Assembly (NCBI RefSeq): GCF_008364845.1
Contig: NZ_VTTP01000002.1
Span: 587,453 to 651,452, forward strand
Source: Actinotalea subterranea
Lineage (GTDB): Bacteria; Actinomycetota; Actinomycetes; Actinomycetales; Cellulomonadaceae
Length of the DNA stretch: 64,000 nt
Direction of reading: 5' to 3'
The position numbers and the translations under genes are program-made. Below, piece by piece: positions 1 through 64,000 of this stretch. Position 1 is the stretch's first letter. Every line of letters begins with the position of its first letter. A model generated the notes under the pieces. The model did no database searches. It worked only from the letters and a program-made list of their open reading frames with translations, and was not told the DNA's origin.

Positions 1-1
1 C

Positions 2-508
2 TGGGTCGGCATCGAGGGCCCCAACTGGCTCGCGAGCACCACCTGGGCGATGCCCTCGATGATCGCGATGGCCACGTGGCGGTCCATGGGCACGCTCATC
101 ATCATCTTCCTGGCGGGCCTCCAGGGCGTGCCGACCGCGCTGCACGAGGCGGCCGCGCTCGACGGTGCCGGCGCCTGGCAGCGGTTCCGGCACATCACGG
201 TGCCGACCATGCGCCCGACCCTCCTCTTCGGTGCGGTGATCACCGGCATCGGCTACGTCCAGTTCTTCGAGGAGCCGTTCGTCATGACCCAGGGCGGGCC
301 CCTCAACAGCACGCTCTCCGTCGCGTTCCACACGTACAACCAGTTCGGGTTCGGCAACTACGGGTACGCGGCGGCGATGAGCTACGTGCTCTTCCTCGCC
401 GTCGTGCTCCTCACGCTCGTCCAGTTCCGCCTCCTCGGTGAGCGGGACACCCCACGGCGTCGTCGCCGCAAGGCCGTCCCCGTCGCGAACAAGGAGGTCG
501 GCCGATGA
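2..508 (+). CDS. Sugar ABC transporter permease, MalF type (5' end outside window)
   Basis: C-terminal 168 residues of an inner-membrane permease of the carbohydrate-uptake (CUT1) ABC family; the frame is open to the left window edge, so the N terminus is missing. The EAA loop that docks the ATPase is visible (EAAALDGAGAWQRFRHITVP), followed by transmembrane segments and a basic C-terminal tail. It overlaps the next permease by four bases (ATGA). Its neighbours (second permease, 1,2-beta-oligoglucan phosphorylase, GH3 glucosidase) match the gene order of the Listeria beta-1,2-glucan operon, so the likely cargo is sophoro-oligosaccharides; that substrate is inferred from context only. No ATPase gene lies nearby, so a shared MsmX-type ATPase is probably used. 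The binding protein should be just upstream. Confidence 0.9.
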   Translation, partial: WVGIEGPNWLASTTWAMPSMIAMATWRSMGTLIIIFLAGLQGVPTALHEAAALDGAGAWQRFRHITVPTMRPTLLFGAVITGIGYVQFFEEPFVMTQGGPLNSTLSVAFHTYNQFGFGNYGYAAAMSYVLFLAVVLLTLVQFRLLGERDTPRRRRRKAVPVANKEVGR

Positions 509-1410
509 GCGCCGCGACCGATCGCAGACCGTCGCCCGTCGAGCCGTCCCCGGGCTCACCGGTCCTCCGGCGCACCCGTGAGCGCCCCATCGGCACGGCC
601 CGGCCCAACGCCGTCGCCTACGCCGTGCTCGGCCTCGGCCTCGTCGTGGTCATGAGCCCGTTCCTGTGGATGGCCCTGAGCTCGATCAAGAGCGAGGGCG
701 AGATCCGCCGCGTGCCCCCGACGTGGTGGCCGGAGGCGCCGACGCTCGACAACTTCCGCGAGCTGTTCGAGCGGCTCGACTTCCCGCAGTTCTTCACGAA
801 CTCCGCGCTCGTCGCGACGGCCGTGACCCTCGGGAACCTGCTGTTCTGCTCGATGCTCGGGTACGTCCTGGCCAAGTCCGACTTCGCGGGCAAGAAGCTC
901 CTGTTCCGGGTCGTGCTGGGCACGCTGATGATCCCCGGCATGGTCACGCTCGTCCCGCTGTTCGTCCTCGTCGCCAACATGGGCCTCGTCAACACCTACG
1001 GCGGCCTGATCCTGCCGTTCCTCGCGGCGCCCTTCGGCGTCTTCCTCATGCGGCAGTTCTTCCTCGGGATCCCCGACGAGCTCATCGACGCGGCGCGCGT
1101 GGACGGCGCGAGCGAGGCGAGGATCTTCGTGCAGATCGTCATGCCGCTGGCCAAGCCCGCGCTCGCGACGCTCGCGATCCTCACGTTCCTGGGCTCGTGG
1201 AACAACTTCCTGTGGCCCCTCGTCGTCGCGACCACCGAGGACAAGTACACGCTGCCCGTCGCGCTCGCCCTGTACAGCACGGGCCAGAACCAGACCGACT
1301 ACGGCCTCCTCCTCGCGGGTGCCGTCGTGGTCGTGGTCCCTGTCCTCGTGGTCTTCCTGCTGCTGCAGCGGTACTTCGTCCAGGGCGTCGCCATGACGGG
1401 GATCAAGTGA
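505..1410 (+). CDS. Sugar ABC transporter permease, MalG type
   Basis: A 301-residue inner-membrane subunit of a CUT1 carbohydrate importer. After a short basic N-terminal tail there are about six hydrophobic segments, and the EAA motif is at IDAARVDGASEARIFVQIVM before the last ones; the protein ends in the typical GIK tail. Start ATG at 505 overlaps the upstream permease stop and is preceded by AAGGAGG. Its own TGA overlaps the GTG start of the phosphorylase gene, so the two permeases and the enzymes are translationally coupled. Probable function is the membrane channel for beta-1,2-linked gluco-oligosaccharides made outside the cell by the secreted hydrolase at 7408; the sugar specificity is inference from gene order. 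Confidence 0.93.
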   Translation: MSAATDRRPSPVEPSPGSPVLRRTRERPIGTARPNAVAYAVLGLGLVVVMSPFLWMALSSIKSEGEIRRVPPTWWPEAPTLDNFRELFERLDFPQFFTNSALVATAVTLGNLLFCSMLGYVLAKSDFAGKKLLFRVVLGTLMIPGMVTLVPLFVLVANMGLVNTYGGLILPFLAAPFGVFLMRQFFLGIPDELIDAARVDGASEARIFVQIVMPLAKPALATLAILTFLGSWNNFLWPLVVATTEDKYTLPVALALYSTGQNQTDYGLLLAGAVVVVVPVLVVFLLLQRYFVQGVAMTGIK

Positions 1411-4400
1411 CCGCCGCGCCCTGGGAGATCGTGTCCGACGGCGGGCTGCGCGCACTCGTCGCCGACGGCGGGGGACCGGCGTCGCTCGGCACCGCCGACC
1501 TCGAGCTCGTGCAGCACGCCGCCTCGGCGTTCGAGGCCGGGCTGCTGCAGATCTGGGTCCGTGACCGGGGGGCACGCACGACGACGGCGCTGCTCGGGGC
1601 GGGCTCGGCCGCTCACGTCGCCACGGCGGACGACGTCCTGACGCTGACCGGGCGCGTCGCCGGCCACGGCGGCACCGAGGGCCTCGGCTGGCAGGCGACC
1701 CTCGCGCTCGACCCGGCGACGACCGCCTGGGCCTGGCACGTCGAGGTCGAGAACCTCGGGCAGGGCGTCCGTGAGGTCGACCTCGTCCACACGCACGACG
1801 TGGCGCTCGCCGCACCGGGGGCGCTGCGCAGCAACGAGCTCTACGTGAGCCAGTACCTGGACGTCACACCCGTGCACGGCGAGCCCTTCGGGACCGCGCT
1901 CGCCGTCCGGCAGAACCTGCCGCAGGGTGGGCGCAGCCCGTGGTGCGTCCTGGCCGCGAGCCGGGCGGTCGTCGGCTGGGGGACCGACGCGCTCGACCTG
2001 CACGGCCGCACCGCACGCGTGCCCGCGGGGGGTCCGCTGGGCATCCCGTGGGACCTGCCCTCCCGGAGGCTCCAGCACGAGCACACCCTCGTGGCGCTCC
2101 AGGTCGCCCCGGCGGTCCTCGAACCTGGTGACCGCCTGCGCGTCTCGTTCGTGGGGCTGCTGCTGGCGCACCACCCGGGCGCGACCGGCCCGGACGACCT
2201 GGCCCACGTGGAGGCGGCGCTCGCGAGCGGCCGCCGCAGCGCCCCCTGGTCCGGCGGACCCGTGGGCGAGGACGGGCCGCGCGCCGCGGGTCCTGCGACG
2301 GACGCCGTAGCGCCGGCGCACGCCCGACCGGCTCGCCCGGCCCCCGCCGTGCCCGCGGGGACCACGCCCGCGCCGACCGGCCTGTACGAGCCCGGACGAG
2401 AGCTCGCCGCGCTCCCGCTCGACGAGGACCGCCTGCACGCGGAGTGGCCAGGGCCGTGGCGCGTCGTCGAGCGCGGCGGTGACGGCGCCGTCCACTCGTT
2501 CTTCACCGCCGGGGCCGAGCACGTCGTGACGCAGGCCAAGGAGCTCGCGGTGCTGCGGCCGCACGGCACGATCCTGCGCACCGGCGCGACCGCCGAGCCC
2601 GACCCGGCGTCGCTGACGGTCACCGCGTGGATGACCGGGTCGCCGCTGTCCTACCTGACGCGCGGGCACGCCACGACCGGCCGCGTCCTGACGACCGTGC
2701 GCGGCTACCTCAACCTGCACCGCGCGTACGGCCTGCGGCTGTTCGTCGAGGTCGGCGGACGCTGGCGGCTCCTCGACACACCCTCGGTGTTCGCGACGAC
2801 GCCCGAGGGGGCGCGCTGGCTCTACGCGTTCGCCGATGCCGATGCCGATGCCGATGCCGAGCGCCCGGTGGGCGTCGTCGAGGTCACGACCGTCGCCCCG
2901 CCCGAGGAGCACCGCGTCGCGCTCACCGCCAGGGTGCTCGACGGTCCGCCGCGGCGGATCCTCGCCGCGCTGCACCTCGCGCTGCCCGGGGAGCCGCTGC
3001 CACCCGCAGCCGGGGCGTCGGGCATCGACGTCACCGTCCGGGGCGGCGACGGTGATGCCGCCGGACGCAGGATCGTGGTGAGCGGCGTGGGCCCGGACCG
3101 GGACGCCGCGCTGCACGTCGACACCGCCGGGCCGGTCACGGTCGGCGACGACGCCGTCCTGTTCGACGACGGGCGTGCACGCGTCCCCGGCGTCGTCACC
3201 CTGGTGACACCGCGCGTGCCGGCCGTCGGGTCACCGACGCCCACGGCGCTCGACCTGCGGGTGAGCGTCGCCCGGACCGAGGCCCCCGAGCACCCGCGTG
3301 CGTCGGCGCCCGAGCAGCAGCCGGACGCGGCCGACGCCCCGGCGTCGGTGGGCACGTGGTGGACCGACGTGACCCCCGTGCGTGTGGAGCACCCGTCAGC
3401 CGACGTCGAGGCGCTCGACGCCGCGCTCCCGTGGCTCGTGCGCGACGCGCTCGTGCACTTCCTCGCGCCCCGCGGCCTCGAGCAGTACACGGGCGGTGCC
3501 TGGGGCACGCGCGACGTGACGCAGGGGCCGCTCGAGCTGCTGCTCGCGCTCGACCGGCTCGACGACGCGCGGGCCCTCGTCCTGCGGGTCTTCGCGGCCC
3601 AGAACCCCGACGGGTCCTGGCCGCAGGCCTTCGGGTTCCTGCCCGGGGACGAGCACTTCCGCCACGAGCCGCCGCACGGCGACGTCGTGCACTGGCCCGT
3701 GCTCGCCCTCGGCCGGTACCTGCAGGCGTCGGGCGACCACGGCGTGCTGGACGAGGTCGTGCCCTGGTACGCGGCGCCGGGCCGCGACGCGCCCGCGCAG
3801 GCGCCGGTGCAGGCCCACGTCGACCGCGCGCTGGCGCTCGCCCGCGCCGGGTACCTGCCCGGCACCCACCTCGTCGCGTACGGCCACGGCGACTGGAACG
3901 ACTCGCTTCAGCCTGCCGACCCCGCGATGGCCCGCACGATGGCCAGCGCGTGGACCGCGACGCTGCACCACGACGCGCTCCGCGCGCTCGCGGACGGCCT
4001 CGACCCCGAGCGGGGCGACGAGCTCGAGCCCGGCGCGGCGGCCCGGGTGGCCACGCTCGGCGGTGACGCGGCCACGCTCCGTGCGGACACGACCGCGCTC
4101 CGCGCCGGAGCGACCGCGCTCCGCGCCGGAGCGACCGCGCTCCGCGCGGAGGCCGACGCCGTCGCGGCCGACCTGCGCCGGCACCTGCTGGTCGACGGCG
4201 AGCTCGCCGGGTACGCGCTGCTCCAGCCGCCCGCCGGCTCAGCGGACGGCCGCGCGCACGTCGGCGGTCTGCTCGTGCACCCGCGTGACACCGAGAGCGG
4301 CCTGAGCCACGGGGCGCTCCAGATGATCCACGCCCTGGGCGGCGACCTCTTCACGCCCGACGAGGCCGCGCACCACGTGGCGCTCGTCCGCGAACACCTC

Positions 4401-5093
4401 ATGGGCGTCGACGGCGTGCGCCTGTTCGACCGCCCACCGGGCTACCACGGCGGCGAGATGCGCCACTTCCAGCGCGCGGAGACCGCGACGTTCGTGGGCC
4501 GCGAGATCGGGCTCATGTACGTCCACGCCCACCTGCGGTGGTGCGAGGCGATGGCCCGCTGGGGAGACGCCGAGGCCCTGTGGGCGGGGCTCCGCCAGGT
4601 GCTGCCCACGACGTCGGCCGGGGTGCCCGGTGCGCGCCCGCGCCAGTCGAGCACGTACAGCTCGAGCTCGGACGCGGCGTGCCTGGACCGCGCCGACTTC
4701 GCCGCCCGGTACGCCGACGTGCTCTGCGGCGCGACAGGCCTCGAGGGCGGGTGGCGCATCTACTCCTCCGGGCCGGGGGTGCTGCTCCGCGTCCTGACGC
4801 AGTCCCTGCTCGGCGTGCGACGCCGCGCCGGGCACGTGGAGATCGACCCCGTGCTGCCCGCCGCGCTCGACGGGCTGCGTGCGGCGGTGCCGCTCGGCGA
4901 CGGCCTCCTGCGCCTGCACGTCAGCGTCGGTCCGCAGGGCGCGGGCCCCGACGCCGTGGTCCTCGCCGGTCGGGAGCTCCCGACGACCCGCACACCCAAC
5001 CCCTACCGACGCGGCGGGCTGCTGGTCCGCCTGGCCGACCTTGCGGGCGCGCTGCGCCCGGGTGGCCCCGAGCTGGAGGTCCGCCTGCCATGA
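1407..5093 (+). CDS. GH94 phosphorylase, probable 1,2-beta-oligoglucan phosphorylase
   Basis: A 1228-residue cytoplasmic enzyme expected to split beta-1,2-linked gluco-oligosaccharides with phosphate to alpha-glucose-1-phosphate. The N-terminal half is beta-sandwich-like; the C-terminal half is an (alpha/alpha)6 barrel carrying the GH94 signature GDWNDSLQP, whose first Asp is residue 829, and later QSSTYSSSSDAACLDRADF, YSSGPG and a C-terminal TPNPYRRGG. The GTG start at 1407 overlaps the previous stop (GTGA); a longer open frame upstream merely runs through the permease gene. At 1228 residues it is longer than the roughly 1,100-residue Listeria homologue, because of an Ala/Pro-rich linker near residues 285-330 and short tandem-repeat expansions (hexanucleotide at 2832, 21-mer at 4091). 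Cellobiose phosphorylase is the alternative; the GH3 and glycoamylase-fold neighbours favour the beta-1,2 specificity. Confidence 0.85.
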   Translation: MTAAPWEIVSDGGLRALVADGGGPASLGTADLELVQHAASAFEAGLLQIWVRDRGARTTTALLGAGSAAHVATADDVLTLTGRVAGHGGTEGLGWQATLALDPATTAWAWHVEVENLGQGVREVDLVHTHDVALAAPGALRSNELYVSQYLDVTPVHGEPFGTALAVRQNLPQGGRSPWCVLAASRAVVGWGTDALDLHGRTARVPAGGPLGIPWDLPSRRLQHEHTLVALQVAPAVLEPGDRLRVSFVGLLLAHHPGATGPDDLAHVEAALASGRRSAPWSGGPVGEDGPRAAGPATDAVAPAHARPARPAPAVPAGTTPAPTGLYEPGRELAALPLDEDRLHAEWPGPWRVVERGGDGAVHSFFTAGAEHVVTQAKELAVLRPHGTILRTGATAEPDPASLTVTAWMTGSPLSYLTRGHATTGRVLTTVRGYLNLHRAYGLRLFVEVGGRWRLLDTPSVFATTPEGARWLYAFADADADADAERPVGVVEVTTVAPPEEHRVALTARVLDGPPRRILAALHLALPGEPLPPAAGASGIDVTVRGGDGDAAGRRIVVSGVGPDRDAALHVDTAGPVTVGDDAVLFDDGRARVPGVVTLVTPRVPAVGSPTPTALDLRVSVARTEAPEHPRASAPEQQPDAADAPASVGTWWTDVTPVRVEHPSADVEALDAALPWLVRDALVHFLAPRGLEQYTGGAWGTRDVTQGPLELLLALDRLDDARALVLRVFAAQNPDGSWPQAFGFLPGDEHFRHEPPHGDVVHWPVLALGRYLQASGDHGVLDEVVPWYAAPGRDAPAQAPVQAHVDRALALARAGYLPGTHLVAYGHGDWNDSLQPADPAMARTMASAWTATLHHDALRALADGLDPERGDELEPGAAARVATLGGDAATLRADTTALRAGATALRAGATALRAEADAVAADLRRHLLVDGELAGYALLQPPAGSADGRAHVGGLLVHPRDTESGLSHGALQMIHALGGDLFTPDEAAHHVALVREHLMGVDGVRLFDRPPGYHGGEMRHFQRAETATFVGREIGLMYVHAHLRWCEAMARWGDAEALWAGLRQVLPTTSAGVPGARPRQSSTYSSSSDAACLDRADFAARYADVLCGATGLEGGWRIYSSGPGVLLRVLTQSLLGVRRRAGHVEIDPVLPAALDGLRAAVPLGDGLLRLHVSVGPQGAGPDAVVLAGRELPTTRTPNPYRRGGLLVRLADLAGALRPGGPELEVRLP
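2832..2861 (+). repeat. Hexanucleotide tandem repeat inside GH94 gene
   Basis: Four exact copies of gccgat followed by gccgag encode an (Asp-Ala)n run. The unit is a multiple of three, so copy-number change would keep the frame. Probably a slippage product in a surface loop. Confidence 0.9.
4091..4153 (+). repeat. 21-bp tandem repeat inside GH94 gene
   Basis: Two exact 21-base units (4091-4111 and 4112-4132) and a third diverging at its end (4133-4153) encode repeated TALRAGA heptads that look alpha-helical. The segment lies between the DWND motif and the last part of the catalytic barrel. It is an in-frame expansion and probably lengthens a surface helix. Confidence 0.9.
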
Positions 5094-7360
5094 CCCGACC
5101 CTGGACCGACGCCGCCCGGCCGGTGGAGGACCGCGTGCGCGACCTCCTCGCGGCGATGACCCTCGAGGAGAAGGTCGGCCAGCTCGCGCAGGTGGCGAAC
5201 CCCGAGCCGGAGCGGGACGCCGCCGCGCTCGCCGCGGGCGCATTCGGGACGTGCATCGTGGCGAGCGGCGAGCACGCGGGCAACGTGCGCGACGCGGGGA
5301 CGCAGGCCGCCGCGGTCAACGCCCTCCAGCGCGCCGCCGTCGAGGGCTCGCGGCTGGGCATCCCGCTCCTCGTCGCGCGCGACGTCATCCACGGGCACCG
5401 CACCGTGTTCCCGATCCCGCTCGGCCAGGCCGCCTCGTTCGACCCCGAGCTCGTGCGGGAGTGCGCCCGCGCCGCGGCGCGTGAGGCGAGCGCCGACGGC
5501 GTCCGGTGGACGTTCGCGCCGATGCTCGACGTGTCCATGGACCCGCGGTGGGGGCGCGTCGCCGAGAGCTGGGGCGAGGACCCGTGGCTCTCCGCGGTGC
5601 TCGGCGCCGCGGCCGTCGAGGGGTTCCAGGGCGGGCCCGGCGGATCGGCCCTCGCCGACGCGGAGTCCCTCGCCGCGTGCGCCAAGCACTACGTCGGCTA
5701 CGGCCTCGCGCAGGGCGGGCGGGACTACGCGGAGGTCGACGTCGGTCCCGTGACGCTCCACAACCGCCACCTGCGTCCCTTCCGTGCGGCGGTCGACGCG
5801 GGGGTCGCGACGGTCATGAGCGCCTTCCACACTCTGGACGGCCTGCCGATGACCGCGCACCGCCCGCTCGTGCGCGAGCACCTCAAGGGCGACCTGGGCT
5901 TCGCGGGGCCGGTCGTGAGCGACTGGGACGCCGTCGGCGAGCTCGTGCTCCACGGGGTCGCCGCGGACCGGCGGGACGCCGCGGCGCTCGCCCTGGGGGC
6001 CGGCGTCGACATCGACATGGTCACGGGTGCCTACGGGACGCACCTCGCAGAGCTCGTACGGGACGGACTCCTCGACCCGGCCCTCGTCGAGGACGCCGCC
6101 CGCCGCGTGCTCACGCTCAAGATGCGGCTCGGTCTCTTCGAGGCCCCGTACACGGACCCGGGACGCGCTGCCGCGGTCCAGCTCACGGCCGGTCACCGGG
6201 CGCTCGCGCGCCGGGCTGCGGCGTCGGCCGTCGTGGTGCTGCGCAACGAGGGGGCGCTGCCGCTCGACGCACCCGACCTCGGGCACGTCCACGTCACCGG
6301 ACCGTTCGCGTCCGCGCGGGCCGAGCTGCTCGGCACCTGGACCCTGGACGGTCGGGCGGAGGACGTCGTGACGATCGCCGACGCCGTGCGCGAGCGCCTG
6401 GGCGGCGGCCCTGGCGGCCCTGGTGGCGCCACGGGCACCACGGTGACGGTCGACGACGCCCGGTTCCTCGACGAGACCCTGATCCAGGCGAGGGCCGCCG
6501 ACGTCGTGGTCGCGTGCGTGGGGGAGCACCCGATGCGCTCGGGCGAGGCCAACTCGGTCACGTCCCTCGAGCTCCCGCCGGGGCAGACGGAGCTCCTCGA
6601 GGCGCTGGCCCGCGTGAGCCGCCGGCTCGTGGTGGTCGTCCTGACCGGGCGCCCGCTGGCGCTCGAACGCCTCGCGCACCTGGGGGACGCCGTCGTGCTC
6701 GCGTTCCACCCGGGGACCGAGGGCGGCCACGGGATCGTGGACGTGCTCACGGGCGACGTGCCGGCGAGCGGGCGGCTCCCGGTGAGCCTCCCCTGGACGA
6801 CCGGCCAGGTCCCGCTGCACCACGACCACCTGCCCACGGGGCGTCCGCTGGACCCGGACGGACCGGCGGGCCGGTACCGCGACCACCGTGACACGCCGCA
6901 GCACCCGTTCGGCTTCGGCCTGGGCCACGGCGAGGTCACGTACGGCCCGCCGTCGCTCTCCGCCACGACTCTCGGCCCCGGCCAGGACGTCGAGGTCACG
7001 GCGACGGTCACGAATGCGGGCAGCCTGCCCGTCGTCGAGCGCGTCCAGCTGTACGTGCGCGTCCGGCTCGGCCGCGTGTCGCGTCCCGTGAGCGAGCTCG
7101 CCGGCGTACGGACGGTCGAGCTCGAGCCCGGTGCGTCTGCCGCGGTCACGTTCACGCTCGGGTACGCCGACCTCGGGTACCGGGACGCGCGGGGCGTGCT
7201 CGAGTGCGTGCCCGGCCCGGTCGACGTCCGCATCGCCCCCCACGCCGGGGCGGGCGCCGCGGTACGCCTCGAGCTCCTCGACGGCGACGCACCCGGTCCG
7301 TCCACGGGCACACGCCCGGCCGTGAGCGCCGGCACCGGCGCACGAGGGGGTGACGCCTGA
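5090..7360 (+). CDS. GH3 beta-glucosidase
   Basis: A 756-residue glycoside hydrolase family 3 enzyme without signal peptide, so cytoplasmic. The (beta/alpha)8 domain holds GTCIVASGE, RDVIHGHRTVFPIPLGQAAS, AKHYVGYG and the catalytic nucleophile Asp278 in VVSDWDAVGE; the second alpha/beta domain and a C-terminal fibronectin-III-like domain (about residues 625-745) follow. The ATG at 5090 overlaps the phosphorylase stop (ATGA); an in-frame open stretch further upstream is antisense-like reading of the GH94 gene and was not used. In the Listeria beta-1,2-glucan operon a GH3 enzyme takes sophorose and short sophoro-oligosaccharides to glucose, and the same role is inferred here. The last 25 residues are Gly/Thr/Ala-rich and probably disordered. 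Confidence 0.92.
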   Translation: MTRPWTDAARPVEDRVRDLLAAMTLEEKVGQLAQVANPEPERDAAALAAGAFGTCIVASGEHAGNVRDAGTQAAAVNALQRAAVEGSRLGIPLLVARDVIHGHRTVFPIPLGQAASFDPELVRECARAAAREASADGVRWTFAPMLDVSMDPRWGRVAESWGEDPWLSAVLGAAAVEGFQGGPGGSALADAESLAACAKHYVGYGLAQGGRDYAEVDVGPVTLHNRHLRPFRAAVDAGVATVMSAFHTLDGLPMTAHRPLVREHLKGDLGFAGPVVSDWDAVGELVLHGVAADRRDAAALALGAGVDIDMVTGAYGTHLAELVRDGLLDPALVEDAARRVLTLKMRLGLFEAPYTDPGRAAAVQLTAGHRALARRAAASAVVVLRNEGALPLDAPDLGHVHVTGPFASARAELLGTWTLDGRAEDVVTIADAVRERLGGGPGGPGGATGTTVTVDDARFLDETLIQARAADVVVACVGEHPMRSGEANSVTSLELPPGQTELLEALARVSRRLVVVVLTGRPLALERLAHLGDAVVLAFHPGTEGGHGIVDVLTGDVPASGRLPVSLPWTTGQVPLHHDHLPTGRPLDPDGPAGRYRDHRDTPQHPFGFGLGHGEVTYGPPSLSATTLGPGQDVEVTATVTNAGSLPVVERVQLYVRVRLGRVSRPVSELAGVRTVELEPGASAAVTFTLGYADLGYRDARGVLECVPGPVDVRIAPHAGAGAAVRLELLDGDAPGPSTGTRPAVSAGTGARGGDA

Positions 7361-7407
7361 CCTCAGACCGGGTTCGACCGACGACGTTCGACGAAGGGAC
7401 AGACGAG

Positions 7408-8997
7408 ATGGGACAGCACCGCAAGCAACGCACGGTGGCAGCACTGGCGGTGGCCGCCACCACGGCCGGCGCCCTGGCGCTCACCGGTCCGGCAGCGGCC
7501 GGCACGCCCACGGCGGGCGGCGGGGTCGCCGACGCGACCGCGACCGGGCGCGGAGGTGGGCACGGGCAGGACCGCGTCCTGCGCGGCTACGCGGCGGACA
7601 CGTGGGCCTCGTTCGTGGCCATGACCGACCCGGTCACGGGCCTGCCGGCGGACAACATCGAGGGTGACCTGGACCCGGCCACGCGCAGCGGCTACACGTC
7701 GCCGACCAACATCGGCGCCTATCTGTGGAGCACCGTCGTCGCGCGCGACCTCGGCCTCATCACGCGGCACGAGGCCCGCGAGCGGCTCACGACGACGCTC
7801 ACGAGCGTCGCCGCGCTCGAGCGTCACGAGGACTCGGGCATGTTCTACAACTGGTACGACGAGGCGACCGGGGAGAAGCTCCGCGCGTGGCCGGGGACCG
7901 GTGACGTTGTCTACCCGTTCCTGTCGAGCGTCGACAACGCGTGGCTCGCGACCGCCCTCGTCCTCGTCAGCAACGCGGAGCCCCGGCTCCGGGCCCGGGC
8001 CGAGGCGGTCCGCTCGACCATGGACTTCGGCTTCTACTACGACCCGACGGTGCGCCAGCTGCGCGGCGGCTTCTGGGACGAGCCGCCGGCCGACCCGGCG
8101 GCGGTGCTCGACAACTACCGGGACCGTGGCCCGGACGTCTGGTACACCGGCCACCACTACGGGACGCTCAACACGGAGCCGCGCATGGCGAGCTACCTGG
8201 GCATCGCGTGGGGCCAGATCCCGCCCGAGCACTACTTCGCGATGTACCGGACGTTCCCGGACGCGTGCGACTGGAGCTGGCCCGAGCAGCGCCCCGTCGG
8301 TGAGTGGACCGAGCACCTCGGCGTGCAGGTGTTCGAGGGCGCCTACCGCTACCGCGACATGCAGATCGTGCCCACGTGGGGCGGCAGCATGTTCGAGGCG
8401 CTCATGGTCGACCTCTTCGTTCCCGAGGCGCAGTGGGGGCCGACGAGCTGGGGCGTCAACCACCCGCTGACGGTCCGCGCCCACATCGAGCACGGCATGG
8501 ACGAGGCGGGCTACGGCTACTGGGGCTTCTCGCCCGCGAGCGACCCCGCGGGCGGCTACCGCGAGTACGGCGTCGACCCCATCGGGATGGAGCCGAACGG
8601 CTACACCTCGGACCAGGAGCGCACGACCGTCGACCCGGGGTGGGACGACCCGGCGTGCGCGCGCCCGGCGAGCGAGCCCGCGGCCTACGGTGACGGCGTC
8701 GTGACGCCTCACGCGTCGTTCCTCGCGCTGCCGTACGCGAAGGACGCGGCGCTCGACAACCTCGCGCGGATGCGCACCGAGCTGGGCGCGTACGGGCCCG
8801 GTGGGTTCTACGACTCCGTGGCGGTGCGCAGCGGCACGGTCGCCGAGCGGTACCTCTCGCTCGACCAGGGGATGATCATGGCCGCGCTCGGCAACGAGCT
8901 GCGCCACGACGCCGTGCAGCGCTACGTCACGCGCGGCGCCGTCGAGCGTGAGATCCGGCCGCTCCTGGGGATCGAGACGTTCAGCGCCGGAGGCTGA
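7408..8997 (+). CDS. Secreted glycoamylase-fold hydrolase, probable endo-beta-1,2-glucanase
   Basis: A 529-residue exported protein: basic N terminus, hydrophobic core and an AAAG-type cleavage site near residue 32. The mature part has the (alpha/alpha)6 glycoamylase-domain motifs TSPTNIGAYLWSTVVARDLG, FYNWYDEATG, SSVDNAWLATAL and WGGSMFEALM with GYWGFSPA. The same motifs occur in cyclic beta-1,2-glucan synthase catalytic domains and in beta-1,2-glucanases of the GH144 kind. Good ribosome site (GAAGGGAC) before ATG 7408, 47 bases after the GH3 gene. Inferred role: cuts environmental beta-1,2-glucan into oligosaccharides for the permeases and phosphorylase of the same operon. The exact GH family (GH144 or one of its relatives) cannot be fixed by eye. 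Confidence 0.8.
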   Translation: MGQHRKQRTVAALAVAATTAGALALTGPAAAGTPTAGGGVADATATGRGGGHGQDRVLRGYAADTWASFVAMTDPVTGLPADNIEGDLDPATRSGYTSPTNIGAYLWSTVVARDLGLITRHEARERLTTTLTSVAALERHEDSGMFYNWYDEATGEKLRAWPGTGDVVYPFLSSVDNAWLATALVLVSNAEPRLRARAEAVRSTMDFGFYYDPTVRQLRGGFWDEPPADPAAVLDNYRDRGPDVWYTGHHYGTLNTEPRMASYLGIAWGQIPPEHYFAMYRTFPDACDWSWPEQRPVGEWTEHLGVQVFEGAYRYRDMQIVPTWGGSMFEALMVDLFVPEAQWGPTSWGVNHPLTVRAHIEHGMDEAGYGYWGFSPASDPAGGYREYGVDPIGMEPNGYTSDQERTTVDPGWDDPACARPASEPAAYGDGVVTPHASFLALPYAKDAALDNLARMRTELGAYGPGGFYDSVAVRSGTVAERYLSLDQGMIMAALGNELRHDAVQRYVTRGAVEREIRPLLGIETFSAGG

Positions 8998-9014
8998 CCG
9001 CTGACGGTACGACC

Positions 9015-9055
9015 GGACGGGCCGGGCACCGCGACGTGCGGCGCCCGGCCCGTCC
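9015..9055 (+). terminator. Rho-independent-type hairpin ending the glucan operon
   Basis: Perfect 13-base inverted repeat (9015-9027 with 9043-9055) with a 15-base loop, 18 bases after the secreted hydrolase stop. The following T-run is weak, as is usual in high-GC actinobacteria. Confidence 0.75.
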
Positions 9056-9163
9056 CGCTTGCGCCCGCACCGGCCCCACGGGCGCCCGCCCGCGTGCGCA
9101 CGTGGGCCCGGGCCACGCGGCTGCGTACGGTGGAAGCACGACGACGAAGGGAACCGGAACCGC

Positions 9164-11581
9164 ATGCCTGCCCTGACCCACCACCTCGCCCTCGACCGCG
9201 TCGGGCCGGTGAGGCGGACCGCGCACGGCCTCGAGGCCGAGCTGGGCGCCGAGCGTCTGCGCGTCGACGTGGTGCGCCCCGACGTCGTGCGCGTCGCCGT
9301 GAGCAGGGGCGGGCGGTTCGAGGACGTCCCCACCCATGCGGTGTGCGTCGACCCGCTCGCGCTCGACGTGCCGTTCGAGCTCGAGGAGGCGGACGGCGTC
9401 GTGCGCCTGCGCACCGCCCAGGTGGTCGTGTCGGTGCACCTCGAGCCCTTCCGGCTCGACGTCCACCGGGGCGACGGCTCCCGCGTCGCGGAGACCTTCC
9501 AGGACGGCGACGGCCGGTGGTGGCCGTACGCGACCCTCAACGACGCGTTCGTGGTCCGCCGCCGGTGCGGCCTCCAGGACGCCATCTACGGGCTGGGGGA
9601 GAAGACCGGGCGGCAGAACCGACGCGGTCGCGACTTCACGCTGTGGAACACCGACGTCCTCGACCCCGACGCGTCGGGGGAGTTCGCGGCCCTGGCCGGC
9701 GAGGACGACCCTCGCGCGGACAACCGGAGCACCGAGTTCGACCCGTACTACGTCTCGATCCCGTTCTTCTACCACCAGGACCACGCAAGCGGGGCGATGT
9801 CCGCGTCGTTCCTGGACAACGGGTACCGCTCGCACTACGACTTCACGCCCGACGACGAGTACGTGATCCGGGCGGACGGCGGGCAGTACGTGGAGTACCT
9901 GTTCGCGGGCCCGACGATGGCGGGCATCCTCGAGGCCTACACGTGGCTGACGGGCCGCACCGGTCTGCCCCCGCTGTGGGCGCTCGGCTACCACCAGAGC
10001 AGGTGGGCGCGCTACACGCAGGCCGACGTCGAGGCCCTCGGGGCGCGCCACCGCAGCGAGCGGATCCCGTGCGACGCCCTGTGGCTCGACATCGACTACA
10101 TGGACGGGTACCGCGTGTTCACGTGGGACCCCGAGCGCTACCCGGACCCCGCCGGCATGCTCGCCCGGCTCGCCGACCAGGGGCTCCGTGTCATCACCAT
10201 CATCGACCCGGGGATCAAGCGGGAGCCGGGGTACCGGGTGTACGACCAGGCGGTCGAGCGCGACGTGCTGTGCCGCACCGAGGGCGGGGACACCTACGTC
10301 GGGCAGGTGTGGCCGGGGATCACGGCGTTCCCCGACTTCGCGACGCCCGAGGCCCGCGAGTGGTGGGGCGAGCTCAACGCGGCGCACGTCGCCACGGGGC
10401 TGGCGGGCATCTGGAACGACATGAACGAGCCGGCGACGGGCGTCATCGACGCCCGGGGGATGCGCTTCGGGCGCGGTGCGCTCTCGCACGAGCGCCTGCA
10501 CAACCAGTACGGGCTGCTCATGGCGATGGCGACCACGCAGGGGCTCCTCGCCGCGCGGCCCGACCTGCGGCCCTTCGTGCTCACGCGGGCGGGGTTCGCG
10601 GGCATCCAGCGCTACGCGGCGAGCTGGATGGGCGACAACATGTCGCGCTGGGACCACCTGTGGATGAGCATCCCCATGGCGACGGGCTTCGGCGTCTCGG
10701 GCCAGTCGTTCGTGGGTGCCGACGTGGGCGGGTTCATGGGGCACTCGAACGCCGAGCTGTTCCTGCGCTGGCTCCAGCTCGGCGTCCTGACGCCGTTCTG
10801 CCGCAACCACTCCTCGATGGGCAACGTGGACCAGTACGCCTGGGCGTTCGGGGCCACGGTCCGCGACCTCGCGCGCGCCGCGATCGAGCTGCGCTACCGG
10901 CTGATGCCCTACCTGTACGCGGCGTTCGTCCAGGCCTCGGAGACCGGGATGCCCGTCCAGCGCCCCCTCGTGCTCGACCACCAGGACGACCCCCTGGTCC
11001 GGGACGTCGACGACGAGTACCTGCTGGGCCCCGACCTCCTGGTGGCGCCCGTGGTCGCCGCAGGGATGACGGCCCGCCAGGTCTACCTGCCCGCGGGGCG
11101 CTGGTACGACTGGTACACCGGCGAGACGCACGCGGGTGGGTCGTTCGTTCTCGTGCCGACGCCCATGGACCGGATCCCTCTCTTCGCACGCGGCGGCGCG
11201 GTCGTGCCGATGTGGCCCGTCGCGCCGCCGTCGACGGCGGGGTACCGGCCCTCGGTCGTCGACCTCCACCTCTTCGTGCCCGACGACGGGACGTCCCGCA
11301 CCGCCCTGCTCCAGGAGGACGACGGCCTCACGTCCGCCGCGCTCGACGGGGCACGCGTGCGCACGACGTTCACCGTCGAGCGGTCGGGCGCCCTGGTGCG
11401 GCTGCGGGCCGACGTGGAGGGCGACGGCTTCCCCGAGTGGGCGCGGGACGCGTACCGGCTCGTGGTGCAGGGCGCCGCGCCGCGCGTCGTGCACCTCGAC
11501 GGCGACGCGGTCGAGCCGACGGACGGCGCCTTCGTGCTGCCCGTCGGGGCACGAGCCTTCACGGTCGAGCTCTGCGTGTGA
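9164..11581 (+). CDS. GH31 alpha-glucosidase
   Basis: An 805-residue cytoplasmic glycoside hydrolase of family 31. An N-terminal beta-sandwich leads to the barrel with WALGYHQSRW, CDALWLDIDYMDGYRVFTWD and the nucleophile Asp419 in IWNDMNEPA; HNQYGLLMA, TRAGFAGIQRYAASWMGDN and the acid/base region SWMGDN follow, then C-terminal beta domains. Start ATG 9164 has GAAGGGAACC upstream; an in-frame extension to 9059 has no ribosome site. The gene lies behind the hairpin at 9015-9055, so it likely has its own promoter in 9056-9163. It removes terminal alpha-linked glucose (maltose/isomaltose-type substrates). It does not obviously belong to beta-1,2-glucan breakdown and may simply be a neighbour. Confidence 0.93.
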   Translation: MPALTHHLALDRVGPVRRTAHGLEAELGAERLRVDVVRPDVVRVAVSRGGRFEDVPTHAVCVDPLALDVPFELEEADGVVRLRTAQVVVSVHLEPFRLDVHRGDGSRVAETFQDGDGRWWPYATLNDAFVVRRRCGLQDAIYGLGEKTGRQNRRGRDFTLWNTDVLDPDASGEFAALAGEDDPRADNRSTEFDPYYVSIPFFYHQDHASGAMSASFLDNGYRSHYDFTPDDEYVIRADGGQYVEYLFAGPTMAGILEAYTWLTGRTGLPPLWALGYHQSRWARYTQADVEALGARHRSERIPCDALWLDIDYMDGYRVFTWDPERYPDPAGMLARLADQGLRVITIIDPGIKREPGYRVYDQAVERDVLCRTEGGDTYVGQVWPGITAFPDFATPEAREWWGELNAAHVATGLAGIWNDMNEPATGVIDARGMRFGRGALSHERLHNQYGLLMAMATTQGLLAARPDLRPFVLTRAGFAGIQRYAASWMGDNMSRWDHLWMSIPMATGFGVSGQSFVGADVGGFMGHSNAELFLRWLQLGVLTPFCRNHSSMGNVDQYAWAFGATVRDLARAAIELRYRLMPYLYAAFVQASETGMPVQRPLVLDHQDDPLVRDVDDEYLLGPDLLVAPVVAAGMTARQVYLPAGRWYDWYTGETHAGGSFVLVPTPMDRIPLFARGGAVVPMWPVAPPSTAGYRPSVVDLHLFVPDDGTSRTALLQEDDGLTSAALDGARVRTTFTVERSGALVRLRADVEGDGFPEWARDAYRLVVQGAAPRVVHLDGDAVEPTDGAFVLPVGARAFTVELCV

Positions 11582-11637
11582 CGGCGCGGGCTGTGCAGTC
11601 CTGCGCCGCGCCGCCGGCCGTCGGCTAGCCTCCACCG

Positions 11638-12615
11638 GTGCGCATCCTCCTGACCGGCTCGAACGGGTTCATCGGCGCGCGGATCGCCGCCGACGCCAAG
11701 GCGCGGGGCTGGGAGGTCGTCGGGCTCGGACGTTCCGCGGCGCCGGCGCGTCCCGCGGGGTCCGCGGGGCCCGACGCCTACGTGCGGCACGACCTCGGCG
11801 AGCGTCTCCCGGACGGCGCGGTGCCGGGGCCCGTCGACGCGGTGGTGCACTGCGCGGCCCTGGCCTCGCCGTGGGCGCCACCGTCGGCGTTCGTGCGGGC
11901 CAACGTCGAGGGCACCAGGACGGTCCTGCGGTGGGCCGCGGACCACGGCGCGCCCCCCGTGGTCTACGTGTCCAGCTCGAGCGTCCTCTACCGGGACGAG
12001 CACCAGCTCGGTCTCACGGAGGACTCACCCGTCCCGCCCGACGACGAGCAGATCAACGTGTACTCCCGCACCAAGCGGATCGGTGAGCGCATGGTCGCCC
12101 GGTACCCGGGCCCGTGGTCGGTCGTCCGGCCCCGTGCCGTGTTCGGCGCGGGCGACACGGTGCTGCTGCCCCGCATCGTCCGCGCGGCGCGGCGTGGGGT
12201 CCTGCCCGTCCTCGAGAGCGCCGACGGGCCGCGCATCGTGTGCGACCTCACCGAGGTCGACACGGTCGCGCACTACGTGACGCAGGCGCTCGAGCGTCGG
12301 GTGCAGGGCGTGTACAACGTGACCAACGCGGACCCCGTCGAGCTCTACCCGTTCCTGCTGACCCTCCTGAGCCGGCTCGGGGTGCGGCCCACGGTCCGGC
12401 GCGTGCCCCCGGCCGTCGCCCTCGCCCTCGCCGGTGCCGCGGAGCGGGTCTCGGCCGTCGCGCTCGGGTACGCCGAGCCGCCCGTGACGCGCTTCGGCGT
12501 GTCGGTCCTCGCACGGTCCAAGACGTTCGACGTCACGCGTGCCCTGCGTGACCTCGGCGAACCCGCGGTGAGCCTCGACGAGGGCGTGGAGCGCCTGGTT
12601 GCCACGCATGGCTGA
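11638..12615 (+). CDS. NAD(P)-dependent epimerase/dehydratase (extended SDR)
   Basis: A 325-residue extended short-chain dehydrogenase. N-terminal Rossmann motif TGSNGFIGARI (Gly-x2-Gly-x2-Gly, residues 7-13), a central HCAALASPW strand and the catalytic Tyr142/Lys146 pair in VYSRTKRIGE. The overall pattern resembles 3-beta-hydroxysteroid dehydrogenase-type enzymes and OleD, which reduces 2-alkyl-3-keto acids, more than sugar epimerases. GTG start at 11638 directly follows a 56-base gap after the GH31 gene; the stop overlaps the next gene by eight bases. As first gene of a four-gene group with two glycosyltransferases and opposite a KAS III gene, it is a candidate keto-reductase of a lipid-type product. 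That role is inference. Confidence 0.85.
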   Translation: MRILLTGSNGFIGARIAADAKARGWEVVGLGRSAAPARPAGSAGPDAYVRHDLGERLPDGAVPGPVDAVVHCAALASPWAPPSAFVRANVEGTRTVLRWAADHGAPPVVYVSSSSVLYRDEHQLGLTEDSPVPPDDEQINVYSRTKRIGERMVARYPGPWSVVRPRAVFGAGDTVLLPRIVRAARRGVLPVLESADGPRIVCDLTEVDTVAHYVTQALERRVQGVYNVTNADPVELYPFLLTLLSRLGVRPTVRRVPPAVALALAGAAERVSAVALGYAEPPVTRFGVSVLARSKTFDVTRALRDLGEPAVSLDEGVERLVATHG

Positions 12616-13831
12616 GGCGGCGCTCGTGCTCGCCGGCGTGCTGGCCGTGCTGACCGCCGCGCGCGTGGGCCTCGCCGCCGCCGCGCTCCGGCGCGGGCCC
12701 GTCGTGCGCAGGCCCGGTGGGGCGCCGGGCGCGGCTGGCACCGGGCGCGCTGCGGCCGCCGCTGCCGGCCAGGGGCCGTCAGATGGTGCGGCCCCGGTGA
12801 CCGTCCTGGTCGCGGTCCGCTCGGGGGACCCGCTCATGCCCGCGATGCTGCGCGAGAACGTCGCGAGCATCGGGCGGACGCCACACGCACGCCTCGTGCT
12901 CCTGGTCGACGAGGACGACGCCCCCGGGCGGGACGCGGCAGCGCAGGCGCTGGCGGTCGCGCCGGACCTCGTGACCGTGGTGCCGTGCGCCCCGCCCGAG
13001 CCGGGCCGCAACCCGAAGGTCGTCAAGCTCGTGGTGGGGCTCGAGCGGGCCGACGCGCTCGTCGCGGTCCTCGACGACGACACCGTGCTGCCCGACGGTG
13101 CCCTGGGGGTCGCTCGGGACGCGCTCGCCGCGGGCCACCTCGTCACCGGGCTGCCCGTGTACCGGGAGCAGGGCTCGCTCTGGTCGCGCCTCGTCGCGGC
13201 CTTCGTCAACGGCAGCGCCCTCGTGACGTACCTGCCGCTCGCGCGCGTGGCACCGCCCGTCACCGTCAACGGGATGTTCGTCCTCACGCGTCGGGACGTC
13301 CTCGAGGGCCTGGGCGGCTTCGCGGCGATCAGCGGTGAGGTCTGCGACGACTACGCGCTCGCGCGCCTCTACCGCGATGCCGGCCTGACCCTGGTGCAGA
13401 CGACCGTGACGCACCCGCTGGCGACGACCGTGCCCGGTCCGCGCGCGTACGCCCGCATCCTGCGCCGCTGGATGGTGTTCAGCCAGGAGGTGCTGCGTCG
13501 CGACCTCACGCCCGCCATGGTCGCGCTCGTCGTCCTGCCTGCCGTCCTTCCCCTGCTCGCCCTCGCGCTCGCCGTCGCCTCGGGCCGACCGGCCGTCGTC
13601 GCGGCCGTCGTCGCCGTGCTCGTCTCGAAGGTGCTTGCCGTCGCGGCGCTGCGACGGCGCGTCCCGGGCGCACCACGGGGCGCGCTCGGCGTCGTCCTCG
13701 AGCTCGTGGCCGACCTCCTGACGCCGGTGCACGCCGTGGGCGCGCTCGTCGGGCCGCGCCGGGTCGCCTGGCGGGACCGGCAGATCCGCACCGGACCGGC
13801 GGGTCCCGTCATGGCCGGGGACGCGCCGTGA
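12608..13831 (+). CDS. Membrane glycosyltransferase, GT2/GT21 (ceramide glucosyltransferase-like)
   Basis: A 407-residue glycosyltransferase: N-terminal membrane anchor, an Ala/Gly-rich spacer to about residue 60, then a GT-A domain with NPKVVKLVVGLERA, the metal-binding DDD at 156-158, CDDYALAR (247-248) and an RRW-type motif at 286-288, and three C-terminal membrane segments. This arrangement is that of GT21 enzymes, which glucosylate ceramide or, as HpnI, hopanoid acceptors. ATG 12608 was preferred to the TTG at 12599; both overlap the epimerase end. Likely acts on a lipid acceptor at the inner membrane. Acceptor and donor are unknown. The downstream start overlaps its stop (GTGA). Confidence 0.8.
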   Translation: MAEAALVLAGVLAVLTAARVGLAAAALRRGPVVRRPGGAPGAAGTGRAAAAAAGQGPSDGAAPVTVLVAVRSGDPLMPAMLRENVASIGRTPHARLVLLVDEDDAPGRDAAAQALAVAPDLVTVVPCAPPEPGRNPKVVKLVVGLERADALVAVLDDDTVLPDGALGVARDALAAGHLVTGLPVYREQGSLWSRLVAAFVNGSALVTYLPLARVAPPVTVNGMFVLTRRDVLEGLGGFAAISGEVCDDYALARLYRDAGLTLVQTTVTHPLATTVPGPRAYARILRRWMVFSQEVLRRDLTPAMVALVVLPAVLPLLALALAVASGRPAVVAAVVAVLVSKVLAVAALRRRVPGAPRGALGVVLELVADLLTPVHAVGALVGPRRVAWRDRQIRTGPAGPVMAGDAP

Positions 13832-14523
13832 CCCGCTGGTTCGCCGGCTACGACGTCGCCGACCACCTCACCGCGTCGTCCGTGCCCTCCACCCTGGCGG
13901 GCGGGGCCGGCACCGCCGGCGAAGAGGTGCCGTCCGGCCGGTGCGGCGCGCGTGCGGCGTGGCTCACGGGGCAGAGCTCCTGGCGCCACAGCCGGCTCTC
14001 GCCCGCGCAGGAGGACGTGCTCGCGGACCTCGCCGGGCTCGGGTACGTCCCCGTCCCCGGTGGCTTCCCGTACAACCGTGCGGCGATGCGCCTGCCGTAC
14101 CGGCCCGAGCCGGTGCTCGCGGCCTCGGTGCGCAACACCGCCCAGTACGTCGCGGCGCGGACGAGCGCGCGCTTCGCCGACGACGTGGTGCGGCACCTCC
14201 AGCCGCTGGTCGACGCGACCGAGCACCACCTGCTCCTCCTGTGCGGCAGCACGGGTGCCCAGCTCCTGGCCACCGCGGCCCCGCGGCTGCGCGTGCGCGC
14301 CGGCCTGACGGTCACCGCCGTCGCGCTCGGTCCGGTGGGCGCACGCCCCGAGGCGGCTCCCGGGCTCCAGGTGCGCGTGCTCCAGGGTGACCGCGACCTC
14401 GTGAGCCGCTGGGGCTACCGGGGGACGCCTGACCTCGTCGTCCCCGGGCGCCACCTCGGCTACGCGACCTCGGCCCAGGTGCGCGCCGAGGTCCTGCGTG
14501 TCGCACGGGAGGTGCTCGCGTGA
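13828..14523 (+). CDS. Uncharacterised protein, possible alpha/beta-hydrolase fold
   Basis: A 231-residue protein I do not recognise. There is no signal peptide and no clear membrane segment. The middle has a strand-turn-helix LLLLCGSTGAQLLATAAPRL that resembles a serine-hydrolase nucleophile elbow, although the usual Gly two residues before Ser is Cys. Further on, LQGDRDLVSRW could place an acid and VPGRHLGY a histidine, in the order seen in alpha/beta hydrolases. GTG start 13828 overlaps the glycosyltransferase stop, and its own TGA overlaps the GT1 start, so it is tightly coupled to both glycosyltransferases. It may hydrolyse or release an acyl intermediate of the pathway; this is a guess from fold hints and context. 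Confidence 0.6.
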   Translation: MTRWFAGYDVADHLTASSVPSTLAGGAGTAGEEVPSGRCGARAAWLTGQSSWRHSRLSPAQEDVLADLAGLGYVPVPGGFPYNRAAMRLPYRPEPVLAASVRNTAQYVAARTSARFADDVVRHLQPLVDATEHHLLLLCGSTGAQLLATAAPRLRVRAGLTVTAVALGPVGARPEAAPGLQVRVLQGDRDLVSRWGYRGTPDLVVPGRHLGYATSAQVRAEVLRVAREVLA

Positions 14524-15773
14524 GCGGCCCCCGCCTGCTGCTCGTCGCGCCGCCGTTCAGCGGGCACCTGAACCCGTTGATCGGCCTCGCGACGGGTCTG
14601 CGCGCCCGGGGCATGGAACCCCGCTTCGCGACCGGTGCGGCCAAGGTGGACCTCCTGCGCGGGCTCGGCTTCGCCGTGGAGCCGCTCCTCGCGGACGACC
14701 CCGGTGCGCTCGAGCGGATCTCCGACACCCCCGGCCCGGTCCGCAGCAACCCCGTCCTCCTCCTGCGGCAGCTGTCGGCGAACCTCGCGCTCCTGCCGAC
14801 CGTGCGCCGCGAGCTCGACGTGCTCGTGGACCGCGACCGTCCCGACGCGGTCCTGGCGGACTTCACGGCGCCCGTCGCGGGCCTCGTCGCGCTCGACCGC
14901 GGCATCCCGTGGCTCACGACCATGCCGACGCCGTTCGCGCTCGAGACCCGGACGGGCACGCCCTCGTACTGCGGCGGCTGGGGGCCGGCGCGGCACGCCG
15001 GGCACCGGGTGCGTGACGCGGCGGGCCGGGCGGCGACCCGGGCGACCAAACGGACGATGCAGCGCGTCCTCGCGTCGCGCTTCGCCGCCGCCGGGACGGG
15101 CGTGTACCGGGCCGACGGCTCGGAGGCCGCCTACTCGCCGCAGTCGATCCTCGGCCTCGGCATGCGCGAGCTCGAGCTCCCGCGCGACTGGCCCGACCAG
15201 CTCGAGCTCGTCGGCCCCGTGACGGCGACGCCGGAGCCGTGGCCCGAGCCACCCGTCCTGCCGCCGGGGCCGCTCGTGCTCGTGACCATGGGCACCCACC
15301 TGCCGTGGGTCAAGCGCGACCTGGTCGAGCGCGTCCGGGTGCTTGCGGACTCCTTCCGTGGACACCGGTTCGTCGTGAGCCTCGGCGACGCGTCACGTGC
15401 GGCGCCGCACCCGGTCGCGCAGGACGGGGACGTGCACGTCTACAGCCACCTGCCGTACGACGACGTGCTGCCGCGGTGCGCCGCCGTCGTGCACCACGGC
15501 GGGGCCGGGATCACCTACAGCGCCGTCCGCGCGGGCGTCCCGGCGCTCGTGTGCCCGCAGGACTACGACCAGTTCGACTTCGCGGCGCGTGTCGTGGCGG
15601 CCGGAGCGGGCGCCTCGGTGCGGCGGCTCGACTCGCCCGCCGCGGTGCGGGCGATGCGTGCCCTGCTCGACGCCGACCGCGGGCCGCTCGAGCGGCTCTC
15701 GCGCGCGGCCGCGACCTACGACCCGGTCGGCGCCACCGAGCGCGCGGTCCTGAGGCTCATCGCGCGTCGGTGA
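14520..15773 (+). CDS. GT1 family glycosyltransferase (MGT/UGT type)
   Basis: A 417-residue GT-B enzyme. It begins with LLLVAPPFSGHLNPLIGLA, the acceptor-domain start typical of macrolide/UDP-glycosyltransferases with the catalytic His, and the C-terminal nucleotide-sugar domain has VVHHGGAGITYSAVRAGVPA and CPQDYDQFDFAARV. These enzymes transfer a sugar from an NDP-sugar to a small lipophilic acceptor in the cytosol. GTG start at 14520 overlaps the preceding stop (GTGA). The 3' end overlaps the oppositely oriented adenylating-enzyme gene by 17 bases. Together with the GT21-like enzyme it implies a product carrying at least one, possibly two, sugars. Confidence 0.88.
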   Translation: MSGPRLLLVAPPFSGHLNPLIGLATGLRARGMEPRFATGAAKVDLLRGLGFAVEPLLADDPGALERISDTPGPVRSNPVLLLRQLSANLALLPTVRRELDVLVDRDRPDAVLADFTAPVAGLVALDRGIPWLTTMPTPFALETRTGTPSYCGGWGPARHAGHRVRDAAGRAATRATKRTMQRVLASRFAAAGTGVYRADGSEAAYSPQSILGLGMRELELPRDWPDQLELVGPVTATPEPWPEPPVLPPGPLVLVTMGTHLPWVKRDLVERVRVLADSFRGHRFVVSLGDASRAAPHPVAQDGDVHVYSHLPYDDVLPRCAAVVHHGGAGITYSAVRAGVPALVCPQDYDQFDFAARVVAAGAGASVRRLDSPAAVRAMRALLDADRGPLERLSRAAATYDPVGATERAVLRLIARR

Positions 15774-17091
15774 GGCCCACCGCCGGGCCGCCGGGCACGG
15801 ACGGGTCCCGACGCACCCGGCGCAGCTTCTCGGTCGGGCCGAGCGGCGTGAAGTCGGCCCGCTCGACCGCGGGCTCGACGAGCCCCGCGCGTCGGACGGT
15901 GGCCCGCAGCGCGCTCGCGGCGCCGTCGTGCGCGGCCGGTGGCGTCACCGCGACGGTCACCGTTGCCGCACCCGTCTGCACGACGCGGAAGTCACGGACG
16001 CCCGGTGCGCCAAGGACGGCGCCCCGCACGAAGTCCGCGAACAGCGGTCCCCGGGTGCCCGGACGTTCCGCGGATGCGAGCCACAGGACGTCGTCCGCCC
16101 GGCCTGCGACCTCGTCCACGACGAGCGTGGGTGAGCCGCAGCCGCAGGCGTCGTCGGCCGCGAGCAGCACGTCGTCGAGCCGCAGCCGCAGCACGGCCTG
16201 GCTCGTCCGCACCAGGTCGGTGATGACGGGTGTGAACCGCCGGCCCGTCCGGTCGAGCGGGATCCGCTCGACCTTCACGAGGTCCTCGTTCAGGTGCAGC
16301 GCCCCGAGCCGGCAGCTGATCCCCAGGAACCCCTCGGTGGCCTGGTAGATCTGGTCCACCCGGCACCCGAGGCCGGCCTCGATCTCCCGCTCGTCGTGCG
16401 GGTCGAGGACCTCCGCGACGGACAGCACCCGCCCGGGGCTGATCGTCGAGCGGCCCTGCACCTTGGCCTGCGCGACGAGCCGGAGGATCGAGGGCGGGGC
16501 GGCGAGCACCGTCGGTCGGAAGTCCTCGAGCGCGGTCAGCTGCGCCTCGACCGGCAGTGCGAGGTCCACGAACCGGAAGCTGACCCGCCGCGTCCCGACG
16601 GACTCGTACAGGGGCCCGCCGGCGCGGAGCACGAGGGCGACGCGCGTGCCGGTGACGAGGCCGTCAGGGAGGGCCTTCGCGAGCACCTCGCCCGCCCAGC
16701 GGGCGCGCTCGCGCGGCGTCGTCAGGAAGACGCTCTGGCGGCCCGAGGTCCCGGACGACAGGCCGATCGACACCCCGCCGAGCGATGCGGTGAAGTCGCG
16801 TTCCCGTTCCGCGGTGCGGGCGGCGGCGAGGCACGCGTCGAGCGTCAGCCCGTGTTCGTTGAGGTCGGCGAACCGCTCCACGACGGTCGCCTTGTCGATC
16901 ACGGGCAGGTCGGTCAGGCGGGTCGGGGCGAGCCCGCGGTAGTACGGGTAGCGGCGGGGCGCGGTGGCGAGCACCCGACGCAGCCGTGCGTCCTGCCACG
17001 CCTGGAGAGCCGCACGGTCGGCGAACCGCCGTCGCCGCGCACGCGCGTACGCCACGCCCACCTGGAGCTGCGTGAGGCCGGGCGGGCTCAT
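15757..17091 (-). CDS. F390 synthetase-like / PaaK-like adenylate-forming enzyme
   Basis: A 444-residue member of the ANL adenylating superfamily, nearer to PaaK/CapK and coenzyme F390 synthetase than to acyl-CoA synthetases. The nucleotide-binding loop is GLSSGTSGRQ (SSGTSG at 112-117), with YQATEGFLG and a C-terminal subdomain ending in PLGPTEKLRRV. It would activate a carboxylate as an acyl-adenylate. The start is ATG 17091, 10 bases after the stop of the MBL gene; an in-frame extension to 17223 overlaps that gene and was rejected. No F420 biosynthesis is nearby, so F390 formation is unlikely. Third gene of the minus-strand group after KAS III and the MBL-fold protein. Confidence 0.82.
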   Translation of the reverse strand: MSPPGLTQLQVGVAYARARRRRFADRAALQAWQDARLRRVLATAPRRYPYYRGLAPTRLTDLPVIDKATVVERFADLNEHGLTLDACLAAARTAERERDFTASLGGVSIGLSSGTSGRQSVFLTTPRERARWAGEVLAKALPDGLVTGTRVALVLRAGGPLYESVGTRRVSFRFVDLALPVEAQLTALEDFRPTVLAAPPSILRLVAQAKVQGRSTISPGRVLSVAEVLDPHDEREIEAGLGCRVDQIYQATEGFLGISCRLGALHLNEDLVKVERIPLDRTGRRFTPVITDLVRTSQAVLRLRLDDVLLAADDACGCGSPTLVVDEVAGRADDVLWLASAERPGTRGPLFADFVRGAVLGAPGVRDFRVVQTGAATVTVAVTPPAAHDGAASALRATVRRAGLVEPAVERADFTPLGPTEKLRRVRRDPSVPGGPAVGLTDAR

Positions 17092-17101
17092 CGGCGCGAG
17101 C

Positions 17102-18016
17102 TCACGGGCGGGCCGCCGCGAGGGCGAGACGGGCCCGGTCGATGGCCACGGGGCAGTGCGACGGGACGACCAGCAGGCCGGGGGAGGTGCGGTGGAGCCT
17201 GTGCAGGGCGCCGAGCGTCGCACGGTAGGCGCCCCACGAGTGGGTCACGAGCCTGACGACCGGGTGCGGCAGCTCGAGGTGCGTGATGGCGCGCAGGCTC
17301 CACGCCGCGTCGCCGACGAGCAGCACGTCGCCCGCCCGGCTCGCGACGAGGAGGCCCACCTGACCGTGCGCGTGGCCCGGCAGGCGCACGACGACGACGC
17401 TCCCGTCGCCGAGCAGGTCGTGGGCGGGTCCGAGGGTCGTGACGTCGGTCCGCGCGGACTGCGGCGCCTGCGGGTCACCGGCCCCGGCGGGGTCGCGCGG
17501 GGCGTCGGGCACCCAGCGGGGCAGCGTCGCGACGTCCACGACGCGGCGCTCGAGGTCGTCTGGCAGGAGCGCGGGCAGGAACCCACGCCGCAGCCGTCCG
17601 AGCGGGCCCCGCCGCACGTGCGAGGCGAGGGCGTCCGCGTCGAGGACGACACGGGCGGCGGGCAGGTCACGCAGGCCGGCGACGTGGTCCGCGTGCAGGT
17701 GCGAGACGACGACGGTGGCGACGTCCGCCGGGTCGATCCCGAGGGCCGGGAGCTGCTCGGCGAGCGACCTGCCACGACCCAGACGCATCGGCAGGAGGCG
17801 GCCGTAGACGGCACCCGGTCCGCGGCGCGTCGCCGTCGCGTAGCGCGGCGCGTAGCCGGTGTCGAGCAGCACGACCCCGTGGTCGGGGTGCCGGATCACG
17901 GCGACGAGGCTCGGGAACTCGACAGGACGCCAGGGCGCTCCCCGGCGCGCGACGGCGCCGGGGTGCTCGCAGGAGCCGACCGTGAGGAGGTCGACCAGGA
18001 CGGGGCGCACCGCCAC
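17102..18016 (-). CDS. MBL-fold metallo-hydrolase
   Basis: A 304-residue metallo-beta-lactamase-fold enzyme with the metal motif SHLHADH (His106, His108, Asp110, His111), LPGHAHGQVGLL and LVGDAAW. This is the pattern of lactonase/thioesterase-type members (AiiA-like) rather than of antibiotic resistance enzymes; there is no signal peptide. It starts one base after the KAS III stop region and is followed after 10 bases by the adenylating enzyme, so the three are co-transcribed. In this setting a role as thioesterase or lactone hydrolase on the KAS III product is reasonable but unproven. Residues 145-180 form a Pro/Ala-rich loop. Confidence 0.88.
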   Translation of the reverse strand: MAVRPVLVDLLTVGSCEHPGAVARRGAPWRPVEFPSLVAVIRHPDHGVVLLDTGYAPRYATATRRGPGAVYGRLLPMRLGRGRSLAEQLPALGIDPADVATVVVSHLHADHVAGLRDLPAARVVLDADALASHVRRGPLGRLRRGFLPALLPDDLERRVVDVATLPRWVPDAPRDPAGAGDPQAPQSARTDVTTLGPAHDLLGDGSVVVVRLPGHAHGQVGLLVASRAGDVLLVGDAAWSLRAITHLELPHPVVRLVTHSWGAYRATLGALHRLHRTSPGLLVVPSHCPVAIDRARLALAAARP

Positions 18017-18017
18017 G

Positions 18018-19064
18018 TCAGTACCGCAGGAGCACGGCGCCGATGGACAGGCCCGCTCCGGTCCCGAGCAGCAGCGCGGTCTGACCGCGCCCGAGCCGGC
18101 CGGAGCTGATCGCGTGGTGCAGGGCCGTCGGCAAGGACGCCGAGACCTGGTTGCCGTGGTCCCCGATGATGTCCACCACGGCCTCGGGCGGCAGGCCCGT
18201 GCGCTGACGCAGGTAGCGCAGGCCGACGCCGCTCGCCTGGTGGGGGACCACGACGTCCACCTCGTCGAGCGCGGGGCCGCTGTCCTCGCGCAGACCCTCG
18301 AGGAACGCAGGCAGATGGACCGCGACCTGGCGCAGGAGCGCGCGACCGTCCATCCGGAACAGGTAGGCGGTCGGGTCCGGGGGCGGTGTCACGGCGTTCC
18401 ACCGGGTGCCGCCCGCGTCGATCCGGCAGTGGTCCGACCCCTCGGGCCACGTCGCGAACCTGAGCGCGAGGACGGACGAGGCGTCCTCGGGCGCCGACCG
18501 TCCCACGACGATCGCGGCCGCGCCGTCGCCGAAGAGCGCGCTCGACTCGACCTCGGCGTGGTTGAGGCCCTTCGACGCGAGCTCGGTCGCCGCGACGGCG
18601 ACGCGGTCCCAGCGGCCGGCCGCGATCCCGACGGTCGCCACCTGGAGCGCGGTGAGGAAGCCGATGCACGACGCGTTGATGTCGAACGCCTCCGTCCGTC
18701 CGCCCGCGAGGCCGAGCTCGCGCAGCGCGAGGACGCTCGTGGTCGGCATCGGCTGCTCGGGGAGCACGCTCGAGACGATGAGGGCGTCGAGGTCGGACAG
18801 GTCGGTCCCGGCCGCCTCCGCCGCGGCGCGCAGCGCTCCCGCGGCCATCCGGCTCGAGCTCTCGTCCGGCCCGGCCCACCGACGGCTCGCGACGCCTGAG
18901 CGCGCCTGGGTGGTGCCCGCGGGGCGCTCGTACCTCTCGTCGAGCTCCGTGGACGTCATGAGCACCGAGGGCTCGTGCACCCCCGAGCCGAGGATGCGCA
19001 CGGGGTAGGCCGTCGCGCGTCTGCGTGCCTGGGCGCGCTCGGGTGCGGGGGCGGTCGTCGTCAT
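18018..19064 (-). CDS. Beta-ketoacyl-ACP synthase III-like condensing enzyme
   Basis: A 348-residue thiolase-fold enzyme with the FabH triad: Cys133 in INASCIGFL, His275 in PHQASG and Asn305 in GNQVSAS. FabH-type enzymes condense an acyl-CoA with malonyl-ACP; relatives such as OleA join two acyl chains. ATG 19064 was chosen; upstream in-frame residues are Arg-rich and lack a ribosome site. It heads the minus-strand trio (KAS III, MBL hydrolase, adenylating enzyme). The absence of other fab genes and the company of glycosyltransferases make a dedicated lipid or polyketide starter function more likely than primary fatty-acid synthesis. No acyl carrier protein gene is seen in the window. Confidence 0.88.
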   Translation of the reverse strand: MTTTAPAPERAQARRRATAYPVRILGSGVHEPSVLMTSTELDERYERPAGTTQARSGVASRRWAGPDESSSRMAAGALRAAAEAAGTDLSDLDALIVSSVLPEQPMPTTSVLALRELGLAGGRTEAFDINASCIGFLTALQVATVGIAAGRWDRVAVAATELASKGLNHAEVESSALFGDGAAAIVVGRSAPEDASSVLALRFATWPEGSDHCRIDAGGTRWNAVTPPPDPTAYLFRMDGRALLRQVAVHLPAFLEGLREDSGPALDEVDVVVPHQASGVGLRYLRQRTGLPPEAVVDIIGDHGNQVSASLPTALHHAISSGRLGRGQTALLLGTGAGLSIGAVLLRY

Positions 19065-19168
19065 GCCCGGAAGGATCCCACGCCGTCGACCCACCACCGG
19101 CATGCGCGGCCTGCCCTGGGGACGACGGTGACGCACGCGGGCCTGTGCGTCACCCGGTCGGCCGAGCC

Positions 19169-19208
19169 CACGTGCTGGCGTGCCCACGTGCTGGCGTGCC
19201 GGCGTGCC
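19169..19208 (+). repeat. 16-bp tandem repeat upstream of KAS III gene
   Basis: Two exact adjacent copies of cacgtgctggcgtgcc (19169-19184, 19185-19200) followed by half a copy. It lies in the 278-base gap between the KAS III start and the small ORF at 19343. In the same gap, near 19218-19240, there is a TTAGGGGCCC-like direct repeat. Nothing else is recognisable there. Confidence 0.85.
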
Positions 19209-19342
19209 GCCAGGACGCTAAGGGGCCCTTAGGGGCCCGCCCGCCGCCTGACGCGTCCAGGACTGGGCACCCGGCCGATCCGGCGGCGCGTGACTCACGC
19301 GGAGGGTGGGGGCACGACGAACCGCCCGACGCAGGAGGAGAC

Positions 19343-19474
19343 ATGATGTTCTGGGGACCCGGGCTCGACGCCGAGATCAGCTACCGCCAGGAGCGCGTCG
19401 CCGAGGTGTTCGACGCGCGGCCGCGTGCGGGTCGCACCCACGGCACGTGGTGGCCGCGGCGCGGCGAGCGCTGA
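19343..19474 (+). CDS. Small 43-residue actinobacterial protein
   Basis: A short ORF with a strong ribosome site (GCAGGAGGAG, seven bases before the ATG pair at 19343/19346). The product starts MMFWGPGLDAEISYRQERV and ends HGTWWPRRGER: an acidic/amphipathic helix followed by a basic, Trp-containing tail, with no signal peptide or membrane segment. Short proteins beginning with this kind of (L/E)DxEIxYRxER helix are common and uncharacterised in actinobacteria. It precedes the universal stress protein by 170 bases and may share regulation with it. Function unknown. Confidence 0.65.
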   Translation: MMFWGPGLDAEISYRQERVAEVFDARPRAGRTHGTWWPRRGER

Positions 19475-19644
19475 CCGGGGGCAACGGACCGGCACGGGCG
19501 CCGCACCCGGCGCGGCAGGCGCGGCGTGCGCCCGACACCTCGCCGGCGCCGCGCCGACGCCGTGCGTCGTGGGCCGCGCGGACGGCAGGATGGGGGATCC
19601 GCGTCGAGCAGCGTGCGGGGCGCCGAGTCAGGATCGGGTGACAC

Positions 19645-20100
19645 ATGGTCGAGCACCGCCCGCGTGGGCACACCCGCGGGGCGGTCGTCGTCGGGGTCGA
19701 CGGGTCGGACGTGTCGATGCGCGCCGCCGCTTTCGCTGCCGGCACCGCGCGCCGGCAGGGCGCCCGGCTCGTCGCGGTGTACGTCCGGGAGGGCTCAGGG
19801 GCCTGGTCGCCCGGCGTCGACATGGGCGGGCATCTCGCCGCCATGGCCGTCGAGGCACAGGACGGGATCGAGGCCGAGGTGCGCCGGGAGCTCCTGGACC
19901 CCCGCTTCGCCGACGGCCTCGCCGTCGAGCTGGTCGTGCGGCGAGGGGACCCGCTGCGGGAGATCGCCGCCGTCGCGGGCGAGGCGGGTGCGGACGCGGT
20001 CGTCGTCGGCGCGTCCACGACGCTGGCGCACCGCGTCGTCGGCTCCATCGCGGTGCGCCTCGTGCGCCTGGGCCGCTGGCCGGTGACCGTCGTCCCGTAG
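19645..20100 (+). CDS. Universal stress protein (UspA family)
   Basis: A 151-residue single-domain Usp. It opens with AVVVGVDGSDVSMRAAAFAA, in which the Asp contacts adenine, and ends with VVVGASTTLAHRVVGSIAVR, the Gly-rich ATP-binding signature, and then VTVVP. ATP-binding Usps are cytosolic regulators induced by starvation, hypoxia or redox stress in actinobacteria. The ATG at 19645 has only a weak ribosome site. It stands upstream of the P-type ATPase gene after a 160-base gap, a pairing often seen in dormancy or stress clusters. Its precise role cannot be read from the sequence. Confidence 0.9.
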   Translation: MVEHRPRGHTRGAVVVGVDGSDVSMRAAAFAAGTARRQGARLVAVYVREGSGAWSPGVDMGGHLAAMAVEAQDGIEAEVRRELLDPRFADGLAVELVVRRGDPLREIAAVAGEAGADAVVVGASTTLAHRVVGSIAVRLVRLGRWPVTVVP

Positions 20101-20259
20101 CCGTGCGCGCCCGCCCCTGCCCGGGGCGGCGCGCGCTAGCACGGTCGGGCTCCGCGCGGCCGGGGCGACGGTCGGCGGGGTGCGGCCTCCGGGGAGCGGT
20201 CCCGGGCGCGTGGCCACGGGTGCATGATCGGAGGGACCGCCGACGAGGAGGGCCCGACG

Positions 20260-23115
20260 ATGACGGAGCCGACCGGACCGGGCCGTGCCGCCGGGCCGGG
20301 GGAACCCACCGGGCGCAGCGGACCGGCCCTGTCCGACCCGTCCCTCCTCGACCCCGACGTGGTCGCGGAGCTCCTGGGCACGAGCACGCGCGACGGGCTG
20401 TCGACCGGCGAGGCGGCGCGCCGCCTGCGCGACGCAGGCCCCAACGAGCTCGCCGGCGAGCCCCCCGTGCCGGCGTGGCGCACGCTCGTCGCGCAGCTCC
20501 GCGACCCGCTGATCTACCTGCTCTTCGGGGCCATCGCGATCTCGCTCGTCGCGTGGCTGGTCGAGGGTCGGGCCGGTGTGCCCGTCGACGCCGTGGTCAT
20601 CGCCGTGATCGTCGTGCTCAACGCGGTGCTCGGCTACGCCCAGCAGGCGAAGGCGGAGCACGCCGTCGACGCCCTGCAGCGCATGACCGCGACGACGGCG
20701 ACCGTCCTGCGTGGGGGCGTGCCTGCTCGGGTGCCGACGCGCGAGGTCGTGCTCGGGGACGTCCTGCTCCTCGCCGAGGGGGACACGGTCGGGGCGGACG
20801 CCCGGCTCGTGCAGGCCGCGACGCTGCGGGTGTCGGAGGCCTCCCTCACGGGCGAGAGCGAGCCCGTGGAGAAGGACGCCCGGACACTTGCGGAGGCGGC
20901 AGCCCTCGGCGACCGCCTCGACATGGTGTTCAGCGGGACGGCTGTCACGCAGGGCAGCGGCCGCGCGATCGTGACCGCGACGGGCATGGCGAGCCAGATG
21001 GGCGAGATCGCGCGGCTCCTGCACGCGACCCGCCAGGACCCGACGCCGTTGCAGCGCGAGATCGCGCACGTCGGGAAGATGCTCGGCATCGCTGTGGTCG
21101 TCATCGCGGTGGTCGTCATGGCGACGGTGTTCCTCGTCTTCGGCGTCGACGGTGCCGACGACGTGGTGACCGCCCTGCTCCTCGGCGTGTCCCTCGCCGT
21201 CGCCGCGGTGCCCGAGGGCCTGCCGACCATCCTGTCGGTCGTGCTCGCCCTCGGCGTGCAGCGCATGGCCGAGCACCACGCGATCGTGAAGAACCTCTCG
21301 TCGGTCGAGACCCTGGGCTCGGCGTCCGTCGTGTGCTCGGACAAGACGGGGACCCTGACCAGGGGCGAGATGACCATCGGGCGCGTCGTGACGGCGTCGG
21401 GCAGCGCCGTCGTCACGGGCGCGGGGTACCGGCCGGACGGCGAGGTGCTCCTCGACGGCGTGCCCCTCGAGGTCGGCAGCGGCGCATGGCAGGAGATGGC
21501 CGTGGTCCTCAGCGGCGGGAGCCTCGCGAACGACGCGACCCTGAGCCTGGACGACGACGGCACGTGGGTGATCCAGGGCGACCCGACGGAGGCGGCGTTC
21601 AAGGTCGCCGAGGTCAAGCTGGGCACGCGTGAGGCGAGGACGGGACGGTTCCAGCGGGTCGCGGTGATCCCGTTCACGTCCGCGCGCAAGATGATGACGA
21701 GCCTCGAGGCCGACGCCGACCGCGGGGGCCGGCTCGCGGTGGTCAGCAAGGGCGCCCCGGAGGTGCTGCTCGCGCGGTGCAGCCACGTGCGGGTCGGCGG
21801 CGACGTGCTGCCCCTCGGCGACGACGACCGCCGCCGCATCCTGGACGACGTCGAGGCGCTCTCGGGGGAGGCCTTCCGCACCCTGGGGGTGGCCTACCGG
21901 CCGCTGGAGGAGACGGTGGCGCCGACGCTCGACGACGCCCTCGAGAGCGAGCTGGTGTACGCGGGCATGGTCGGGATCATCGACCCGCCGCGTCCCGAGG
22001 CCGCCGTCGCGATCGCTGACGCCCACCGTGCGGGCGTGCGGGTCATGATGATCACGGGGGACCACCCGCGGACCGCGGCGCGGATCGCGCGCGACCTCGG
22101 CGTGGTCGCGCACGAGCCGGTCGCGGTGTCGGGCGTCGAGCTCGACCGGCTCGACGCGGAGGGATTCGCGCAGACGGTCCGGACCCGGTCGGTCTACGCG
22201 CGCGTGACGCCCGAGCACAAGCTACGCATCGTCGACGCGCTGCAGGCCGACGGGATGGTCGTCGCGATGACGGGCGACGGCGTCAACGACGCGCCGGCCC
22301 TGAAGTCCGCGGACATCGGCGTGGCGATGGGGCGCACGGGCACGGAGGTCACGAAGGAGGCGGCGAAGATGATCCTCGCCGACGACAACTTCGCGACAAT
22401 CGTTCGCGCGATCCGCGAGGGCCGGGGCATCTTCCTCAACATCAAGAAGTTCCTGCGCTACCTCCTGTCCTCGAACATGGGCGAGGTGCTGACCGTCTTC
22501 CTCGGCGTGGTCCTCTCGGGCGTCATCGGCCTCTCCCACGGGGACGGCACGCTCGTCCTCCCGCTCCTCGCGACGCAGATCCTGTGGATCAACCTGCTGA
22601 CCGACAGCGGGCCCGCGCTCGCGATGGGCGTGGACCCGGAGACCGAGGACGTCATGAGCCGGCCTCCGCGGGCCTTGACCGAGCGGGTCATCGACGCGCG
22701 CATGTGGGCCGGCGTGCTCCTGGTGGGGGCGGTCATGGCCGCGGCGACGCTCGCCACGATCGACCTGTACCTGCCCGGCGGCCTCCTGGCGGGGCAGGAG
22801 TCCCTCGGCACGGCGCGCACGGCGGGGTTCACCGTGCTGGTCCTCGCGCAGCTCTTCAACGCGCTCAACGCGCGCTCGGGCACCGCGACGGCGTTCCACC
22901 ACCTCTTCGCCAACCGGTGGCTGTGGGGCGCGCTCGGGGTGTCGGCGCTGCTCCAGGTGATGGTGGTGCACGTCCCGTTCCTCAACGACGCGTTCAGCAC
23001 CGTGCCGCTCACGCCGGCCCAGTGGGGCGTGTGCGTCGTGGCGGCGAGCTCGGTCCTGTGGGTGAGCGAGCTGAGCAAGCTCGTCCAGCGGGCCCTGGAC
23101 CGCCGTCGCGCGTGA
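20260..23115 (+). CDS. P2A-type cation-translocating ATPase
   Basis: A 951-residue P-type ATPase. Actuator domain LTGESEPVEK, phosphorylated Asp361 in CSDKTGTLTRGEM, MITGDHPRTAARIA and GDGVNDAPALKSADIG hinge are all present, with about ten membrane segments. The M4 motif AVPEGLPTILS and M6 motif INLLTDSGPALAMG match calcium/manganese-type (P2A) pumps, and no Cys-rich heavy-metal domain is present. The start at ATG 20260 follows GAGGAGGGC; the ATG at 20224 lacks a ribosome site. Likely exports Ca2+ or Mn2+ from the cytosol. A CsoR/CstR-type palindrome begins just after its stop and belongs to the next gene. Confidence 0.92.
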   Translation: MTEPTGPGRAAGPGEPTGRSGPALSDPSLLDPDVVAELLGTSTRDGLSTGEAARRLRDAGPNELAGEPPVPAWRTLVAQLRDPLIYLLFGAIAISLVAWLVEGRAGVPVDAVVIAVIVVLNAVLGYAQQAKAEHAVDALQRMTATTATVLRGGVPARVPTREVVLGDVLLLAEGDTVGADARLVQAATLRVSEASLTGESEPVEKDARTLAEAAALGDRLDMVFSGTAVTQGSGRAIVTATGMASQMGEIARLLHATRQDPTPLQREIAHVGKMLGIAVVVIAVVVMATVFLVFGVDGADDVVTALLLGVSLAVAAVPEGLPTILSVVLALGVQRMAEHHAIVKNLSSVETLGSASVVCSDKTGTLTRGEMTIGRVVTASGSAVVTGAGYRPDGEVLLDGVPLEVGSGAWQEMAVVLSGGSLANDATLSLDDDGTWVIQGDPTEAAFKVAEVKLGTREARTGRFQRVAVIPFTSARKMMTSLEADADRGGRLAVVSKGAPEVLLARCSHVRVGGDVLPLGDDDRRRILDDVEALSGEAFRTLGVAYRPLEETVAPTLDDALESELVYAGMVGIIDPPRPEAAVAIADAHRAGVRVMMITGDHPRTAARIARDLGVVAHEPVAVSGVELDRLDAEGFAQTVRTRSVYARVTPEHKLRIVDALQADGMVVAMTGDGVNDAPALKSADIGVAMGRTGTEVTKEAAKMILADDNFATIVRAIREGRGIFLNIKKFLRYLLSSNMGEVLTVFLGVVLSGVIGLSHGDGTLVLPLLATQILWINLLTDSGPALAMGVDPETEDVMSRPPRALTERVIDARMWAGVLLVGAVMAAATLATIDLYLPGGLLAGQESLGTARTAGFTVLVLAQLFNALNARSGTATAFHHLFANRWLWGALGVSALLQVMVVHVPFLNDAFSTVPLTPAQWGVCVVAASSVLWVSELSKLVQRALDRRRA

Positions 23116-23121
23116 CCGTGT

Positions 23122-23135
23122 ATACCCCAGGGGGT
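23122..23135. promoter_or_regulatory. CsoR/CstR-type operator upstream of persulfide reductase gene
   Basis: TACCCC-N2-GGGGTA inverted repeat with perfect six-base arms, about 80 bases upstream of the four-domain reductase start. It matches the GC-core, TA-flanked operators of CsoR-family repressors, of which CstR senses persulfides. Two related palindromes occur at 25700 and 36133, each at a sulfur-transfer gene. Confidence 0.7.
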
Positions 23136-23215
23136 ACGCGACCTTCGTCCCGTGGGCACGCCGGACCGCCGACCTAGCGTGGAAGCACCTCATCACTGCT
23201 GGAGATCGGAACCCC

Positions 23216-25687
23216 ATGAAGCTCGTCGTCGTCGGCGGAGTCGCGGCCGGCATGTCCATCGCGGCGAGGGCGCGCCGCCTCGACGAGCTCGCCGAGATCG
23301 TGGTGTTCGAGCGGGGCCGGCACGTCTCGTTCGCCAACTGCGGGCTCCCGTACCACATCGGCGGAGCCATCAAGGAGCGCGAGCGGCTCATGCTCCAGAC
23401 GCCGCAGAGCCTGCGCGAGTCGCTCGACATCGACGTCCGCAACGGCGTCGAGGTGCTCTCGATCGACCGGGCCGCGAAGACCGTGCGCGTGCGTGTCGTC
23501 GGCACGGACGAGGTGTACGACGAGGCGTACGACGCCCTCGCCCTCGCACCGGGCTCCGTCCCGGTCCGGCCGGACCTGCCCGGCGTCGACCTGCCGGCGA
23601 TCCACGTCCTGCGCCGCATCGGCGACATGGACGTGATCAAGAAGGCTGTCGACGGCTCCGGTGACGCGCGACGGACCGGCGGCGCCCAGCACGCCGTCGT
23701 CATCGGCGCCGGCTACGTCGGGCTCGAGATGGCGGAGAACCTCCACGACCGCGGGGTGCGCGTCGAGGTCGTCGAGATGGCCGAGCAGGTCATGCCGCCG
23801 CTCGACCGGGAGATGACGACGGCCGTCGAGAACCACCTGCGCGCCCACGGCGTGGGCCTCCACCTGGGCACCGCGGCCGCCGCGTTCTCCCAGCGGCCCG
23901 ACGGCGGCGTCCGCGTGGAGCTCAAGGACTCCACCGTGATCGACACCGACCTCGTCGTGCTCGCGGCCGGTGTGCGGCCCGACGTCGCGCTCGCGCAGGC
24001 GGCAGGGCTCGAGCTCGGGCCGCGCGGGGGCATCCGCGTGGACCGGCACATGCGCACCTCCGACCCGTCGATCTGGGCCGCAGGCGACGCCGTCGAGGTC
24101 GCCCACACGGTGCTCCCGGACAGCTGGCTGATCCCGCTCGCCGGACCCGCGAACCGCCAGGGCCGTGTCGCGGCCGAGAACATCTGCGGTCGGGACACGG
24201 TCTTCGCCTCGGCGCAGGGCACCTCCGTGGTCAAGGTCTTCGACATGGTGGCGGGCGGCACGGGCGCCTCGGAGAAGCAGCTCGTGGCAGCCGGGATCGC
24301 GTACAGCACGGTCGCGACGCACCCCCACGGGCACGCCGGCTACTACCCGGGCACGGCGATGATGCACGTCAAGCTCCTGTTCGCGCCCGACGACGGCAGG
24401 ATCCTCGGCGCGCAGGTGGTCGGCTTCGACGGTGTCGACAAGCGGCTCGACGTCCTCGCGACGGCGCTCCGGGCGGGCCTGACCGTGTTCGACCTCGAGG
24501 AGCTCGAGCTCGCGTACGCGCCACCGTTCGGCTCGGCGAAGGACCCCGTGAACATGGCGGGCTTCATGGCGTCGAACGTCGTGCGCGGCGACCTCGAGCT
24601 CTGGTACGCGGGTGACTACCCCGAGGCGACCGAGGGGGCCCGCCTCATCGACGTGCGCGGGTCCGACGAGTTCGCGATCTGGCACCTGCCGGGCGCCGAG
24701 AACGTCCCGCTCAAGGACCTCCGGGTCGCGCAGGTGGGCTGGGACCGGTCCACGCCCATCCGCCTCTACTGCGCGGTGGGCTTCCGCAGCTACCTCGCCT
24801 ACCGGTCGCTGGTCCAACGTGGCTTCACGGACGTGCGGACCCTGTCCGGCGGGATGACGACGTTCCGCGCGTTCCACGACGTCGCGCCCACGGAGGTCGA
24901 CTCCGTCGAGCCCGTCATCTCCTACGCCGAGGCGGCGCGCGAGGTCGCCGCGCACGGCTCGGGCGTCGTCGTCGACCTGGACTGCACGGGGCTCGCGTGC
25001 CCCGGACCGATCATGAAGCTTCAGGAGACGATCGGCCGCATGGACGTCGGCGACGAGGTCCTGGCCCACGTGTCGGACGCGGGCTTCCGGCTCGACGCGC
25101 CCGCGTGGGCGGCCAAGAACGGTCACCAGGTCCTGTCGATGACGCCCGAGGGTCCCGGCTTCGCCGCCCGGATCCGCAAGGGGGGCGTGATCGCGGCGCG
25201 CCCGGCCGGCCGGACCAAGGAGAAGAAGGCGTTCGTCGTCTTCTCCGGCGACCTCGACAAGGTGCTCGCGGCGTTCATCATCGCCAACGGGGCGGTCGCC
25301 ATGGGTGAGGAGGTCTCGATGTTCTTCACGTTCTGGGGCCTCAACGCGCTGCGCCGCCAGGATCCGCCGAAGGTGCGACGCACGGTCATGAACCGGATGC
25401 TCGGCGCGCTGATGCCGTCGGGGCCGGACCAGATGACGCTCTCGACGATGAACCTGCTCGGCGGCGGGACGGCCATGATGAAGAAGGTCATGCGCGACAA
25501 CAAGGTGCCGAGCCTGCCGGAGCTCATCGCGTCCGCCGAGGCCGGCGGCGTGCGGCTCGTCGGCTGCACGATGACGATGGAGCTGCTCGGCATCGCGCCC
25601 GAGGACCTGATCGACGGGGTGGAGCTCGGCGGCGTCGCGACGTTCCTCGGCGAGGCGGGGGAGTCGAACGGCACGCTGTTCATCTAG
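23216..25687 (+). CDS. Four-domain CoA-disulfide/persulfide reductase (CoADR-rhodanese-TusA-DsrE)
   Basis: An 823-residue fusion. Residues 1-450 are a flavin disulfide reductase of the CoADR class: VVVGGVAAGMSIAARAR, the redox Cys42 in FANCGLPYHIGG and VIGAGYVGLEMAENL. Then a rhodanese domain (about 465-560, Cys519 in LYCAVGFRS), a TusA/SirA domain (about 585-655, Cys595 in CPGPIMKLQ) and a DsrE-type domain (about 665-823, Cys784 in VGCTMTMELLG). Four reactive Cys in one chain suggest relay of sulfane sulfur and reduction of CoA or protein persulfides in the cytosol. ATG 23216 has GGAGATCGG upstream. CsoR/CstR-type palindromes flank it on both sides, consistent with induction by sulfide or persulfide. 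Standalone CoADR proteins have about 440-550 residues. Confidence 0.92.
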   Translation: MKLVVVGGVAAGMSIAARARRLDELAEIVVFERGRHVSFANCGLPYHIGGAIKERERLMLQTPQSLRESLDIDVRNGVEVLSIDRAAKTVRVRVVGTDEVYDEAYDALALAPGSVPVRPDLPGVDLPAIHVLRRIGDMDVIKKAVDGSGDARRTGGAQHAVVIGAGYVGLEMAENLHDRGVRVEVVEMAEQVMPPLDREMTTAVENHLRAHGVGLHLGTAAAAFSQRPDGGVRVELKDSTVIDTDLVVLAAGVRPDVALAQAAGLELGPRGGIRVDRHMRTSDPSIWAAGDAVEVAHTVLPDSWLIPLAGPANRQGRVAAENICGRDTVFASAQGTSVVKVFDMVAGGTGASEKQLVAAGIAYSTVATHPHGHAGYYPGTAMMHVKLLFAPDDGRILGAQVVGFDGVDKRLDVLATALRAGLTVFDLEELELAYAPPFGSAKDPVNMAGFMASNVVRGDLELWYAGDYPEATEGARLIDVRGSDEFAIWHLPGAENVPLKDLRVAQVGWDRSTPIRLYCAVGFRSYLAYRSLVQRGFTDVRTLSGGMTTFRAFHDVAPTEVDSVEPVISYAEAAREVAAHGSGVVVDLDCTGLACPGPIMKLQETIGRMDVGDEVLAHVSDAGFRLDAPAWAAKNGHQVLSMTPEGPGFAARIRKGGVIAARPAGRTKEKKAFVVFSGDLDKVLAAFIIANGAVAMGEEVSMFFTFWGLNALRRQDPPKVRRTVMNRMLGALMPSGPDQMTLSTMNLLGGGTAMMKKVMRDNKVPSLPELIASAEAGGVRLVGCTMTMELLGIAPEDLIDGVELGGVATFLGEAGESNGTLFI

Positions 25688-25699
25688 CCCGCTGTGGGC

Positions 25700-25727
25700 G
25701 CAAGCATACCCCCGGGGGTATGCTTGC
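25700..25727. promoter_or_regulatory. Perfect 28-bp palindrome, CsoR/CstR-type operator or hairpin
   Basis: A fully symmetric sequence of two 14-base halves centred on 25713/25714, with core ATACCCCCGGGGGTAT. It sits between the reductase stop (25687) and the Cys-rich small gene (25807). It could act as operator for the small gene, as a terminator for the reductase, or both. The core is the same type as the sites at 23122 and 36133. Confidence 0.75.
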
Positions 25728-25806
25728 GAACGGCGCCCTGATGCACGGCGCACCGGCGTGCCCGCGAGACCGGGCGCCGGAGCTCACGACACCGAGGAGA
25801 ACCACC

Positions 25807-25923
25807 ATGTGCAGTCCCGCCCGTTGCTTCACGTGCGGCAAGGTCACCTGGTCCGGCTGCGGCATGCACGTCGACGCCGTCATGGCGAACGTCGCGCCCG
25901 CCGACCGCTGCACCTGCGCGTGA
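25807..25923 (+). CDS. Cys-rich 38-residue zinc-ribbon-like protein
   Basis: A tiny protein with six Cys: Cys2, a CxxC at 7-10, Cys18, and CxC at 35-37, plus His21 (CFTCGKVTWSGCGMHVD). The spacing suggests a metal site or sulfur-relay site. The start ATG 25807 has GAGGAGA seven bases upstream; a longer open frame to 25720 crosses the palindrome and was rejected. Short proteins of this CxxCGKxTWxGCGxH type are widespread and uncharacterised. It follows the persulfide reductase and a CsoR/CstR-like palindrome and is closed by a terminator, so it may be a small partner in sulfane-sulfur or thiol stress. Confidence 0.75.
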   Translation: MCSPARCFTCGKVTWSGCGMHVDAVMANVAPADRCTCA

Positions 25924-25961
25924 TCCTGCGCCCCGCGCGCCGCTCGCGGGGGTGAGATCGA

Positions 25962-25996
25962 CCGACGGCCCGGGGTGGGTAGCCCCGGGCCGTCGG
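25962..25996 (+). terminator. Strong hairpin after the Cys-rich gene
   Basis: Perfect 14-base stem (25962-25975 with 25983-25996) and 7-base loop, 38 bases after the stop. It separates the sulfur genes from the TetR operon. Confidence 0.85.
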
Positions 25997-26089
25997 TGTC
26001 TGCGCGCCCGGTGGCGCCGGGGTCGCCCCGCACCGCGGTGCTCGCGCACCTGTAAGGGCGACCGTCGGGCCGATCGTCCTTGCGCCCCG

Positions 26090-26124
26090 TTGAACGCGCG
26101 TTTAGTCTTTGAACGTGCGTTCAA
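26090..26124. promoter_or_regulatory. Two tandem TetR-type operators overlapping the regulator start
   Basis: Site 1 (26090-26104) is TTGAACGCGCGTTTA and site 2 (26109-26124) is TTGAACGTGCGTTCAA. The second has perfect 7-base arms; the centres are 19 bases apart. Site 2 covers the likely GTG start of the TetR gene. The layout predicts tight autoregulation of the regulator and the exporter genes behind it. Confidence 0.8.
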
Positions 26125-26819
26125 CCGACCGGCCGTCCGACGCCGGGACCGACCCGCTCGACGGGGCCTCCGCGACGCGCGCACGCATCCGTGACGCGGC
26201 CGTCCTGCGCTTCGCCCGCGACGGGTTCACCGTCGGGCTGCGCCAGATCGCCGAGGACGCCGGCGTCACCGCGCCGCTGATCGTCCACTACTTCGGCTCC
26301 AAGGACGGCCTGCGTGCCGCATGCGACACGCACGTCCTCGCGATGATCCGCGAGGCGAAGGGCAAGGCGCTCGTCCCCAACGACACGAACGCCCTCCTGA
26401 TGTCGCTCGCCTCGGTCGAGGAGTCCGCCCCGCTCGTCGGGTACGCGCTGCGCAGCCTCCAGGCCGGCGGCCGGCTCGCACGGGACTTCGTCGACCAGTT
26501 CGCGGCCGACGCCGAGGTGTACATCGCCGAGGCCGTCGCCGCGGGGGAGATGCGGCCGAGCCGGGACGAGAAGGCCCGCGCCAGGTACCTCACCGTGCAG
26601 GGCCTCGGCGCGCTGCTGCTCGACGTGACCCTGAACCCGCCGGCCGAGCCCACCGACCTCCTGGCCATGATCGACGGGTACATGCAGCGCATGGCTCTGC
26701 CGACGGTGGAGATCTTCACCGACGGTCTGCTGACCAACCGCAGGATGCTCGACGCGTACCTGCTCTACGTGGGGGACCCGCCGCCCGGTGGCGACGGCTC
26801 CGAGACACCCCAGTCCTGA
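26115..26819 (+). CDS. TetR family regulator of the adjacent exporter
   Basis: A 234-residue repressor: N-terminal helix-turn-helix at about residues 18-65 (RIRDAAVLRFARDGFTVGL, then LRQIAEDAGVTAPLIVHYFG) and a ligand-binding helical domain. GTG 26115 is the likeliest start; it lies inside the second operator, so the mRNA would be leaderless or nearly so, and the in-frame TTG at 26109 is an alternative. The ATP-binding cassette gene starts 24 bases after the stop, so regulator and exporter form one operon. Expected to release DNA when it binds the exporter's substrate, probably a hydrophobic drug or natural product. Confidence 0.88.
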   Translation: MRSTDRPSDAGTDPLDGASATRARIRDAAVLRFARDGFTVGLRQIAEDAGVTAPLIVHYFGSKDGLRAACDTHVLAMIREAKGKALVPNDTNALLMSLASVEESAPLVGYALRSLQAGGRLARDFVDQFAADAEVYIAEAVAAGEMRPSRDEKARARYLTVQGLGALLLDVTLNPPAEPTDLLAMIDGYMQRMALPTVEIFTDGLLTNRRMLDAYLLYVGDPPPGGDGSETPQS

Positions 26820-26843
26820 TCCTCGTAGAGAAGGTGCATCCCC

Positions 26844-27758
26844 ATGAACCCTGTCATCGACGTGCGTGCCCTGACCAAGTCGTTCGGCTCCGTGCGGGCC
26901 CTCGACGCGCTCGACCTGGTGGTCGAGCCCGGCGAGGTGCACGGCTTCCTCGGCCCCAACGGAGCCGGCAAGTCGACCGCGATCCGTGTGCTCCTCGGGC
27001 TCCTGCGTGCCGACGCAGGGCAGGTCCGCCTGTTCGGCGGTGACCCGTGGGCCGACGCGGTCGACCTGCACCACCGCCTCGCATACGTGCCGGGCGACGT
27101 GAACCTGTGGCCCAAGCTCACGGGCGGCGAGGCGATCGACCTCTTCTGCAGCCTGCGCGGCAGCGTCGACCCGCGACGCAAGGCCGATCTGCTCGAGCGG
27201 TTCGACCTCGACCCGACCAAGAAGACGCGGACGTACTCCAAGGGGAACCGGCAGAAGGTCGCTCTCGTCGCCGCCCTCGCGAGCGACGTCGAGCTGCTCG
27301 TCCTCGACGAGCCGACCTCGGGCCTGGACCCGCTCATGGAGCTCGTCTTCCAGCAGTGCGTCACGGAGGCGGTCGCGTCCGGCACGACGGTGCTGCTCTC
27401 GAGCCACATCCTCGCCGAGGTCGAGAAGCTGTGCGACCGCGTGACGATCATCCGGGCGGGCACCGCGGTGCAGAGCGGCACCCTCGCGGAGCTGCGTCAC
27501 CTGACGCGCAGCACGGTCGCCGTGAGCTGCACGGCCGACCCGACGTCCGTGGCCGGGATGCCGGGCGTGCACGACGCCGTGCGTGACGGTGCCGCCCTGC
27601 GCTTCACCGTCGACGAGGAGGCGATGCCGGCCGTCATGCGCGCCCTCGCGGCGCTCGACATCGTCAGCCTCACCGTGACGCCGCCGACGCTCGAGGAGCT
27701 CTTCGTGCACCACTACGGCGACGCGCTGCCCGCCGCACCGGCCGGGGGTGCACGGTGA
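26844..27758 (+). CDS. ABC exporter ATP-binding protein (drug/antibiotic type)
   Basis: A 304-residue ATPase. Walker [19 protein letters not shown], a Q-loop region, a degenerate signature [17 protein letters not shown], Walker [13 protein letters not shown] and the switch His in [11 protein letters not shown] are all in order, and a C-terminal extension of about 70 residues is typical of the DrrA/TnrB2 group. The signature KGNRQK replaces LSGGQ, as is common in ABC-2 exporters. ATG 26844 follows AGAAGGTG. The permease gene overlaps its end (GTGA). It powers efflux by the two-module permease that follows; the substrate is unknown, but antibiotic self-protection or drug efflux fits. Confidence 0.92.
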
Positions 27759-29413
27759 CCGCGGCGACGGCGACCGCCCCCCGCCCCGCCCCGCCCCGGG
27801 CCCCGGGCCACGCGGACGAGGCGCCGTTCACGGGAACCGTGCGCCTGGCCAGGCACGTGCTCCGCCGCGACCGCGTGCGCATCCCGGTGTGGGCCCTGTC
27901 GATCTCGGGCCTCATCGGCTACTTCAGCGCCGTCCTGCCGATCGCCTACCCGGACCCCGCGGCGCTCCAGGCGCGCGCGGCCATCATGAAGGACCCGTCC
28001 GGGGCGTTCATGACCGGACCGGGCTACGGGCTCGACGACTACACGTTCGGCCGGCTGCTCGCCAACGAGATGGTCGGGATGCTCGCCGTCGCGACGGCAC
28101 TGATGTCGATCTTCCTCGTCGTGCGGCACACGCGCGCGGAGGAGGAGACGGGCCGCGCCGAGCTCGTGCGAGCCGGTGTCGTCGGCCGGCACGCACCACT
28201 CACGGCGGCGCTGCTCGACGTGCTCGTCGCCAACGTCGTCGTGACCGCGGCGTTCGCGGCCGTGATGGTCGCGAGCGACCTCGACGCCCCGGACTCGCTC
28301 GCGGTCTCCGTCGCCATCGGGGTCGTGGGCCTCGTCTTCGGTGCCGTGGCGGCCGTGACCGCCCAGCTCGCCGAGCACTCGCGCAGCGCCTCGGGCATGG
28401 CGGGTGCGGCGCTCGGGCTCGCCTACGTGCTGCGCGGCGTCGGGGACGCCCGGCAGCTCGGGGGCTCGGCACTCTCGTGGGCATCGCCCATCGGCTGGGC
28501 GCAGCAGACGCGCGCGTTCGTCGACCTGCGCTGGTGGCCGCTGCTGCTGTGCGTGGCGCTCGCCGTCGCGCTGACGGCGCTCGCCTACGTCCTGGCCGGA
28601 CGCCGGGACGTCGGCGCAGGCCTGGTTCCCGCGCGCGCCGGCCGCGCCGACGCCCGACCGGGCCTCCTGGGCGTCGCGGGCCTGTCCGCGCGCATGGAGC
28701 GCGGGTCCGTCGTCGGCTGGGCGATCGGCCTCGTCGTCTTCGCCGTGCTCACGGGCTCCATGGGGCAGGGGATCGTCGAGAGCTTCGAGGACCAGCCGCA
28801 GCTCGCCGAGATCTTCGGCGGCGCCGGCGAGGGAGACATCCTGCGCGGCACGCTCGCGTCGTTCCTGGGCTTCTTCGCGATGGCCGTCGCCGTCTACGTG
28901 GTCATCGCCGTGAACCGGCTGCGGCGTGAGGAGGACGAGGGGCGCACCGCTGCCGTCCTCGCCACCGGCGTCAGCCGGGCACGGTGGCTCGGGGGCTCCC
29001 TCCTCGTGACCGGGGCGGCCGCGACGCTCCTCCTGGCGGTGTCGGGTCTCGCTCTGGGAGCGGGCGCGGGCGCGTCGGTCGGTGACTCCTCGCTCGCAGG
29101 CCAGTTCGCCCTCGCGGCGCTCGTCTACGTGCCCGTCGTGTGGTGCTTCATGGGCCTCGCGGTCCTCGCGCTGGGAGCCCGCGTCGCCCCCGGGTGGGTG
29201 TGGCTCGTCCTCATCGCGTCGATCATCGTCGGCATGTACGGCCCGATGATGGAGCTGCCCGACGCCGTGCTCGACGCCGCACCCTTCGGCCTCGTCCCGC
29301 TGGTCCCCAGCGAGGACCCCGCCGCGCTGCCGCTCATCCTCATGGTGGGCGTCGCGGCGGCGCTCGCCGGCCTGGCTGCGGCGGCGTTCAGGCGCCGGGA
29401 CCTGACTGCGTGA
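27755..29413 (+). CDS. ABC-2 exporter permease, two-module (TnrB3-like)
   Basis: A 552-residue integral membrane protein with about twelve hydrophobic segments arranged as two similar halves (for example [20 protein letters not shown] and [20 protein letters not shown]). Each half is followed by an R(R/A)EEE(T/D)-type cytoplasmic loop ([40 protein letters not shown]). This internal duplication is characteristic of exporters of polyketide antibiotics such as tetronasin. GTG 27755 overlaps the ATPase stop. A proline-rich 25-residue N-terminal tail precedes the first helix. The operon ends with the hairpin at 29443-29478. Confidence 0.9.
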
Positions 29414-29442
29414 GCGTCCGACGAGGCTGACCAGCCGTGCCG

Positions 29443-29478
29443 CCCTCCCGTCCCGCGGGCACCCGCAGGACGGGAGGG
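29443..29478. terminator. Bidirectional hairpin between convergent genes
   Basis: Perfect 11-base arms (29443-29453 with 29468-29478) and a 14-base loop, between the exporter permease and the convergent SDR gene. Confidence 0.75.
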
Positions 29479-29507
29479 CCGGCGGACGGTCGGGGCTCCT
29501 GTCGCGC

Positions 29508-30362
29508 TCACCCGGCGACGTCGGTCGTCACCGCGAGGGGCCGGGACGCCTCGACGTCGGCCCGCAGGGCCTCGAGGCGCCCCTCGACGAGGCTCAGGGA
29601 GTCCGAGCCGAGGAGCTGGTGGAGCGGTGCGGTGCCCGACTCGACGACCCGGATGATCGCCGTGGCGGCGCGCGCCGGGTCGCCCAGCTGCGTGCCCGGC
29701 ATGGCCTGGTGGGCCACGGTCATCTCGCGGATCGACTCGTATCCCTCGACCGTCGTGCCCGGCAGGGCCAGCGACCGCGGGGTGAGGAAGTCCGTCCGCA
29801 TGTACCCGGGCTCGACGAGGTTCACGCGGATCCCGAACGCGGCGACCTCGGCCGCGAGCGCCTCGGTGAAGCCCTCGAGGGCGTACTTGCCCGCGACGTA
29901 GAGCCCCCAGCCCGGGAACGCGAGGAGGCCGAGGATCGAGGACACGTGGACGATGTGGCCCGACCGGGCGCCACGCATCGACGGAAGCACGGACCGCACG
30001 ACGTTCCACGCGCCGAAGACCTGCACCTCGAACATGGCGCGGACCTCGTCCGCCGTGACCTCCTCGACGGCGCCGAGGTAGCCGTAGCCGGCGTTGTTGA
30101 CGACCACGTCCAACGAGCCGAACGTCTCCAGGGTGTGGTCGACGGCGCCGCGAACCTGGTCCTCGGACGCGAGGTCGATCTCGAGAGGGAGCAGCCCGGC
30201 GGTGTCCGTCCCGTCGAGGCCGGCCGCCAGGCGTTCGGCGGAGCGGGTCGTGGCGGCGACGCGGTCACCTCGCTCGAGCAGCTGGCGGACGAGCTCGAGG
30301 CCCAGGCCTCGCGAGGCTCCGGTGACGAACCAGGTGGCGGGTCGGTCGGTGGGGTACGGCAT
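29508..30362 (-). CDS. SDR family oxidoreductase
   Basis: A 284-residue classical short-chain dehydrogenase: TGASRGLGLELV cofactor loop (residues about 14-20), NNAGYGYLG, a catalytic Ser in HVSSILGLL and YVAGKYALEG with the Tyr-x3-Lys pair, then VEPGYMRTDF. An Arg in the segment after the second strand (TTRSAERL) suggests NADP(H). ATG 30362 has GAGGAG eight bases upstream; the much longer open frame is antisense read-through. It is transcribed divergently from the MmyB-like regulator at 30537, a very common actinobacterial pairing in which the regulator controls the SDR. Substrate unknown. Confidence 0.93.
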   Translation of the reverse strand: MPYPTDRPATWFVTGASRGLGLELVRQLLERGDRVAATTRSAERLAAGLDGTDTAGLLPLEIDLASEDQVRGAVDHTLETFGSLDVVVNNAGYGYLGAVEEVTADEVRAMFEVQVFGAWNVVRSVLPSMRGARSGHIVHVSSILGLLAFPGWGLYVAGKYALEGFTEALAAEVAAFGIRVNLVEPGYMRTDFLTPRSLALPGTTVEGYESIREMTVAHQAMPGTQLGDPARAATAIIRVVESGTAPLHQLLGSDSLSLVEGRLEALRADVEASRPLAVTTDVAG

Positions 30363-30536
30363 GAGAGCGCTCCTCGGTAGGTGGGTGTCCCGTGCCAGGT
30401 CGGCCGGGTCCCTCACCACTCTTGGCGTCGCGGGGGGCCCGTGGGGCGTCACACCGGGCCCTGCGGGACCGGGGTCCGCGGTGACCAGGACTCGCAGACC
30501 CAGGCGCGCGTCGGCCCGGGCGGCGATGCTGGACCC

Positions 30537-31400
30537 ATGAGCAACCCGACCAACCGGGAGCTGGCCGACTTCCTGCGTCGCGCGCGCGCCGACGTCGACG
30601 CGGACAGTGCGGGGCTCCCCGCCGACGGCCGCATCCGCCGCGTCAAGGGCCTGCGCCGCGAGGAGGTCGCCTTCCTCGCGGGCGTGTCCACCGACTACTA
30701 CACGCGGCTCGAGCAGGGCCGACGCATCGTGCCGTCGGCAGGGGTGCTCGACGCCCTCGCCCGCGCGCTCCGGCTCGACGCCGCCGGGCGCGCGCACCTG
30801 GACGACCTGGTGGGGTCGACCGCGGCGCGGCCCCGACGCACCGCCCCGGTGCAGCGCGTGCGGCCCGGCCTGCGGCAGCTCGTCGAGGCGATGGACGGGC
30901 AGCCGGCACTCGTGCTCGGGCGCCGCACCGACGTGCTGGCGACCAACAGGTTGGCGCGGGCCCTCTTCGCGGACTTCGACGCGATGCCGGCGGCGCAGCG
31001 CAGCTACGCCCGGTGGGTCCTGCTCGACGACGCCGCCCGGGAGCTGTTCGTCGACTGGGAGGTCCAGGCGCGCGCCGCCGTCGAGAGCCTGCGCCTCGAG
31101 GTGGGGCGTGCGGGGCAGGACCGGGCGACCGACGCCCTGGTCGCGGAGCTCGCCGCACGCAGCCCCGAGTTCGCGGCCTGGTGGGAGGAGCACCGGGTCT
31201 TCCAGCGCACCTCGGGCTCCAAGCGCCTGCGCCACCGGGTCGTCGGCGACCTGACGGTCGAGTACGAGACCCTGACGCTGCCCGGCGACGTCGACCAGAC
31301 GCTCTTCCTCTACAGCGCAGAGCCGGGCACGTCCTCGGACGAGGCCCTGCGGATGCTCGCGAGCTGGGTCGCCCCCGAGCCCGGCCGGGTGCGCGGCTGA
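30537..31400 (+). CDS. Helix-turn-helix regulator with MmyB-like ligand domain
   Basis: A 287-residue regulator. Residues 8-85 are an XRE-type helix-turn-helix (LRREEVAFLAGVSTDYYTRL then EQGRRIVPS), and residues about 105-280 are an MmyB-like PAS-related ligand domain with VLGRRTDVLATNRLARALF and YETLTLPGDVDQTLFLYSAE, a domain reported to bind fatty acids. ATG 30537 was chosen over upstream in-frame starts because it begins the conserved N terminus. It is divergent from an SDR gene and 77 bases before a second SDR gene; either may be its target. The 174-base divergent region shows no obvious palindrome to my eye. Confidence 0.9.
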   Translation: MSNPTNRELADFLRRARADVDADSAGLPADGRIRRVKGLRREEVAFLAGVSTDYYTRLEQGRRIVPSAGVLDALARALRLDAAGRAHLDDLVGSTAARPRRTAPVQRVRPGLRQLVEAMDGQPALVLGRRTDVLATNRLARALFADFDAMPAAQRSYARWVLLDDAARELFVDWEVQARAAVESLRLEVGRAGQDRATDALVAELAARSPEFAAWWEEHRVFQRTSGSKRLRHRVVGDLTVEYETLTLPGDVDQTLFLYSAEPGTSSDEALRMLASWVAPEPGRVRG

Positions 31401-31476
31401 GGCCGCGACGGGGCGAGCCCCGGTGCGGTGGGTGCGACCGCGCTCCGCTACGGTCGACGCGAGCCCAGGGAGACAC

Positions 31477-32310
31477 ATGGAACGCACGGTCGTCCTCACC
31501 GGTGCGAGCGACGGCATCGGTGCCGCGGCCGCCCGCCTCCTGCACGCGCGCGGAGCTCGCGTCGTCGTCGTCGGCCGCTCGGCCGCGAAGACCGCCGCGC
31601 TCGCCGCAGACCTCGGGGTGCCGCACCACGTCGCGGACTACTCGCGGCTCGAGGACGTCCGGCGCCTCGCGGCCGAGCTCCTGGAGCGCTACCCCCGCAT
31701 CGACGTGCTCGCGCACAACGCCGGCGGCATCATGAGCGCCAGGGAGCTGACGGCCGACGGCTTCGAGAAGACGTTCCAGGTGAACCACCTCGCGCCGTTC
31801 CTGCTCAACCACCTCCTGCTGGGTCGGCTCGTCGAGAGCCGCGCGACAGTGGTCGCGACCTCGTCCGCCGGGGCGCGGCTCTTCGGTCACCTGGACCTGA
31901 CCGACCTCGACAACCACCGGTCGTACTCGCCGCGCAAGGCGTACGGCGACGCGAAGCTCGCCAACATCCTGTTCGCACGCGAGCTCCAGCGCCGTCACGG
32001 CGGCGACGGCGTCAACGCGGCGTCGTTCCACCCGGGCGTCGTCGCGACGAGCTTCGCGGGCGAGTCGAGCAGCGCGATGCGGCTGATGTACACGACACCG
32101 CTGCGGCGGTTCCTGCTGACCCCGGAGCGTGGCGCCGACACGCTCGTGTGGCTCGCCGAGGGCACACCCGGCGTGGACTGGGTCGGCGGGGAGTTCTACA
32201 CGAGGCGCACCGTCTCCCGGACGAACCCGCAGGCGGCCGACGCCGAGCTGGCGCGTGGTCTCTGGGACGCGAGCGAGCAGATGCTCGGGCTGGCGACGCG
32301 GACGGCCTGA
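31477..32310 (+). CDS. SDR family NAD(P)-dependent oxidoreductase
   Basis: A 277-residue short-chain dehydrogenase with TGASDGIGAAAARLL at residues 7-21, HNAGGIM, a Ser in ATSSAGARLF and the catalytic YGDAK, in an arrangement close to retinol-dehydrogenase/WWOX-like SDRs (long loop DLTDLDNHRSYSPRKAYGDA before the Tyr). Start ATG 31477 has CAGGGAGA upstream. It faces another SDR gene (32377-33408) across a small hairpin. Its expression may be tied to the MmyB-like regulator 77 bases upstream. The physiological substrate cannot be predicted. Confidence 0.9.
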   Translation: MERTVVLTGASDGIGAAAARLLHARGARVVVVGRSAAKTAALAADLGVPHHVADYSRLEDVRRLAAELLERYPRIDVLAHNAGGIMSARELTADGFEKTFQVNHLAPFLLNHLLLGRLVESRATVVATSSAGARLFGHLDLTDLDNHRSYSPRKAYGDAKLANILFARELQRRHGGDGVNAASFHPGVVATSFAGESSSAMRLMYTTPLRRFLLTPERGADTLVWLAEGTPGVDWVGGEFYTRRTVSRTNPQAADAELARGLWDASEQMLGLATRTA

Positions 32311-32316
32311 CCGGCC

Positions 32317-32341
32317 GGCGACGGCTCCGTCGTCCGTCGCC
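32317..32341. terminator. Short hairpin between convergent SDR genes
   Basis: Eight-base perfect arms GGCGACGG/CCGTCGCC around a 9-base loop. It is modest and GC-rich, placed seven bases after one stop and 36 bases before the other. Confidence 0.5.
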
Positions 32342-32376
32342 GTCCTCGGTCACTGTCCTGGGTCGCCTTCGGGCGC

Positions 32377-33408
32377 TTACTGGGCCGACCAGCCGCCGTC
32401 CGACGGCAGGATCGCGCCCGTGACGTTGGTGCCGTCGTCGCTCAGCAGGAACGTGATGGACGCGGCGAGCTGCGCGGCCTCGGCGACCGGCGGCAGGAGC
32501 GTCATCGCGGCCTGGATGCGCTCCGCGGCGAGCTCAGAGGCGAACGTCGCCTGGATGTTGGTCGCGACCGGGCCGGGGGCCACGGCGTTCACGCGGATGC
32601 CCGACGGCGCGTACAGGAACGCCGAGCTGCGGGTCATGCCGATCACCGCGTGCTTCGACGCCGTGTAGGCCAGGCCGGCTGCCGAGCCGCGCAGCGCTGC
32701 CTCGGACGCCACGTTGACGATCGAGCCGCGGCCCGCCGCGAGCATCAGGGGCAGGACGGCGCGGGTGAGGCGGAAGGTCCCGTCGACGTTGACGGCGAAC
32801 ACGCGTTCCCAGACGGCGTCCGACACCTCGTGCAGCGGTGTCATGTCGTCCATGATCCCCGCGACGTTGGCGAGGCCGTCGACACGGCCGTCCGCGGCGG
32901 CCACGATCGCGGCTACACCGCTCGGGTCGGTGATGTCGGCGGTGACGGTCACCAGGGCTGCGCCGGGCAACTCGGCGGCGAGCTGCGCGAGGCGCTCAGC
33001 GGAGACGTCGGCGGCCACGACGCGGCCGCCCTCACGCAGGATGCGGGACGCGGTCGCGCGGCCGATGCCGGATCCCGCGCCGGTGACGATCGTGGTCGTC
33101 CCCGCGAAGCGGCCCTCGACGACGCGCTCGGTCCATGGGTCCGTGCCGGACGCCGGGCTGTCGTCCTCGGGCTCGTCCGGGACCTGTCCGCCGTTGGCGC
33201 GCCGCACCAGGTCGTCGACCGTCTCCTGCGTGAGCCTGCCCTGGCTCAGCGCCACGAGGCGCTGGAGCGCGAACAGCCGCACGGGGGCGAGTGCGGACGC
33301 GTCCTGGCCGCCCTGCGCGAGCATCTCGCGCAGCAGCTGCCCACCGACGGGGTGCGCGAGCCACGTGCCGATCGAGCTCTTGCCGGTCAGCGGCTTGTCC
33401 TTGGCCAT
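32377..33408 (-). CDS. SDR oxidoreductase with an N-terminal helical extension
   Basis: A 343-residue protein. Residues about 100-343 are a classical SDR (IVTGAGSGIGRATASRIL, NVAGIMDD, NVASEAALRG, YTASKHAVIG, APGPVATNI, SDGGWSAQ tail). The first 100 residues are an extra, mostly helical region (GTWLAHPVGGQLLREMLAQ; VRLFALQRLVALSQGRLTQ) not found in ordinary 250-residue SDRs; I do not recognise it with certainty. ATG 33408 follows AGAGGTCC. It is divergent from a TetR gene with a palindrome between them, so it is probably the TetR target. The C-terminal domain should reduce or oxidise an alcohol or ketone; the extension may mediate oligomerisation. Confidence 0.88.
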   Translation of the reverse strand: MAKDKPLTGKSSIGTWLAHPVGGQLLREMLAQGGQDASALAPVRLFALQRLVALSQGRLTQETVDDLVRRANGGQVPDEPEDDSPASGTDPWTERVVEGRFAGTTTIVTGAGSGIGRATASRILREGGRVVAADVSAERLAQLAAELPGAALVTVTADITDPSGVAAIVAAADGRVDGLANVAGIMDDMTPLHEVSDAVWERVFAVNVDGTFRLTRAVLPLMLAAGRGSIVNVASEAALRGSAAGLAYTASKHAVIGMTRSSAFLYAPSGIRVNAVAPGPVATNIQATFASELAAERIQAAMTLLPPVAEAAQLAASITFLLSDDGTNVTGAILPSDGGWSAQ

Positions 33409-33520
33409 CGTGGACCTCTTCCACCCGTGGGGACATGGCGTGCCGGCGGCCACGGATCGGGCGACAGGACGCGACGCTGCGGCTGACGACACGACGATCG
33501 TCACCCCGTCCCCTCGCAAA

Positions 33521-33535
33521 GTCAATATTGTTGAC
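33521..33535. promoter_or_regulatory. AT-rich palindromic TetR operator between divergent genes
   Basis: GTCAATATTGTTGAC, with 5-base arms GTCAA/TTGAC, in an otherwise very GC-rich gap between the SDR (start 33408) and the TetR gene (start 33614). TTGACA at 33531 could be the -35 element of the TetR promoter, so binding would be autoregulatory. Confidence 0.7.
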
Positions 33536-33613
33536 ATCGCAGGCCGGGACTATTCGCGGGACAATTGCGGGCGTGCTGCCGCACGCTCGACCGGCTCGAC
33601 GACGGGGGACGAC

Positions 33614-34171
33614 ATGGGTGGGGAACGACGCACGGCGCGGGAGTCCGTCGCGGCGGCGGCCGCCGACCTGTTCGCCGAGCAGGGCTACGCGCGCACGACG
33701 ATCCGTGAGATCGCGGCCCGCGCGTCGGTGGACCCGGCGCTCGTGATCAGGTATTCGGGCTCGAAGGAGGCTCTGTTCGTCGACGCGATGACGTCGCGTG
33801 CCGGCGCGGCGCTCGACCTCGACGGGCCCCTCGACGGGCTCGGCGAGCGGATCGTGCGGTACGTGCTCGAGGCGGACGACGGCCTGCGCAGCACCTACCT
33901 CGCGCTCGTCCGCGCGAGCGATGCGGACCGCGTGGGCTCGCTGCTGCGGACCTTCCACGACGAGGCGTTCGTGAGCCCGCTGCTGGCACGCCTGACCGGC
34001 CCCGACCGCGAGGTGCGCGCGCGCCTCGTCGCTGCCATGGTCGGTGGCCTCATGTACGCGCTCTGGACCGTCGGCGACGACGCCCTGCGCGCGGTGCCGA
34101 CGGCGCAGGTCGTGGACGTCTACGCGCCGGGGATCCAGCGGCTGGTCACGCGCCGGGGCGATCGGCCCTGA
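33614..34171 (+). CDS. TetR/AcrR family regulator
   Basis: A 185-residue regulator with a TetR helix-turn-helix at residues 8-55 (AAAADLFAEQGYARTTIREI, then VDPALVIRYSGSKEALF) and a short C-terminal ligand domain of the Actinobacteria-typical kind (VAAMVGGLMYALWTVGDDAL). The recognition helix ends IRYSGSKE where YFxSKE is usual. ATG 33614 has GGGGGAC upstream; the longer open frame is read-through from antisense of the SDR. It is divergent from the extended SDR gene, with the palindrome at 33521-33535 between, and so likely represses that gene and itself. The effector is unknown. Confidence 0.9.
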   Translation: MGGERRTARESVAAAAADLFAEQGYARTTIREIAARASVDPALVIRYSGSKEALFVDAMTSRAGAALDLDGPLDGLGERIVRYVLEADDGLRSTYLALVRASDADRVGSLLRTFHDEAFVSPLLARLTGPDREVRARLVAAMVGGLMYALWTVGDDALRAVPTAQVVDVYAPGIQRLVTRRGDRP

Positions 34172-34355
34172 GCCTTGCGTCGGGGCGCACGCCCCGCGTT
34201 GGGCCGCCTCGTGACGCGGCGGCCGGGGGAGTGTCAGACGAAGGCACTAGCGTCCGACGACGATGCGTGGCCGGGCGACGTCGGAGGCGCCCGCGTCCAG
34301 CCGGACCGGCTCGCGGGCCGCGCAGCCCGTCGTCCCCACGCCCCGAGGAGCTCCC

Positions 34356-34886
34356 GTGTCCCGCACCGTCTACTACGTCGCCGCGAGCCTCGACGGCTTC
34401 ATCGCGACACCGGACCACTCGCTCGACTGGCTCCTGACGCGGCACATCGACGAGGCAGGGATGCTCGGGCCCGCCGCGTTCGTCGAGGGCGTGGGAGCCA
34501 TCGCGATGGGCGCCGCGACGTACGAGTGGATCCGGCGCCACCAGGACACGTGGGACTACACCGTGCCGACCTGGGTCTTCACGCACCGTGACCTGGCCGG
34601 GGTCGACGGTGCGGAGATCACGTTCACGAGTGCCCCCGTCGCCGACGTGCACGCGGCGATGGTCGGCGTCGCGGACGGTCGGGACGTGTGGGTCATGGGT
34701 GGCGGCGAGCTCGCGGGCGCGTTCGCCGACGAGGGGCTCCTCGACGAGGTGGCCGTGGCGTACGCCCCTGTGACGCTCGGCTCGGGTGCTCCGTTGCTCC
34801 CGCGCCGGCTCGAGCTGCGTCTGACGGAGGCGGCGCGCAACGGCGAGTTCTCCTGCGTGCGGTACGACGTGGTGCACCCGGGCTGA
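34356..34886 (+). CDS. Dihydrofolate reductase/RibD C-terminal-domain family protein
   Basis: A 176-residue single-domain protein of the RibD_C/DHFR-like fold: VYYVAASLDGFIATPDHSLD at the N terminus, GAIAMGAATYEWI, WVMGGGELAGAFADEGLLDE (the GGG nucleotide loop) and a PLLPRRLELRL end strand. Members bind NADPH, but most standalone copies have no known substrate, and true folate reductases lack this pattern. GTG 34356 follows GAGGAGCTCCC and was chosen over upstream in-frame starts. It is transcribed after the TetR gene across a 184-base gap with no other recognisable content. It converges on the frameshifted peptidase gene. Confidence 0.85.
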   Translation: MSRTVYYVAASLDGFIATPDHSLDWLLTRHIDEAGMLGPAAFVEGVGAIAMGAATYEWIRRHQDTWDYTVPTWVFTHRDLAGVDGAEITFTSAPVADVHAAMVGVADGRDVWVMGGGELAGAFADEGLLDEVAVAYAPVTLGSGAPLLPRRLELRLTEAARNGEFSCVRYDVVHPG

Positions 34887-34918
34887 GGCCCGAGCGCCGG
34901 CTCGTACGGGGGAGGGGG

Positions 34919-35568
34919 CTACGCAGGCCCGGCGTCGACGACCTCGGACTCGCCGGGCATCCATGCGTCCCCGCGGGCCGGTCGGCGGACGCCATCGGGA
35001 GGCCACGCGCGCTCGACCACCGGGTCGTGTCCGTGACCTGCACGTGGACGTGGGGCTGGGTGCTGTTGCCCGAGTTCCCGCAGGCGCCCAGGTGGTGCCC
35101 CGCGGACACCTCGTCGCCGACGGCGACCGCGACAGTCCCGCGCCGCAGGTGGGCGAGGAGGACGTACGGGCCGCGTGGCGCGAGCGCGAGCACCACGTGG
35201 TTGCCGGCGACGGCCGGGACCCCCGACCTGACCCGAGCGGCCTGACCCAGCACGTAGGGGAGGAGCGTGAGCTGCGACCGACGCGCCGTGTGGTCGGGCT
35301 CGCCGTCGTGCACGGCGACCACCGTCCCGCTCGCGGGTGCGAGGATCGGGGCGCCGAACCCGCGGAAGGCCTCGGGACGTTCCACCCAGAGTGCCGTCCG
35401 CCACGTGCGCGGCGCGGGCAGCCCTCGCTCGTCGACGGCCACGAAGTCGATCGCGTAGGTCACGCCGAAGGCATGGGTCCCGTGGCTCGGCACCCGGCGC
35501 GCGGGGCTGTTGCGCGCGAGCCAGAGGCCACGGAAGGGCAGGTCGAGCAGCACGGGCTCGGGTGCCAT
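34919..35568 (-). pseudogene. M23 family peptidase, frameshifted near its 3' end
   Basis: ATG 35568 (GAGGGA upstream) opens a LytM/M23-like protein: APILAPASGTVVAVHDGEPD, NHVVLAL, VLLAHLRRGTVAV, VGDEVSAGHHLGACGNSGNS and the HxH strand QPHVHVQV. After ARGLPMA the frame goes into unlike sequence (SADRPAGTHGCPAS) and would run on to 34693 through the neighbouring gene. In another frame the expected tail RRPARGDAWMPGESEVVDAG followed by a stop at 34919 is preserved. One missing base around 34988-34995 explains this. The His-x3-Asp of active M23 enzymes is replaced by a more distant AIDFVAVD, so the protein may be non-catalytic. Sequencing error is an alternative to a real mutation. Confidence 0.7.
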
Positions 35569-35717
35569 GGGGATCCCTCGGGTCGGTGGGTGGTGCGCCA
35601 CCCTCGATCCTGCCTGACCCTGCAGGCTCGGCTGACCCTGCTGACGCCGGCGGGCCGCTCCCACCTCGCCCAGTGCGGGCGCGGCCGTGCCCGTTGGACG
35701 CGGGCCGGCCCTCGCGC

Positions 35718-36134
35718 TCAGTCGGTGACGAGGGCTCCGCCGTCGGCCTGCCAGGCGGTGACGCCGCCCTGGAGGTCGTAGACGGTCGTGAAGCCCAGCT
35801 CGGCCATCCGATCGGTCGCGACACCCGAGCGGTTGCCGGTGCGGCAGTACACGAGGTACGAGCCGTCCTTCGTCAGCGCGGCGACGTCGTCGTCGAACGT
35901 CGCCGACTGGACGTCGAGGTTGATCGCGCCCTCCAGGTGACCCTCGGCGTACTCCTGAGGGGTCCGCACGTCGATGACGGTCACATCCGGCTCGGCGAGC
36001 ACGTCGGCGGACTCGGCGACGGTCACGTCCGTGACGGCGGAGGACGTGGCACCGGACCCGTCGGAGCATGCGGCGAGCCCGAGGGAGACGGCGACGGCGA
36101 GCGCGAGGACGGTGGCACGGGAGCGTCTCTGCAT
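35718..36134 (-). CDS. Lipoprotein rhodanese
   Basis: A 138-residue exported sulfurtransferase. The signal peptide ends in a lipobox LGLAAC with Cys23 as lipidation site; the mature part is one rhodanese domain with VIDVRTPQEYAEGHLEGAIN and the active-site loop YCRTGNRS (Cys97). It would hold or transfer sulfane sulfur on the outer face of the cytoplasmic membrane. The CsoR/CstR-type palindrome at 36133-36148 touches its start codon, so it is expected to be controlled with the persulfide reductase at 23216, more than 10 kb away. The downstream neighbour is the peptidase pseudogene after a 149-base gap with nothing recognised. Confidence 0.92.
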   Translation of the reverse strand: MQRRSRATVLALAVAVSLGLAACSDGSGATSSAVTDVTVAESADVLAEPDVTVIDVRTPQEYAEGHLEGAINLDVQSATFDDDVAALTKDGSYLVYCRTGNRSGVATDRMAELGFTTVYDLQGGVTAWQADGGALVTD

Positions 36135-36148
36135 ACCCCCCAGGGTAT
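36133..36148. promoter_or_regulatory. CsoR/CstR-type operator at the rhodanese start
   Basis: ATACCC-N4-GGGTAT inverted repeat (arms 36133-36138 and 36143-36148). It overlaps the ATG of the minus-strand rhodanese gene (start 36134). Third member of the palindrome family seen at 23122 and 25700. Confidence 0.7.
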
Positions 36149-36298
36149 CACCTCAACTTCGCTCTCGTGGTACTCGTCGCCTGTGCTTCCCCACCCCTTC
36201 ACCCGCGCGCAACCAACGGGCAGGATGGCCCGCGTAGCGTCCTGCCGACGTCACCGGTCCGACGTCGTGCCGGTCGGCGGGGCCCAGGGGGAGCAGTC

Positions 36299-37789
36299 GT
36301 GTCCATGACGTCGCAGGTGGACCCGGTCGTCCCGCCTACCTCACCCGTGAGGTACGCGGTCGGGATGTTCGGCACGTCGATCCCGATCAACATGATCAAG
36401 GGCTCGATGCTCCTGTACTACGTGGACATCCTGGGGCTCGACGCCCGGGTCTACGGCGCCGTCATGGTCGTGTACGCCGTGATCGACGCGGTCGACAACC
36501 CCGTGCTGGGTCACCTCTCCGACCGCACCCGGACCCGGTGGGGCAGGCGGCGTCCCTGGCTCGTCGTCGGCGCACCGCTGCTCGCGGCGTCGTTGATCGG
36601 CTTCTTCTCCGCGCCCGCCTCGCTCGAGGGCGTCGGCCTCGTGGTGTGGTTCGCGGTCTTCGCCATCCTGTGCGAGGCGTTCGACTCGATGCTCAACGCG
36701 AACTACGGCGCCCTGCTCCCGGAGCTCTTCAGGCAGGAGGGCCGCCGGGCGACGGCCAACTCGCTGCGGCAGGGCTTCCAGCTCGTCGCGATGGTCATCT
36801 CCCTCGCGGTCACACCCCTGCTGACGACCTCCGTCCTGGGCTCGGAGCGCAGCACCGAGGGGTTCACGCGCACCGCCGTCGTGTACGCGCTCGTCGCGGC
36901 CGTCGCCATCGTCTTCATGGCCGTCGGCATGCACGAGAACCCGCGGTACGGCGAGTCCGCCAGGCCGCGGTTCCTCGCGACGCTCGCGACGATCGTCCGC
37001 AACCCACGGTTCTGGCAGATCGGCGTCGCGAGCGCGTGCTACGGCGGCGCCATGGCGCTCGTCCTGGCCGGCCTCCAGCTCTACGTGCGCTACTCGCTCG
37101 GGCTGCCCGTGAGCAGCGCGCTCCCGCTCCAGGGCGTCGTGATCCTGTTCTCGTTCGGCGGCCTCGTGGTCTGGACGCGCGTCGTCCGCGCGCGCGGCGC
37201 GGCCTGGACGTGGCGGGTCGCGTTCGTCGTGCTCGCGGTGAGCTTCGTCCCGCTCTTCTTCGCCACGACCCTCCTCACGGCGATCCTCGCGGGCATCGTG
37301 GTCGGAGCCGGGTACTCCGGGATGCTCGCGACGAACGACCTGGTCGTGGCCCGGGTCCTGGACGAGGACGCGGAGCGCCACGGCGTCCATCGCGAGGGGC
37401 TGTTCCTCTCGGCGTTCGGCTTCTTCGGCCGGCTCAACGGGATCGTCGTGGGTGCCGCGCTCGCCTCGCTGACGCTGTTCTTCGACTACCGCTCGGGTGA
37501 CGCGCCGGGGGACGAGCCGGGCCTGGCCTTCCGGTTCTACCTGTGCGTGTACCCCTTCGTGCTCGCCGTGCTGGGCGCGGTCATCGCGCGGCTCATCACC
37601 GTCCCGGGGGAGCCCGGCGCCTCCGCCGGGCCGCGGGGCGCGATGCCGCCCGGCGTCGCCGCTGTCGCCGCCGAGTGCGCCGTCGAGACCGATCCTGGCG
37701 TCCGCGCCGATCCCGCCGAGCCGGCAGATCACGGCGTTCCCGCCGTCGGCGCCGAGCCCGGTGAGCCGGCCGCCCGCCCCACGCCGTGA
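36299..37789 (+). CDS. GPH-type sugar:cation symporter (MFS)
   Basis: A 496-residue transporter with twelve hydrophobic segments. The early VYAVIDAVDNPVLGHLSDRT followed by RTRWGRRRPWLV is the hallmark of the glycoside-pentoside-hexuronide symporters (MelB, LacS-like), in which the Asp pair binds Na+ or H+. GTG 36299 has CAGGGGGAG at good spacing; ATG 36305 is the alternative. The C-terminal 70 residues are Ala/Pro-rich and hydrophilic. The ChbG/YdjC-like deacetylase gene overlaps its stop, so the two probably handle one oligosaccharide, perhaps acetylated. Substrate is not readable from the sequence. Confidence 0.88.
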   Translation: MSMTSQVDPVVPPTSPVRYAVGMFGTSIPINMIKGSMLLYYVDILGLDARVYGAVMVVYAVIDAVDNPVLGHLSDRTRTRWGRRRPWLVVGAPLLAASLIGFFSAPASLEGVGLVVWFAVFAILCEAFDSMLNANYGALLPELFRQEGRRATANSLRQGFQLVAMVISLAVTPLLTTSVLGSERSTEGFTRTAVVYALVAAVAIVFMAVGMHENPRYGESARPRFLATLATIVRNPRFWQIGVASACYGGAMALVLAGLQLYVRYSLGLPVSSALPLQGVVILFSFGGLVVWTRVVRARGAAWTWRVAFVVLAVSFVPLFFATTLLTAILAGIVVGAGYSGMLATNDLVVARVLDEDAERHGVHREGLFLSAFGFFGRLNGIVVGAALASLTLFFDYRSGDAPGDEPGLAFRFYLCVYPFVLAVLGAVIARLITVPGEPGASAGPRGAMPPGVAAVAAECAVETDPGVRADPAEPADHGVPAVGAEPGEPAARPTP

Positions 37790-38649
37790 CGAGGCGGCGC
37801 CTGGTCCTGACCGCGGACGACCTCGGGGTCGACGCGCGCACCGACGACGCGATCCTCGCGCTGCTCGCCGAGGGCCTCGTCACGGCGACGAGCCTGATCG
37901 CCGTGGCCCCGGCGGCCGCGCGCGCCGCCGGTCGGCTGGTGCGGGACCTCGGGCTGCGGGCGGACGGTCGTCGTGTGGAGCCCCGGCTGCACGCGACGCT
38001 GACGAGCCCGCGCGAGGGCCCTGCGTGGCGGCCCCTGGTGACAGGTGCCGCCTCCCTCGTGACCGCCGACGGCGTGCTGCCGGTCGATCCCGTCGTCGTC
38101 GGTGCCCGGGCGGAGCCGGTCGACGTGCTCGCCGAGCTCGCGGCGCAGCTGTCGTGGATGCGTGCGGCGGGCCTGGACCCGGCGGCGATGGACTCGCACT
38201 CGGGGACCCTGTACGGGCTGCACGGGCGCTCGTTCCTGACCCAGACGCTGGGCTTCTGCGCGGAGCACGGGCTCGCCCTGAGGCTCCCCCGGGACCCCGT
38301 GCTCTACGTCGGTGGCGAGCTGCCCGCCGACCTCGCCCGGGCGCACCGCGGCGCGGTCGAGCTCGCGGACTCCCTGGGGGTCCGGCTGCCCGCGGCGATC
38401 GTCACGAACCGTCGGTCGGCGGCGGACCTCGGCGGGTACGACGGGCTGCGCGACCACTACGTGCGTCAGCTCGCGGCGCTGCCGGAGGGCGTGAGCGAGC
38501 TCTTCATGCACCCCGCGCCCGAGGAGGTGGCCGCACGTCTCGACGGGCCGGACGGCGTCACCCGCGCGTGGGAGCTGCGGCTCCTGCGGGACCCGGTCTT
38601 CACGCGGGCGCTCGACCGGGAGGGCCTGACCCTCTCCGCGGCGTGGTGA
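37786..38649 (+). CDS. ChbG/HpnK (YdjC) family carbohydrate deacetylase
   Basis: A 287-residue YdjC-fold enzyme: LVLTADDLGVDARTDDAI with the metal Asp at the end of strand 1, LHATLTSPR with a metal His, and MDSHSGTLYGLHG with the second His. ChbG of Escherichia coli removes an acetyl group from chitobiose and chitotriose; HpnK acts on hopanoid sugars. GTG start 37786 overlaps the symporter stop (GTGA), so uptake and deacetylation are coupled. Length (250-300) is normal for the family. Converges with the GntR gene after a 63-base gap. A role on acetylated di- or oligosaccharides is likely; chitobiose specifically is only a guess. Confidence 0.87.
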   Translation: MTRRRLVLTADDLGVDARTDDAILALLAEGLVTATSLIAVAPAAARAAGRLVRDLGLRADGRRVEPRLHATLTSPREGPAWRPLVTGAASLVTADGVLPVDPVVVGARAEPVDVLAELAAQLSWMRAAGLDPAAMDSHSGTLYGLHGRSFLTQTLGFCAEHGLALRLPRDPVLYVGGELPADLARAHRGAVELADSLGVRLPAAIVTNRRSAADLGGYDGLRDHYVRQLAALPEGVSELFMHPAPEEVAARLDGPDGVTRAWELRLLRDPVFTRALDREGLTLSAAW

Positions 38650-38712
38650 CGGCGCCTCGACGCCGGGACCCCTGTGTCGCCGGACGTGGGGAGCGCCGCG
38701 CGGCGCCCGGCG

Positions 38713-39462
38713 TCAGCGCCGGATCAGCGTCGTGTCGAAGGTGTAGCGCTGCGCCCGGTAGACGTGCGTGCCGTACTCGATCACGGCGTCCGAGTCGTCG
38801 AGCGCGATGCGCTCCATGGTCAGGAGCGCGGCGCGAGGGCGCTCCTGAAGCAGCCGTGCCTCGGCAGCGGTCGCGAGGCGCGCACCGATCGACTGGTGCG
38901 CCACGCGGATCTGCACGCCCTGCTCGCGCAGCGCGTCGTAGAGGCCGTGCTCCTCGAGCAGCTCCCGGCTCGGGGCGACCTCGACCCTCAGGTGGTTGGT
39001 CAGGATCGCGAGCGGCTGGTCGTCGGCGTACCGCAGGCGGCGCATGGTGACGATGCTCGCCCCCAGGGGGCACCGCAGCGCCTCGGCCACGGGGCCGTGC
39101 GCGGTGACGACGTCGTACGCCAGCACCTCCGTGCGTGGCGCGCGCCCGGCGGCGGCGAGGTCGTCCTGGAGGCTCGTGAGCTCCATGGGTCGCCGGATGA
39201 CCTCGGAGGCGACCTGCGTCCCGACGCCGCGCCTGCGCACGAGGAGCCCGGTGTTCACGAGGTCCTGCAGCGCCTGCCGGGCCGTGGGCCGCGAGACGCC
39301 GAGGCGCGAGGCCATGGCGACCTCGTTCTCGAGCCGCGTGCCGGGAGGGAGCTCGCCCGAGGTGATGAGCTCACGGATCGCGGCGGCCATCTGGTGGTAG
39401 AGGGGGACCGGGCTCGACCGGTCGAGCAGCACCCTGGGCTGGTGAGCCGGCGTCTCGCGCAT
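38713..39462 (-). CDS. GntR family regulator (HutC/UTRA type), probable inositol-operon repressor
   Basis: A 249-residue regulator: winged helix-turn-helix at residues about 15-80 (VPLYHQMAAAIRELITSGEL, LGVSRPTARQALQDLVNTG, RRRGVGTQV) and a C-terminal UTRA effector domain (SLQDDLAAAGRAPRTEVL; QPLAILTNHLR; ESRARLQER-like segment LLQERPRAALLTMERIALDD). ATG 39462 follows GAGGAAG; an in-frame ATG at 39546 lacks spacing for a ribosome site. It is divergent from iolC, with a TGTC-N2-GACA palindrome between, and is therefore the probable IolR-like repressor of the inositol operon. The effector would be an intermediate of the pathway. Confidence 0.9.
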   Translation of the reverse strand: MRETPAHQPRVLLDRSSPVPLYHQMAAAIRELITSGELPPGTRLENEVAMASRLGVSRPTARQALQDLVNTGLLVRRRGVGTQVASEVIRRPMELTSLQDDLAAAGRAPRTEVLAYDVVTAHGPVAEALRCPLGASIVTMRRLRYADDQPLAILTNHLRVEVAPSRELLEEHGLYDALREQGVQIRVAHQSIGARLATAAEARLLQERPRAALLTMERIALDDSDAVIEYGTHVYRAQRYTFDTTLIRR

Positions 39463-39562
39463 CGCTTCCTCGGGCTCAGGGCAGGTCCTCGTCGGGGCAC
39501 ATCCTGCCACCTGGCGCGGTGCGGGTCGAGGACTCCTGCCGTTCATCCTCTAGACGTCAGTA

Positions 39563-39572
39563 TGTCAGGACA
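39563..39572. promoter_or_regulatory. Candidate GntR/IolR operator and iol promoter region
   Basis: TGTCAGGACA (TGTC-N2-GACA) lies between the divergent GntR and iolC genes. Just downstream TTGACG (39578-39583) and CACAGT (39601-39606), 17 bases apart, are plausible -35/-10 elements for iolC. The palindrome resembles the short operators of actinobacterial IolR-type GntR proteins. Confidence 0.6.
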
Positions 39573-39677
39573 ATTGCTTGACGTGCCATCGCCCGTTGGG
39601 CACAGTGGACCTGGCCACGCCGACGTGGCGCCGGCGTCGAGCCGGTCGGACCTCGAGACCACGGGAAGCGGGCGACG

Positions 39678-40655
39678 ATGACACGCGCACCTCTCGACGT
39701 CCTGACCGTCGGGCGCAGCGGCGTCGACCTCTACCCGTTGCAGACGGGCGTCGCCCTCGAGGACGTGCAGACCTTCGGCAGGTTCCTCGGCGGGAGCCCC
39801 ACGAACGTCGCCGTCGCCGCGGCCCGGCTGGGACGCCGCAGCGCCGTGCTGACCGGCGTGGGGGACGACCCGTTCGGCCGGTTCGTCCGCAGGGAGATGG
39901 TGCGCCTGGGTGTGCTCGACGACCACGTGGTGGTCGACGAGCACCTGGCGACCCCGCTGACCTTCTGCGAGGTGTTCCCGCCGGACGACTTCCCGCTCTA
40001 CTTCTACCGGCGGCCGAGCGCTCCCGACCTGCAGATCCGCGCGGAGCACGTCCCGGTCGACGCCGTCCGGGGCGCGGGCGTCGTGTGGCTCTCGCTCACG
40101 GGGCTCAGCGAGGACCCGTCCCGCTCGGCGCACGCCCGGATCCTCGAGGTGCGGGCCCGACGGCCGCACACCGTCCTCGACCTCGACTACCGGCCCATGT
40201 TCTGGCAGTCGCCGCAGGCTGCGCGGGACCAGGCCCTGGAGGCCCTCCCGGGGGTCACGGTCGCCGTCGGCAACCGCGAGGAGTGCGCGGTGGCCGTCGG
40301 GGAGACCGACCCCGACCGCGCGGCGGACGCGCTCCTGGACCTCGGTGTCGAGCTCGCCGTCGTCAAGCAGGGTCCGGGCGGCACGCTCGCCAAGAGCCGG
40401 ACGCAGCGCGTGCACGTGCCCGCCACACCGACCGACGTCGTCAACGGCCTGGGCGCGGGCGACGCGTTCGGCGGGGGTCTGTGCCACGGCCTGCTCGCCG
40501 GCTGGCCCCTCGAACGGACCCTCGCCCTGGCGAGCGCCGCGGGCGCGATCGTCGCCGCCCGCCTCGAGTGCTCGACGGCGATGCCGACGCCGGCGGAGGT
40601 GCTCGCCGTCGTGGACAGGGGCGTCGCGCCCCAGGACGTGGAGCGTGCCGCATGA
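39678..40655 (+). CDS. iolC: 5-dehydro-2-deoxygluconokinase
   Basis: A 325-residue PfkB-family sugar kinase that phosphorylates 5-dehydro-2-deoxygluconate, late in myo-inositol catabolism, in the cytosol. PfkB signature 1 is GGSPTNVAVAAARLGRR (about residues 36-52) and signature 2 is VNGLGAGDAFGGGLCHGLL, with the catalytic Asp in GAGD. The N-terminal LTVGRSGVDLYPLQTGVALE is characteristic of IolC. ATG 39678 is preceded by GGGAAGCGG. It is the first gene of an operon whose next members (aldolase, iolB, iolD) catalyse neighbouring steps, joined by ATGA/GTGA overlaps. Regulation is probably by the divergent GntR protein. Confidence 0.95.
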   Translation: MTRAPLDVLTVGRSGVDLYPLQTGVALEDVQTFGRFLGGSPTNVAVAAARLGRRSAVLTGVGDDPFGRFVRREMVRLGVLDDHVVVDEHLATPLTFCEVFPPDDFPLYFYRRPSAPDLQIRAEHVPVDAVRGAGVVWLSLTGLSEDPSRSAHARILEVRARRPHTVLDLDYRPMFWQSPQAARDQALEALPGVTVAVGNREECAVAVGETDPDRAADALLDLGVELAVVKQGPGGTLAKSRTQRVHVPATPTDVVNGLGAGDAFGGGLCHGLLAGWPLERTLALASAAGAIVAARLECSTAMPTPAEVLAVVDRGVAPQDVERAA

Positions 40656-41518
40656 CCTCGATCGCCGACATCCCGCAGATCCGCGCCTACGCGCCCGAGC
40701 GCATCGCCGAGGCGCTCGGGCGACGGCCCCGGGGCCGCATGCCCGAGCCCGGGACCAAGCTGATGATCATCGCGGCGGACCACGCCGCACGCGGGGTCCT
40801 CGCGGCGGGACACGCGCCCATGGCGATGGCGGACCGGACGGAGCTGCTCGAGCGGTGCATGACGGCGCTCGCCCGGCCGGGCGTGCACGGGTTCCTCGGG
40901 ACGAGCGACGTCGTCGAGGACCTCGCGCTGCTCGGCGCCCTGGACGGCATGCTCGTGCTCGGCTCCATGAACCGCGGTGGCCTCGCCGGGGCCTCCTTCG
41001 AGATGGACGACCGGTTCACGGGGTACGACGCCGAGGGCGTGCGCCTGGCCGGCCTCGACGGCGGCAAAATGCTCCTGCGGATCGACGACTCCGACCCCGG
41101 CTCCCTCGGCACGATCGAGGCCTGCGCCCGGGCCGTGGACGCTCTCGCGGAGCGACGGCTGACCGCGCTCGTCGAGCCGTTCATCTCCCGCCGTGTCGAC
41201 GGGCGCGTGCGCAACGTCCTGACGACTGAGGACGTCGTGCGCTCCGTCGCGATCGCGTCGGGCCTCGGCCGGACCTCCGCGTACACCTGGCTCAAGGTGC
41301 CGATGGTGGACCAGATGGAACGTGTCGTCGCGGCGTCGACGATGCCCGCGCTCGTCCTGGGCGGCGAGGTCACGCAGGACACCGAGGCGACCCTCGAGGG
41401 GTGGGGGCGTGCGCTGGCGCTGCCCGGCGTCGCGGGCCTCGTGATCGGCCGCTCGCTGCTCTACCCGCCCGACGGCGACGTCGCGGCGGCCGTCGACCGG
41501 GCGGTGGGGCTCCTGTGA
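40652..41518 (+). CDS. Class I-type aldolase of inositol catabolism (Cgl0159 family)
   Basis: A 288-residue (beta/alpha)8 protein of the DeoC/FbaB-like class found in actinobacterial inositol clusters. IIAADHAARGVL forms an early strand-loop, and TSAYTWLKVPMVDQMERV carries a Lys in the position expected for Schiff-base formation; LVLGGEVTQD and GLVIGRSLLYP make the phosphate-binding end. It stands where IolJ (6-phospho-5-dehydro-2-deoxygluconate aldolase) is expected and would yield dihydroxyacetone phosphate and malonate semialdehyde. Starts at ATG 40652, overlapping iolC. The replacement of zinc-dependent IolJ by this class I fold is an inference from context. Confidence 0.82.
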   Translation: MTSIADIPQIRAYAPERIAEALGRRPRGRMPEPGTKLMIIAADHAARGVLAAGHAPMAMADRTELLERCMTALARPGVHGFLGTSDVVEDLALLGALDGMLVLGSMNRGGLAGASFEMDDRFTGYDAEGVRLAGLDGGKMLLRIDDSDPGSLGTIEACARAVDALAERRLTALVEPFISRRVDGRVRNVLTTEDVVRSVAIASGLGRTSAYTWLKVPMVDQMERVVAASTMPALVLGGEVTQDTEATLEGWGRALALPGVAGLVIGRSLLYPPDGDVAAAVDRAVGLL

Positions 41519-42405
41519 GCGGCACCCGCCTCCACCTGCCCGCCGGGACGGCCGCGAGCGGTCCCTACGGTGTCGAGGTCACGCCCCGCACCGCCGGCTG
41601 GCGCTACAGCGGGGTCAGGGTCATCGAGCTCGCGCCCGGTGCCTCGCACACGCTCTCGACGCACGAGGACGAGGTGGTGGTGCTGCCCCTGGCGGGGGGC
41701 GCGACCGTCGACGCCGCGGGCGTGCGGTACGAGCTCGCCGGACGGCCCGACGTCTTCACGGCGGTCACGGACGTCCTCCAGGTCCCGCCCGGCACCGAGC
41801 TCACGATCTCCTGCGCCGACGGCGGGCGGTTCGCGCTGCCGAGCGCGCGCTCTCGCTCGGGCGGCGACGTCGTGCACCACGCCGCGAGCAGCGTGCGCGT
41901 CGAGCTGCGCGGCGCGGGCCAGAGCTCGCGCCAGGTCAGCACCTACCTCCAGGGCGGCACGACCCGGACCGAGCGGCTCCAGGTGTGCGAGGTCCTGACC
42001 CCGGCAGGCAACTGGTCCTCCTACCCGCCCCACAAGCACGATGAGCACCACGAGACCGAGCGGGAGCTCGAGGAGATCTACCTCTTCGAGGTCCGCCGCG
42101 GACCGGACGGGCCCGGGTTCGCCGTGCACCACTCGCGCGGCACGGCGGACGGCGGCGCGGAGCTCACGGTCCGCGTGCGGTCCGGCGACGTCGTGCTGGT
42201 GCCGGACGGCTTCCACGGGCCGACGGCGGCCGCGCCTGGGTACGACCTCTACTACCTCAACGTCATGGCGGGTCCGGCCGACGACGGGCTCTGGCTCGTG
42301 ACCGACGACCCCGACCACCACTGGGTCCGCGACACGTGGCGGACGCAGGCCGTCGACGCGCGGCTACCCATGACGCAGCCCGCCGCGGCCGAGGGGACCC
42401 GATGA
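41515..42405 (+). CDS. iolB: 5-deoxy-glucuronate isomerase
   Basis: A 296-residue cupin-type enzyme that turns 5-deoxy-glucuronate into 5-dehydro-2-deoxygluconate. Two cupin halves are visible; the metal site is PPHKHDEHHETERELEEIYL, and VRSGDVVLVPDGFHGPTAAA follows in the second barrel with YYLNVMAG. This set is diagnostic of IolB. GTG start 41515 overlaps the aldolase stop (GTGA), and the stop overlaps iolD (ATGA). Length fits the family (about 270-300). High confidence because both neighbours act directly before and after it in the pathway. Confidence 0.95.
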   Translation: MSGTRLHLPAGTAASGPYGVEVTPRTAGWRYSGVRVIELAPGASHTLSTHEDEVVVLPLAGGATVDAAGVRYELAGRPDVFTAVTDVLQVPPGTELTISCADGGRFALPSARSRSGGDVVHHAASSVRVELRGAGQSSRQVSTYLQGGTTRTERLQVCEVLTPAGNWSSYPPHKHDEHHETERELEEIYLFEVRRGPDGPGFAVHHSRGTADGGAELTVRVRSGDVVLVPDGFHGPTAAAPGYDLYYLNVMAGPADDGLWLVTDDPDHHWVRDTWRTQAVDARLPMTQPAAAEGTR

Positions 42406-44285
42406 CCCAGAGACTCACGGTCGGCCAGGCCGTCGTGCGCTTCCTCGCCGCGCAGCACAGCGAGCGCGACGGCGTCGAGCGCCGACTCGTCACGGGTGCG
42501 TTCGCCATCCTCGGGCACGGAAACGTCGCGGGCGTCGGGCAGGCGCTCCTGCAGAACGCGCTGGCGCCGGCGGACGGCGAGGAGCCGCTGCCCCTCTACC
42601 AGGCCCGCAACGAGCAGAACATGGTGCACGCGGCGGTCGGCTACGCGCGGACCCTGAACCGGTTGCAGACCATGGTCTGCACGGCGTCGATCGGGCCCGG
42701 GTCGACGAACATGGTCACGGGCGCGGCGCTCGCCACGATCGACCGCATCCCGGTGCTCCTGCTGCCCTCGGACACGTTCGCGACGCGGCGTGCGGAGCCG
42801 GTGCTGCAGCAGCTCGAGACCGAGCAGGCGCTCGACGTGTCGGTCAACGACGCGTTCCGTCCCGTCTCGCGGTTCTTCGACCGCGTCCAGCGCCCCGAGC
42901 AGCTGCCGTCGAGCCTGCTCGCCGCGATGCGCGTGCTCACGGACCCGGCCGAGACCGGCGCCGTGACGATCTGCCTGCCCCAGGACGTCCAGGCGGAGGC
43001 GTTCGACTGGCCCGACGAGCTCTTCCGTCGCAGGGTGTGGCACGTCGCCCGGCAGGTGCCGGAGCCCGCAGCGCTGGACCGCGCGCTCGCCGCCGTACGG
43101 GGCGCGCGCCGGCCCCTCGTGGTCGCCGGTGGGGGCGTCGTCTACTCCGAGGCGAGCGCCGCGCTGACCGCCTTCGCCGACGCGACGGGCATCCCGGTCG
43201 CGGACACGCAGGCCGGCAAGGGCGCGATCGCCCACGACCACCCCTGCGCCGTCGGCGGCGTCGGCGCGACCGGCAGCGCCGCGGCCAACGCGCTGGCCGC
43301 GCAGGCCGACCTCGTCATCGGCATCGGCACGCGGTACAGCGACTTCACGACGGCGAGCCGGACCGTGTTCGCCGACCCCGGGGTCCGGTTCGTCAACGTC
43401 AACGTCAAGGCGTTCGACGCCGCGAAGCTCGGCGCCGAGATGGTCGTGGCCGACGCGCGCGAGGCGCTCACGGCCCTGACCGGCGCCCTGGCCGGCCACC
43501 ACGTGGATGCGGCGTGGACCGCGACGGTGCGCCGGGAGACCGACGCGTGGTCGGTCGAGGTCGACAGGTGCTACCGCCCCGGCCCGGGTCCCGTGCCGCG
43601 GCAGACCGAGATCTTCGGCGTGCTCAACGAGCTCATGGGGCCGCAGGACGTGCTCGTCAACGCGGCCGGTTCCATGCCGGGCGACCTGCAGGCGCTGTGG
43701 CGTGCGAGCAGCCCCGACCAGTACCACCTCGAGTACGGGTACTCGTGCATGGGCTACGAGATCCCCGCGGCGATGGGCGTCGCGATGGCCCGCCCGGGCG
43801 GTCGCGTCGTCGCGCTCGTCGGCGACGGCTCCTACCAGATGGCCCCGCAGGAGATCGCGACCCTCGTGGCGGAGGGCCTCGCGGTCGTCGTCGTCGTGCT
43901 GCAGAACCACGGCTGGGCCTCGATCGGTGCGCTGTCGCAGTCGCACGGCTCCCAGGGGTTCGCCACGCGCTACCGGATGCGAGACCCGGCGAGCGGCCTC
44001 CTCGACGGGCCCGACGTCCCGCTGGACATCGCCGCCAACCTGCGCAGCCACGGGATCGAGGTCCTCGAGCCGCGCGGCACGGACGAGTTCCGCACCGCGT
44101 TCGTGCGGGCCGCGGCGGCCGGGCGCACCACCGCGATCGTCGTCGAGACGGACCTGCAAGGGGCAGGCCCGTCCGCGTCGGCGTGGTGGGACGTCCCGGT
44201 CGCCGAGGCCTCGCGCCTCGAGAGCACGCGAGCAGCACGCGAGGACTACGAGCGGGCCCGGCGCAACCAGCGGCACCACCTCTGA
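42402..44285 (+). CDS. iolD: 3D-(3,5/4)-trihydroxycyclohexane-1,2-dione hydrolase
   Basis: A 627-residue thiamine-diphosphate enzyme that opens the inositol-derived ring to 5-deoxy-glucuronate. The activating Glu lies in QARNEQNMVHAAVGYART; the FAD-like middle domain has VVAGGGVVYSEASAAL; the cofactor motif GDGSYQMAPQEIATLVAEG runs to QNHGWASIG. SIGPGSTNMVTGA and GYEIPAAMGVAMARPGG are typical IolD segments. ATG 42402 overlaps iolB. A 51-base gap without recognisable signals separates it from the transporter genes. The IolD-IolB-IolC order of reactions is fully represented in the operon. Confidence 0.96.
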   Translation: MTQRLTVGQAVVRFLAAQHSERDGVERRLVTGAFAILGHGNVAGVGQALLQNALAPADGEEPLPLYQARNEQNMVHAAVGYARTLNRLQTMVCTASIGPGSTNMVTGAALATIDRIPVLLLPSDTFATRRAEPVLQQLETEQALDVSVNDAFRPVSRFFDRVQRPEQLPSSLLAAMRVLTDPAETGAVTICLPQDVQAEAFDWPDELFRRRVWHVARQVPEPAALDRALAAVRGARRPLVVAGGGVVYSEASAALTAFADATGIPVADTQAGKGAIAHDHPCAVGGVGATGSAAANALAAQADLVIGIGTRYSDFTTASRTVFADPGVRFVNVNVKAFDAAKLGAEMVVADAREALTALTGALAGHHVDAAWTATVRRETDAWSVEVDRCYRPGPGPVPRQTEIFGVLNELMGPQDVLVNAAGSMPGDLQALWRASSPDQYHLEYGYSCMGYEIPAAMGVAMARPGGRVVALVGDGSYQMAPQEIATLVAEGLAVVVVVLQNHGWASIGALSQSHGSQGFATRYRMRDPASGLLDGPDVPLDIAANLRSHGIEVLEPRGTDEFRTAFVRAAAAGRTTAIVVETDLQGAGPSASAWWDVPVAEASRLESTRAAREDYERARRNQRHHL

Positions 44286-44336
44286 GCGGCACGACCCCTG
44301 AACGGCACCACCCCCAACCACTCACGGAGGACTGTC

Positions 44337-45749
44337 ATGAGACGCACCACGTGGGGCGCCGTCGCCGGCGCCGCGGCAGCAACGCTCGTCCTGGCGGCGT
44401 GCACGGGCGGCGACCCGGAGGAGCCGGCCGACGCGTCGGAGGCCGCGGAGGGCCCGGTGACCCTGACGATCGTGACCAACGCGATCTCGGGCGGCAAGAA
44501 CGCCGCGGAGGCCGACTGGATCGCCGACTGGCTCATCCCGGAGTTCGAGTCCGCGATGGAGGCCGAGGGGCGTGACGTGACCGTCGTCTTCGAGGCGCAA
44601 GGCGTCGACGACGAGGACTACAAGACGAAGATCGCGCTCGACCTCCAGGCGGGTGGCGGCGCGGACATCATCGGCATGGACGGCATCTGGGTCGGCGAGT
44701 TCGCCGAGGCCGGCTACATCGCCCCTCTCTCGGAGGTCGGCGGCAGCGCGGTCGACGAGTGGGACGGCTGGGAGCAGATCCCCGACGCCGTCCAGAACGC
44801 CCTGTCGTTCGACGGGGAGCGCTACGGCATCCCGCAGGGCGCCGACGGTCGCGTGCTCTTCTACAACAAGACCCTGTTCGCGCAGGCCGGGCTCGACGAG
44901 GACTGGGAGCCCACGAGCTGGGACGAGGTCCTCGACGCCGCCCGCGCGCTCAAGGAGATCGAGGGCGTGATCCCGATCCAGCTCAACGCCGGGACGGCGA
45001 TGGGCGAGGCGACGACCATGCAGGGCGTCCTGCCGATGCTCGTCGGCACCGGCGCGCAGGTCTGGGACGAGGACGGCTGGCTCGGGGGCACCGAGGAGCT
45101 CGGTCAGGTGCTCGACCTGTACCGGACGATCTACGTCGACGAGGGCCTGGGTGACCCCGTGCTCCAGCAGGAGGCCGCCGGGCGTGACACGTCGTTCGCG
45201 CAGTTCGCCGCCGGTGAGATCGGGATCCTGCTCGAGGGCGACTACTTCTGGCGGTCCGTGATCAACCCCGCGGAGGGCGTCGGCACGGCGCCGATGGCCG
45301 ACCGGGACGAGGTCGTCGGGTACACCCGGATCCCGGCGCGGGAGCCCGGAACGGGCGTCAACGGGCAGGACTTCGTCTCGATGTCCGGCGGCACCGGTCG
45401 GGTGCTCAACCCGGGGTCGGAGAACCCCGAGCTCGCGTGGGAGCTGCTGGCGTTCATGAACTCCGCCGAGGCGTTCGAGTCCCGCGTCGCCGGGACCGTC
45501 TCGATCACCCCGCGTGACGACGTCAACGCGACGGTCCTCGAGGGCGACCCGATGCTCACGTACATCAGCGAGGAGGTGCTGCCGCTGAGCTCGTACCGGC
45601 CCGGCCTCGCGGCCTACCCCGAGGTGTCGCTCGCGCTGCAGGACGCCACGGCGTCCGTCGTCGCGGGGGACCCCGTCGAGGACGTCCTCGCCGCCTACAC
45701 CGACGCCGTCGCCGGGATCGTCGGCGACGAGAACGTCAACGACGGCTGA
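44337..45749 (+). CDS. ABC sugar-binding lipoprotein
   Basis: A 470-residue extracytoplasmic solute-binding protein of the carbohydrate (COG1653/MalE-like) class. Its signal peptide ends in the lipobox LVLAAC (Cys22), so it is a membrane-anchored lipoprotein. The mature protein is two-lobed, with DYKTKIALDLQAGGGADIIG, YGIPQGADGRVLFYNKTLF and FAAGEIGILLEGDYFW as lobe and hinge segments. ACGGAGG precedes ATG 44337. It is followed by two permeases and an ATPase, a complete CUT1 importer inside the inositol operon. CUT1 systems normally take oligosaccharides or glycosides rather than free inositol, which points to a glycosylated inositol ligand. Confidence 0.93.
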   Translation: MRRTTWGAVAGAAAATLVLAACTGGDPEEPADASEAAEGPVTLTIVTNAISGGKNAAEADWIADWLIPEFESAMEAEGRDVTVVFEAQGVDDEDYKTKIALDLQAGGGADIIGMDGIWVGEFAEAGYIAPLSEVGGSAVDEWDGWEQIPDAVQNALSFDGERYGIPQGADGRVLFYNKTLFAQAGLDEDWEPTSWDEVLDAARALKEIEGVIPIQLNAGTAMGEATTMQGVLPMLVGTGAQVWDEDGWLGGTEELGQVLDLYRTIYVDEGLGDPVLQQEAAGRDTSFAQFAAGEIGILLEGDYFWRSVINPAEGVGTAPMADRDEVVGYTRIPAREPGTGVNGQDFVSMSGGTGRVLNPGSENPELAWELLAFMNSAEAFESRVAGTVSITPRDDVNATVLEGDPMLTYISEEVLPLSSYRPGLAAYPEVSLALQDATASVVAGDPVEDVLAAYTDAVAGIVGDENVNDG

Positions 45750-45762
45750 GCGGAGCCACGCG

Positions 45763-46695
45763 GTGAGTGCTCCTCCGACGTCCGTCCGCGCGTCCTGGTC
45801 CAGGGCGCGCGGACGGGCCGACGACGTCGCAGGTCTCGGCAGGCTCGGTGCCGGCGCGTTCATGGCGCCCGCCCTCGCCCTGATCGGCCTCTTCCTGATC
45901 TTCCCGGCGCTGTGGACCGTCTACCTCGGCATGACGGACTACCGGCTCACGGGCCTGGCAGCCGCGGACCCGACGGTGGTCGGGCTCGAGAACTACACGT
46001 CGATCCTCGGCGACCCCGGTTTCTGGCGGTCGCTGCGCCTGACGCTCGTCTTCGTGCTCGCGTCGGGCGTCCTCGGCCAGACCCTGCTCGGCTTCTCCAT
46101 CGCCTGGGCGTTGCGTCGGCTCTCCGGCCCCGTGAAGTCGGTCGTGGAGACCCTCGTGCTCGCCGCGTGGGTCGTGCCGTCGTCCGTCGGCGCTTTCCTG
46201 TGGCTCGCGCTGCTCGACCGGCGCGCCGGGACGCTGAACGCGCTCCTGGGCACCGAGGGCACGGCGTGGCTCATCGAGCACCCGATGGCCGGGATCGTGG
46301 TCTTCAACATCTGGGTGGGCACGGCGTTCTCGATGCTGCTGTTCTCCTCGGCGCTCAACGGCGTCCCGCCCTCGCAGATGGAGAGCGCCCGGATGGCGGG
46401 CGCCACGGCATGGCAGCAGCTGCGCGACGTCGTCCTGCCGAACATCAGGGCGCACATCCTGACGAACACGCTCCTGATCACGCTGTGGACGTTCAACACC
46501 TTCACGCCCTACCTGCTCACCGCGGGCGGGCCCAACGACGAGTCGGCGATCCTCCCCGTGTACATCTACCGCACCGCCATCCCCGGCGGGCAGCTCGGCA
46601 TGGGCGCCGCGATCTCCCTGATCATGCTGCTCATCAACCTCGTCATCGCCCTCGCGTCGATGCGCGTCGGTCGCGAGCGCAGGAGGCGCTCATGA
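45763..46695 (+). CDS. ABC sugar permease, MalF type
   Basis: A 310-residue inner-membrane protein with six hydrophobic segments and the cytoplasmic EAA-type motif MESARMAGATAWQQLRDVVL before the last two. The N-terminal 25 residues are Arg-rich. GTG 45763 lies 14 bases after the binding-protein stop; the ribosome site GCGGAGCC is modest, suggesting translational coupling. It forms the transport channel with the MalG-type subunit encoded next (ATGA overlap). Substrate inferred as a mannosylated or otherwise substituted inositol from operon content. Confidence 0.93.
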   Translation: MSAPPTSVRASWSRARGRADDVAGLGRLGAGAFMAPALALIGLFLIFPALWTVYLGMTDYRLTGLAAADPTVVGLENYTSILGDPGFWRSLRLTLVFVLASGVLGQTLLGFSIAWALRRLSGPVKSVVETLVLAAWVVPSSVGAFLWLALLDRRAGTLNALLGTEGTAWLIEHPMAGIVVFNIWVGTAFSMLLFSSALNGVPPSQMESARMAGATAWQQLRDVVLPNIRAHILTNTLLITLWTFNTFTPYLLTAGGPNDESAILPVYIYRTAIPGGQLGMGAAISLIMLLINLVIALASMRVGRERRRRS

Positions 46696-47534
46696 GCGCG
46701 CCCGCGCCCCGGAGCACCGTGCGCCACTACGTCAGCCGCGTGGCCTTCGTCGTCGTCGTCGTGCTCGTCGCGGCGTTCTTCGCGCTCCCGCTGACCTGGC
46801 TCGTCACGGCGCCGTTCGACGCGAGCCCGACGCTCACGGTCGAGTGGCCGCAGTGGACGCTCGCGAACTTCCGGTCGCTCGCCGAGAACCCGTACGCGCT
46901 GCGGTCGATCGGCAACTCCCTGGTCCTCGGCCTCGGCACGATCGCGGTGGTCGTCACTCTCGGCGCCCTCGCCGCGTACGCCCTGTCGCGCGTGCGGATC
47001 CCCGGCCGCGACGGCCTGCTGTACGCGCTCCTGCTGCTGTCCTCGGTCGTGACCGGCACGGCGGCGATGGTCCCGCTGTTCCAGCTCATGGTCCAGGTGG
47101 GGCTCATCAACACCCAGACGGGCGTCGTGCTCGCGATGTCCGGGGGCCTGCTGCCCACCGTCGTGTTCATCCTCAAGGACTTCATGGACTCGATCCCGAA
47201 GTCCTACGAGGAGTCGGCCCGGCTGTACGGCGCGCGACCCGGCCAGATCCTGCGGCACGTCGTCGTCCCGATCGCGCGCCCCGGGCTCGCCTTCGTGTCC
47301 GTGTGGGTCCTGGTCCAGGTGTGGGGCAACTTCCTGCTCCCGTTCATCCTGCTGCGGTCCCCGGAGTCCCAGCCCGCCGCGGTGATCATGTACACCTTCT
47401 ACACCGAGAGCGGGCAGGCGGACCTGAGCCTCATCTCCGCGTTCTCGCTGGTCTTCTCCGTGCCGGTGATCGCCATCTACTTCCTCGTCAACCGCCGTTA
47501 CGGCTTCCGGTTCCACGGAGGGATCAAGTCCTGA
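46692..47534 (+). CDS. ABC sugar permease, MalG type
   Basis: A 280-residue permease subunit: one N-terminal helix (VAFVVVVVLVAAFFALPLTW), periplasmic loop, further helices, and the EAA motif EESARLYGARPGQILRHVVV, ending in the conserved RRYGFRFHGGIKS tail. ATG 46692 follows AGGAGGCGC and overlaps the preceding gene. Its stop TGA shares a base with the ATG of the ATPase gene. It completes the membrane part of the importer in the inositol operon. Confidence 0.93.
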   Translation: MSAPAPRSTVRHYVSRVAFVVVVVLVAAFFALPLTWLVTAPFDASPTLTVEWPQWTLANFRSLAENPYALRSIGNSLVLGLGTIAVVVTLGALAAYALSRVRIPGRDGLLYALLLLSSVVTGTAAMVPLFQLMVQVGLINTQTGVVLAMSGGLLPTVVFILKDFMDSIPKSYEESARLYGARPGQILRHVVVPIARPGLAFVSVWVLVQVWGNFLLPFILLRSPESQPAAVIMYTFYTESGQADLSLISAFSLVFSVPVIAIYFLVNRRYGFRFHGGIKS

Positions 47535-48607
47535 TGTCCACCATCACCACCAGAGGTCTGGTCAAGGAGTACCCGGGCGGGGTGCGCGGCGTCGACGGGT
47601 TCGACGTCACCATCGAGGACGGCGAGTTCTTCGCCCTGCTCGGGCCGTCGGGCTGCGGCAAGACCACGCTGCTGCGCTCCATCGCGGGCCTCGAGGCGAT
47701 CACCGAGGGCACGCTGCACATCGGCGACCGGGACGTCACGAACGCCCAGCCAGGCGAGCGCGGGGTCGCGATGGTCTTCCAGGACTACGCGCTGTTCCCC
47801 CACATGGACGTGGCCGACAACATCGCGTACCCCCTCAAGATCCGGAAGGTGCCCCGCACGCAGCGGCGTCAGCGAGCCGACGAGGTCGGCGCGGGTCTCG
47901 CGCTGCACGGCCTGAGCGAGCGGCGGCCCGGCCAGCTCTCGGGCGGGCAGCAGCAGCGCGTCGCGCTCGCCCGCGCCGTCGCGACGCAGCCGGAGGTCCT
48001 GCTGCTCGACGAGCCCCTGTCGAACCTGGACGCACGCCTGCGGCTCGAGGCCCGCACGTTCCTCAAGGTGCTCCAGCGCGACCTCAAGGTCACGACGGTG
48101 TTCGTCACGCACGACCAGGCGGAGGCGCTCGCGCTCGCGGACCGCATCGCCGTCATGCAGTCGGGCAGGCTCCAGCAGCTCGGGGCTCCCCACGAGGTGT
48201 TCCAGCGCCCCGTCAACACGTTCGTCGCCTCCTTCATCGGGTCCAACCCCATGAACCTCGTCACCACGACCGTCACCCAGGCCGGTGTCCGCCTCGGCGA
48301 CGGCGCGGTGCGGCTCCCGGAGACGGCCGCGGGGCTCGTGGCGCCCGGGGACGAGGTCGTCTGGGGCGCCCGGCCGGAGTACCTGCGCTGGTCGGTCGAG
48401 CGGCTGGACGACGCCGTCGAGGCGCGGGTCGAGGTCGTCGAGAACCTCGGTGCCTCGGTGCTGCTGACGGCGACCGTCGGCGACCACAGGCTCCAGGTCG
48501 TCGTCCCGGAGGAGGACGCCCCGGCCGCCGGGGCGCGCGGCTGGGTCCAGGCCAACGCGCGCCGGAGCCTGCTCTTCGACCCGCGGACGACGGAGCTGAT
48601 CGGATGA
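47534..48607 (+). CDS. ABC importer ATP-binding protein (MalK/UgpC type)
   Basis: A 357-residue ATPase with Walker A GPSGCGKTTLLRSIAGL, signature QLSGGQQQRVALARAVA, Walker B LLLDEPLSNLDARLR and the switch His in FVTHDQAEAL. After residue 235 there is a TOBE regulatory domain (NPMNLVTTTV; WGARPEYLRW; VVENLGASVLL) typical of sugar importers. ATG 47534 overlaps the permease stop by one base. A dedicated ATPase contrasts with the glucan operon at the left end, which lacks one. It energises the importer of the inositol operon and may also serve other permeases. Confidence 0.94.
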   Translation: MSTITTRGLVKEYPGGVRGVDGFDVTIEDGEFFALLGPSGCGKTTLLRSIAGLEAITEGTLHIGDRDVTNAQPGERGVAMVFQDYALFPHMDVADNIAYPLKIRKVPRTQRRQRADEVGAGLALHGLSERRPGQLSGGQQQRVALARAVATQPEVLLLDEPLSNLDARLRLEARTFLKVLQRDLKVTTVFVTHDQAEALALADRIAVMQSGRLQQLGAPHEVFQRPVNTFVASFIGSNPMNLVTTTVTQAGVRLGDGAVRLPETAAGLVAPGDEVVWGARPEYLRWSVERLDDAVEARVEVVENLGASVLLTATVGDHRLQVVVPEEDAPAAGARGWVQANARRSLLFDPRTTELIG

Positions 48608-48614
48608 GCGCGCG

Positions 48615-49853
48615 ATGAGCACGGTGGAGGTCCGGCGGCGCCTCGGCATCGACGACCAGATCGCCGAGCGCTACCTGCGCGTGCCGTTCGAGGTGCCGGC
48701 CGGCGCACCGTCCGTGGAGGTCCTCCTGGGCTACGACCGGACGGCGGGCGTCCTGGACCTGGGCTGCGAAGGGGCGTCGGGCTGGCGCGGCTGGTCCGGG
48801 GGCGCTCGGGACCGGTTCGTGATCACCCGTGACGGTGCGACGCCGGGGTACCTGCCCGGCGAGCTCGAGCCGGGGGAGTGGCACGTGGTGCTCGGCCTGC
48901 ACCAGCTCCCGGCCGAGGGCCTGGACGTCCGGCTCGAGATCCGCACCCCGGCGACGGGCGCCGTCGAGCCCGAGGTGCAGGCCGCGCCGGTGCCGGACGT
49001 GCCACGGGGCTCGGGCCGCGACCTGCCGGCCCCGCCGGGCATGACGTGGTTCGCGGGCGACTTCCACGCGCACACGGTGCACTCGGACGGCTCCGAGAGC
49101 GTCAGCGAGATCGCCGCCCGGGCCGTCCGCTCCGGCCTCGACTTCGTCGCGGTGACCGACCACAACACCACGAGCCACCACGCCCACCTGCCGGCGGCCG
49201 GTGCGACCCACGGCGTGACCCTCGTCCCGGGGCAGGAGGTCACCACGGCGTGGGGTCATGCCAACGCGTTCGGCGACGTCGGCTGGGTCGACTTCCGCCG
49301 GCCGGCGGCGACGTGGCTCGAGCAGGTCGACGCCCGCGGCGGCGTGCTGAGCATCAACCACCCCGTGGACGCCGACTGCGCGTGGCTGCACCCCGTCACG
49401 GCACCCCCGCACGCCATGGAGCTGTGGCACGCGACGTGGTTCCGCGAGCCGGCGTCCACGTTCGCGTGGGCCTACTGGCGCCGCATGCCGCCGGGCGTGG
49501 TGCCGATCGGCGGCTCGGACTTCCACGACCGCGGCCAGGGTCACACCCTCGGTGTGCCGACGACCTGGGTCGCGGCGCCCGACCGCAGCCCCGAGGCGAT
49601 CATCGACGCCGTCCGGTCCGGCCGGACCGCGATCAGCATCGGCGCGGCGCTGCCCGGCGGTCCCGTGGCCGGGCCCGTCCTGCTGCGCCACGAGGACGAC
49701 CTGCTCGCGTTCGACGCCGACGGCGCCGTCCTGGTCGACCTCGACGGCCGTCGTCGCCGGGTCGTGGGCGACCGGGTCCGCGTCCCGGCCTCCTGGGGCC
49801 ACGGGACCGTCCACCTCGAGGACGCGGGCCGGCGCCTGCTTGCGCTGTGCTGA
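48615..49853 (+). CDS. PHP-domain metallohydrolase (CehA/McbA-like)
   Basis: A 412-residue protein. After an N-terminal beta-sandwich (about 1-140) comes a PHP phosphoesterase domain with GDFHAHTVHSDGSESVSEIA, FVAVTDHNTTSHH, VTTAWGHANAFG, GGVLSINHP and GGSDFHDRGQGH, which supply the His/Asp metal ligands. PHP enzymes cut phosphate esters; CehA-type members act on carbamate or phosphate esters. No signal peptide. ATG 48615 is eight bases after the ATPase stop. In an inositol operon beside an alpha-mannosidase, the natural assumption is hydrolysis of a phosphodiester or phosphate on an imported inositol glycan; this is inference. Confidence 0.85.
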   Translation: MSTVEVRRRLGIDDQIAERYLRVPFEVPAGAPSVEVLLGYDRTAGVLDLGCEGASGWRGWSGGARDRFVITRDGATPGYLPGELEPGEWHVVLGLHQLPAEGLDVRLEIRTPATGAVEPEVQAAPVPDVPRGSGRDLPAPPGMTWFAGDFHAHTVHSDGSESVSEIAARAVRSGLDFVAVTDHNTTSHHAHLPAAGATHGVTLVPGQEVTTAWGHANAFGDVGWVDFRRPAATWLEQVDARGGVLSINHPVDADCAWLHPVTAPPHAMELWHATWFREPASTFAWAYWRRMPPGVVPIGGSDFHDRGQGHTLGVPTTWVAAPDRSPEAIIDAVRSGRTAISIGAALPGGPVAGPVLLRHEDDLLAFDADGAVLVDLDGRRRRVVGDRVRVPASWGHGTVHLEDAGRRLLALC

Positions 49854-49902
49854 CCACCTGCCCGTCCCGACGCGCACCAGTCATGCGAAGGAGCACCACC
49901 CG

Positions 49903-52900
49903 ATGACCGCAGAGCAGACGCCGGCAGGGACCGGACCCGCCGCCCCCACGCCCGCCACCCCCACGCCCGCCCCCGAGGGTGCCGCGCCGATCGTCGTCAT
50001 GCCGCACACGCACTGGGACCGCGAGTGGTACGAGCCGCACGACGTGTTCCGGCTGCGGCTCGTCCACGTCCTCGACGACGTCGTCGCGCGCCTCGAGCGC
50101 GACCCTGAGTTCCGTTTCACGATGGACGGGCAGGTCGCCGCGATCGACGACTACCTCGAGATCCGGCCCGAGCAGCGGGAGCGGGTCGCGGCCCTCGTGC
50201 GGGCGGGCCGGCTCGCCGTCGGGCCGTTCCTCATCCTGCTCGACGAGTTCTGCTGCGACGGCGAGACGATCGTGCGCAACCTCGAGCTCGGGCTCGCGCG
50301 GGCCGAGGCGCTCGGCGGCGCCATGCAGGTCGGCTACCTGCCCGACATGTTCGGCCACGCGGCGCAGATGCCCCAGATGCTGCGCGGGTTCGGCATCCAG
50401 CACGCGGCGCTGTGGCGCGGGGTGCCCGACGCGGTCCGCGAGCACGCGTTCGCGTGGTCGGCCCCCGACGGCTCGACCGTGCGGTGCGAGTACCTGTTCG
50501 ACGGCTACGGGAGCGGGCTGGACATGTTCGCGCTGCCCGGGCGCCTCGGCGAGCTCGCAGCCGACTACCGACGCCGCACACGCCCCTGGTACGGCGACGA
50601 CCCCGTGCTCGCCATGTACGGGACCGACCACATGGCTCCGCCGGCCGACTTCATGGACCGGGTCCGCGAGCACAACGCCAGGTCCGCCGACGACGTCCCG
50701 ACGCTTCGGGTTGCGACCCTCACCGAGTACGTGGCCGAGCGCCCGAGCGACCCGGCCGCACTGGCCGCCCTGCCCGCGGTCCGGGGCGAGCTGCGTTCGC
50801 ACGCCCGGGGCAACCTCCTGCCCGGCGTGTTCTCGATCCGCACCAACCTCAAGGCCGCGATGGCCCAGGCCGAGCTGGCCCTGACCCGCGCGGAGCGCCT
50901 CGACGCCCTCTACTCGCCGGACGACCACCGCGCCTTCTTCGACCTCGGCTGGTACCGCGTCGTCGAGAGCTCCGCGCACGACTCGGTCACCGGCTGCGGG
51001 GTCGACGCGACGGCGGACCAGGTGGGCTCGCGGCTCGCGACCGCGGCGAGCATCGGGCGCGCCGTGACCGAGCGGGTGGCCGGGCACCTCGCGCGACGTG
51101 TCCCGTCGGACGCGCACCTGGTGCTCAACACGCTCCCGTGGCCGCGGACCGTGCAGGTCGAGGTGGTCACCCCCGAGGCCCCGGAGGGGGTCCGGACCCA
51201 GCCGCTCGTCGAGCTCGGCACGGCGCTCGGCGACGAGCGGCTCGCGACCCAGGACCTCGCACGCCTGCTGCGTCGCATCCACGGGCGCGAGCTCTTCGGC
51301 CAGCTCATCACCGGGTACACCTGGGGACCGCAGTCGCTGCACCTCGAGGTGGCCGAGGTCGCCGAGGGCGAGTTCGACCTGCCGACGCTCACGGCCGAGA
51401 TCGAGGCGGCGATGCAGGCGCCCGACGCCGCGCAGACCGCCTGGCACGTCGTGACGACGGCGCGTGCGCGCCGGCGCGTCCTCCTCGAGGTCGAGGTCCC
51501 GCCCCTCGGGCACGTGCCCGTACGGACCGCCGGGGGAGCCGTCACGGGTGGGGCCGGCACGGCCGGCGAGCACAGTCAGCACGGCGCGCACGGTCAGCAC
51601 GCCGGCCGCGGTGAGCCCATCGAGCAAGGCGCGCACGGTGAGCACTGCGAGCACGGTGAGGTCCTCGAGGTCGGTCCGACGCGGCTGCGCAGCGACCTCG
51701 TCGACGTCCGGGTCGAGCCCGACGGCACGCTGACCGTCACCGGCGCTGACGGGACCGTCCTGCACGGCGTCGGGCGGCTCGTCGACGAGGGCGACCGCGG
51801 CGACTCCTACAACTACGGGCCCCTGGCCGCGGCCGGTCCCGTCGACGAGGCCGACGAGGTCAGGGTCGAGGTCGTCGAGTCCGGACCGCTGCGTGGCGTG
51901 CTCGCCGTCGAGCGTCGCTACCGGCTGCCGACCGGGGTCGACGCGGACGACCGTGACCGCCGCAGCGCGGCGACCGCACCGCTGACGACGACGACGCGGG
52001 TCGAGCTCCGGGCCGGCGAGCCCTTCGTCCGGCTCACGCTCGACCTCGTCAACACGGTGCGAGACCACCGCCTGCGCCTGCACGTGCCGCTCGGCGAACG
52101 GGTCGAGGCCTCGGTCGCGGCGGGCCAGATGGGCCTCATCCGCCGTGGGCGTACGGCAGAGGGAGGCTGGGGCGAGTACCCGCTGCCGACGTTCCCCGCC
52201 ACCGTCAGCGTGAGCGCGGGCCGTGCGCACGTCCTGCTGGGCAAGCTGACGGAGTACGAGGTCGTCGCGGCACCGGGCACCGCCGGCGCCGGGGACTCTT
52301 CGGGCAGGCCGGACGGCCCGCCGGACGGTCAGGACGAGCTCGCCCTGACGGTCCTGCGCGCGGTCGGGATGATGAGCGTCAACGTGCACCCGCTGCGTGA
52401 CGAGCCGGCCGGCTCGGAGATCCCCGTGCCGGGGGCCCAGTACCTCGGGACCACGGTGACGACGCGCCTGGCGGTGATGCCGCGCGCCGACGCGGACGCG
52501 GCCGACGTGGCGCGCTGGGCGGAGCACTTCCGGCACGAGCCCGTCGTGTTCCGGGGGTCGGGTCCGGCGGGGGGCCCGCTGCCCGCGGCCGTGGCCGGGC
52601 CGCAGCTCGAGGGCCCGGCCGTGATGACGAGCCTGCGACGCGTCGCCGGGGGAGCCCTCGAGGCCCGCCTGCTGAACGTGAGCGAGCAGGACGCGGACGT
52701 CACGCTCTCGCCGCCCCCGGAGGGGGCCTGGCACGCGACGGACCTGCGCGGCCGCCGCGTCGACGCGCCCGGGCCGTCGCTCCCGGCGCACGGGCTGCGC
52801 ACCCTGCGGACGGCCGCTCCCGCCGGTGCACCCGGCCCGGACCGCACGGCGGGCGCTGACCACCAGGACGTCCCACCAGCGCCGCACCACCCGCACGCCA

Positions 52901-52923
52901 CCGTCGAGGAGGAGCTGACATGA
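49903..52923 (+). CDS. GH38 alpha-mannosidase
   Basis: A 1006-residue glycoside hydrolase family 38 enzyme. After a Pro/Thr/Ala-rich 28-residue N-terminal tail (no true signal peptide, so cytoplasmic) comes PHTHWDREWYEPHDVF with zinc ligands, the nucleophile Asp148 in GYLPDMFGHAAQMPQML, YGTDHMAPPADFMDRV, SAHDSVTGCGVDATADQV and the beta-rich C-terminal domains. ATG 49903 has GAAGGAG upstream. It removes alpha-linked mannose, with retention, from imported oligosaccharides. An odd His/Gly-rich insert of about 31 residues interrupts the middle (51567-51660). The downstream IolE-like gene overlaps its stop, placing mannose removal in the inositol pathway. Confidence 0.93.
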   Translation: MTAEQTPAGTGPAAPTPATPTPAPEGAAPIVVMPHTHWDREWYEPHDVFRLRLVHVLDDVVARLERDPEFRFTMDGQVAAIDDYLEIRPEQRERVAALVRAGRLAVGPFLILLDEFCCDGETIVRNLELGLARAEALGGAMQVGYLPDMFGHAAQMPQMLRGFGIQHAALWRGVPDAVREHAFAWSAPDGSTVRCEYLFDGYGSGLDMFALPGRLGELAADYRRRTRPWYGDDPVLAMYGTDHMAPPADFMDRVREHNARSADDVPTLRVATLTEYVAERPSDPAALAALPAVRGELRSHARGNLLPGVFSIRTNLKAAMAQAELALTRAERLDALYSPDDHRAFFDLGWYRVVESSAHDSVTGCGVDATADQVGSRLATAASIGRAVTERVAGHLARRVPSDAHLVLNTLPWPRTVQVEVVTPEAPEGVRTQPLVELGTALGDERLATQDLARLLRRIHGRELFGQLITGYTWGPQSLHLEVAEVAEGEFDLPTLTAEIEAAMQAPDAAQTAWHVVTTARARRRVLLEVEVPPLGHVPVRTAGGAVTGGAGTAGEHSQHGAHGQHAGRGEPIEQGAHGEHCEHGEVLEVGPTRLRSDLVDVRVEPDGTLTVTGADGTVLHGVGRLVDEGDRGDSYNYGPLAAAGPVDEADEVRVEVVESGPLRGVLAVERRYRLPTGVDADDRDRRSAATAPLTTTTRVELRAGEPFVRLTLDLVNTVRDHRLRLHVPLGERVEASVAAGQMGLIRRGRTAEGGWGEYPLPTFPATVSVSAGRAHVLLGKLTEYEVVAAPGTAGAGDSSGRPDGPPDGQDELALTVLRAVGMMSVNVHPLRDEPAGSEIPVPGAQYLGTTVTTRLAVMPRADADAADVARWAEHFRHEPVVFRGSGPAGGPLPAAVAGPQLEGPAVMTSLRRVAGGALEARLLNVSEQDADVTLSPPPEGAWHATDLRGRRVDAPGPSLPAHGLRTLRTAAPAGAPGPDRTAGADHQDVPPAPHHPHATVEEELT
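51567..51660 (+). repeat. Imperfect His/Gly-rich coding repeat in GH38 gene
   Basis: Repeated gagcac/cagcac and ggcgcgcacggt units encode a run with HGAHGQH and GAHGEHCEHGE. It falls in a linker before the C-terminal beta domains. Its low complexity and His/Cys content suggest a recent slippage-driven insert, possibly metal-binding. Confidence 0.75.
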
Positions 52924-53825
52924 TCCATCTGGCCAATGCGCCCGTGAGCTACGGGGTGTTCGAGCTCGGGGCCGAGAAGGGCGCGCGGCTGCCGGGACCG
53001 GGCGAGCTGCTTGAGCTCGTCGCGGCAGCCGGGTACACGGGCATCGACTCCGGACCCGTCGGCATGTTCGGGCGTGGGCCTGCGCTCCGGGAGAACCTCG
53101 CCCGCCACGGCCTGTCCCTCGCGGGTGGCTGGGTCGACCTGCCGTTCTCCGACGACGAGGCGTTCGGCGCGGCGCTCGGTGCCTACTCCGAGGCCCTCGA
53201 CTTCTTCAGCGAGGCAGCCGAGCTGAACCCCGACGTCCCCCCGCGCCCCACGCTCGCGTGCTCCGGCTCGCCCGAGCGCAAGGCGCACCCCGGCGGCGGT
53301 CCGGGCCTCGGTCTCACGGCCGCGCAGTGGGACCGCTTCGCCGCGAACGTCGAGCGGGCGGTCGAGATGTCCCGGCAGCGGGGGCTCGAGCCCACGTTCC
53401 ACCACCACGCCTGCACGTTCGTCGAGACCCCCGAGGAGGTGCGAGAGCTCCTCGCACGCACGAGCGTCGGGCTGACCCTCGACACGGGGCACCTCATCCT
53501 CGGCGGAGGCGACCCCGTGACTGGCCTCGAGGAGTGGGCGCCCCGGATCAACCACCTGCACCTCAAGGACGCCCGGCGCAGCGTGCTCGACGCGGTCGTC
53601 AAGGGGCACGGCGACATGCGCACGGTCTGGGCCGGCAAGGCGTTCGTGCCGTTCGGGGAGGGTGACCTCGACCTGACCGCCGTGATGGAGACGGTGCTGG
53701 CGAGCGGCTACTCGGGCTGGCTCGTCGTCGAGCAGGACGTCATCCCCGGCCCGGACGACCCGCCGGGGCGCGCGCAGGAGCACCAGGTGCACAACCGGCA
53801 GGCCCTGCGGCAGTGGTTCGCATGA
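52920..53825 (+). CDS. IolE-like TIM-barrel isomerase/inosose dehydratase
   Basis: A 301-residue xylose-isomerase-like TIM barrel. It starts MIHLANAPVSYGVFEL, the segment typical of actinobacterial IolE (2-keto-myo-inositol dehydratase), and carries metal and substrate residues in EPTFHHHACTFVETPEEV, LTLDTGHLILGG and NHLHLKDAR; WLVVEQDVIPGP closes the barrel. ATG 52920 overlaps the mannosidase stop (ATGA), and its stop overlaps the dehydrogenase start. Dehydration of inosose to the dione that IolD opens is the missing step of the operon, so IolE is the best call; an inosose isomerase (IolI-type) is the alternative. Confidence 0.85.
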   Translation: MIHLANAPVSYGVFELGAEKGARLPGPGELLELVAAAGYTGIDSGPVGMFGRGPALRENLARHGLSLAGGWVDLPFSDDEAFGAALGAYSEALDFFSEAAELNPDVPPRPTLACSGSPERKAHPGGGPGLGLTAAQWDRFAANVERAVEMSRQRGLEPTFHHHACTFVETPEEVRELLARTSVGLTLDTGHLILGGGDPVTGLEEWAPRINHLHLKDARRSVLDAVVKGHGDMRTVWAGKAFVPFGEGDLDLTAVMETVLASGYSGWLVVEQDVIPGPDDPPGRAQEHQVHNRQALRQWFA

Positions 53826-55009
53826 CGGCCGGCACCGCGGGCCGCACACGCGTCGCGATGGTCGGGCTCGGGGGCATCGCGCAGACCGTCCACCTCCCGC
53901 TCCTCGAGCGTCGCCGTGACGTGTTCGAGCTCACCGCGGTCGTCGACCTCTCGCAGGAGCGCACGGACGCGACCGCGAGGCGCCTCGGCGTCCCGGACGC
54001 GGGGCGGTTCCGGTCCGTCGCCGACCTGCTCGCGGCCCGCGCGTCGGGCGCCGTCGCCGTGGACGGTGTGGTGCTCGCCACGACCGGCAGCCACGTCCCG
54101 GAGGTCGCCGAGCTCCTGGCCGCGGGCGTCCCCGTCCTCGCGGAGAAGCCGCTCGGCCTGTCCGTCACGGAGATCGACGCGCTCGCCGACGGGCTCGTGG
54201 CGCAGCGGCGCGACCCCGCCGGACTCCTCATGGTCGGGTACATGAAGGAGCACGACCCCGCGACGGCGCGCGCCCGCGAGGCGCTCACGGGCACCACCCT
54301 GCGGGCGGTCGACGTCGAGGTCCTGCACCCCGCGGACGCCGCCCAGCTCCACTTCGCGCACCTGCCCGCGCAGCCGGCGGACATCGCCCCGGCGACGCTC
54401 GAGGCGCTGACCGGACGGACGGCGCGGGCGGTCGACGACGCGGTCGGCGCGGGCACCGCGCCGGACCTGCGCGCGCTGTACACGAACGTGCTCCTCGGCT
54501 CCGTGGTGCACGACATCGCCCTGCTGCGGCACCTCGTGGGCGGGATCGAGACCGTCGACCGGGTGCGACGGCACGGGCCCGGTGCACCCGGCTCCCTCCA
54601 GGTCACGGGGACCGTCGCGGGCGGGGTCGCGCTTCACCTGGGCTGGCACTTCATCGCCGACTACCCGGGCTACCGGGAGACGGTGACCTTCCACCACGAG
54701 ACGGGCACGGTCGAGCTCGTGTTCGCGGTGCCGTACCTGCTCAACGTCGCGACCGAGCTCACCGTCGTCTCGCGTGCGGTCGACGGCGACCCAGCCGGCG
54801 GCGAGGTGCGCGCGACGTTCACGTGCGCCCAGCAGGAGGCGTTCGAGCGCGAGCTCCTGGCCTTCCGCGAGCTCGTCGTGCACGGCACGCCCGCGCCGTC
54901 GGGACTCGCGGAGGGCCGCGCCGACGTCGTGACGGCCCAGCTGATGCTCCGTGAGGTCGCCCGCGGCGAGGGAGCGGTGCTCGGCGGGGAGGCCGCGAGC
55001 CGAGGCTAG
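53822..55009 (+). CDS. Gfo/Idh/MocA family oxidoreductase, probable inositol (glycoside) dehydrogenase
   Basis: A 395-residue NAD(P)-dependent dehydrogenase. The Rossmann fold begins VAMVGLGGIAQTVHLPLLER; VPVLAEKPLGLSVTEIDAL carries the conserved EKP Lys; a C-terminal alpha/beta domain follows with the catalytic-type His region SVVHDIALLRHLVGG. It stands where IolG (myo-inositol 2-dehydrogenase, first step) would be expected. Its sequence is more distant from classical IolG than the other iol products are from theirs, and it is longer than the usual 340 residues. Oxidation of a substituted inositol before or after mannose removal is conceivable. ATG 53822 overlaps the IolE-like stop. Last gene of the operon. 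Confidence 0.82.
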   Translation: MTAGTAGRTRVAMVGLGGIAQTVHLPLLERRRDVFELTAVVDLSQERTDATARRLGVPDAGRFRSVADLLAARASGAVAVDGVVLATTGSHVPEVAELLAAGVPVLAEKPLGLSVTEIDALADGLVAQRRDPAGLLMVGYMKEHDPATARAREALTGTTLRAVDVEVLHPADAAQLHFAHLPAQPADIAPATLEALTGRTARAVDDAVGAGTAPDLRALYTNVLLGSVVHDIALLRHLVGGIETVDRVRRHGPGAPGSLQVTGTVAGGVALHLGWHFIADYPGYRETVTFHHETGTVELVFAVPYLLNVATELTVVSRAVDGDPAGGEVRATFTCAQQEAFERELLAFRELVVHGTPAPSGLAEGRADVVTAQLMLREVARGEGAVLGGEAASRG

Positions 55010-55043
55010 GGCCCCGGGGCGCGCGCACGCCCACGAGAACAAG

Positions 55044-55074
55044 GAAGCCCCTGGTCCGCGGGACCAGGGGCTTC
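55044..55074. terminator. Hairpin behind the tRNA-Val fragment and the iol operon
   Basis: Perfect 14-base arms (55044-55057 with 55061-55074) and a 3-base loop. Read on the minus strand it lies six bases after the tRNA 3' end and is followed by a T-rich stretch, i.e. the original tRNA terminator. On the plus strand it can also end the iol operon. Confidence 0.85.
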
Positions 55075-55079
55075 TGCTG

Positions 55080-55124
55080 TGGGCGATACTGGGATCGAAC
55101 CAGTGACCTCTTCCGTGTCAGGGA
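55080..55124 (-). other. 3'-terminal fragment of tRNA-Val(GAC), island attachment site
   Basis: Reading the minus strand: anticodon loop CTGACAC (anticodon GAC), 3' anticodon-stem strand GGAAG, variable loop AGGTC, T-arm ACTGG-TTCGATC-CCAGT, acceptor strand ATCGCCC and discriminator A. No CCA is encoded. The 5' half is absent: upstream of about 55124 the sequence no longer matches a D-arm or 5' acceptor strand. Such fragments are left at one end of an element that integrated into a tRNA 3' end and restored the gene at the other end. The orientation puts the island to the right. Confidence 0.85.
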
Positions 55125-55225
55125 TGCCGAGGCCGTCCGAGCACGTGCGGCGCCGTTCGTTCGTGCAGGTCAGCGCGGATTTGCGGCGTTGCCGTACACC
55201 GCTGAACGGGCCCGTACGCCACGAC

Positions 55226-55247
55226 GTTGCTACACCGGTTGCTACAC
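55226..55247 (+). repeat. Direct repeat near attachment site
   Basis: GTTGCTACAC occurs at 55226-55235 and 55238-55247, 12 bases apart and about 100 bases from the tRNA fragment. Short tandem sites like this next to a tyrosine-recombinase att site can be integrase arm sites. The rest of 55125-55589 shows no gene I can support: it holds an open frame without protein character and probably the decayed ends of the IS3 element and integrase gene. Confidence 0.5.
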
Positions 55248-55589
55248 GGCGCCGCGGGTCGGGTGTCCTTTGCGGGGATCAGGCGGCCGTATGAATATGC
55301 AGCCGCCTCGCTTCCTACCGGGCCACCACCGGCACACTGCGACCATGCCCGTCCTGCGCCTGTTAGTCCTGTTCGTCGCTACGTTGAACGGCCGGCACGG
55401 ATCGGCGACCTGCGCGGCGTGCGGCTGTTTGTTGCTCGGGTGCTGGCTGGCCGGTCAGTCTCGGGTAGGTGCCCGTGTCGGGTCGCTCTGTTAGCGGCTG
55501 CCCACCGGCTTGTTCGGTGTGGCTCGGGTCTGCTGCAGGTTGGGTTGACATCGCTTTCGAGGGCCAGGGTCCTCGGGGAGGGTGTCGCC

Positions 55590-56630
55590 ATGCCGAAGAA
55601 GTACCCGCCTGAGTTCAAGAGAGACGTGGCCGCGGTAACCCGTCGGGGTGATCTGACAGTCCCGACGGTCGCGATCGACTTCGGGGTCACCCAGGAGTCG
55701 GTGCGCCGCTGGGTGCGTCAGGCCGAGGTCGATGACGGGGTCCGGGAGGGCAAGACCAGCACGGAGCAGTCCGAGCTGGTGCAGCTGCGCCGGGACAAGC
55801 GCCGGTTGGAGATGGAGAACGAGATCTGGCCGCTCCTGGAGATCTCGCCGACGGACGTCAGGCTGTGGCACGCGACCACGGACATGACCAAGCCGACGAT
55901 GCGAGCCCACGCGTACGCCTTGCTGCGGACCATCTTCTCGACGGCCGTCGCGGACGACCTCCTGCCGACCAACCCGTGCCGGGTGACCGGCGCCGGCACC
56001 ACCAAGCGTGCCCGGGCGATTAGGCCGGCGTCCCTCGGGGAGCTTGAGGCCCTGACGGCCGCGATGCCCGATCGGTTGCGCCTGCTCGTGCTGCTTGGTG
56101 CGTGGTGCGCGCTGCGGTTCGGGGAGCTGGCGGAGCTCCGCAGGGCCGATATCGACGTTCGGCGAGGCGTGGTGCGTGTCCGTCGGGGAGTGGTGTGGGT
56201 CAACTCCGAAGCGATCGTCGGCCCGCCGAAGTCGCGGGCGGGGGTCAGGGATGTCGCGACCCCCCCGCACCTCATGCCGTTGGTCAGGGACCATTCCAAA
56301 CGGTTCGTCGGCCCCACCGACTCTGCCCTGCTGTTCGCGGCCGGTGACGGTCGGCACCTGACCTCGAATAGCCTCTACTGGCACTTCCATCGAGCGCGGG
56401 CGACCGCTGGTCGACCGGACCTGCGCTTCCACGACTTGCGCTACACCGGTGCGGTGCTCGCGGCCTCGACGGGCGCGACGTTGGCCGAGCTCATGGCGAG
56501 GCTGGGCCATTCGAGCCCGGCAGCGGCGATGAAGCACCAGCACGCCGCCGCTGAGCGCGACAAGGCGATCGCCGAGGCGCTCTCGCGGCTCGCCGGACGT
56601 GAACGCCGCCAGAGCGACGGGATGGAGTGA
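55590..56630 (+). pseudogene. Chimeric remnant: IS3 transposase OrfA fused to tyrosine integrase
   Basis: One 346-residue frame joins two unrelated genes. Residues 1-79 are IS3-family OrfA (KKYPPEFKRDVAAVTRRGDL; TQESVRRWVRQAEVDDG; LRRDKRRLEMENEI). From about residue 80 it is the C-terminal two thirds of a phage-type tyrosine integrase (EISPTDVRLWHA; AHAYALLRTIFSTAVADDLL) with Arg176 in CALRFGEL and His281/Arg284 in HDLRYT, and His307 in LGHSS. The integrase lacks its N-terminal arm domain, and the position of the nucleophilic Tyr is His316 (MKHQHAA; family usually has RYQHA). Thus neither part is functional. It presumably arose by IS insertion and deletion within the island's integrase. Confidence 0.85.
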
Positions 56631-56643
56631 CGAATCGGCTGCG

Positions 56644-57237
56644 TCAGCCTGTGGGGCACGTACGGACAGCGGGCTCGTCGAACTCCGGCACCGGGCGTGC
56701 CTCAGCTTCGTCTGCCGTCGCCGCAACGCCGTTGCGCTCGATGTCGGCGACGAGCCAGTCCATCTCGAAGATCTCGCGCCGCTGGGCTTCGCTGATCTCC
56801 ACCGCGAGCTCGCATACCCGGACGTCGGAGATCCCCGCACGTTCGGACCGGGTGATCGCCAAGGAGTGGTGGGGGATCATCGCCCGCATGAAGGCGGTGT
56901 CGTCGACCGTGGCCTGGCTGCGGTCGAGGAAGGCCCCGCCTGCCAGCAGCAGGACGCTGACCGCGACGACCGCGACGTTCGCCTTCGCGTTCTTGTACAT
57001 GTTCAACATCCAGGCCAGCATCACGAGCCCCATGGCGCCCCCCATGGTGACGGCCATGAAGACGCGGCTCTGACTGAAGCGGATGTGGCTCCACTCCCAC
57101 GACCCTACGAACATCACCCAGTACATGACGACCATGGCCGTCAGGAGCATGGCCGCGAATCGCAGGTACATCTTCCCGGAGCCTTGCCCGTGATCGTGGT
57201 GCTGTTCGTGTTTCGTCGTGTTGTCGCCTTCTGACAT
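56644..57237 (-). CDS. DUF305 membrane protein
   Basis: A 197-residue membrane protein: a His-rich N-terminal cytoplasmic tail (KHEQHHDHGQG), three hydrophobic segments (residues about 25-115) and a C-terminal DUF305 domain with FMRAMIPHHSLAITRSERAG. DUF305 domains are ferritin-like helical bundles whose MIPHH motif is thought to bind metal, and they are common in copper-resistance islands. ATG 57237 has GAAGGAGCTGACACGC upstream; the longer open frame is a shadow of the neighbouring gene. It lies 92 bases behind the Cys-rich copper protein gene on the same strand, probably in one transcript. Confidence 0.88.
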   Translation of the reverse strand: MSEGDNTTKHEQHHDHGQGSGKMYLRFAAMLLTAMVVMYWVMFVGSWEWSHIRFSQSRVFMAVTMGGAMGLVMLAWMLNMYKNAKANVAVVAVSVLLLAGGAFLDRSQATVDDTAFMRAMIPHHSLAITRSERAGISDVRVCELAVEISEAQRREIFEMDWLVADIERNGVAATADEAEARPVPEFDEPAVRTCPTG

Positions 57238-57329
57238 GCGTGTCAGCTCCTTCGGTTCACCGTCGCGTCGCGTGACGGACGGTCGGAGGTCTCGTCGACA
57301 TCCGCGCCGGAATGGGTTCGTGGTGTTGA

Positions 57330-57731
57330 TCAGGAGATGGCGTTGAGCAGCTCGACGCAGGCCGCCTCGCAGTCGCGGCACGCCTCGGCGCAGATGCGGC
57401 AGTGCTCGTGCATTCCGGCGTGCTGCCGGCACTCGTCGCCGCAGGCGCGGCACGCGACGATGCAGGCCTCGAGGTGGGCGCGGGTGATGTTCGCGTCGTA
57501 CCCGGTGTGGCGGGACAGGATGCGCGCCGTGGTGGCGCAGCTGTCCGCGCAGTCGAGGTTGGCGCGGATGCACGTGCGCAGGTCCGCGACCATCTCCTCG
57601 CTGAGACACGCGTCAGCGCAAGCGGTGCACGCCTGTGAGCAAGCGACGAGGCTCTCGATCACCCGGGCAAGCTTCTCTCGATCCAGGCTGATGGTGGCGG
57701 GGTAGGTCTCAAGCATCTCCGTGGTCCTCAC
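57330..57731 (-). CDS. Four-helix-bundle copper-binding protein (Csp-like)
   Basis: A 133-residue cytosolic protein with 16 Cys spaced along predicted helices ([45 protein letters not shown]) and His residues HAGMHEHC. This matches the copper-storage-protein type of four-helix bundle, in which Cys thiolates line the core and hold many Cu(I). The start is GTG 57731, preceded by AAGGAGG; no signal peptide is present, so it would store copper in the cytoplasm. First gene of a minus-strand pair with the DUF305 gene, divergent from the Met-rich exported protein. Confidence 0.9.
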
Positions 57732-57814
57732 AATGGCCTCCTTGACTTCGACGTCGCGGCACAGAAGTACGTCGGTGCGCGTGGACTCTTCCGACGCTAA
57801 GGAGCGGGGCGCGC

Positions 57815-57833
57815 GTTCGCACCTGGGGCGAAC
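57815..57833. promoter_or_regulatory. Inverted repeat in divergent copper promoter region
   Basis: GTTCGC-N7-GCGAAC in the 306-base gap (57732-58037) between the divergent Csp-like and Met-rich protein genes. Regulatory role is only suggested by position. Confidence 0.4.
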
Positions 57834-57840
57834 CGGTTGT

Positions 57841-57858
57841 GATGAAGGTTCGATGAAG
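57841..57858. promoter_or_regulatory. Direct repeat resembling an OmpR-family response regulator site
   Basis: GATGAAG-N4-GATGAAG, 11-base period, as bound by dimers of OmpR/PhoB-type regulators. It lies in the divergent promoter region next to the two-component genes. A weaker copy (GATGAAG-N4-GATCGTC on the minus strand, 62941-62958) is found before the YHS gene. Confidence 0.5.
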
Positions 57859-58037
57859 ACTGCGGACGCGCCTTCGCGCAGCGCCGGCGTCGTGCGTGGC
57901 AGGTCGCGCCGAGTGCGACGGGCTTCACGAGATCTTGAGAGACGGACCCGTAGAGCCGTAACACGCACCCTGGAGGCTTGAGGCGTCCGGATCGGACGCA
58001 GCCCGGAGAGCCTGGGTGGATGAAGGAGACGGCTGAC

Positions 58038-58403
58038 ATGAGGATGACGATGAAGAAGACGGCGTTGACGGCGCTCACGCTGATCGCGGTAGGCCTCCCG
58101 TCCGGAGCCGCCTGGGCGGCGAGCGACGAGCCTGCTGAGGACCGGGGCAGCGCGACCATGATGGGGACCGACGCCGGCGGGACCGACTCGATGATGTCTG
58201 CGACCGCCGACGGGCCGATGTCGCCCACGCAGGACTGTGACGACCACGCCGGCTCGCAGGAGATGCGTGGCCGGGGCTCAAGCGGTGCCGAGGGCATGCG
58301 CCGCCATCACGAGCGGTTCATGGAAGGTCCGGATCGCATGGTCGGTGCTGGGCGCATGGGTCACGCAGCGATGTGGGATGGTGCCGGAGACCAGCGGTCC
58401 TGA
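58038..58403 (+). CDS. Met/His-rich exported protein, possible copper-binding
   Basis: A 121-residue secreted protein: basic start [20 protein letters not shown], a hydrophobic core and an AWAA-type cleavage site near residue 27. The mature part is low-complexity and rich in Met, His, Asp and Gly ([49 protein letters not shown]), as in Met-motif proteins that bind Cu(I) outside the membrane. No known domain. ATG 58038 follows GAAGGAGA; an upstream in-frame ATG was not used. Located directly before the two-component genes and divergent from the Csp-like gene, so probably a copper-responsive periplasmic or cell-wall protein. Confidence 0.75.
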
Positions 58404-58423
58404 CGACACCGAGAGGCGCGACC

Positions 58424-59113
58424 ATGCCGGCGAAGGTTCTGGTGGTCGACGACGAGCCGGGGATCCGTCGTGTTCTCACCGGTTACCTCGAGGCTGCTGG
58501 ATTCGAGGTGACCGAGGCGAGCACCGGCGAGGAGGCGGTTTCGCTCGTGAGGCGAGCGCTGCCGGACGTCGTCCTCCTCGACGTCATGCTTCCGGACGTC
58601 GATGGGATCGAGGTGTTGAGGCGCCTGCGGACGTTCTCGCAGGTGTACGTGCTCCTGGTCACGGCGCGGGCGGAGGAGACGGATACGCTCGTCGGCCTCG
58701 CCGTCGGCGCGGACGACTACGTCACCAAGCCTTTCAGCCCTCGGGAGGTCGTCGCGAGGGTCCGAGCCGTGCTCCGCCGAGGGCGCGCCTCTTCCGCCGG
58801 CGCCACCCGGCTCCTCTTCGCGGGGCTGACCATCGACCCCGGGTCTCGAGAGGTGGACGCGGCGGACCATTCCGTGCGCCTCTCTGCACTCGAGTTCGAC
58901 CTCCTGGTCGCTCTCGCGGGTGCACCGGGCCGGGTGTTCTCCCGGCGTCAACTCCTCGAGCAGGTGTGGGGAGGGGACTTCTTCGGAGATGAGCGCGTCG
59001 TCGATGTCCACATCCGGAACCTGCGCAAGAGCCTGGGCGATGATGCGAGCCGGCCGAGGATCATCGGGACGGTGCGTGGCGTCGGATACAAGTTCCTGCT
59101 GGATCCGGCGTGA
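58424..59113 (+). CDS. OmpR-family response regulator
   Basis: A 229-residue regulator with a receiver domain (VLVVDDEPGIRRVLTGYLEA, phosphoacceptor Asp53 in VVLLDVMLPDVDG, Thr80, Lys102 in YVTKPFSP) and a C-terminal winged helix (LSALEFDLLVALAGAPGRVF; VDVHIRNLRKSL; RGVGYKF). ATG 58424 was chosen; upstream in-frame residues lack regulator character. The sensor kinase gene overlaps its stop (GTGA). It would bind direct repeats such as GATGAAG-N4-GATGAAG at 57841. Likely controls the copper genes of the island; this is inferred from location and from the Met-rich sensor. Confidence 0.93.
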   Translation: MPAKVLVVDDEPGIRRVLTGYLEAAGFEVTEASTGEEAVSLVRRALPDVVLLDVMLPDVDGIEVLRRLRTFSQVYVLLVTARAEETDTLVGLAVGADDYVTKPFSPREVVARVRAVLRRGRASSAGATRLLFAGLTIDPGSREVDAADHSVRLSALEFDLLVALAGAPGRVFSRRQLLEQVWGGDFFGDERVVDVHIRNLRKSLGDDASRPRIIGTVRGVGYKFLLDPA

Positions 59114-60234
59114 GGCGTCTGTCCACGCGGTTGCTGCTCTCCCACTTGTTGGTCGCGGTGGTGGGAGGCCTCGTGGCGTACGCACTCGTGCGTGTCATCG
59201 CGCCGCAGATGTACGACCACAGCGTCCAGATGATGATGAGCGCGGACATGGGCGGGGGTATGAGGCTGCGGGCAGCCGCGGTATCCGCTACCAACAACGC
59301 CCTGGTGATCGGCGTCCTCGCCGGGGTCGCCACCGCCGCGGTCGCTGGTGCGTGGTCGGCGCGCCGCATCCTGGTGCCACTGGTCCAGATCCGTGCGGCG
59401 ACGCGTCGCCTCGCCGAGGGCCACTACGACCGGCCGGTCGCCGTACCACCCGACGCCGAGCTCGCGGACCTCGTCACCGACGTGAACGCCCTCGCCCGAC
59501 GCCTGGCCGAGACGGAGGCGCGCAGGCAAGAGCTTCTCGGCGAGGTGGCGCATGAGATGCGGACCCCACTGACGGTGCTCGAGGGCTATGTCGAGGGCAT
59601 GATCGACGGCGTCTTCCCGGCGAGCGGGCAGACGCTGGGGGAGCTCGGTCCTGAGCTCGCGCGGCTGCGCCGGCTCTCGGAGGACCTGAGCGCGCTCTCG
59701 AAGGCCGAGGAGCGTGGCTTCGAGCTGCGGATGCGCCGCGTGGACCTCGGAGCTCTGGCGGTACGAGCCGTCGAACGGCTCCGGCCCCAGTTCGTCGATG
59801 CGGACGTCGCCCTCCGTGCGTCCGCTGGTGTCACACCCGCAGAGGTGATCGGGGATGCGGACCGCTTGACCCAGGTCCTGATGAACCTGTTGGGCAACGC
59901 GTTGGTTGCCACCCCACCCGGCGGATCCGTCGAGGTGACCGTGGAGTCCGCCGGTGAAGCAGTCCGGGTCGAGGTCCGAGACACAGGAGAGGGGATCGAC
60001 GCGCCCCACCTCGACCGCATCTTCGAGCGGTTCTACCGCGTGCGTGGCTCGCGCCCCGTAGAGGAGGGGCGCCACCATGGCAGCGGGATCGGCCTGACCA
60101 TCGCCCGGGCGATCGCGCGGGCTCACCGGGGTGACCTCACGGCATCGTCAGCAGGCGCGGGACAAGGGTCAACCTTCGTAGTCGAGCTGCCTGAAGCCCC
60201 ACCCGCCGGGCCGACCTCTGTGGATGCGGCTTGA
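59110..60234 (+). CDS. Sensor histidine kinase with Met-rich sensory loop
   Basis: A 374-residue membrane kinase: first membrane helix at about 8-30, a short extracytoplasmic loop (31-62), a second helix (63-82), HAMP (about 83-137), the dimerisation helix with His148 in EVAHEMRTPL, and an ATPase domain with LMNLLGNALVATPPGG, DTGEGIDAPHLDRIFERFYR and GSGIGLTIARAI. The loop is only about 30 residues long and holds MYDHSVQMMMSADMGGGM, six Met and one His, suitable for Cu(I) or Ag(I) binding. GTG 59110 overlaps the regulator stop. It presumably senses envelope copper and phosphorylates the response regulator at 58424. Confidence 0.93.
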   Translation: MRRLSTRLLLSHLLVAVVGGLVAYALVRVIAPQMYDHSVQMMMSADMGGGMRLRAAAVSATNNALVIGVLAGVATAAVAGAWSARRILVPLVQIRAATRRLAEGHYDRPVAVPPDAELADLVTDVNALARRLAETEARRQELLGEVAHEMRTPLTVLEGYVEGMIDGVFPASGQTLGELGPELARLRRLSEDLSALSKAEERGFELRMRRVDLGALAVRAVERLRPQFVDADVALRASAGVTPAEVIGDADRLTQVLMNLLGNALVATPPGGSVEVTVESAGEAVRVEVRDTGEGIDAPHLDRIFERFYRVRGSRPVEEGRHHGSGIGLTIARAIARAHRGDLTASSAGAGQGSTFVVELPEAPPAGPTSVDAA

Positions 60235-60347
60235 GGGGATCTTCATGGGACGTCGCACGTTGCTTCACGGCGCGGTGGAATGCTCTGTGACGCGGACGCT
60301 TGACGGACGCAGCGAGTCCGTGGGCGGAGCCGAGGAGGGCAGCACCG

Positions 60348-60551
60348 ATGAGTGAACCCGGCATCACCCCAGTCATCGATGCGGAGCGCCGTCACGGATC
60401 CCACCTGGTTCTTGCCTGCCTCGCCATGATCGTCGGCGTCGTGGCTCTGGTGGCGACCGGCACCGTTGCGATCGGCGCGCTGCTCATCGTGCTCGGCTGC
60501 CTGGCAGCGATGGCCTTCATGCTCCACTCGCTGTCCAGGCAGGAACGCTGA
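60348..60551 (+). CDS. Small two-helix membrane protein
   Basis: A 67-residue protein with a short hydrophilic N terminus and two adjacent hydrophobic segments (LVLACLAMIVGVVALVA and GTVAIGALLIVLGCLAAMAF), ending LHSLSRQER. ATG 60348 has GAGGAGGGC at good distance. No recognised family. Small DUF2933-like two-helix proteins often accompany copper-resistance genes, and this may be such a protein, but the match is not certain. It sits between the sensor kinase and the Lnt gene in the same orientation. The 113-base gap before it shows no clear signal. Confidence 0.65.
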   Translation: MSEPGITPVIDAERRHGSHLVLACLAMIVGVVALVATGTVAIGALLIVLGCLAAMAFMLHSLSRQER

Positions 60552-60594
60552 GCATGACGAGCGCGAGTCAGCCGGGTTGTCAGGGCCCGGCGGC

Positions 60595-62172
60595 ATGAGG
60601 GCGCCTGTAGCTGTCCGCGACCACGCGCCGATCGCGAGCCACGTGCGTATCGCGCGAGCGCCTCGGACGTCCGCAGTCCTCACCGCGATCGTGGGCGGGT
60701 TGGCGACCGAATCGGCCTTCCCGGGCCGGTCGTGGTGGCCGATGGCCTACCTCGGCATCGCCCTGCTCCTGCTGGGACTCCGCTCCGGCTCGGTCCGGTG
60801 GGGCTTCGTAGCTGGCACCGCTTTCGGCCTGGCGTTCTTCCTACCTCACCTGTGGTGGGCGAACGAAGCCGTGGGCCAGCCCGCCGGGTGGCTGGCACTG
60901 TCGACTCTCCAAGCGACAGCCATCGGAGGATTCGGAGCGGCGTGGGTCTGGGCCCGGAGGATGCCGCTGATCTCCAGGTACCCGGCGGTGCAGGTGATCG
61001 CCGTCGCTGTGCTCTGGGTCGCCGTCGAGCAGCTGCGCGGGCGCGTGCCGTTCGGTGGCTTCCCCTGGGGCGTGCTCGCCTTCTCGCAGACTGACGCGCC
61101 GCTGCTCCGCCTCGCGCCGATCGGGGGTCAGACGGCCGTGAGCCTCGCCGTCGTGGTGGTCGGAGCAGCGCTCGCGCTCACCGTCGACCGCGCACGTCAG
61201 GGTGCCGCCCGCACGGCCGCCCGCGGGACTCTGCTGGCGGTCGGGGTCCTTGTCCCGGGGCTGCTTCCGTTGGCCGCGGCGCCACAGTCGGGGACCCTGA
61301 CCGTCGGGGCTGTGCAGGGTGACGTCCCCGTCCGGGGTGCTGACGCGACCGACCAGGCCCGTGAGGTGACGGCCAATCACGTCGCCGGGACGCGGGCTCT
61401 GCGCGATGTCGATACGGCAGGTCAGCTGGACCTCGTGGTGTGGCCCGAGAGTGCCTCGGACATCGACCCGCGCACCGATGGAGACACCCGAAGAGCCCTC
61501 GACGAGGCGGTCGACCTGGTCAGCGTGCCGATACTCCTCGGAACTCAGAGGTTCGAGCGGGACGTCCGCTACAACGACTACGTGGTGTGGCAACCGGAGG
61601 CCGGTGCCACAGCGGCGTACACCAAGCAGAAGCCGGTCCCGTTCGGGGAGTACATCCCGTTCCGCCGGTTCTTCAGAGCGCTGAGTCCTTCGGTGGACCT
61701 CGTCCGGACCGACATGGCGGCAGGCACGGCGCCGGGCCTGCTGGAGGTCCCGATCGCACGCCTGGGACGGGACGTGGGCATCGCCACGGCGATCTGCTTC
61801 GAGGTCGCCTACGACCAGCTGATCAGGGAGTCGGTGGTCGCCGGCGGCGAGCTCATCGTCATCCCGACCAACAACGCGTCCTTCGGCCGAACGCAGGAGT
61901 CCGTGCAGCAGCTGGCGATGTCACGGTTCCGTGCTGCGGAGCACGGGCGCGCCGTCGTCCAGATCTCCACTGTGGGAGTCAGCGCGTTGATCGCACCGGA
62001 TGGCACCTTCTTGGACCGCACGGAGCTCTTCACGAGTGCGCAGATGATGCGGGAGCTCCCCTTGCGCACGTCGTTGACCGTGTCTGACCGGCTCGGGCGC
62101 TGGCCAGCGGTCGCGGTCGACGCACTGGCGCTGCTCCTGCTCCTGCGACCGCGCCGACACCAGCGGTCCTAG
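60595..62172 (+). CDS. lnt: Apolipoprotein N-acyltransferase
   Basis: A 525-residue membrane enzyme: seven to eight N-terminal hydrophobic segments and a C-terminal nitrilase-like domain facing outward. The catalytic triad is complete: Glu285 in VVWPESA, Lys344 in YTKQKPVPFGEYIPF and Cys401 in ATAICFEVAYD. Lnt adds the third acyl chain to the N-terminal Cys of lipoproteins. Actinobacteria usually carry a core copy; copies inside copper islands are a recurrent finding and suggest modification of an island lipoprotein. ATG 60595 has a poor ribosome site, so coupling to a preceding frame is possible. Convergent with the orphan response regulator gene, overlapping it by four bases. Confidence 0.92.
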   Translation: MRAPVAVRDHAPIASHVRIARAPRTSAVLTAIVGGLATESAFPGRSWWPMAYLGIALLLLGLRSGSVRWGFVAGTAFGLAFFLPHLWWANEAVGQPAGWLALSTLQATAIGGFGAAWVWARRMPLISRYPAVQVIAVAVLWVAVEQLRGRVPFGGFPWGVLAFSQTDAPLLRLAPIGGQTAVSLAVVVVGAALALTVDRARQGAARTAARGTLLAVGVLVPGLLPLAAAPQSGTLTVGAVQGDVPVRGADATDQAREVTANHVAGTRALRDVDTAGQLDLVVWPESASDIDPRTDGDTRRALDEAVDLVSVPILLGTQRFERDVRYNDYVVWQPEAGATAAYTKQKPVPFGEYIPFRRFFRALSPSVDLVRTDMAAGTAPGLLEVPIARLGRDVGIATAICFEVAYDQLIRESVVAGGELIVIPTNNASFGRTQESVQQLAMSRFRAAEHGRAVVQISTVGVSALIAPDGTFLDRTELFTSAQMMRELPLRTSLTVSDRLGRWPAVAVDALALLLLLRPRRHQRS

Positions 62173-62891
62173 GTTCCCGACCCGATCCTGTAGCCGATGC
62201 CACGGACCGTGCGGATGAACTTCTGACTGCCGATGGGGTCCCCGAGCTTCCGTCGGATGTGGCCGATGTGCACGTCCACAGCGTGCTCTTCGCACACGCC
62301 CGCCTCACCCCACACGGCCTCCACCAAGGCGCGGCGAGTGAAGGTGAGGGCGGGGTGGTCGGCCAGCGTGACGAGGAGGTCGAACTCGGTTCGGGTCAAG
62401 GGCACGAGAGCATCCCTGAGCCACACCTCCCGCGCTGAGGGATGGACGCTCATCGCGCCAACCGTCAACCGCGGGCGCCCGCGGCCCGTGTTGAGTGCAC
62501 AGAGTGTGCGTGGCCGGCGGCAGATCGTTCGAATACGGGCGACGAGCTCCGGGAGACGGACCGGCTTGCTCATGAAGTCGTCCGCACCGGCCGAGAGGCC
62601 GATCAGCACCTCGAGCTCGTCGACGCCCTCCGTGATCAGGACGACGTAGCAGTCCGAGAAGAGCCTGAGCCGACGGCACAGGTCGTTGCCGTCAAGCCCG
62701 GGCAGCTCGACCTCGATGACCACGACGTCGGGATCGAGCACGACGGCGGCAACGAGCGCCTCCTCGCCGGTCAGAGCACGGTGGACGTCGAACCCCTCAC
62801 GCGCGAGACGAGTGCACACGGCCTCGCGCGTGGTCGGCTCGTCATCGACGACCAGTGCGCGAATTCTCCGGTGACCTGTCGTTGACATCAT
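62169..62891 (-). CDS. Orphan OmpR-family response regulator with Glu at the phosphorylation site
   Basis: A 240-residue regulator: receiver domain with VVDDEPTTREAV (Asp16/Asp17), Thr87 and Lys109 in FMSKPVRLPEL, and a C-terminal winged helix (LTRTEFDLLVTLADHPALTF; VDVHIGHIRRKLGDP; RTVRGIGYRIG). The phosphoacceptor position reads VVVIEVELPGLDG, so Glu60 (codon GAG) replaces Asp. Glu at this site often mimics phosphorylation, so the protein may be constitutively active. No sensor kinase gene is adjacent. Two Met codons (62891, 62888) are possible starts with only a weak ribosome site. It is divergent from the YHS gene, which it may control. Confidence 0.9.
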   Translation of the reverse strand: MMSTTGHRRIRALVVDDEPTTREAVCTRLAREGFDVHRALTGEEALVAAVVLDPDVVVIEVELPGLDGNDLCRRLRLFSDCYVVLITEGVDELEVLIGLSAGADDFMSKPVRLPELVARIRTICRRPRTLCALNTGRGRPRLTVGAMSVHPSAREVWLRDALVPLTRTEFDLLVTLADHPALTFTRRALVEAVWGEAGVCEEHAVDVHIGHIRRKLGDPIGSQKFIRTVRGIGYRIGSGT

Positions 62892-63062
62892 GCTCGATTG
62901 TCCGCCCGGTGCAGTCCACTCTGCGAGCAAGACAATGCTCGACGATCACTTCTTCATCAAACGATGAGCGAATCGACAGGAGGACTGGAACGGGGCTCGG
63001 GACTCTCTCCCTGAGAGAAGGCGGGAAGTCCCCCCGAGTCTCACGGACAAGAAGGAGACACT

Positions 63063-63227
63063 TTGAGCGCGAAAGATGGTCGGGTGACCGACCCGGTCTG
63101 CGGGCGAGAGGTCAAGGTCTCCCGTGCGGCGTCAAGCGTCGAATACATGGGCAGGAGCTATCACTTCTGTTCTCTCGACTGTGGCTTGCACTTCTGCGCC
63201 ACCCTCGATGGCGGTCGCGCATCATGA
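63063..63227 (+). CDS. YHS-domain protein
   Basis: A 54-residue protein starting at TTG 63063, five bases after a good ribosome site (GAAGGAG). The sequence is a single YHS metal-binding domain: DPVCGREV, then VEYMGRSYHFCSLDCGLHF, with Cys13, Cys36 and Cys40 as likely ligands. YHS domains bind or pass Cu(I) or other soft metals and often form the N terminus of copper ATPases. Upstream, 62892-63062 is a promoter-like, less GC-rich gap with a partial GATGAAG repeat. The gene is too short for most gene callers and the rare start may hide it. It probably belongs to the copper system. Confidence 0.85.
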   Translation: MSAKDGRVTDPVCGREVKVSRAASSVEYMGRSYHFCSLDCGLHFCATLDGGRAS

Positions 63228-63286
63228 CGTGACTGCACGGCCGAGACGGAAGGCGGGGGTCGGCCGGCGCTTGATCGGGAGCGCCG

Positions 63287-64000
63287 CTACAGCAGCGTCT
63301 CGGGATCCACGGTGCTGCCGTCGACGTAGGCCTCGAAGTGCAGATGGCAAGCCGTGGAGGTGCCGGTCGTCCCGGAGTAGCCGACGACCTGGCCCTGCGT
63401 CACCTGCTCGCCGGTGCGCACCGCGAAGGATGAGAGGTGGTTGTAGCTGGTCATCAGGGAGCTCCCGCTCGGAGAGCCGTGGTTGAGCATCACCTGATTC
63501 CCGAAGCCGCCGACACCCTTCGCCCACTGCACGGTGCCGGCGGCAGCGGCGATGATCGGAGTTCCGCAGTACGCGCGGAAGTCCGTGCCCGCGTGGAGCT
63601 TCCGATACCCGTAGATCGGATGGATTCGGTAGCCGCAAGGCGAAGTGATCACCGGCGGGTTCATGGGGCTGGGGTACTTGAGGATTCCCGCGCCCAGCGG
63701 CCTTCCTGGCGCTGCAGGCCCAGGCGGAGCGGGGTTGCCAGGAGTGCTGGGAGGCTCAGGTCGCGCCGCATCACGCTGCCTCTGCTCCTCCTGCTGTGCG
63801 GCCACGATCGCCTTGAGGTCCGCTTCGAGCGCAGCCTGCTGGGCCTCGTACTCCGCCTTGGCCGCGAGCTGGTTTTCGCGCTGAGCCTCGATGGTCGCTG
63901 TCTTGACATCCTGTTCCGCCAAGTGAACCGCCCCGACTTCAGTGGAGGCTCGGTTCTCTGGTCTCGGCCGTCGTGACGGTCGGGTTTTGACGGTAGTGGT
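63287..64000 (-). CDS. M23 family peptidase with coiled-coil region (5' end outside window)
   Basis: At least 237 residues, open to the right edge. The N-terminal visible part is a charged coiled coil (DVKTATIEAQRENQLAAKAE; ALEADLKAIVAAQQEEQRQR), then a Pro-rich linker and a LytM/M23 domain with SPCGYRIHPIYGYRKLHAGT, zinc ligands in LHAGTDF (His, Asp) and HLHFEAY (HxH). This is the EnvC/NlpD-like layout of cell-wall endopeptidases or their activators, outside the membrane. The in-frame TTG at 63922 lies inside the coiled coil, and the frame continues beyond it, so it is not the start. All catalytic motifs are present, unlike the frameshifted M23 gene at 34919. It is the last visible island gene. 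Confidence 0.88.
   Translation of the reverse strand, partial: TTTVKTRPSRRPRPENRASTEVGAVHLAEQDVKTATIEAQRENQLAAKAEYEAQQAALEADLKAIVAAQQEEQRQRDAARPEPPSTPGNPAPPGPAAPGRPLGAGILKYPSPMNPPVITSPCGYRIHPIYGYRKLHAGTDFRAYCGTPIIAAAAGTVQWAKGVGGFGNQVMLNHGSPSGSSLMTSYNHLSSFAVRTGEQVTQGQVVGYSGTTGTSTACHLHFEAYVDGSTVDPETLL

Follow-up and report, generated by a model that had tools for sequence, protein, structure and literature searches.

OleD is a 2-alkyl-3-oxoalkanoate reductase, and the PQS quinolone pathway (PqsA-E) brings a ligase, a KAS III and an MBL-fold thioesterase together. The OleABCD olefin and oleADC beta-lactone pathways have a KAS III, an OleD-like SDR, an AMP-forming enzyme and an alpha/beta-hydrolase in common with the locus studied here, and one reported cluster, in the accessible part of its description, has a glycosyltransferase adjoining oleA, oleC and oleD (PMC7064751). 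MxnB and CorB, of myxopyronin and corallopyronin synthesis, are makers of alpha-pyrone antibiotics (PMC4578411). These two enzymes join two carrier-bound acyl chains into a pyrone; in the excerpted account of the MxnB reaction, an SDR, an MBL enzyme and an adenylating enzyme have no part in it (PMC5724707).

The locus described here lies within the window, by which we mean the whole 64,000-nucleotide stretch of Actinotalea subterranea DNA that was analysed, and it differs from each of these systems. Relative to OleABCD and oleADC, its KAS III lacks the OleA glutamate, its SDR scores far below the OleD cut-off, its adenylating enzyme (ADEN) belongs to TIGR02304 and its core genes include an MBL hydrolase. 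With MxnB and CorB the KAS III shares the Cys-His-Asn triad and a hydrophobic residue at the OleA Glu site, but identity is about 33-34% and a PKS and carrier protein are absent from the seven genes. Compared with PqsA-E, the KAS III is nearer to MxnB than to PqsD and the core has an extended SDR. The GT21-like protein belongs to the same family as the HpnI-type hopanoid enzymes, which are its best NCBIfam match (TIGR03472), yet its score of 71.9 bits falls short of the cut-off, 310. TIGR02304, 'F390 synthetase-related protein', has a name that carries no function; in the accessible parts of these papers, 'F390 synthetase' appears in tables (PMC5467263, PMC9823363) and once in PMC2649909, and a 'putative adenylate-forming enzyme' is ChmK of chalkophomycin synthesis (PMC10849742).

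No description of this cluster was found in the open-licence PMC literature. An earlier note on this DNA had proposed an undescribed system, and within that literature the proposal stands, as do its grouping of the genes, its KAS III distinct from FabH and its separation from the olefin pathway, whose OleA mark is missing; its assignment of the KAS III to the OleA type is not supported. The enzyme families are each known; as far as searched, what is new is the cassette itself, how widely it occurs and the modules that it exchanges. The cluster is a variation on known condense-reduce-activate pathways, real, widespread and built from known families.

Seven genes and their products

The coordinates of the open reading frames (Table 1) confirm a layout first described in the earlier note, in which seven genes form two convergent groups and the ends of the GT1 and ADEN genes have 17 bases in common. 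All seven frames between 11638 and 19064 are intact, with internal stops absent. The four plus-strand genes overlap one another by 4-8 bases and the three minus-strand genes are separated by gaps of 1-10 bases, and this tight packing suggests two operons. Pfam gives five assignments above its cut-offs (SDR, GT21, GT1, MBL and KAS III), and the named organisms closest for these genes include Cellulomonas. A role in anti-phage defence was considered and dropped, since PADLOC at E up to 0.001 gave a match for 0/7 proteins. When window positions 1-45000 were compared by blastn with six congener regions centred on the upstream alpha-glucosidase, that gene was matched in all six; these regions otherwise gave two short pieces distant from the cluster and defined no empty site. 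The downstream ATPase of the window lies elsewhere in congeners, for example 437 kb off in G017.

Table 1. Genes of the cluster, with coordinates in the window
Gene	Coordinates	Strand	Start and junction	Assignment
Extended SDR	11638..12615	+	GTG start	Core gene, likely ketoreductase
GT21-like glycosyltransferase	12608..13831	+	ATG start; 8-base overlap with SDR	Sugar module
Third gene, predicted minimal alpha/beta-hydrolase	13828..14523	+	GTG start; 4-base overlap	Sugar module
GT1 (EryCIII-like) glycosyltransferase	14520..15773	+	GTG start; 4-base overlap	Sugar module
ADEN, F390-synthetase-related adenylating enzyme	15757..17091	-	ATG start	Core gene
MBL-fold hydrolase	17102..18016	-	GTG start	Core gene; likely thioesterase or lactonase
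KAS III	18018..19064	-	ATG start	Core gene; MxnB/CorB-like, predicted condenser of two acyl units

The SDR (Epimerase, PF01370, 86 bits; motifs TGSNGFIG and YSRTK) has OleD (NF042422) as its best NCBIfam match, at 153.7 bits and far below the cut-off of 580. The MBL protein (PF00753, 58.6 bits) carries the motifs HLHADH, GHAHG, VGDAAW and SHC, which we take to be metal-binding; its nearest solved chains are an entry named as a beta-lactamase and acyl-homoserine lactonases, its nearest named NCBIfam families are lactonases, every one under cut-off, and in none of its 18 PDB matches at E up to 0.001 was a PqsE entry recognised. ADEN is a member of TIGR02304 (355.7 bits, above the cut-off of 251.9), and its sole Pfam match, AMP-binding, falls below cut-off (21.9 versus 29.9 bits). 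Its nearest solved relatives are PaaK-type ligases, its motifs are SSGTSG, YQATEG, GRADD and KLRRV, and the OleC name occurs in none of its six NCBIfam matches, from a set that may hold no OleC model.

Within the sugar module, the GT21-like protein matches PF13506 at 97.3 bits and has the motifs DDD, CDDY and RRW. The GT1 protein (motif HHGGAG) matches PF06722 at 58.5 bits and the NCBIfam MGT family at 61.2 bits, under the cut-off of 260, with low-scoring NCBIfam matches to macrolide-inactivating transferases. The third gene drew no match in Pfam or NCBIfam at E up to 0.01; its product is predicted to adopt a minimal alpha/beta-hydrolase fold with a Ser-Asp-His triad, and these three residues are invariant. 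Its family occurs in one of 396 Actinomycetota genomes, namely the window's own. In C. fimi HM71 (L023) a single open frame spans the third gene and GT1.

The KAS III has the intact Cys-His-Asn triad that the earlier note had seen (C133, H275 and N305), and the triad is kept in all 81 aligned rows, 79 of them distinct, which include the genome's own FabH and a weak third KAS match. In OleA the base is a Glu117-Pro that extends into the partner subunit, according to the accessible parts of PMC4578411 and PMC7064751. The corresponding position of the window protein is Met106-Pro107, opposite Val94 of MxnB, and glutamate is found there in 0/81 rows, the column showing I, L or M apart from a single T and a single gap. 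On this ground the olefin pathway was discarded, which the earlier note had also set aside, for lack of OleC. A Cys-His-Asn triad combined with the absence of the OleA Glu characterises MxnB/CorB-like ketosynthases, and the window KAS III has both features.

MxnB and CorB are the nearest solved relatives of the KAS III by bits, tree and fold. Its bit score is 180 for MxnB and 72 for PqsD, it agrees with MxnB and CorB at 18 of 29 separating positions, and a fold comparison places the two nearest, with a small Z margin. S278 and Q104, which are common to MxnB and CorB and absent from three FabH rows, are invariant in 80/80 KAS rows. In a quick tree containing five references only, the cluster rows (SH-aLRT 84) stand beside MxnB/CorB and L055, with a value of 92 for the joint group, and are separate from FabH. 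Being closer to MxnB and CorB by sequence, tree and structure, the enzyme is not of the OleA type; we predict that it is MxnB/CorB-like and would condense two acyl units. That it is the housekeeping FabH was also ruled out. The window protein scores 178.7 bits in the NCBIfam scan, where the TIGR00747 cut-off is 292.1, and a separate KAS III elsewhere in the genome reaches 323.5 against that cut-off and adjoins genes for ACP (129.7 versus 84) and KAS II/FabF (496.3 versus 387), together with a FabD-like gene under cut-off (151.7 versus 260.9).

The four-gene core and its exchangeable modules

A seed alignment of 25 ADEN proteins, the window's included, taken from the 120 matches listed, served as query against one genome for each species and gave at least 588 pattern matches, at least 539 of them encoding an ADEN relative. 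The loci examined are the best 80 of these at least 539 relatives; having been picked by ADEN similarity they do not sample genomes at random, and there are several near kin among them (five are Janthinobacterium, and L035 looks identical to L036). With profiles made from the window proteins and what these matched, KAS III, SDR, MBL and ADEN were found together in 69 of the best 80 loci; recounted by domain at 60 bits, the total rises to 70 with L091. By contrast, the full core was found in 0/9 control loci around weaker ADEN relatives (L106-L114), where the other core genes were absent except for weak matches in L111 (KAS 35 and SDR 24 bits, against window reference scores of 435 and 373 bits). 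Two further pieces of the window, also used as a control, gave SDR matches alone, at 20-26 bits. Two other loci with ADEN over cut-off, L104 and L105, both have all four core genes, and L105 alone adds a new locus since L104 is the same record as L044, with an identical KAS.

Eleven loci lacked the full core in the first count (L022, L024, L030, L034, L047, L053, L060, L085, L091, L096 and L099). A contig end lies within 2.8 kb of ADEN in eight of them, the exceptions being L034, L091 and L099; in L053 the MBL gene is, besides, absent from the 2.5 kb upstream of ADEN. No SDR occurs in the 21 kb of L034, and the two Brevibacillus reuszeri records, L091 and L099, have an MBL split in two, no clear extended SDR and a classical SDR nearby.

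This four-gene core is the wider unit, which the earlier note had overlooked. Its genes follow the order KAS-SDR-MBL-ADEN in 45 of the 70 core-bearing loci among the best 80. In 14 of the best 80 loci all seven genes recur, and these 14 span five phyla and show four arrangements; 11 of them have the window's convergent layout, and in L079 the KAS and MBL genes lie several kb away from ADEN. Retention of the same members despite reshuffled order is good evidence of joint function. The earlier note had named co-occurrence elsewhere as the check on treating the two gene groups as one cluster, and by these counts the groups do belong together.

The sugar genes are one of several modules swapped onto the core. 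GT21 is present in 19 of the best 80 loci (13 Actinomycetota, 2 Hymenobacter, 2 Acidobacteriota, Paenibacillus caui and one Verrucomicrobiales bin). An ATP-grasp gene occurs in 24 and a GNAT-like protein in 21, a form found in Bacillota, Pseudomonadota, Campylobacterota and others; the GNAT-like label was given by position and length against annotated records, and the one such protein tested has no Pfam match. Genes for a fatty-acid hydroxylase or desaturase, frequently accompanied by PAP2, are found in 20 of the best 80, every one of them Pseudomonadota, and a sulfotransferase adjoins the core in two alphaproteobacterial plasmids. GT21 shares a locus with ATP-grasp, GNAT, PAP2 or fatty-acid genes in 0 of the best 80, L052 and L073 have genes of both non-sugar sets, and 17 of the 80 have none of these modules. 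The distribution of the sugar module on the KAS tree requires a minimum of three changes when module-less rows are omitted, or five with all rows, and a single clade for the 19 sugar-module rows is rejected (p-AU 6e-33, for a group named after the tree was seen and with a long L054 branch). The E. coli PAP2 and hydroxylase genes score weakly against ceramide- and ornithine-lipid families (20.6 and 66.6 bits), and we therefore withhold any claim of a sphingolipid.

Proposed pathway and its rivals

Our tentative reading, to which we assign a probability of roughly 40%, is that the seven genes are one biosynthetic unit, the core plus a three-gene sugar module, that makes a glycolipid by acyl fusion, reduction, release, re-activation and glycosylation. 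Two acyl thioesters would be fused by the KAS III and the resulting ketone reduced by the SDR; the MBL enzyme would free the acid, ADEN would re-activate it, and GT21 and GT1 would put sugar on a hydroxyl or carboxyl. In the weakest step, the alpha/beta-hydrolase may act within the sugar module by editing an acyl group or transferring it. These substrates and this order of steps are what the sequences suggest, and we take the commonest core order as the order of action, an agreement rather than a proof. A glycolipid is supported by the recurrence of the core against the controls and of all seven genes in 14 loci, by the common frame of the third gene and GT1 in L023, by the affinity of the KAS III to MxnB and CorB and by the separate FabH of the genome. 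The SDR's best match to OleD, though far under cut-off, points to ketoreduction, and the fatty-acid hydroxylase, fatty-acid desaturase and PAP2 genes that join the core in other lineages point to a lipid product.

In the main rival the ligase would act first, as in PQS synthesis: ADEN would activate an acid of an unusual, perhaps aryl, kind, which the KAS III would extend once with malonyl; reduction of the ketone would fall to the SDR and release to the MBL enzyme as thioesterase, and the 3-hydroxy acid would then be glycosylated. We consider this rather unlikely given the much lower KAS score for PqsD than for MxnB, the lipid-type enzymes that accompany the core in other lineages and, a weak point, the lack of a recognised PqsE entry among the PDB matches of the MBL protein. 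A FabH-type KAS III acting on a normal acyl-CoA and malonyl-ACP could instead supply 3-hydroxy fatty acids, with the SDR giving the 3-hydroxyacyl group, which the MBL enzyme would then free and ADEN re-activate on the way to a simple, rhamnolipid-like glycolipid; the genome already has a housekeeping FabH, and both the position of the cluster rows in the tree and the fixed S278 and Q104 set the KAS III apart from FabH, making this route unlikely. The product might also be a secreted small molecule, a pyrone- or lactone-type antibiotic or signal, carrying a sugar cap for self-protection or export, and no membrane lipid at all. The alpha-pyrone antibiotics that come from MxnB and CorB (PMC4578411), the lactonases nearest to the MBL protein, all under cut-off, and the low-scoring GT1 matches to macrolide-inactivating transferases fit such a product, but the same core stands beside fatty-acid hydroxylase, fatty-acid desaturase and PAP2 genes elsewhere, and among the recurring families scanned, a subset, transporters and resistance genes are absent from those that accompany the sugar form; we regard it as very unlikely.

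A doubtful extension of the proposed acyl-fusion pathway is that the core serves across bacteria as a mobile cassette for making two-chain membrane lipids of a new class, by carbon-carbon chain fusion and with exchangeable caps. The fusion would provide the backbone, replacing glycerol or serine, and the caps would be sugars (GT21 and GT1), amino groups (ATP-grasp plus GNAT), sulfate (sulfotransferase) or chains oxidised by way of the hydroxylase, desaturase and PAP2, as in E. coli.

Distribution across bacteria

The 69 core loci fall into 12 named phylum-level groups plus one unnamed bacterium, a lower bound drawn from the best 80 loci. Isolates are present for Pseudomonadota, Bacillota, Actinomycetota and Bacteroidota; the remaining eight groups are represented in these loci by metagenome bins only, for which misbinning is possible. 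Organisms as different as Cellulomonas, E. coli, Lachnospiraceae and Hymenobacter keep the core genes together, and solving the pathway would tell what TIGR02304 proteins do and could extend the known bacterial lipids or signals by a class. Among close relatives the cluster is rare: TIGR02304 is over cut-off in 0/18 congeners and in 3/59 relatives, the window's genome counted, and in a set of 396 Actinomycetota genomes the window's is alone above the cut-off, while one other reaches 243.7 bits. A tblastn search of plasmids gave 21 records with ADEN relatives. Seven plasmid regions were inspected, of which five have the annotated core four and one record is without annotation; plasmid pMPPla107 has ADEN but no annotated core gene within 7 kb.

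A megablast search with the E. whittamii operon (L086) as query matched 672 of 5,426 E. coli genomes at 90-95% identity, with at least 80% of the query covered in 671 of the 672, and this PAP2 form occupies 671 chromosomal and 2 plasmid-borne positions. Its presence there makes the pathway testable in a tractable species. Carriage amounts to about one in eight complete genomes, in a collection of complete and often clinical genomes whose fraction is not a population frequency. In E. coli NRG 857C the operon sits between narI and tyrosine tRNA genes, in the order KAS, SDR, MBL, ADEN, PAP2, sterol desaturase and acyl-CoA desaturase.

The core operon in Escherichia coli

In E. coli NRG 857C, the core genes (KAS III, extended SDR, MBL hydrolase and the TIGR02304 adenylating enzyme) form a seven-gene operon together with PAP2, a sterol desaturase and an acyl-CoA desaturase, flanked by narI on one side and tyrosine tRNA genes on the other. 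Using the E. whittamii operon as a megablast query, we found this PAP2 form matched in 672 of 5,426 complete E. coli genomes.

Coordinates of features within the loci discussed
Locus	Source	Positions	Feature
L102	E. coli NRG 857C	4073-10954	operon
L057	Saccharibacteria bin	8207-12200	complete core
L023	Cellulomonas fimi HM71	11354-14644	single open frame
L097		11232-12374	GNAT-like gene
L125	pMPPla107	6899-8197	TIGR02304-type gene

Unusual carriers and versions of the core

Saccharibacteria have a reduced metabolism, making the complete core in one of their bins unexpected; misbinning is possible. In two Brevibacillus reuszeri records (L091 and L099), the MBL gene is split into two pieces and no clear extended SDR was found; a classical SDR lies close by in both, as if a FabG-type reductase stood in place of the extended SDR.

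Accessory genes and further TIGR02304 members

The C. fimi frame spans the alpha/beta-hydrolase and GT1 with no intervening stop, and may encode a fusion. In the ATP-grasp form, the GNAT-like companion represents a conserved family (L097 and 20 further loci), of which the single member scanned matched nothing in Pfam or NCBIfam.

The plasmid pMPPla107 carries a solitary TIGR02304-type gene whose surroundings are annotated as hypothetical. Deinobacterium chartae, a control genome, scored above the TIGR02304 cut-off, adding, by family match, one more phylum for the adenylating enzyme.
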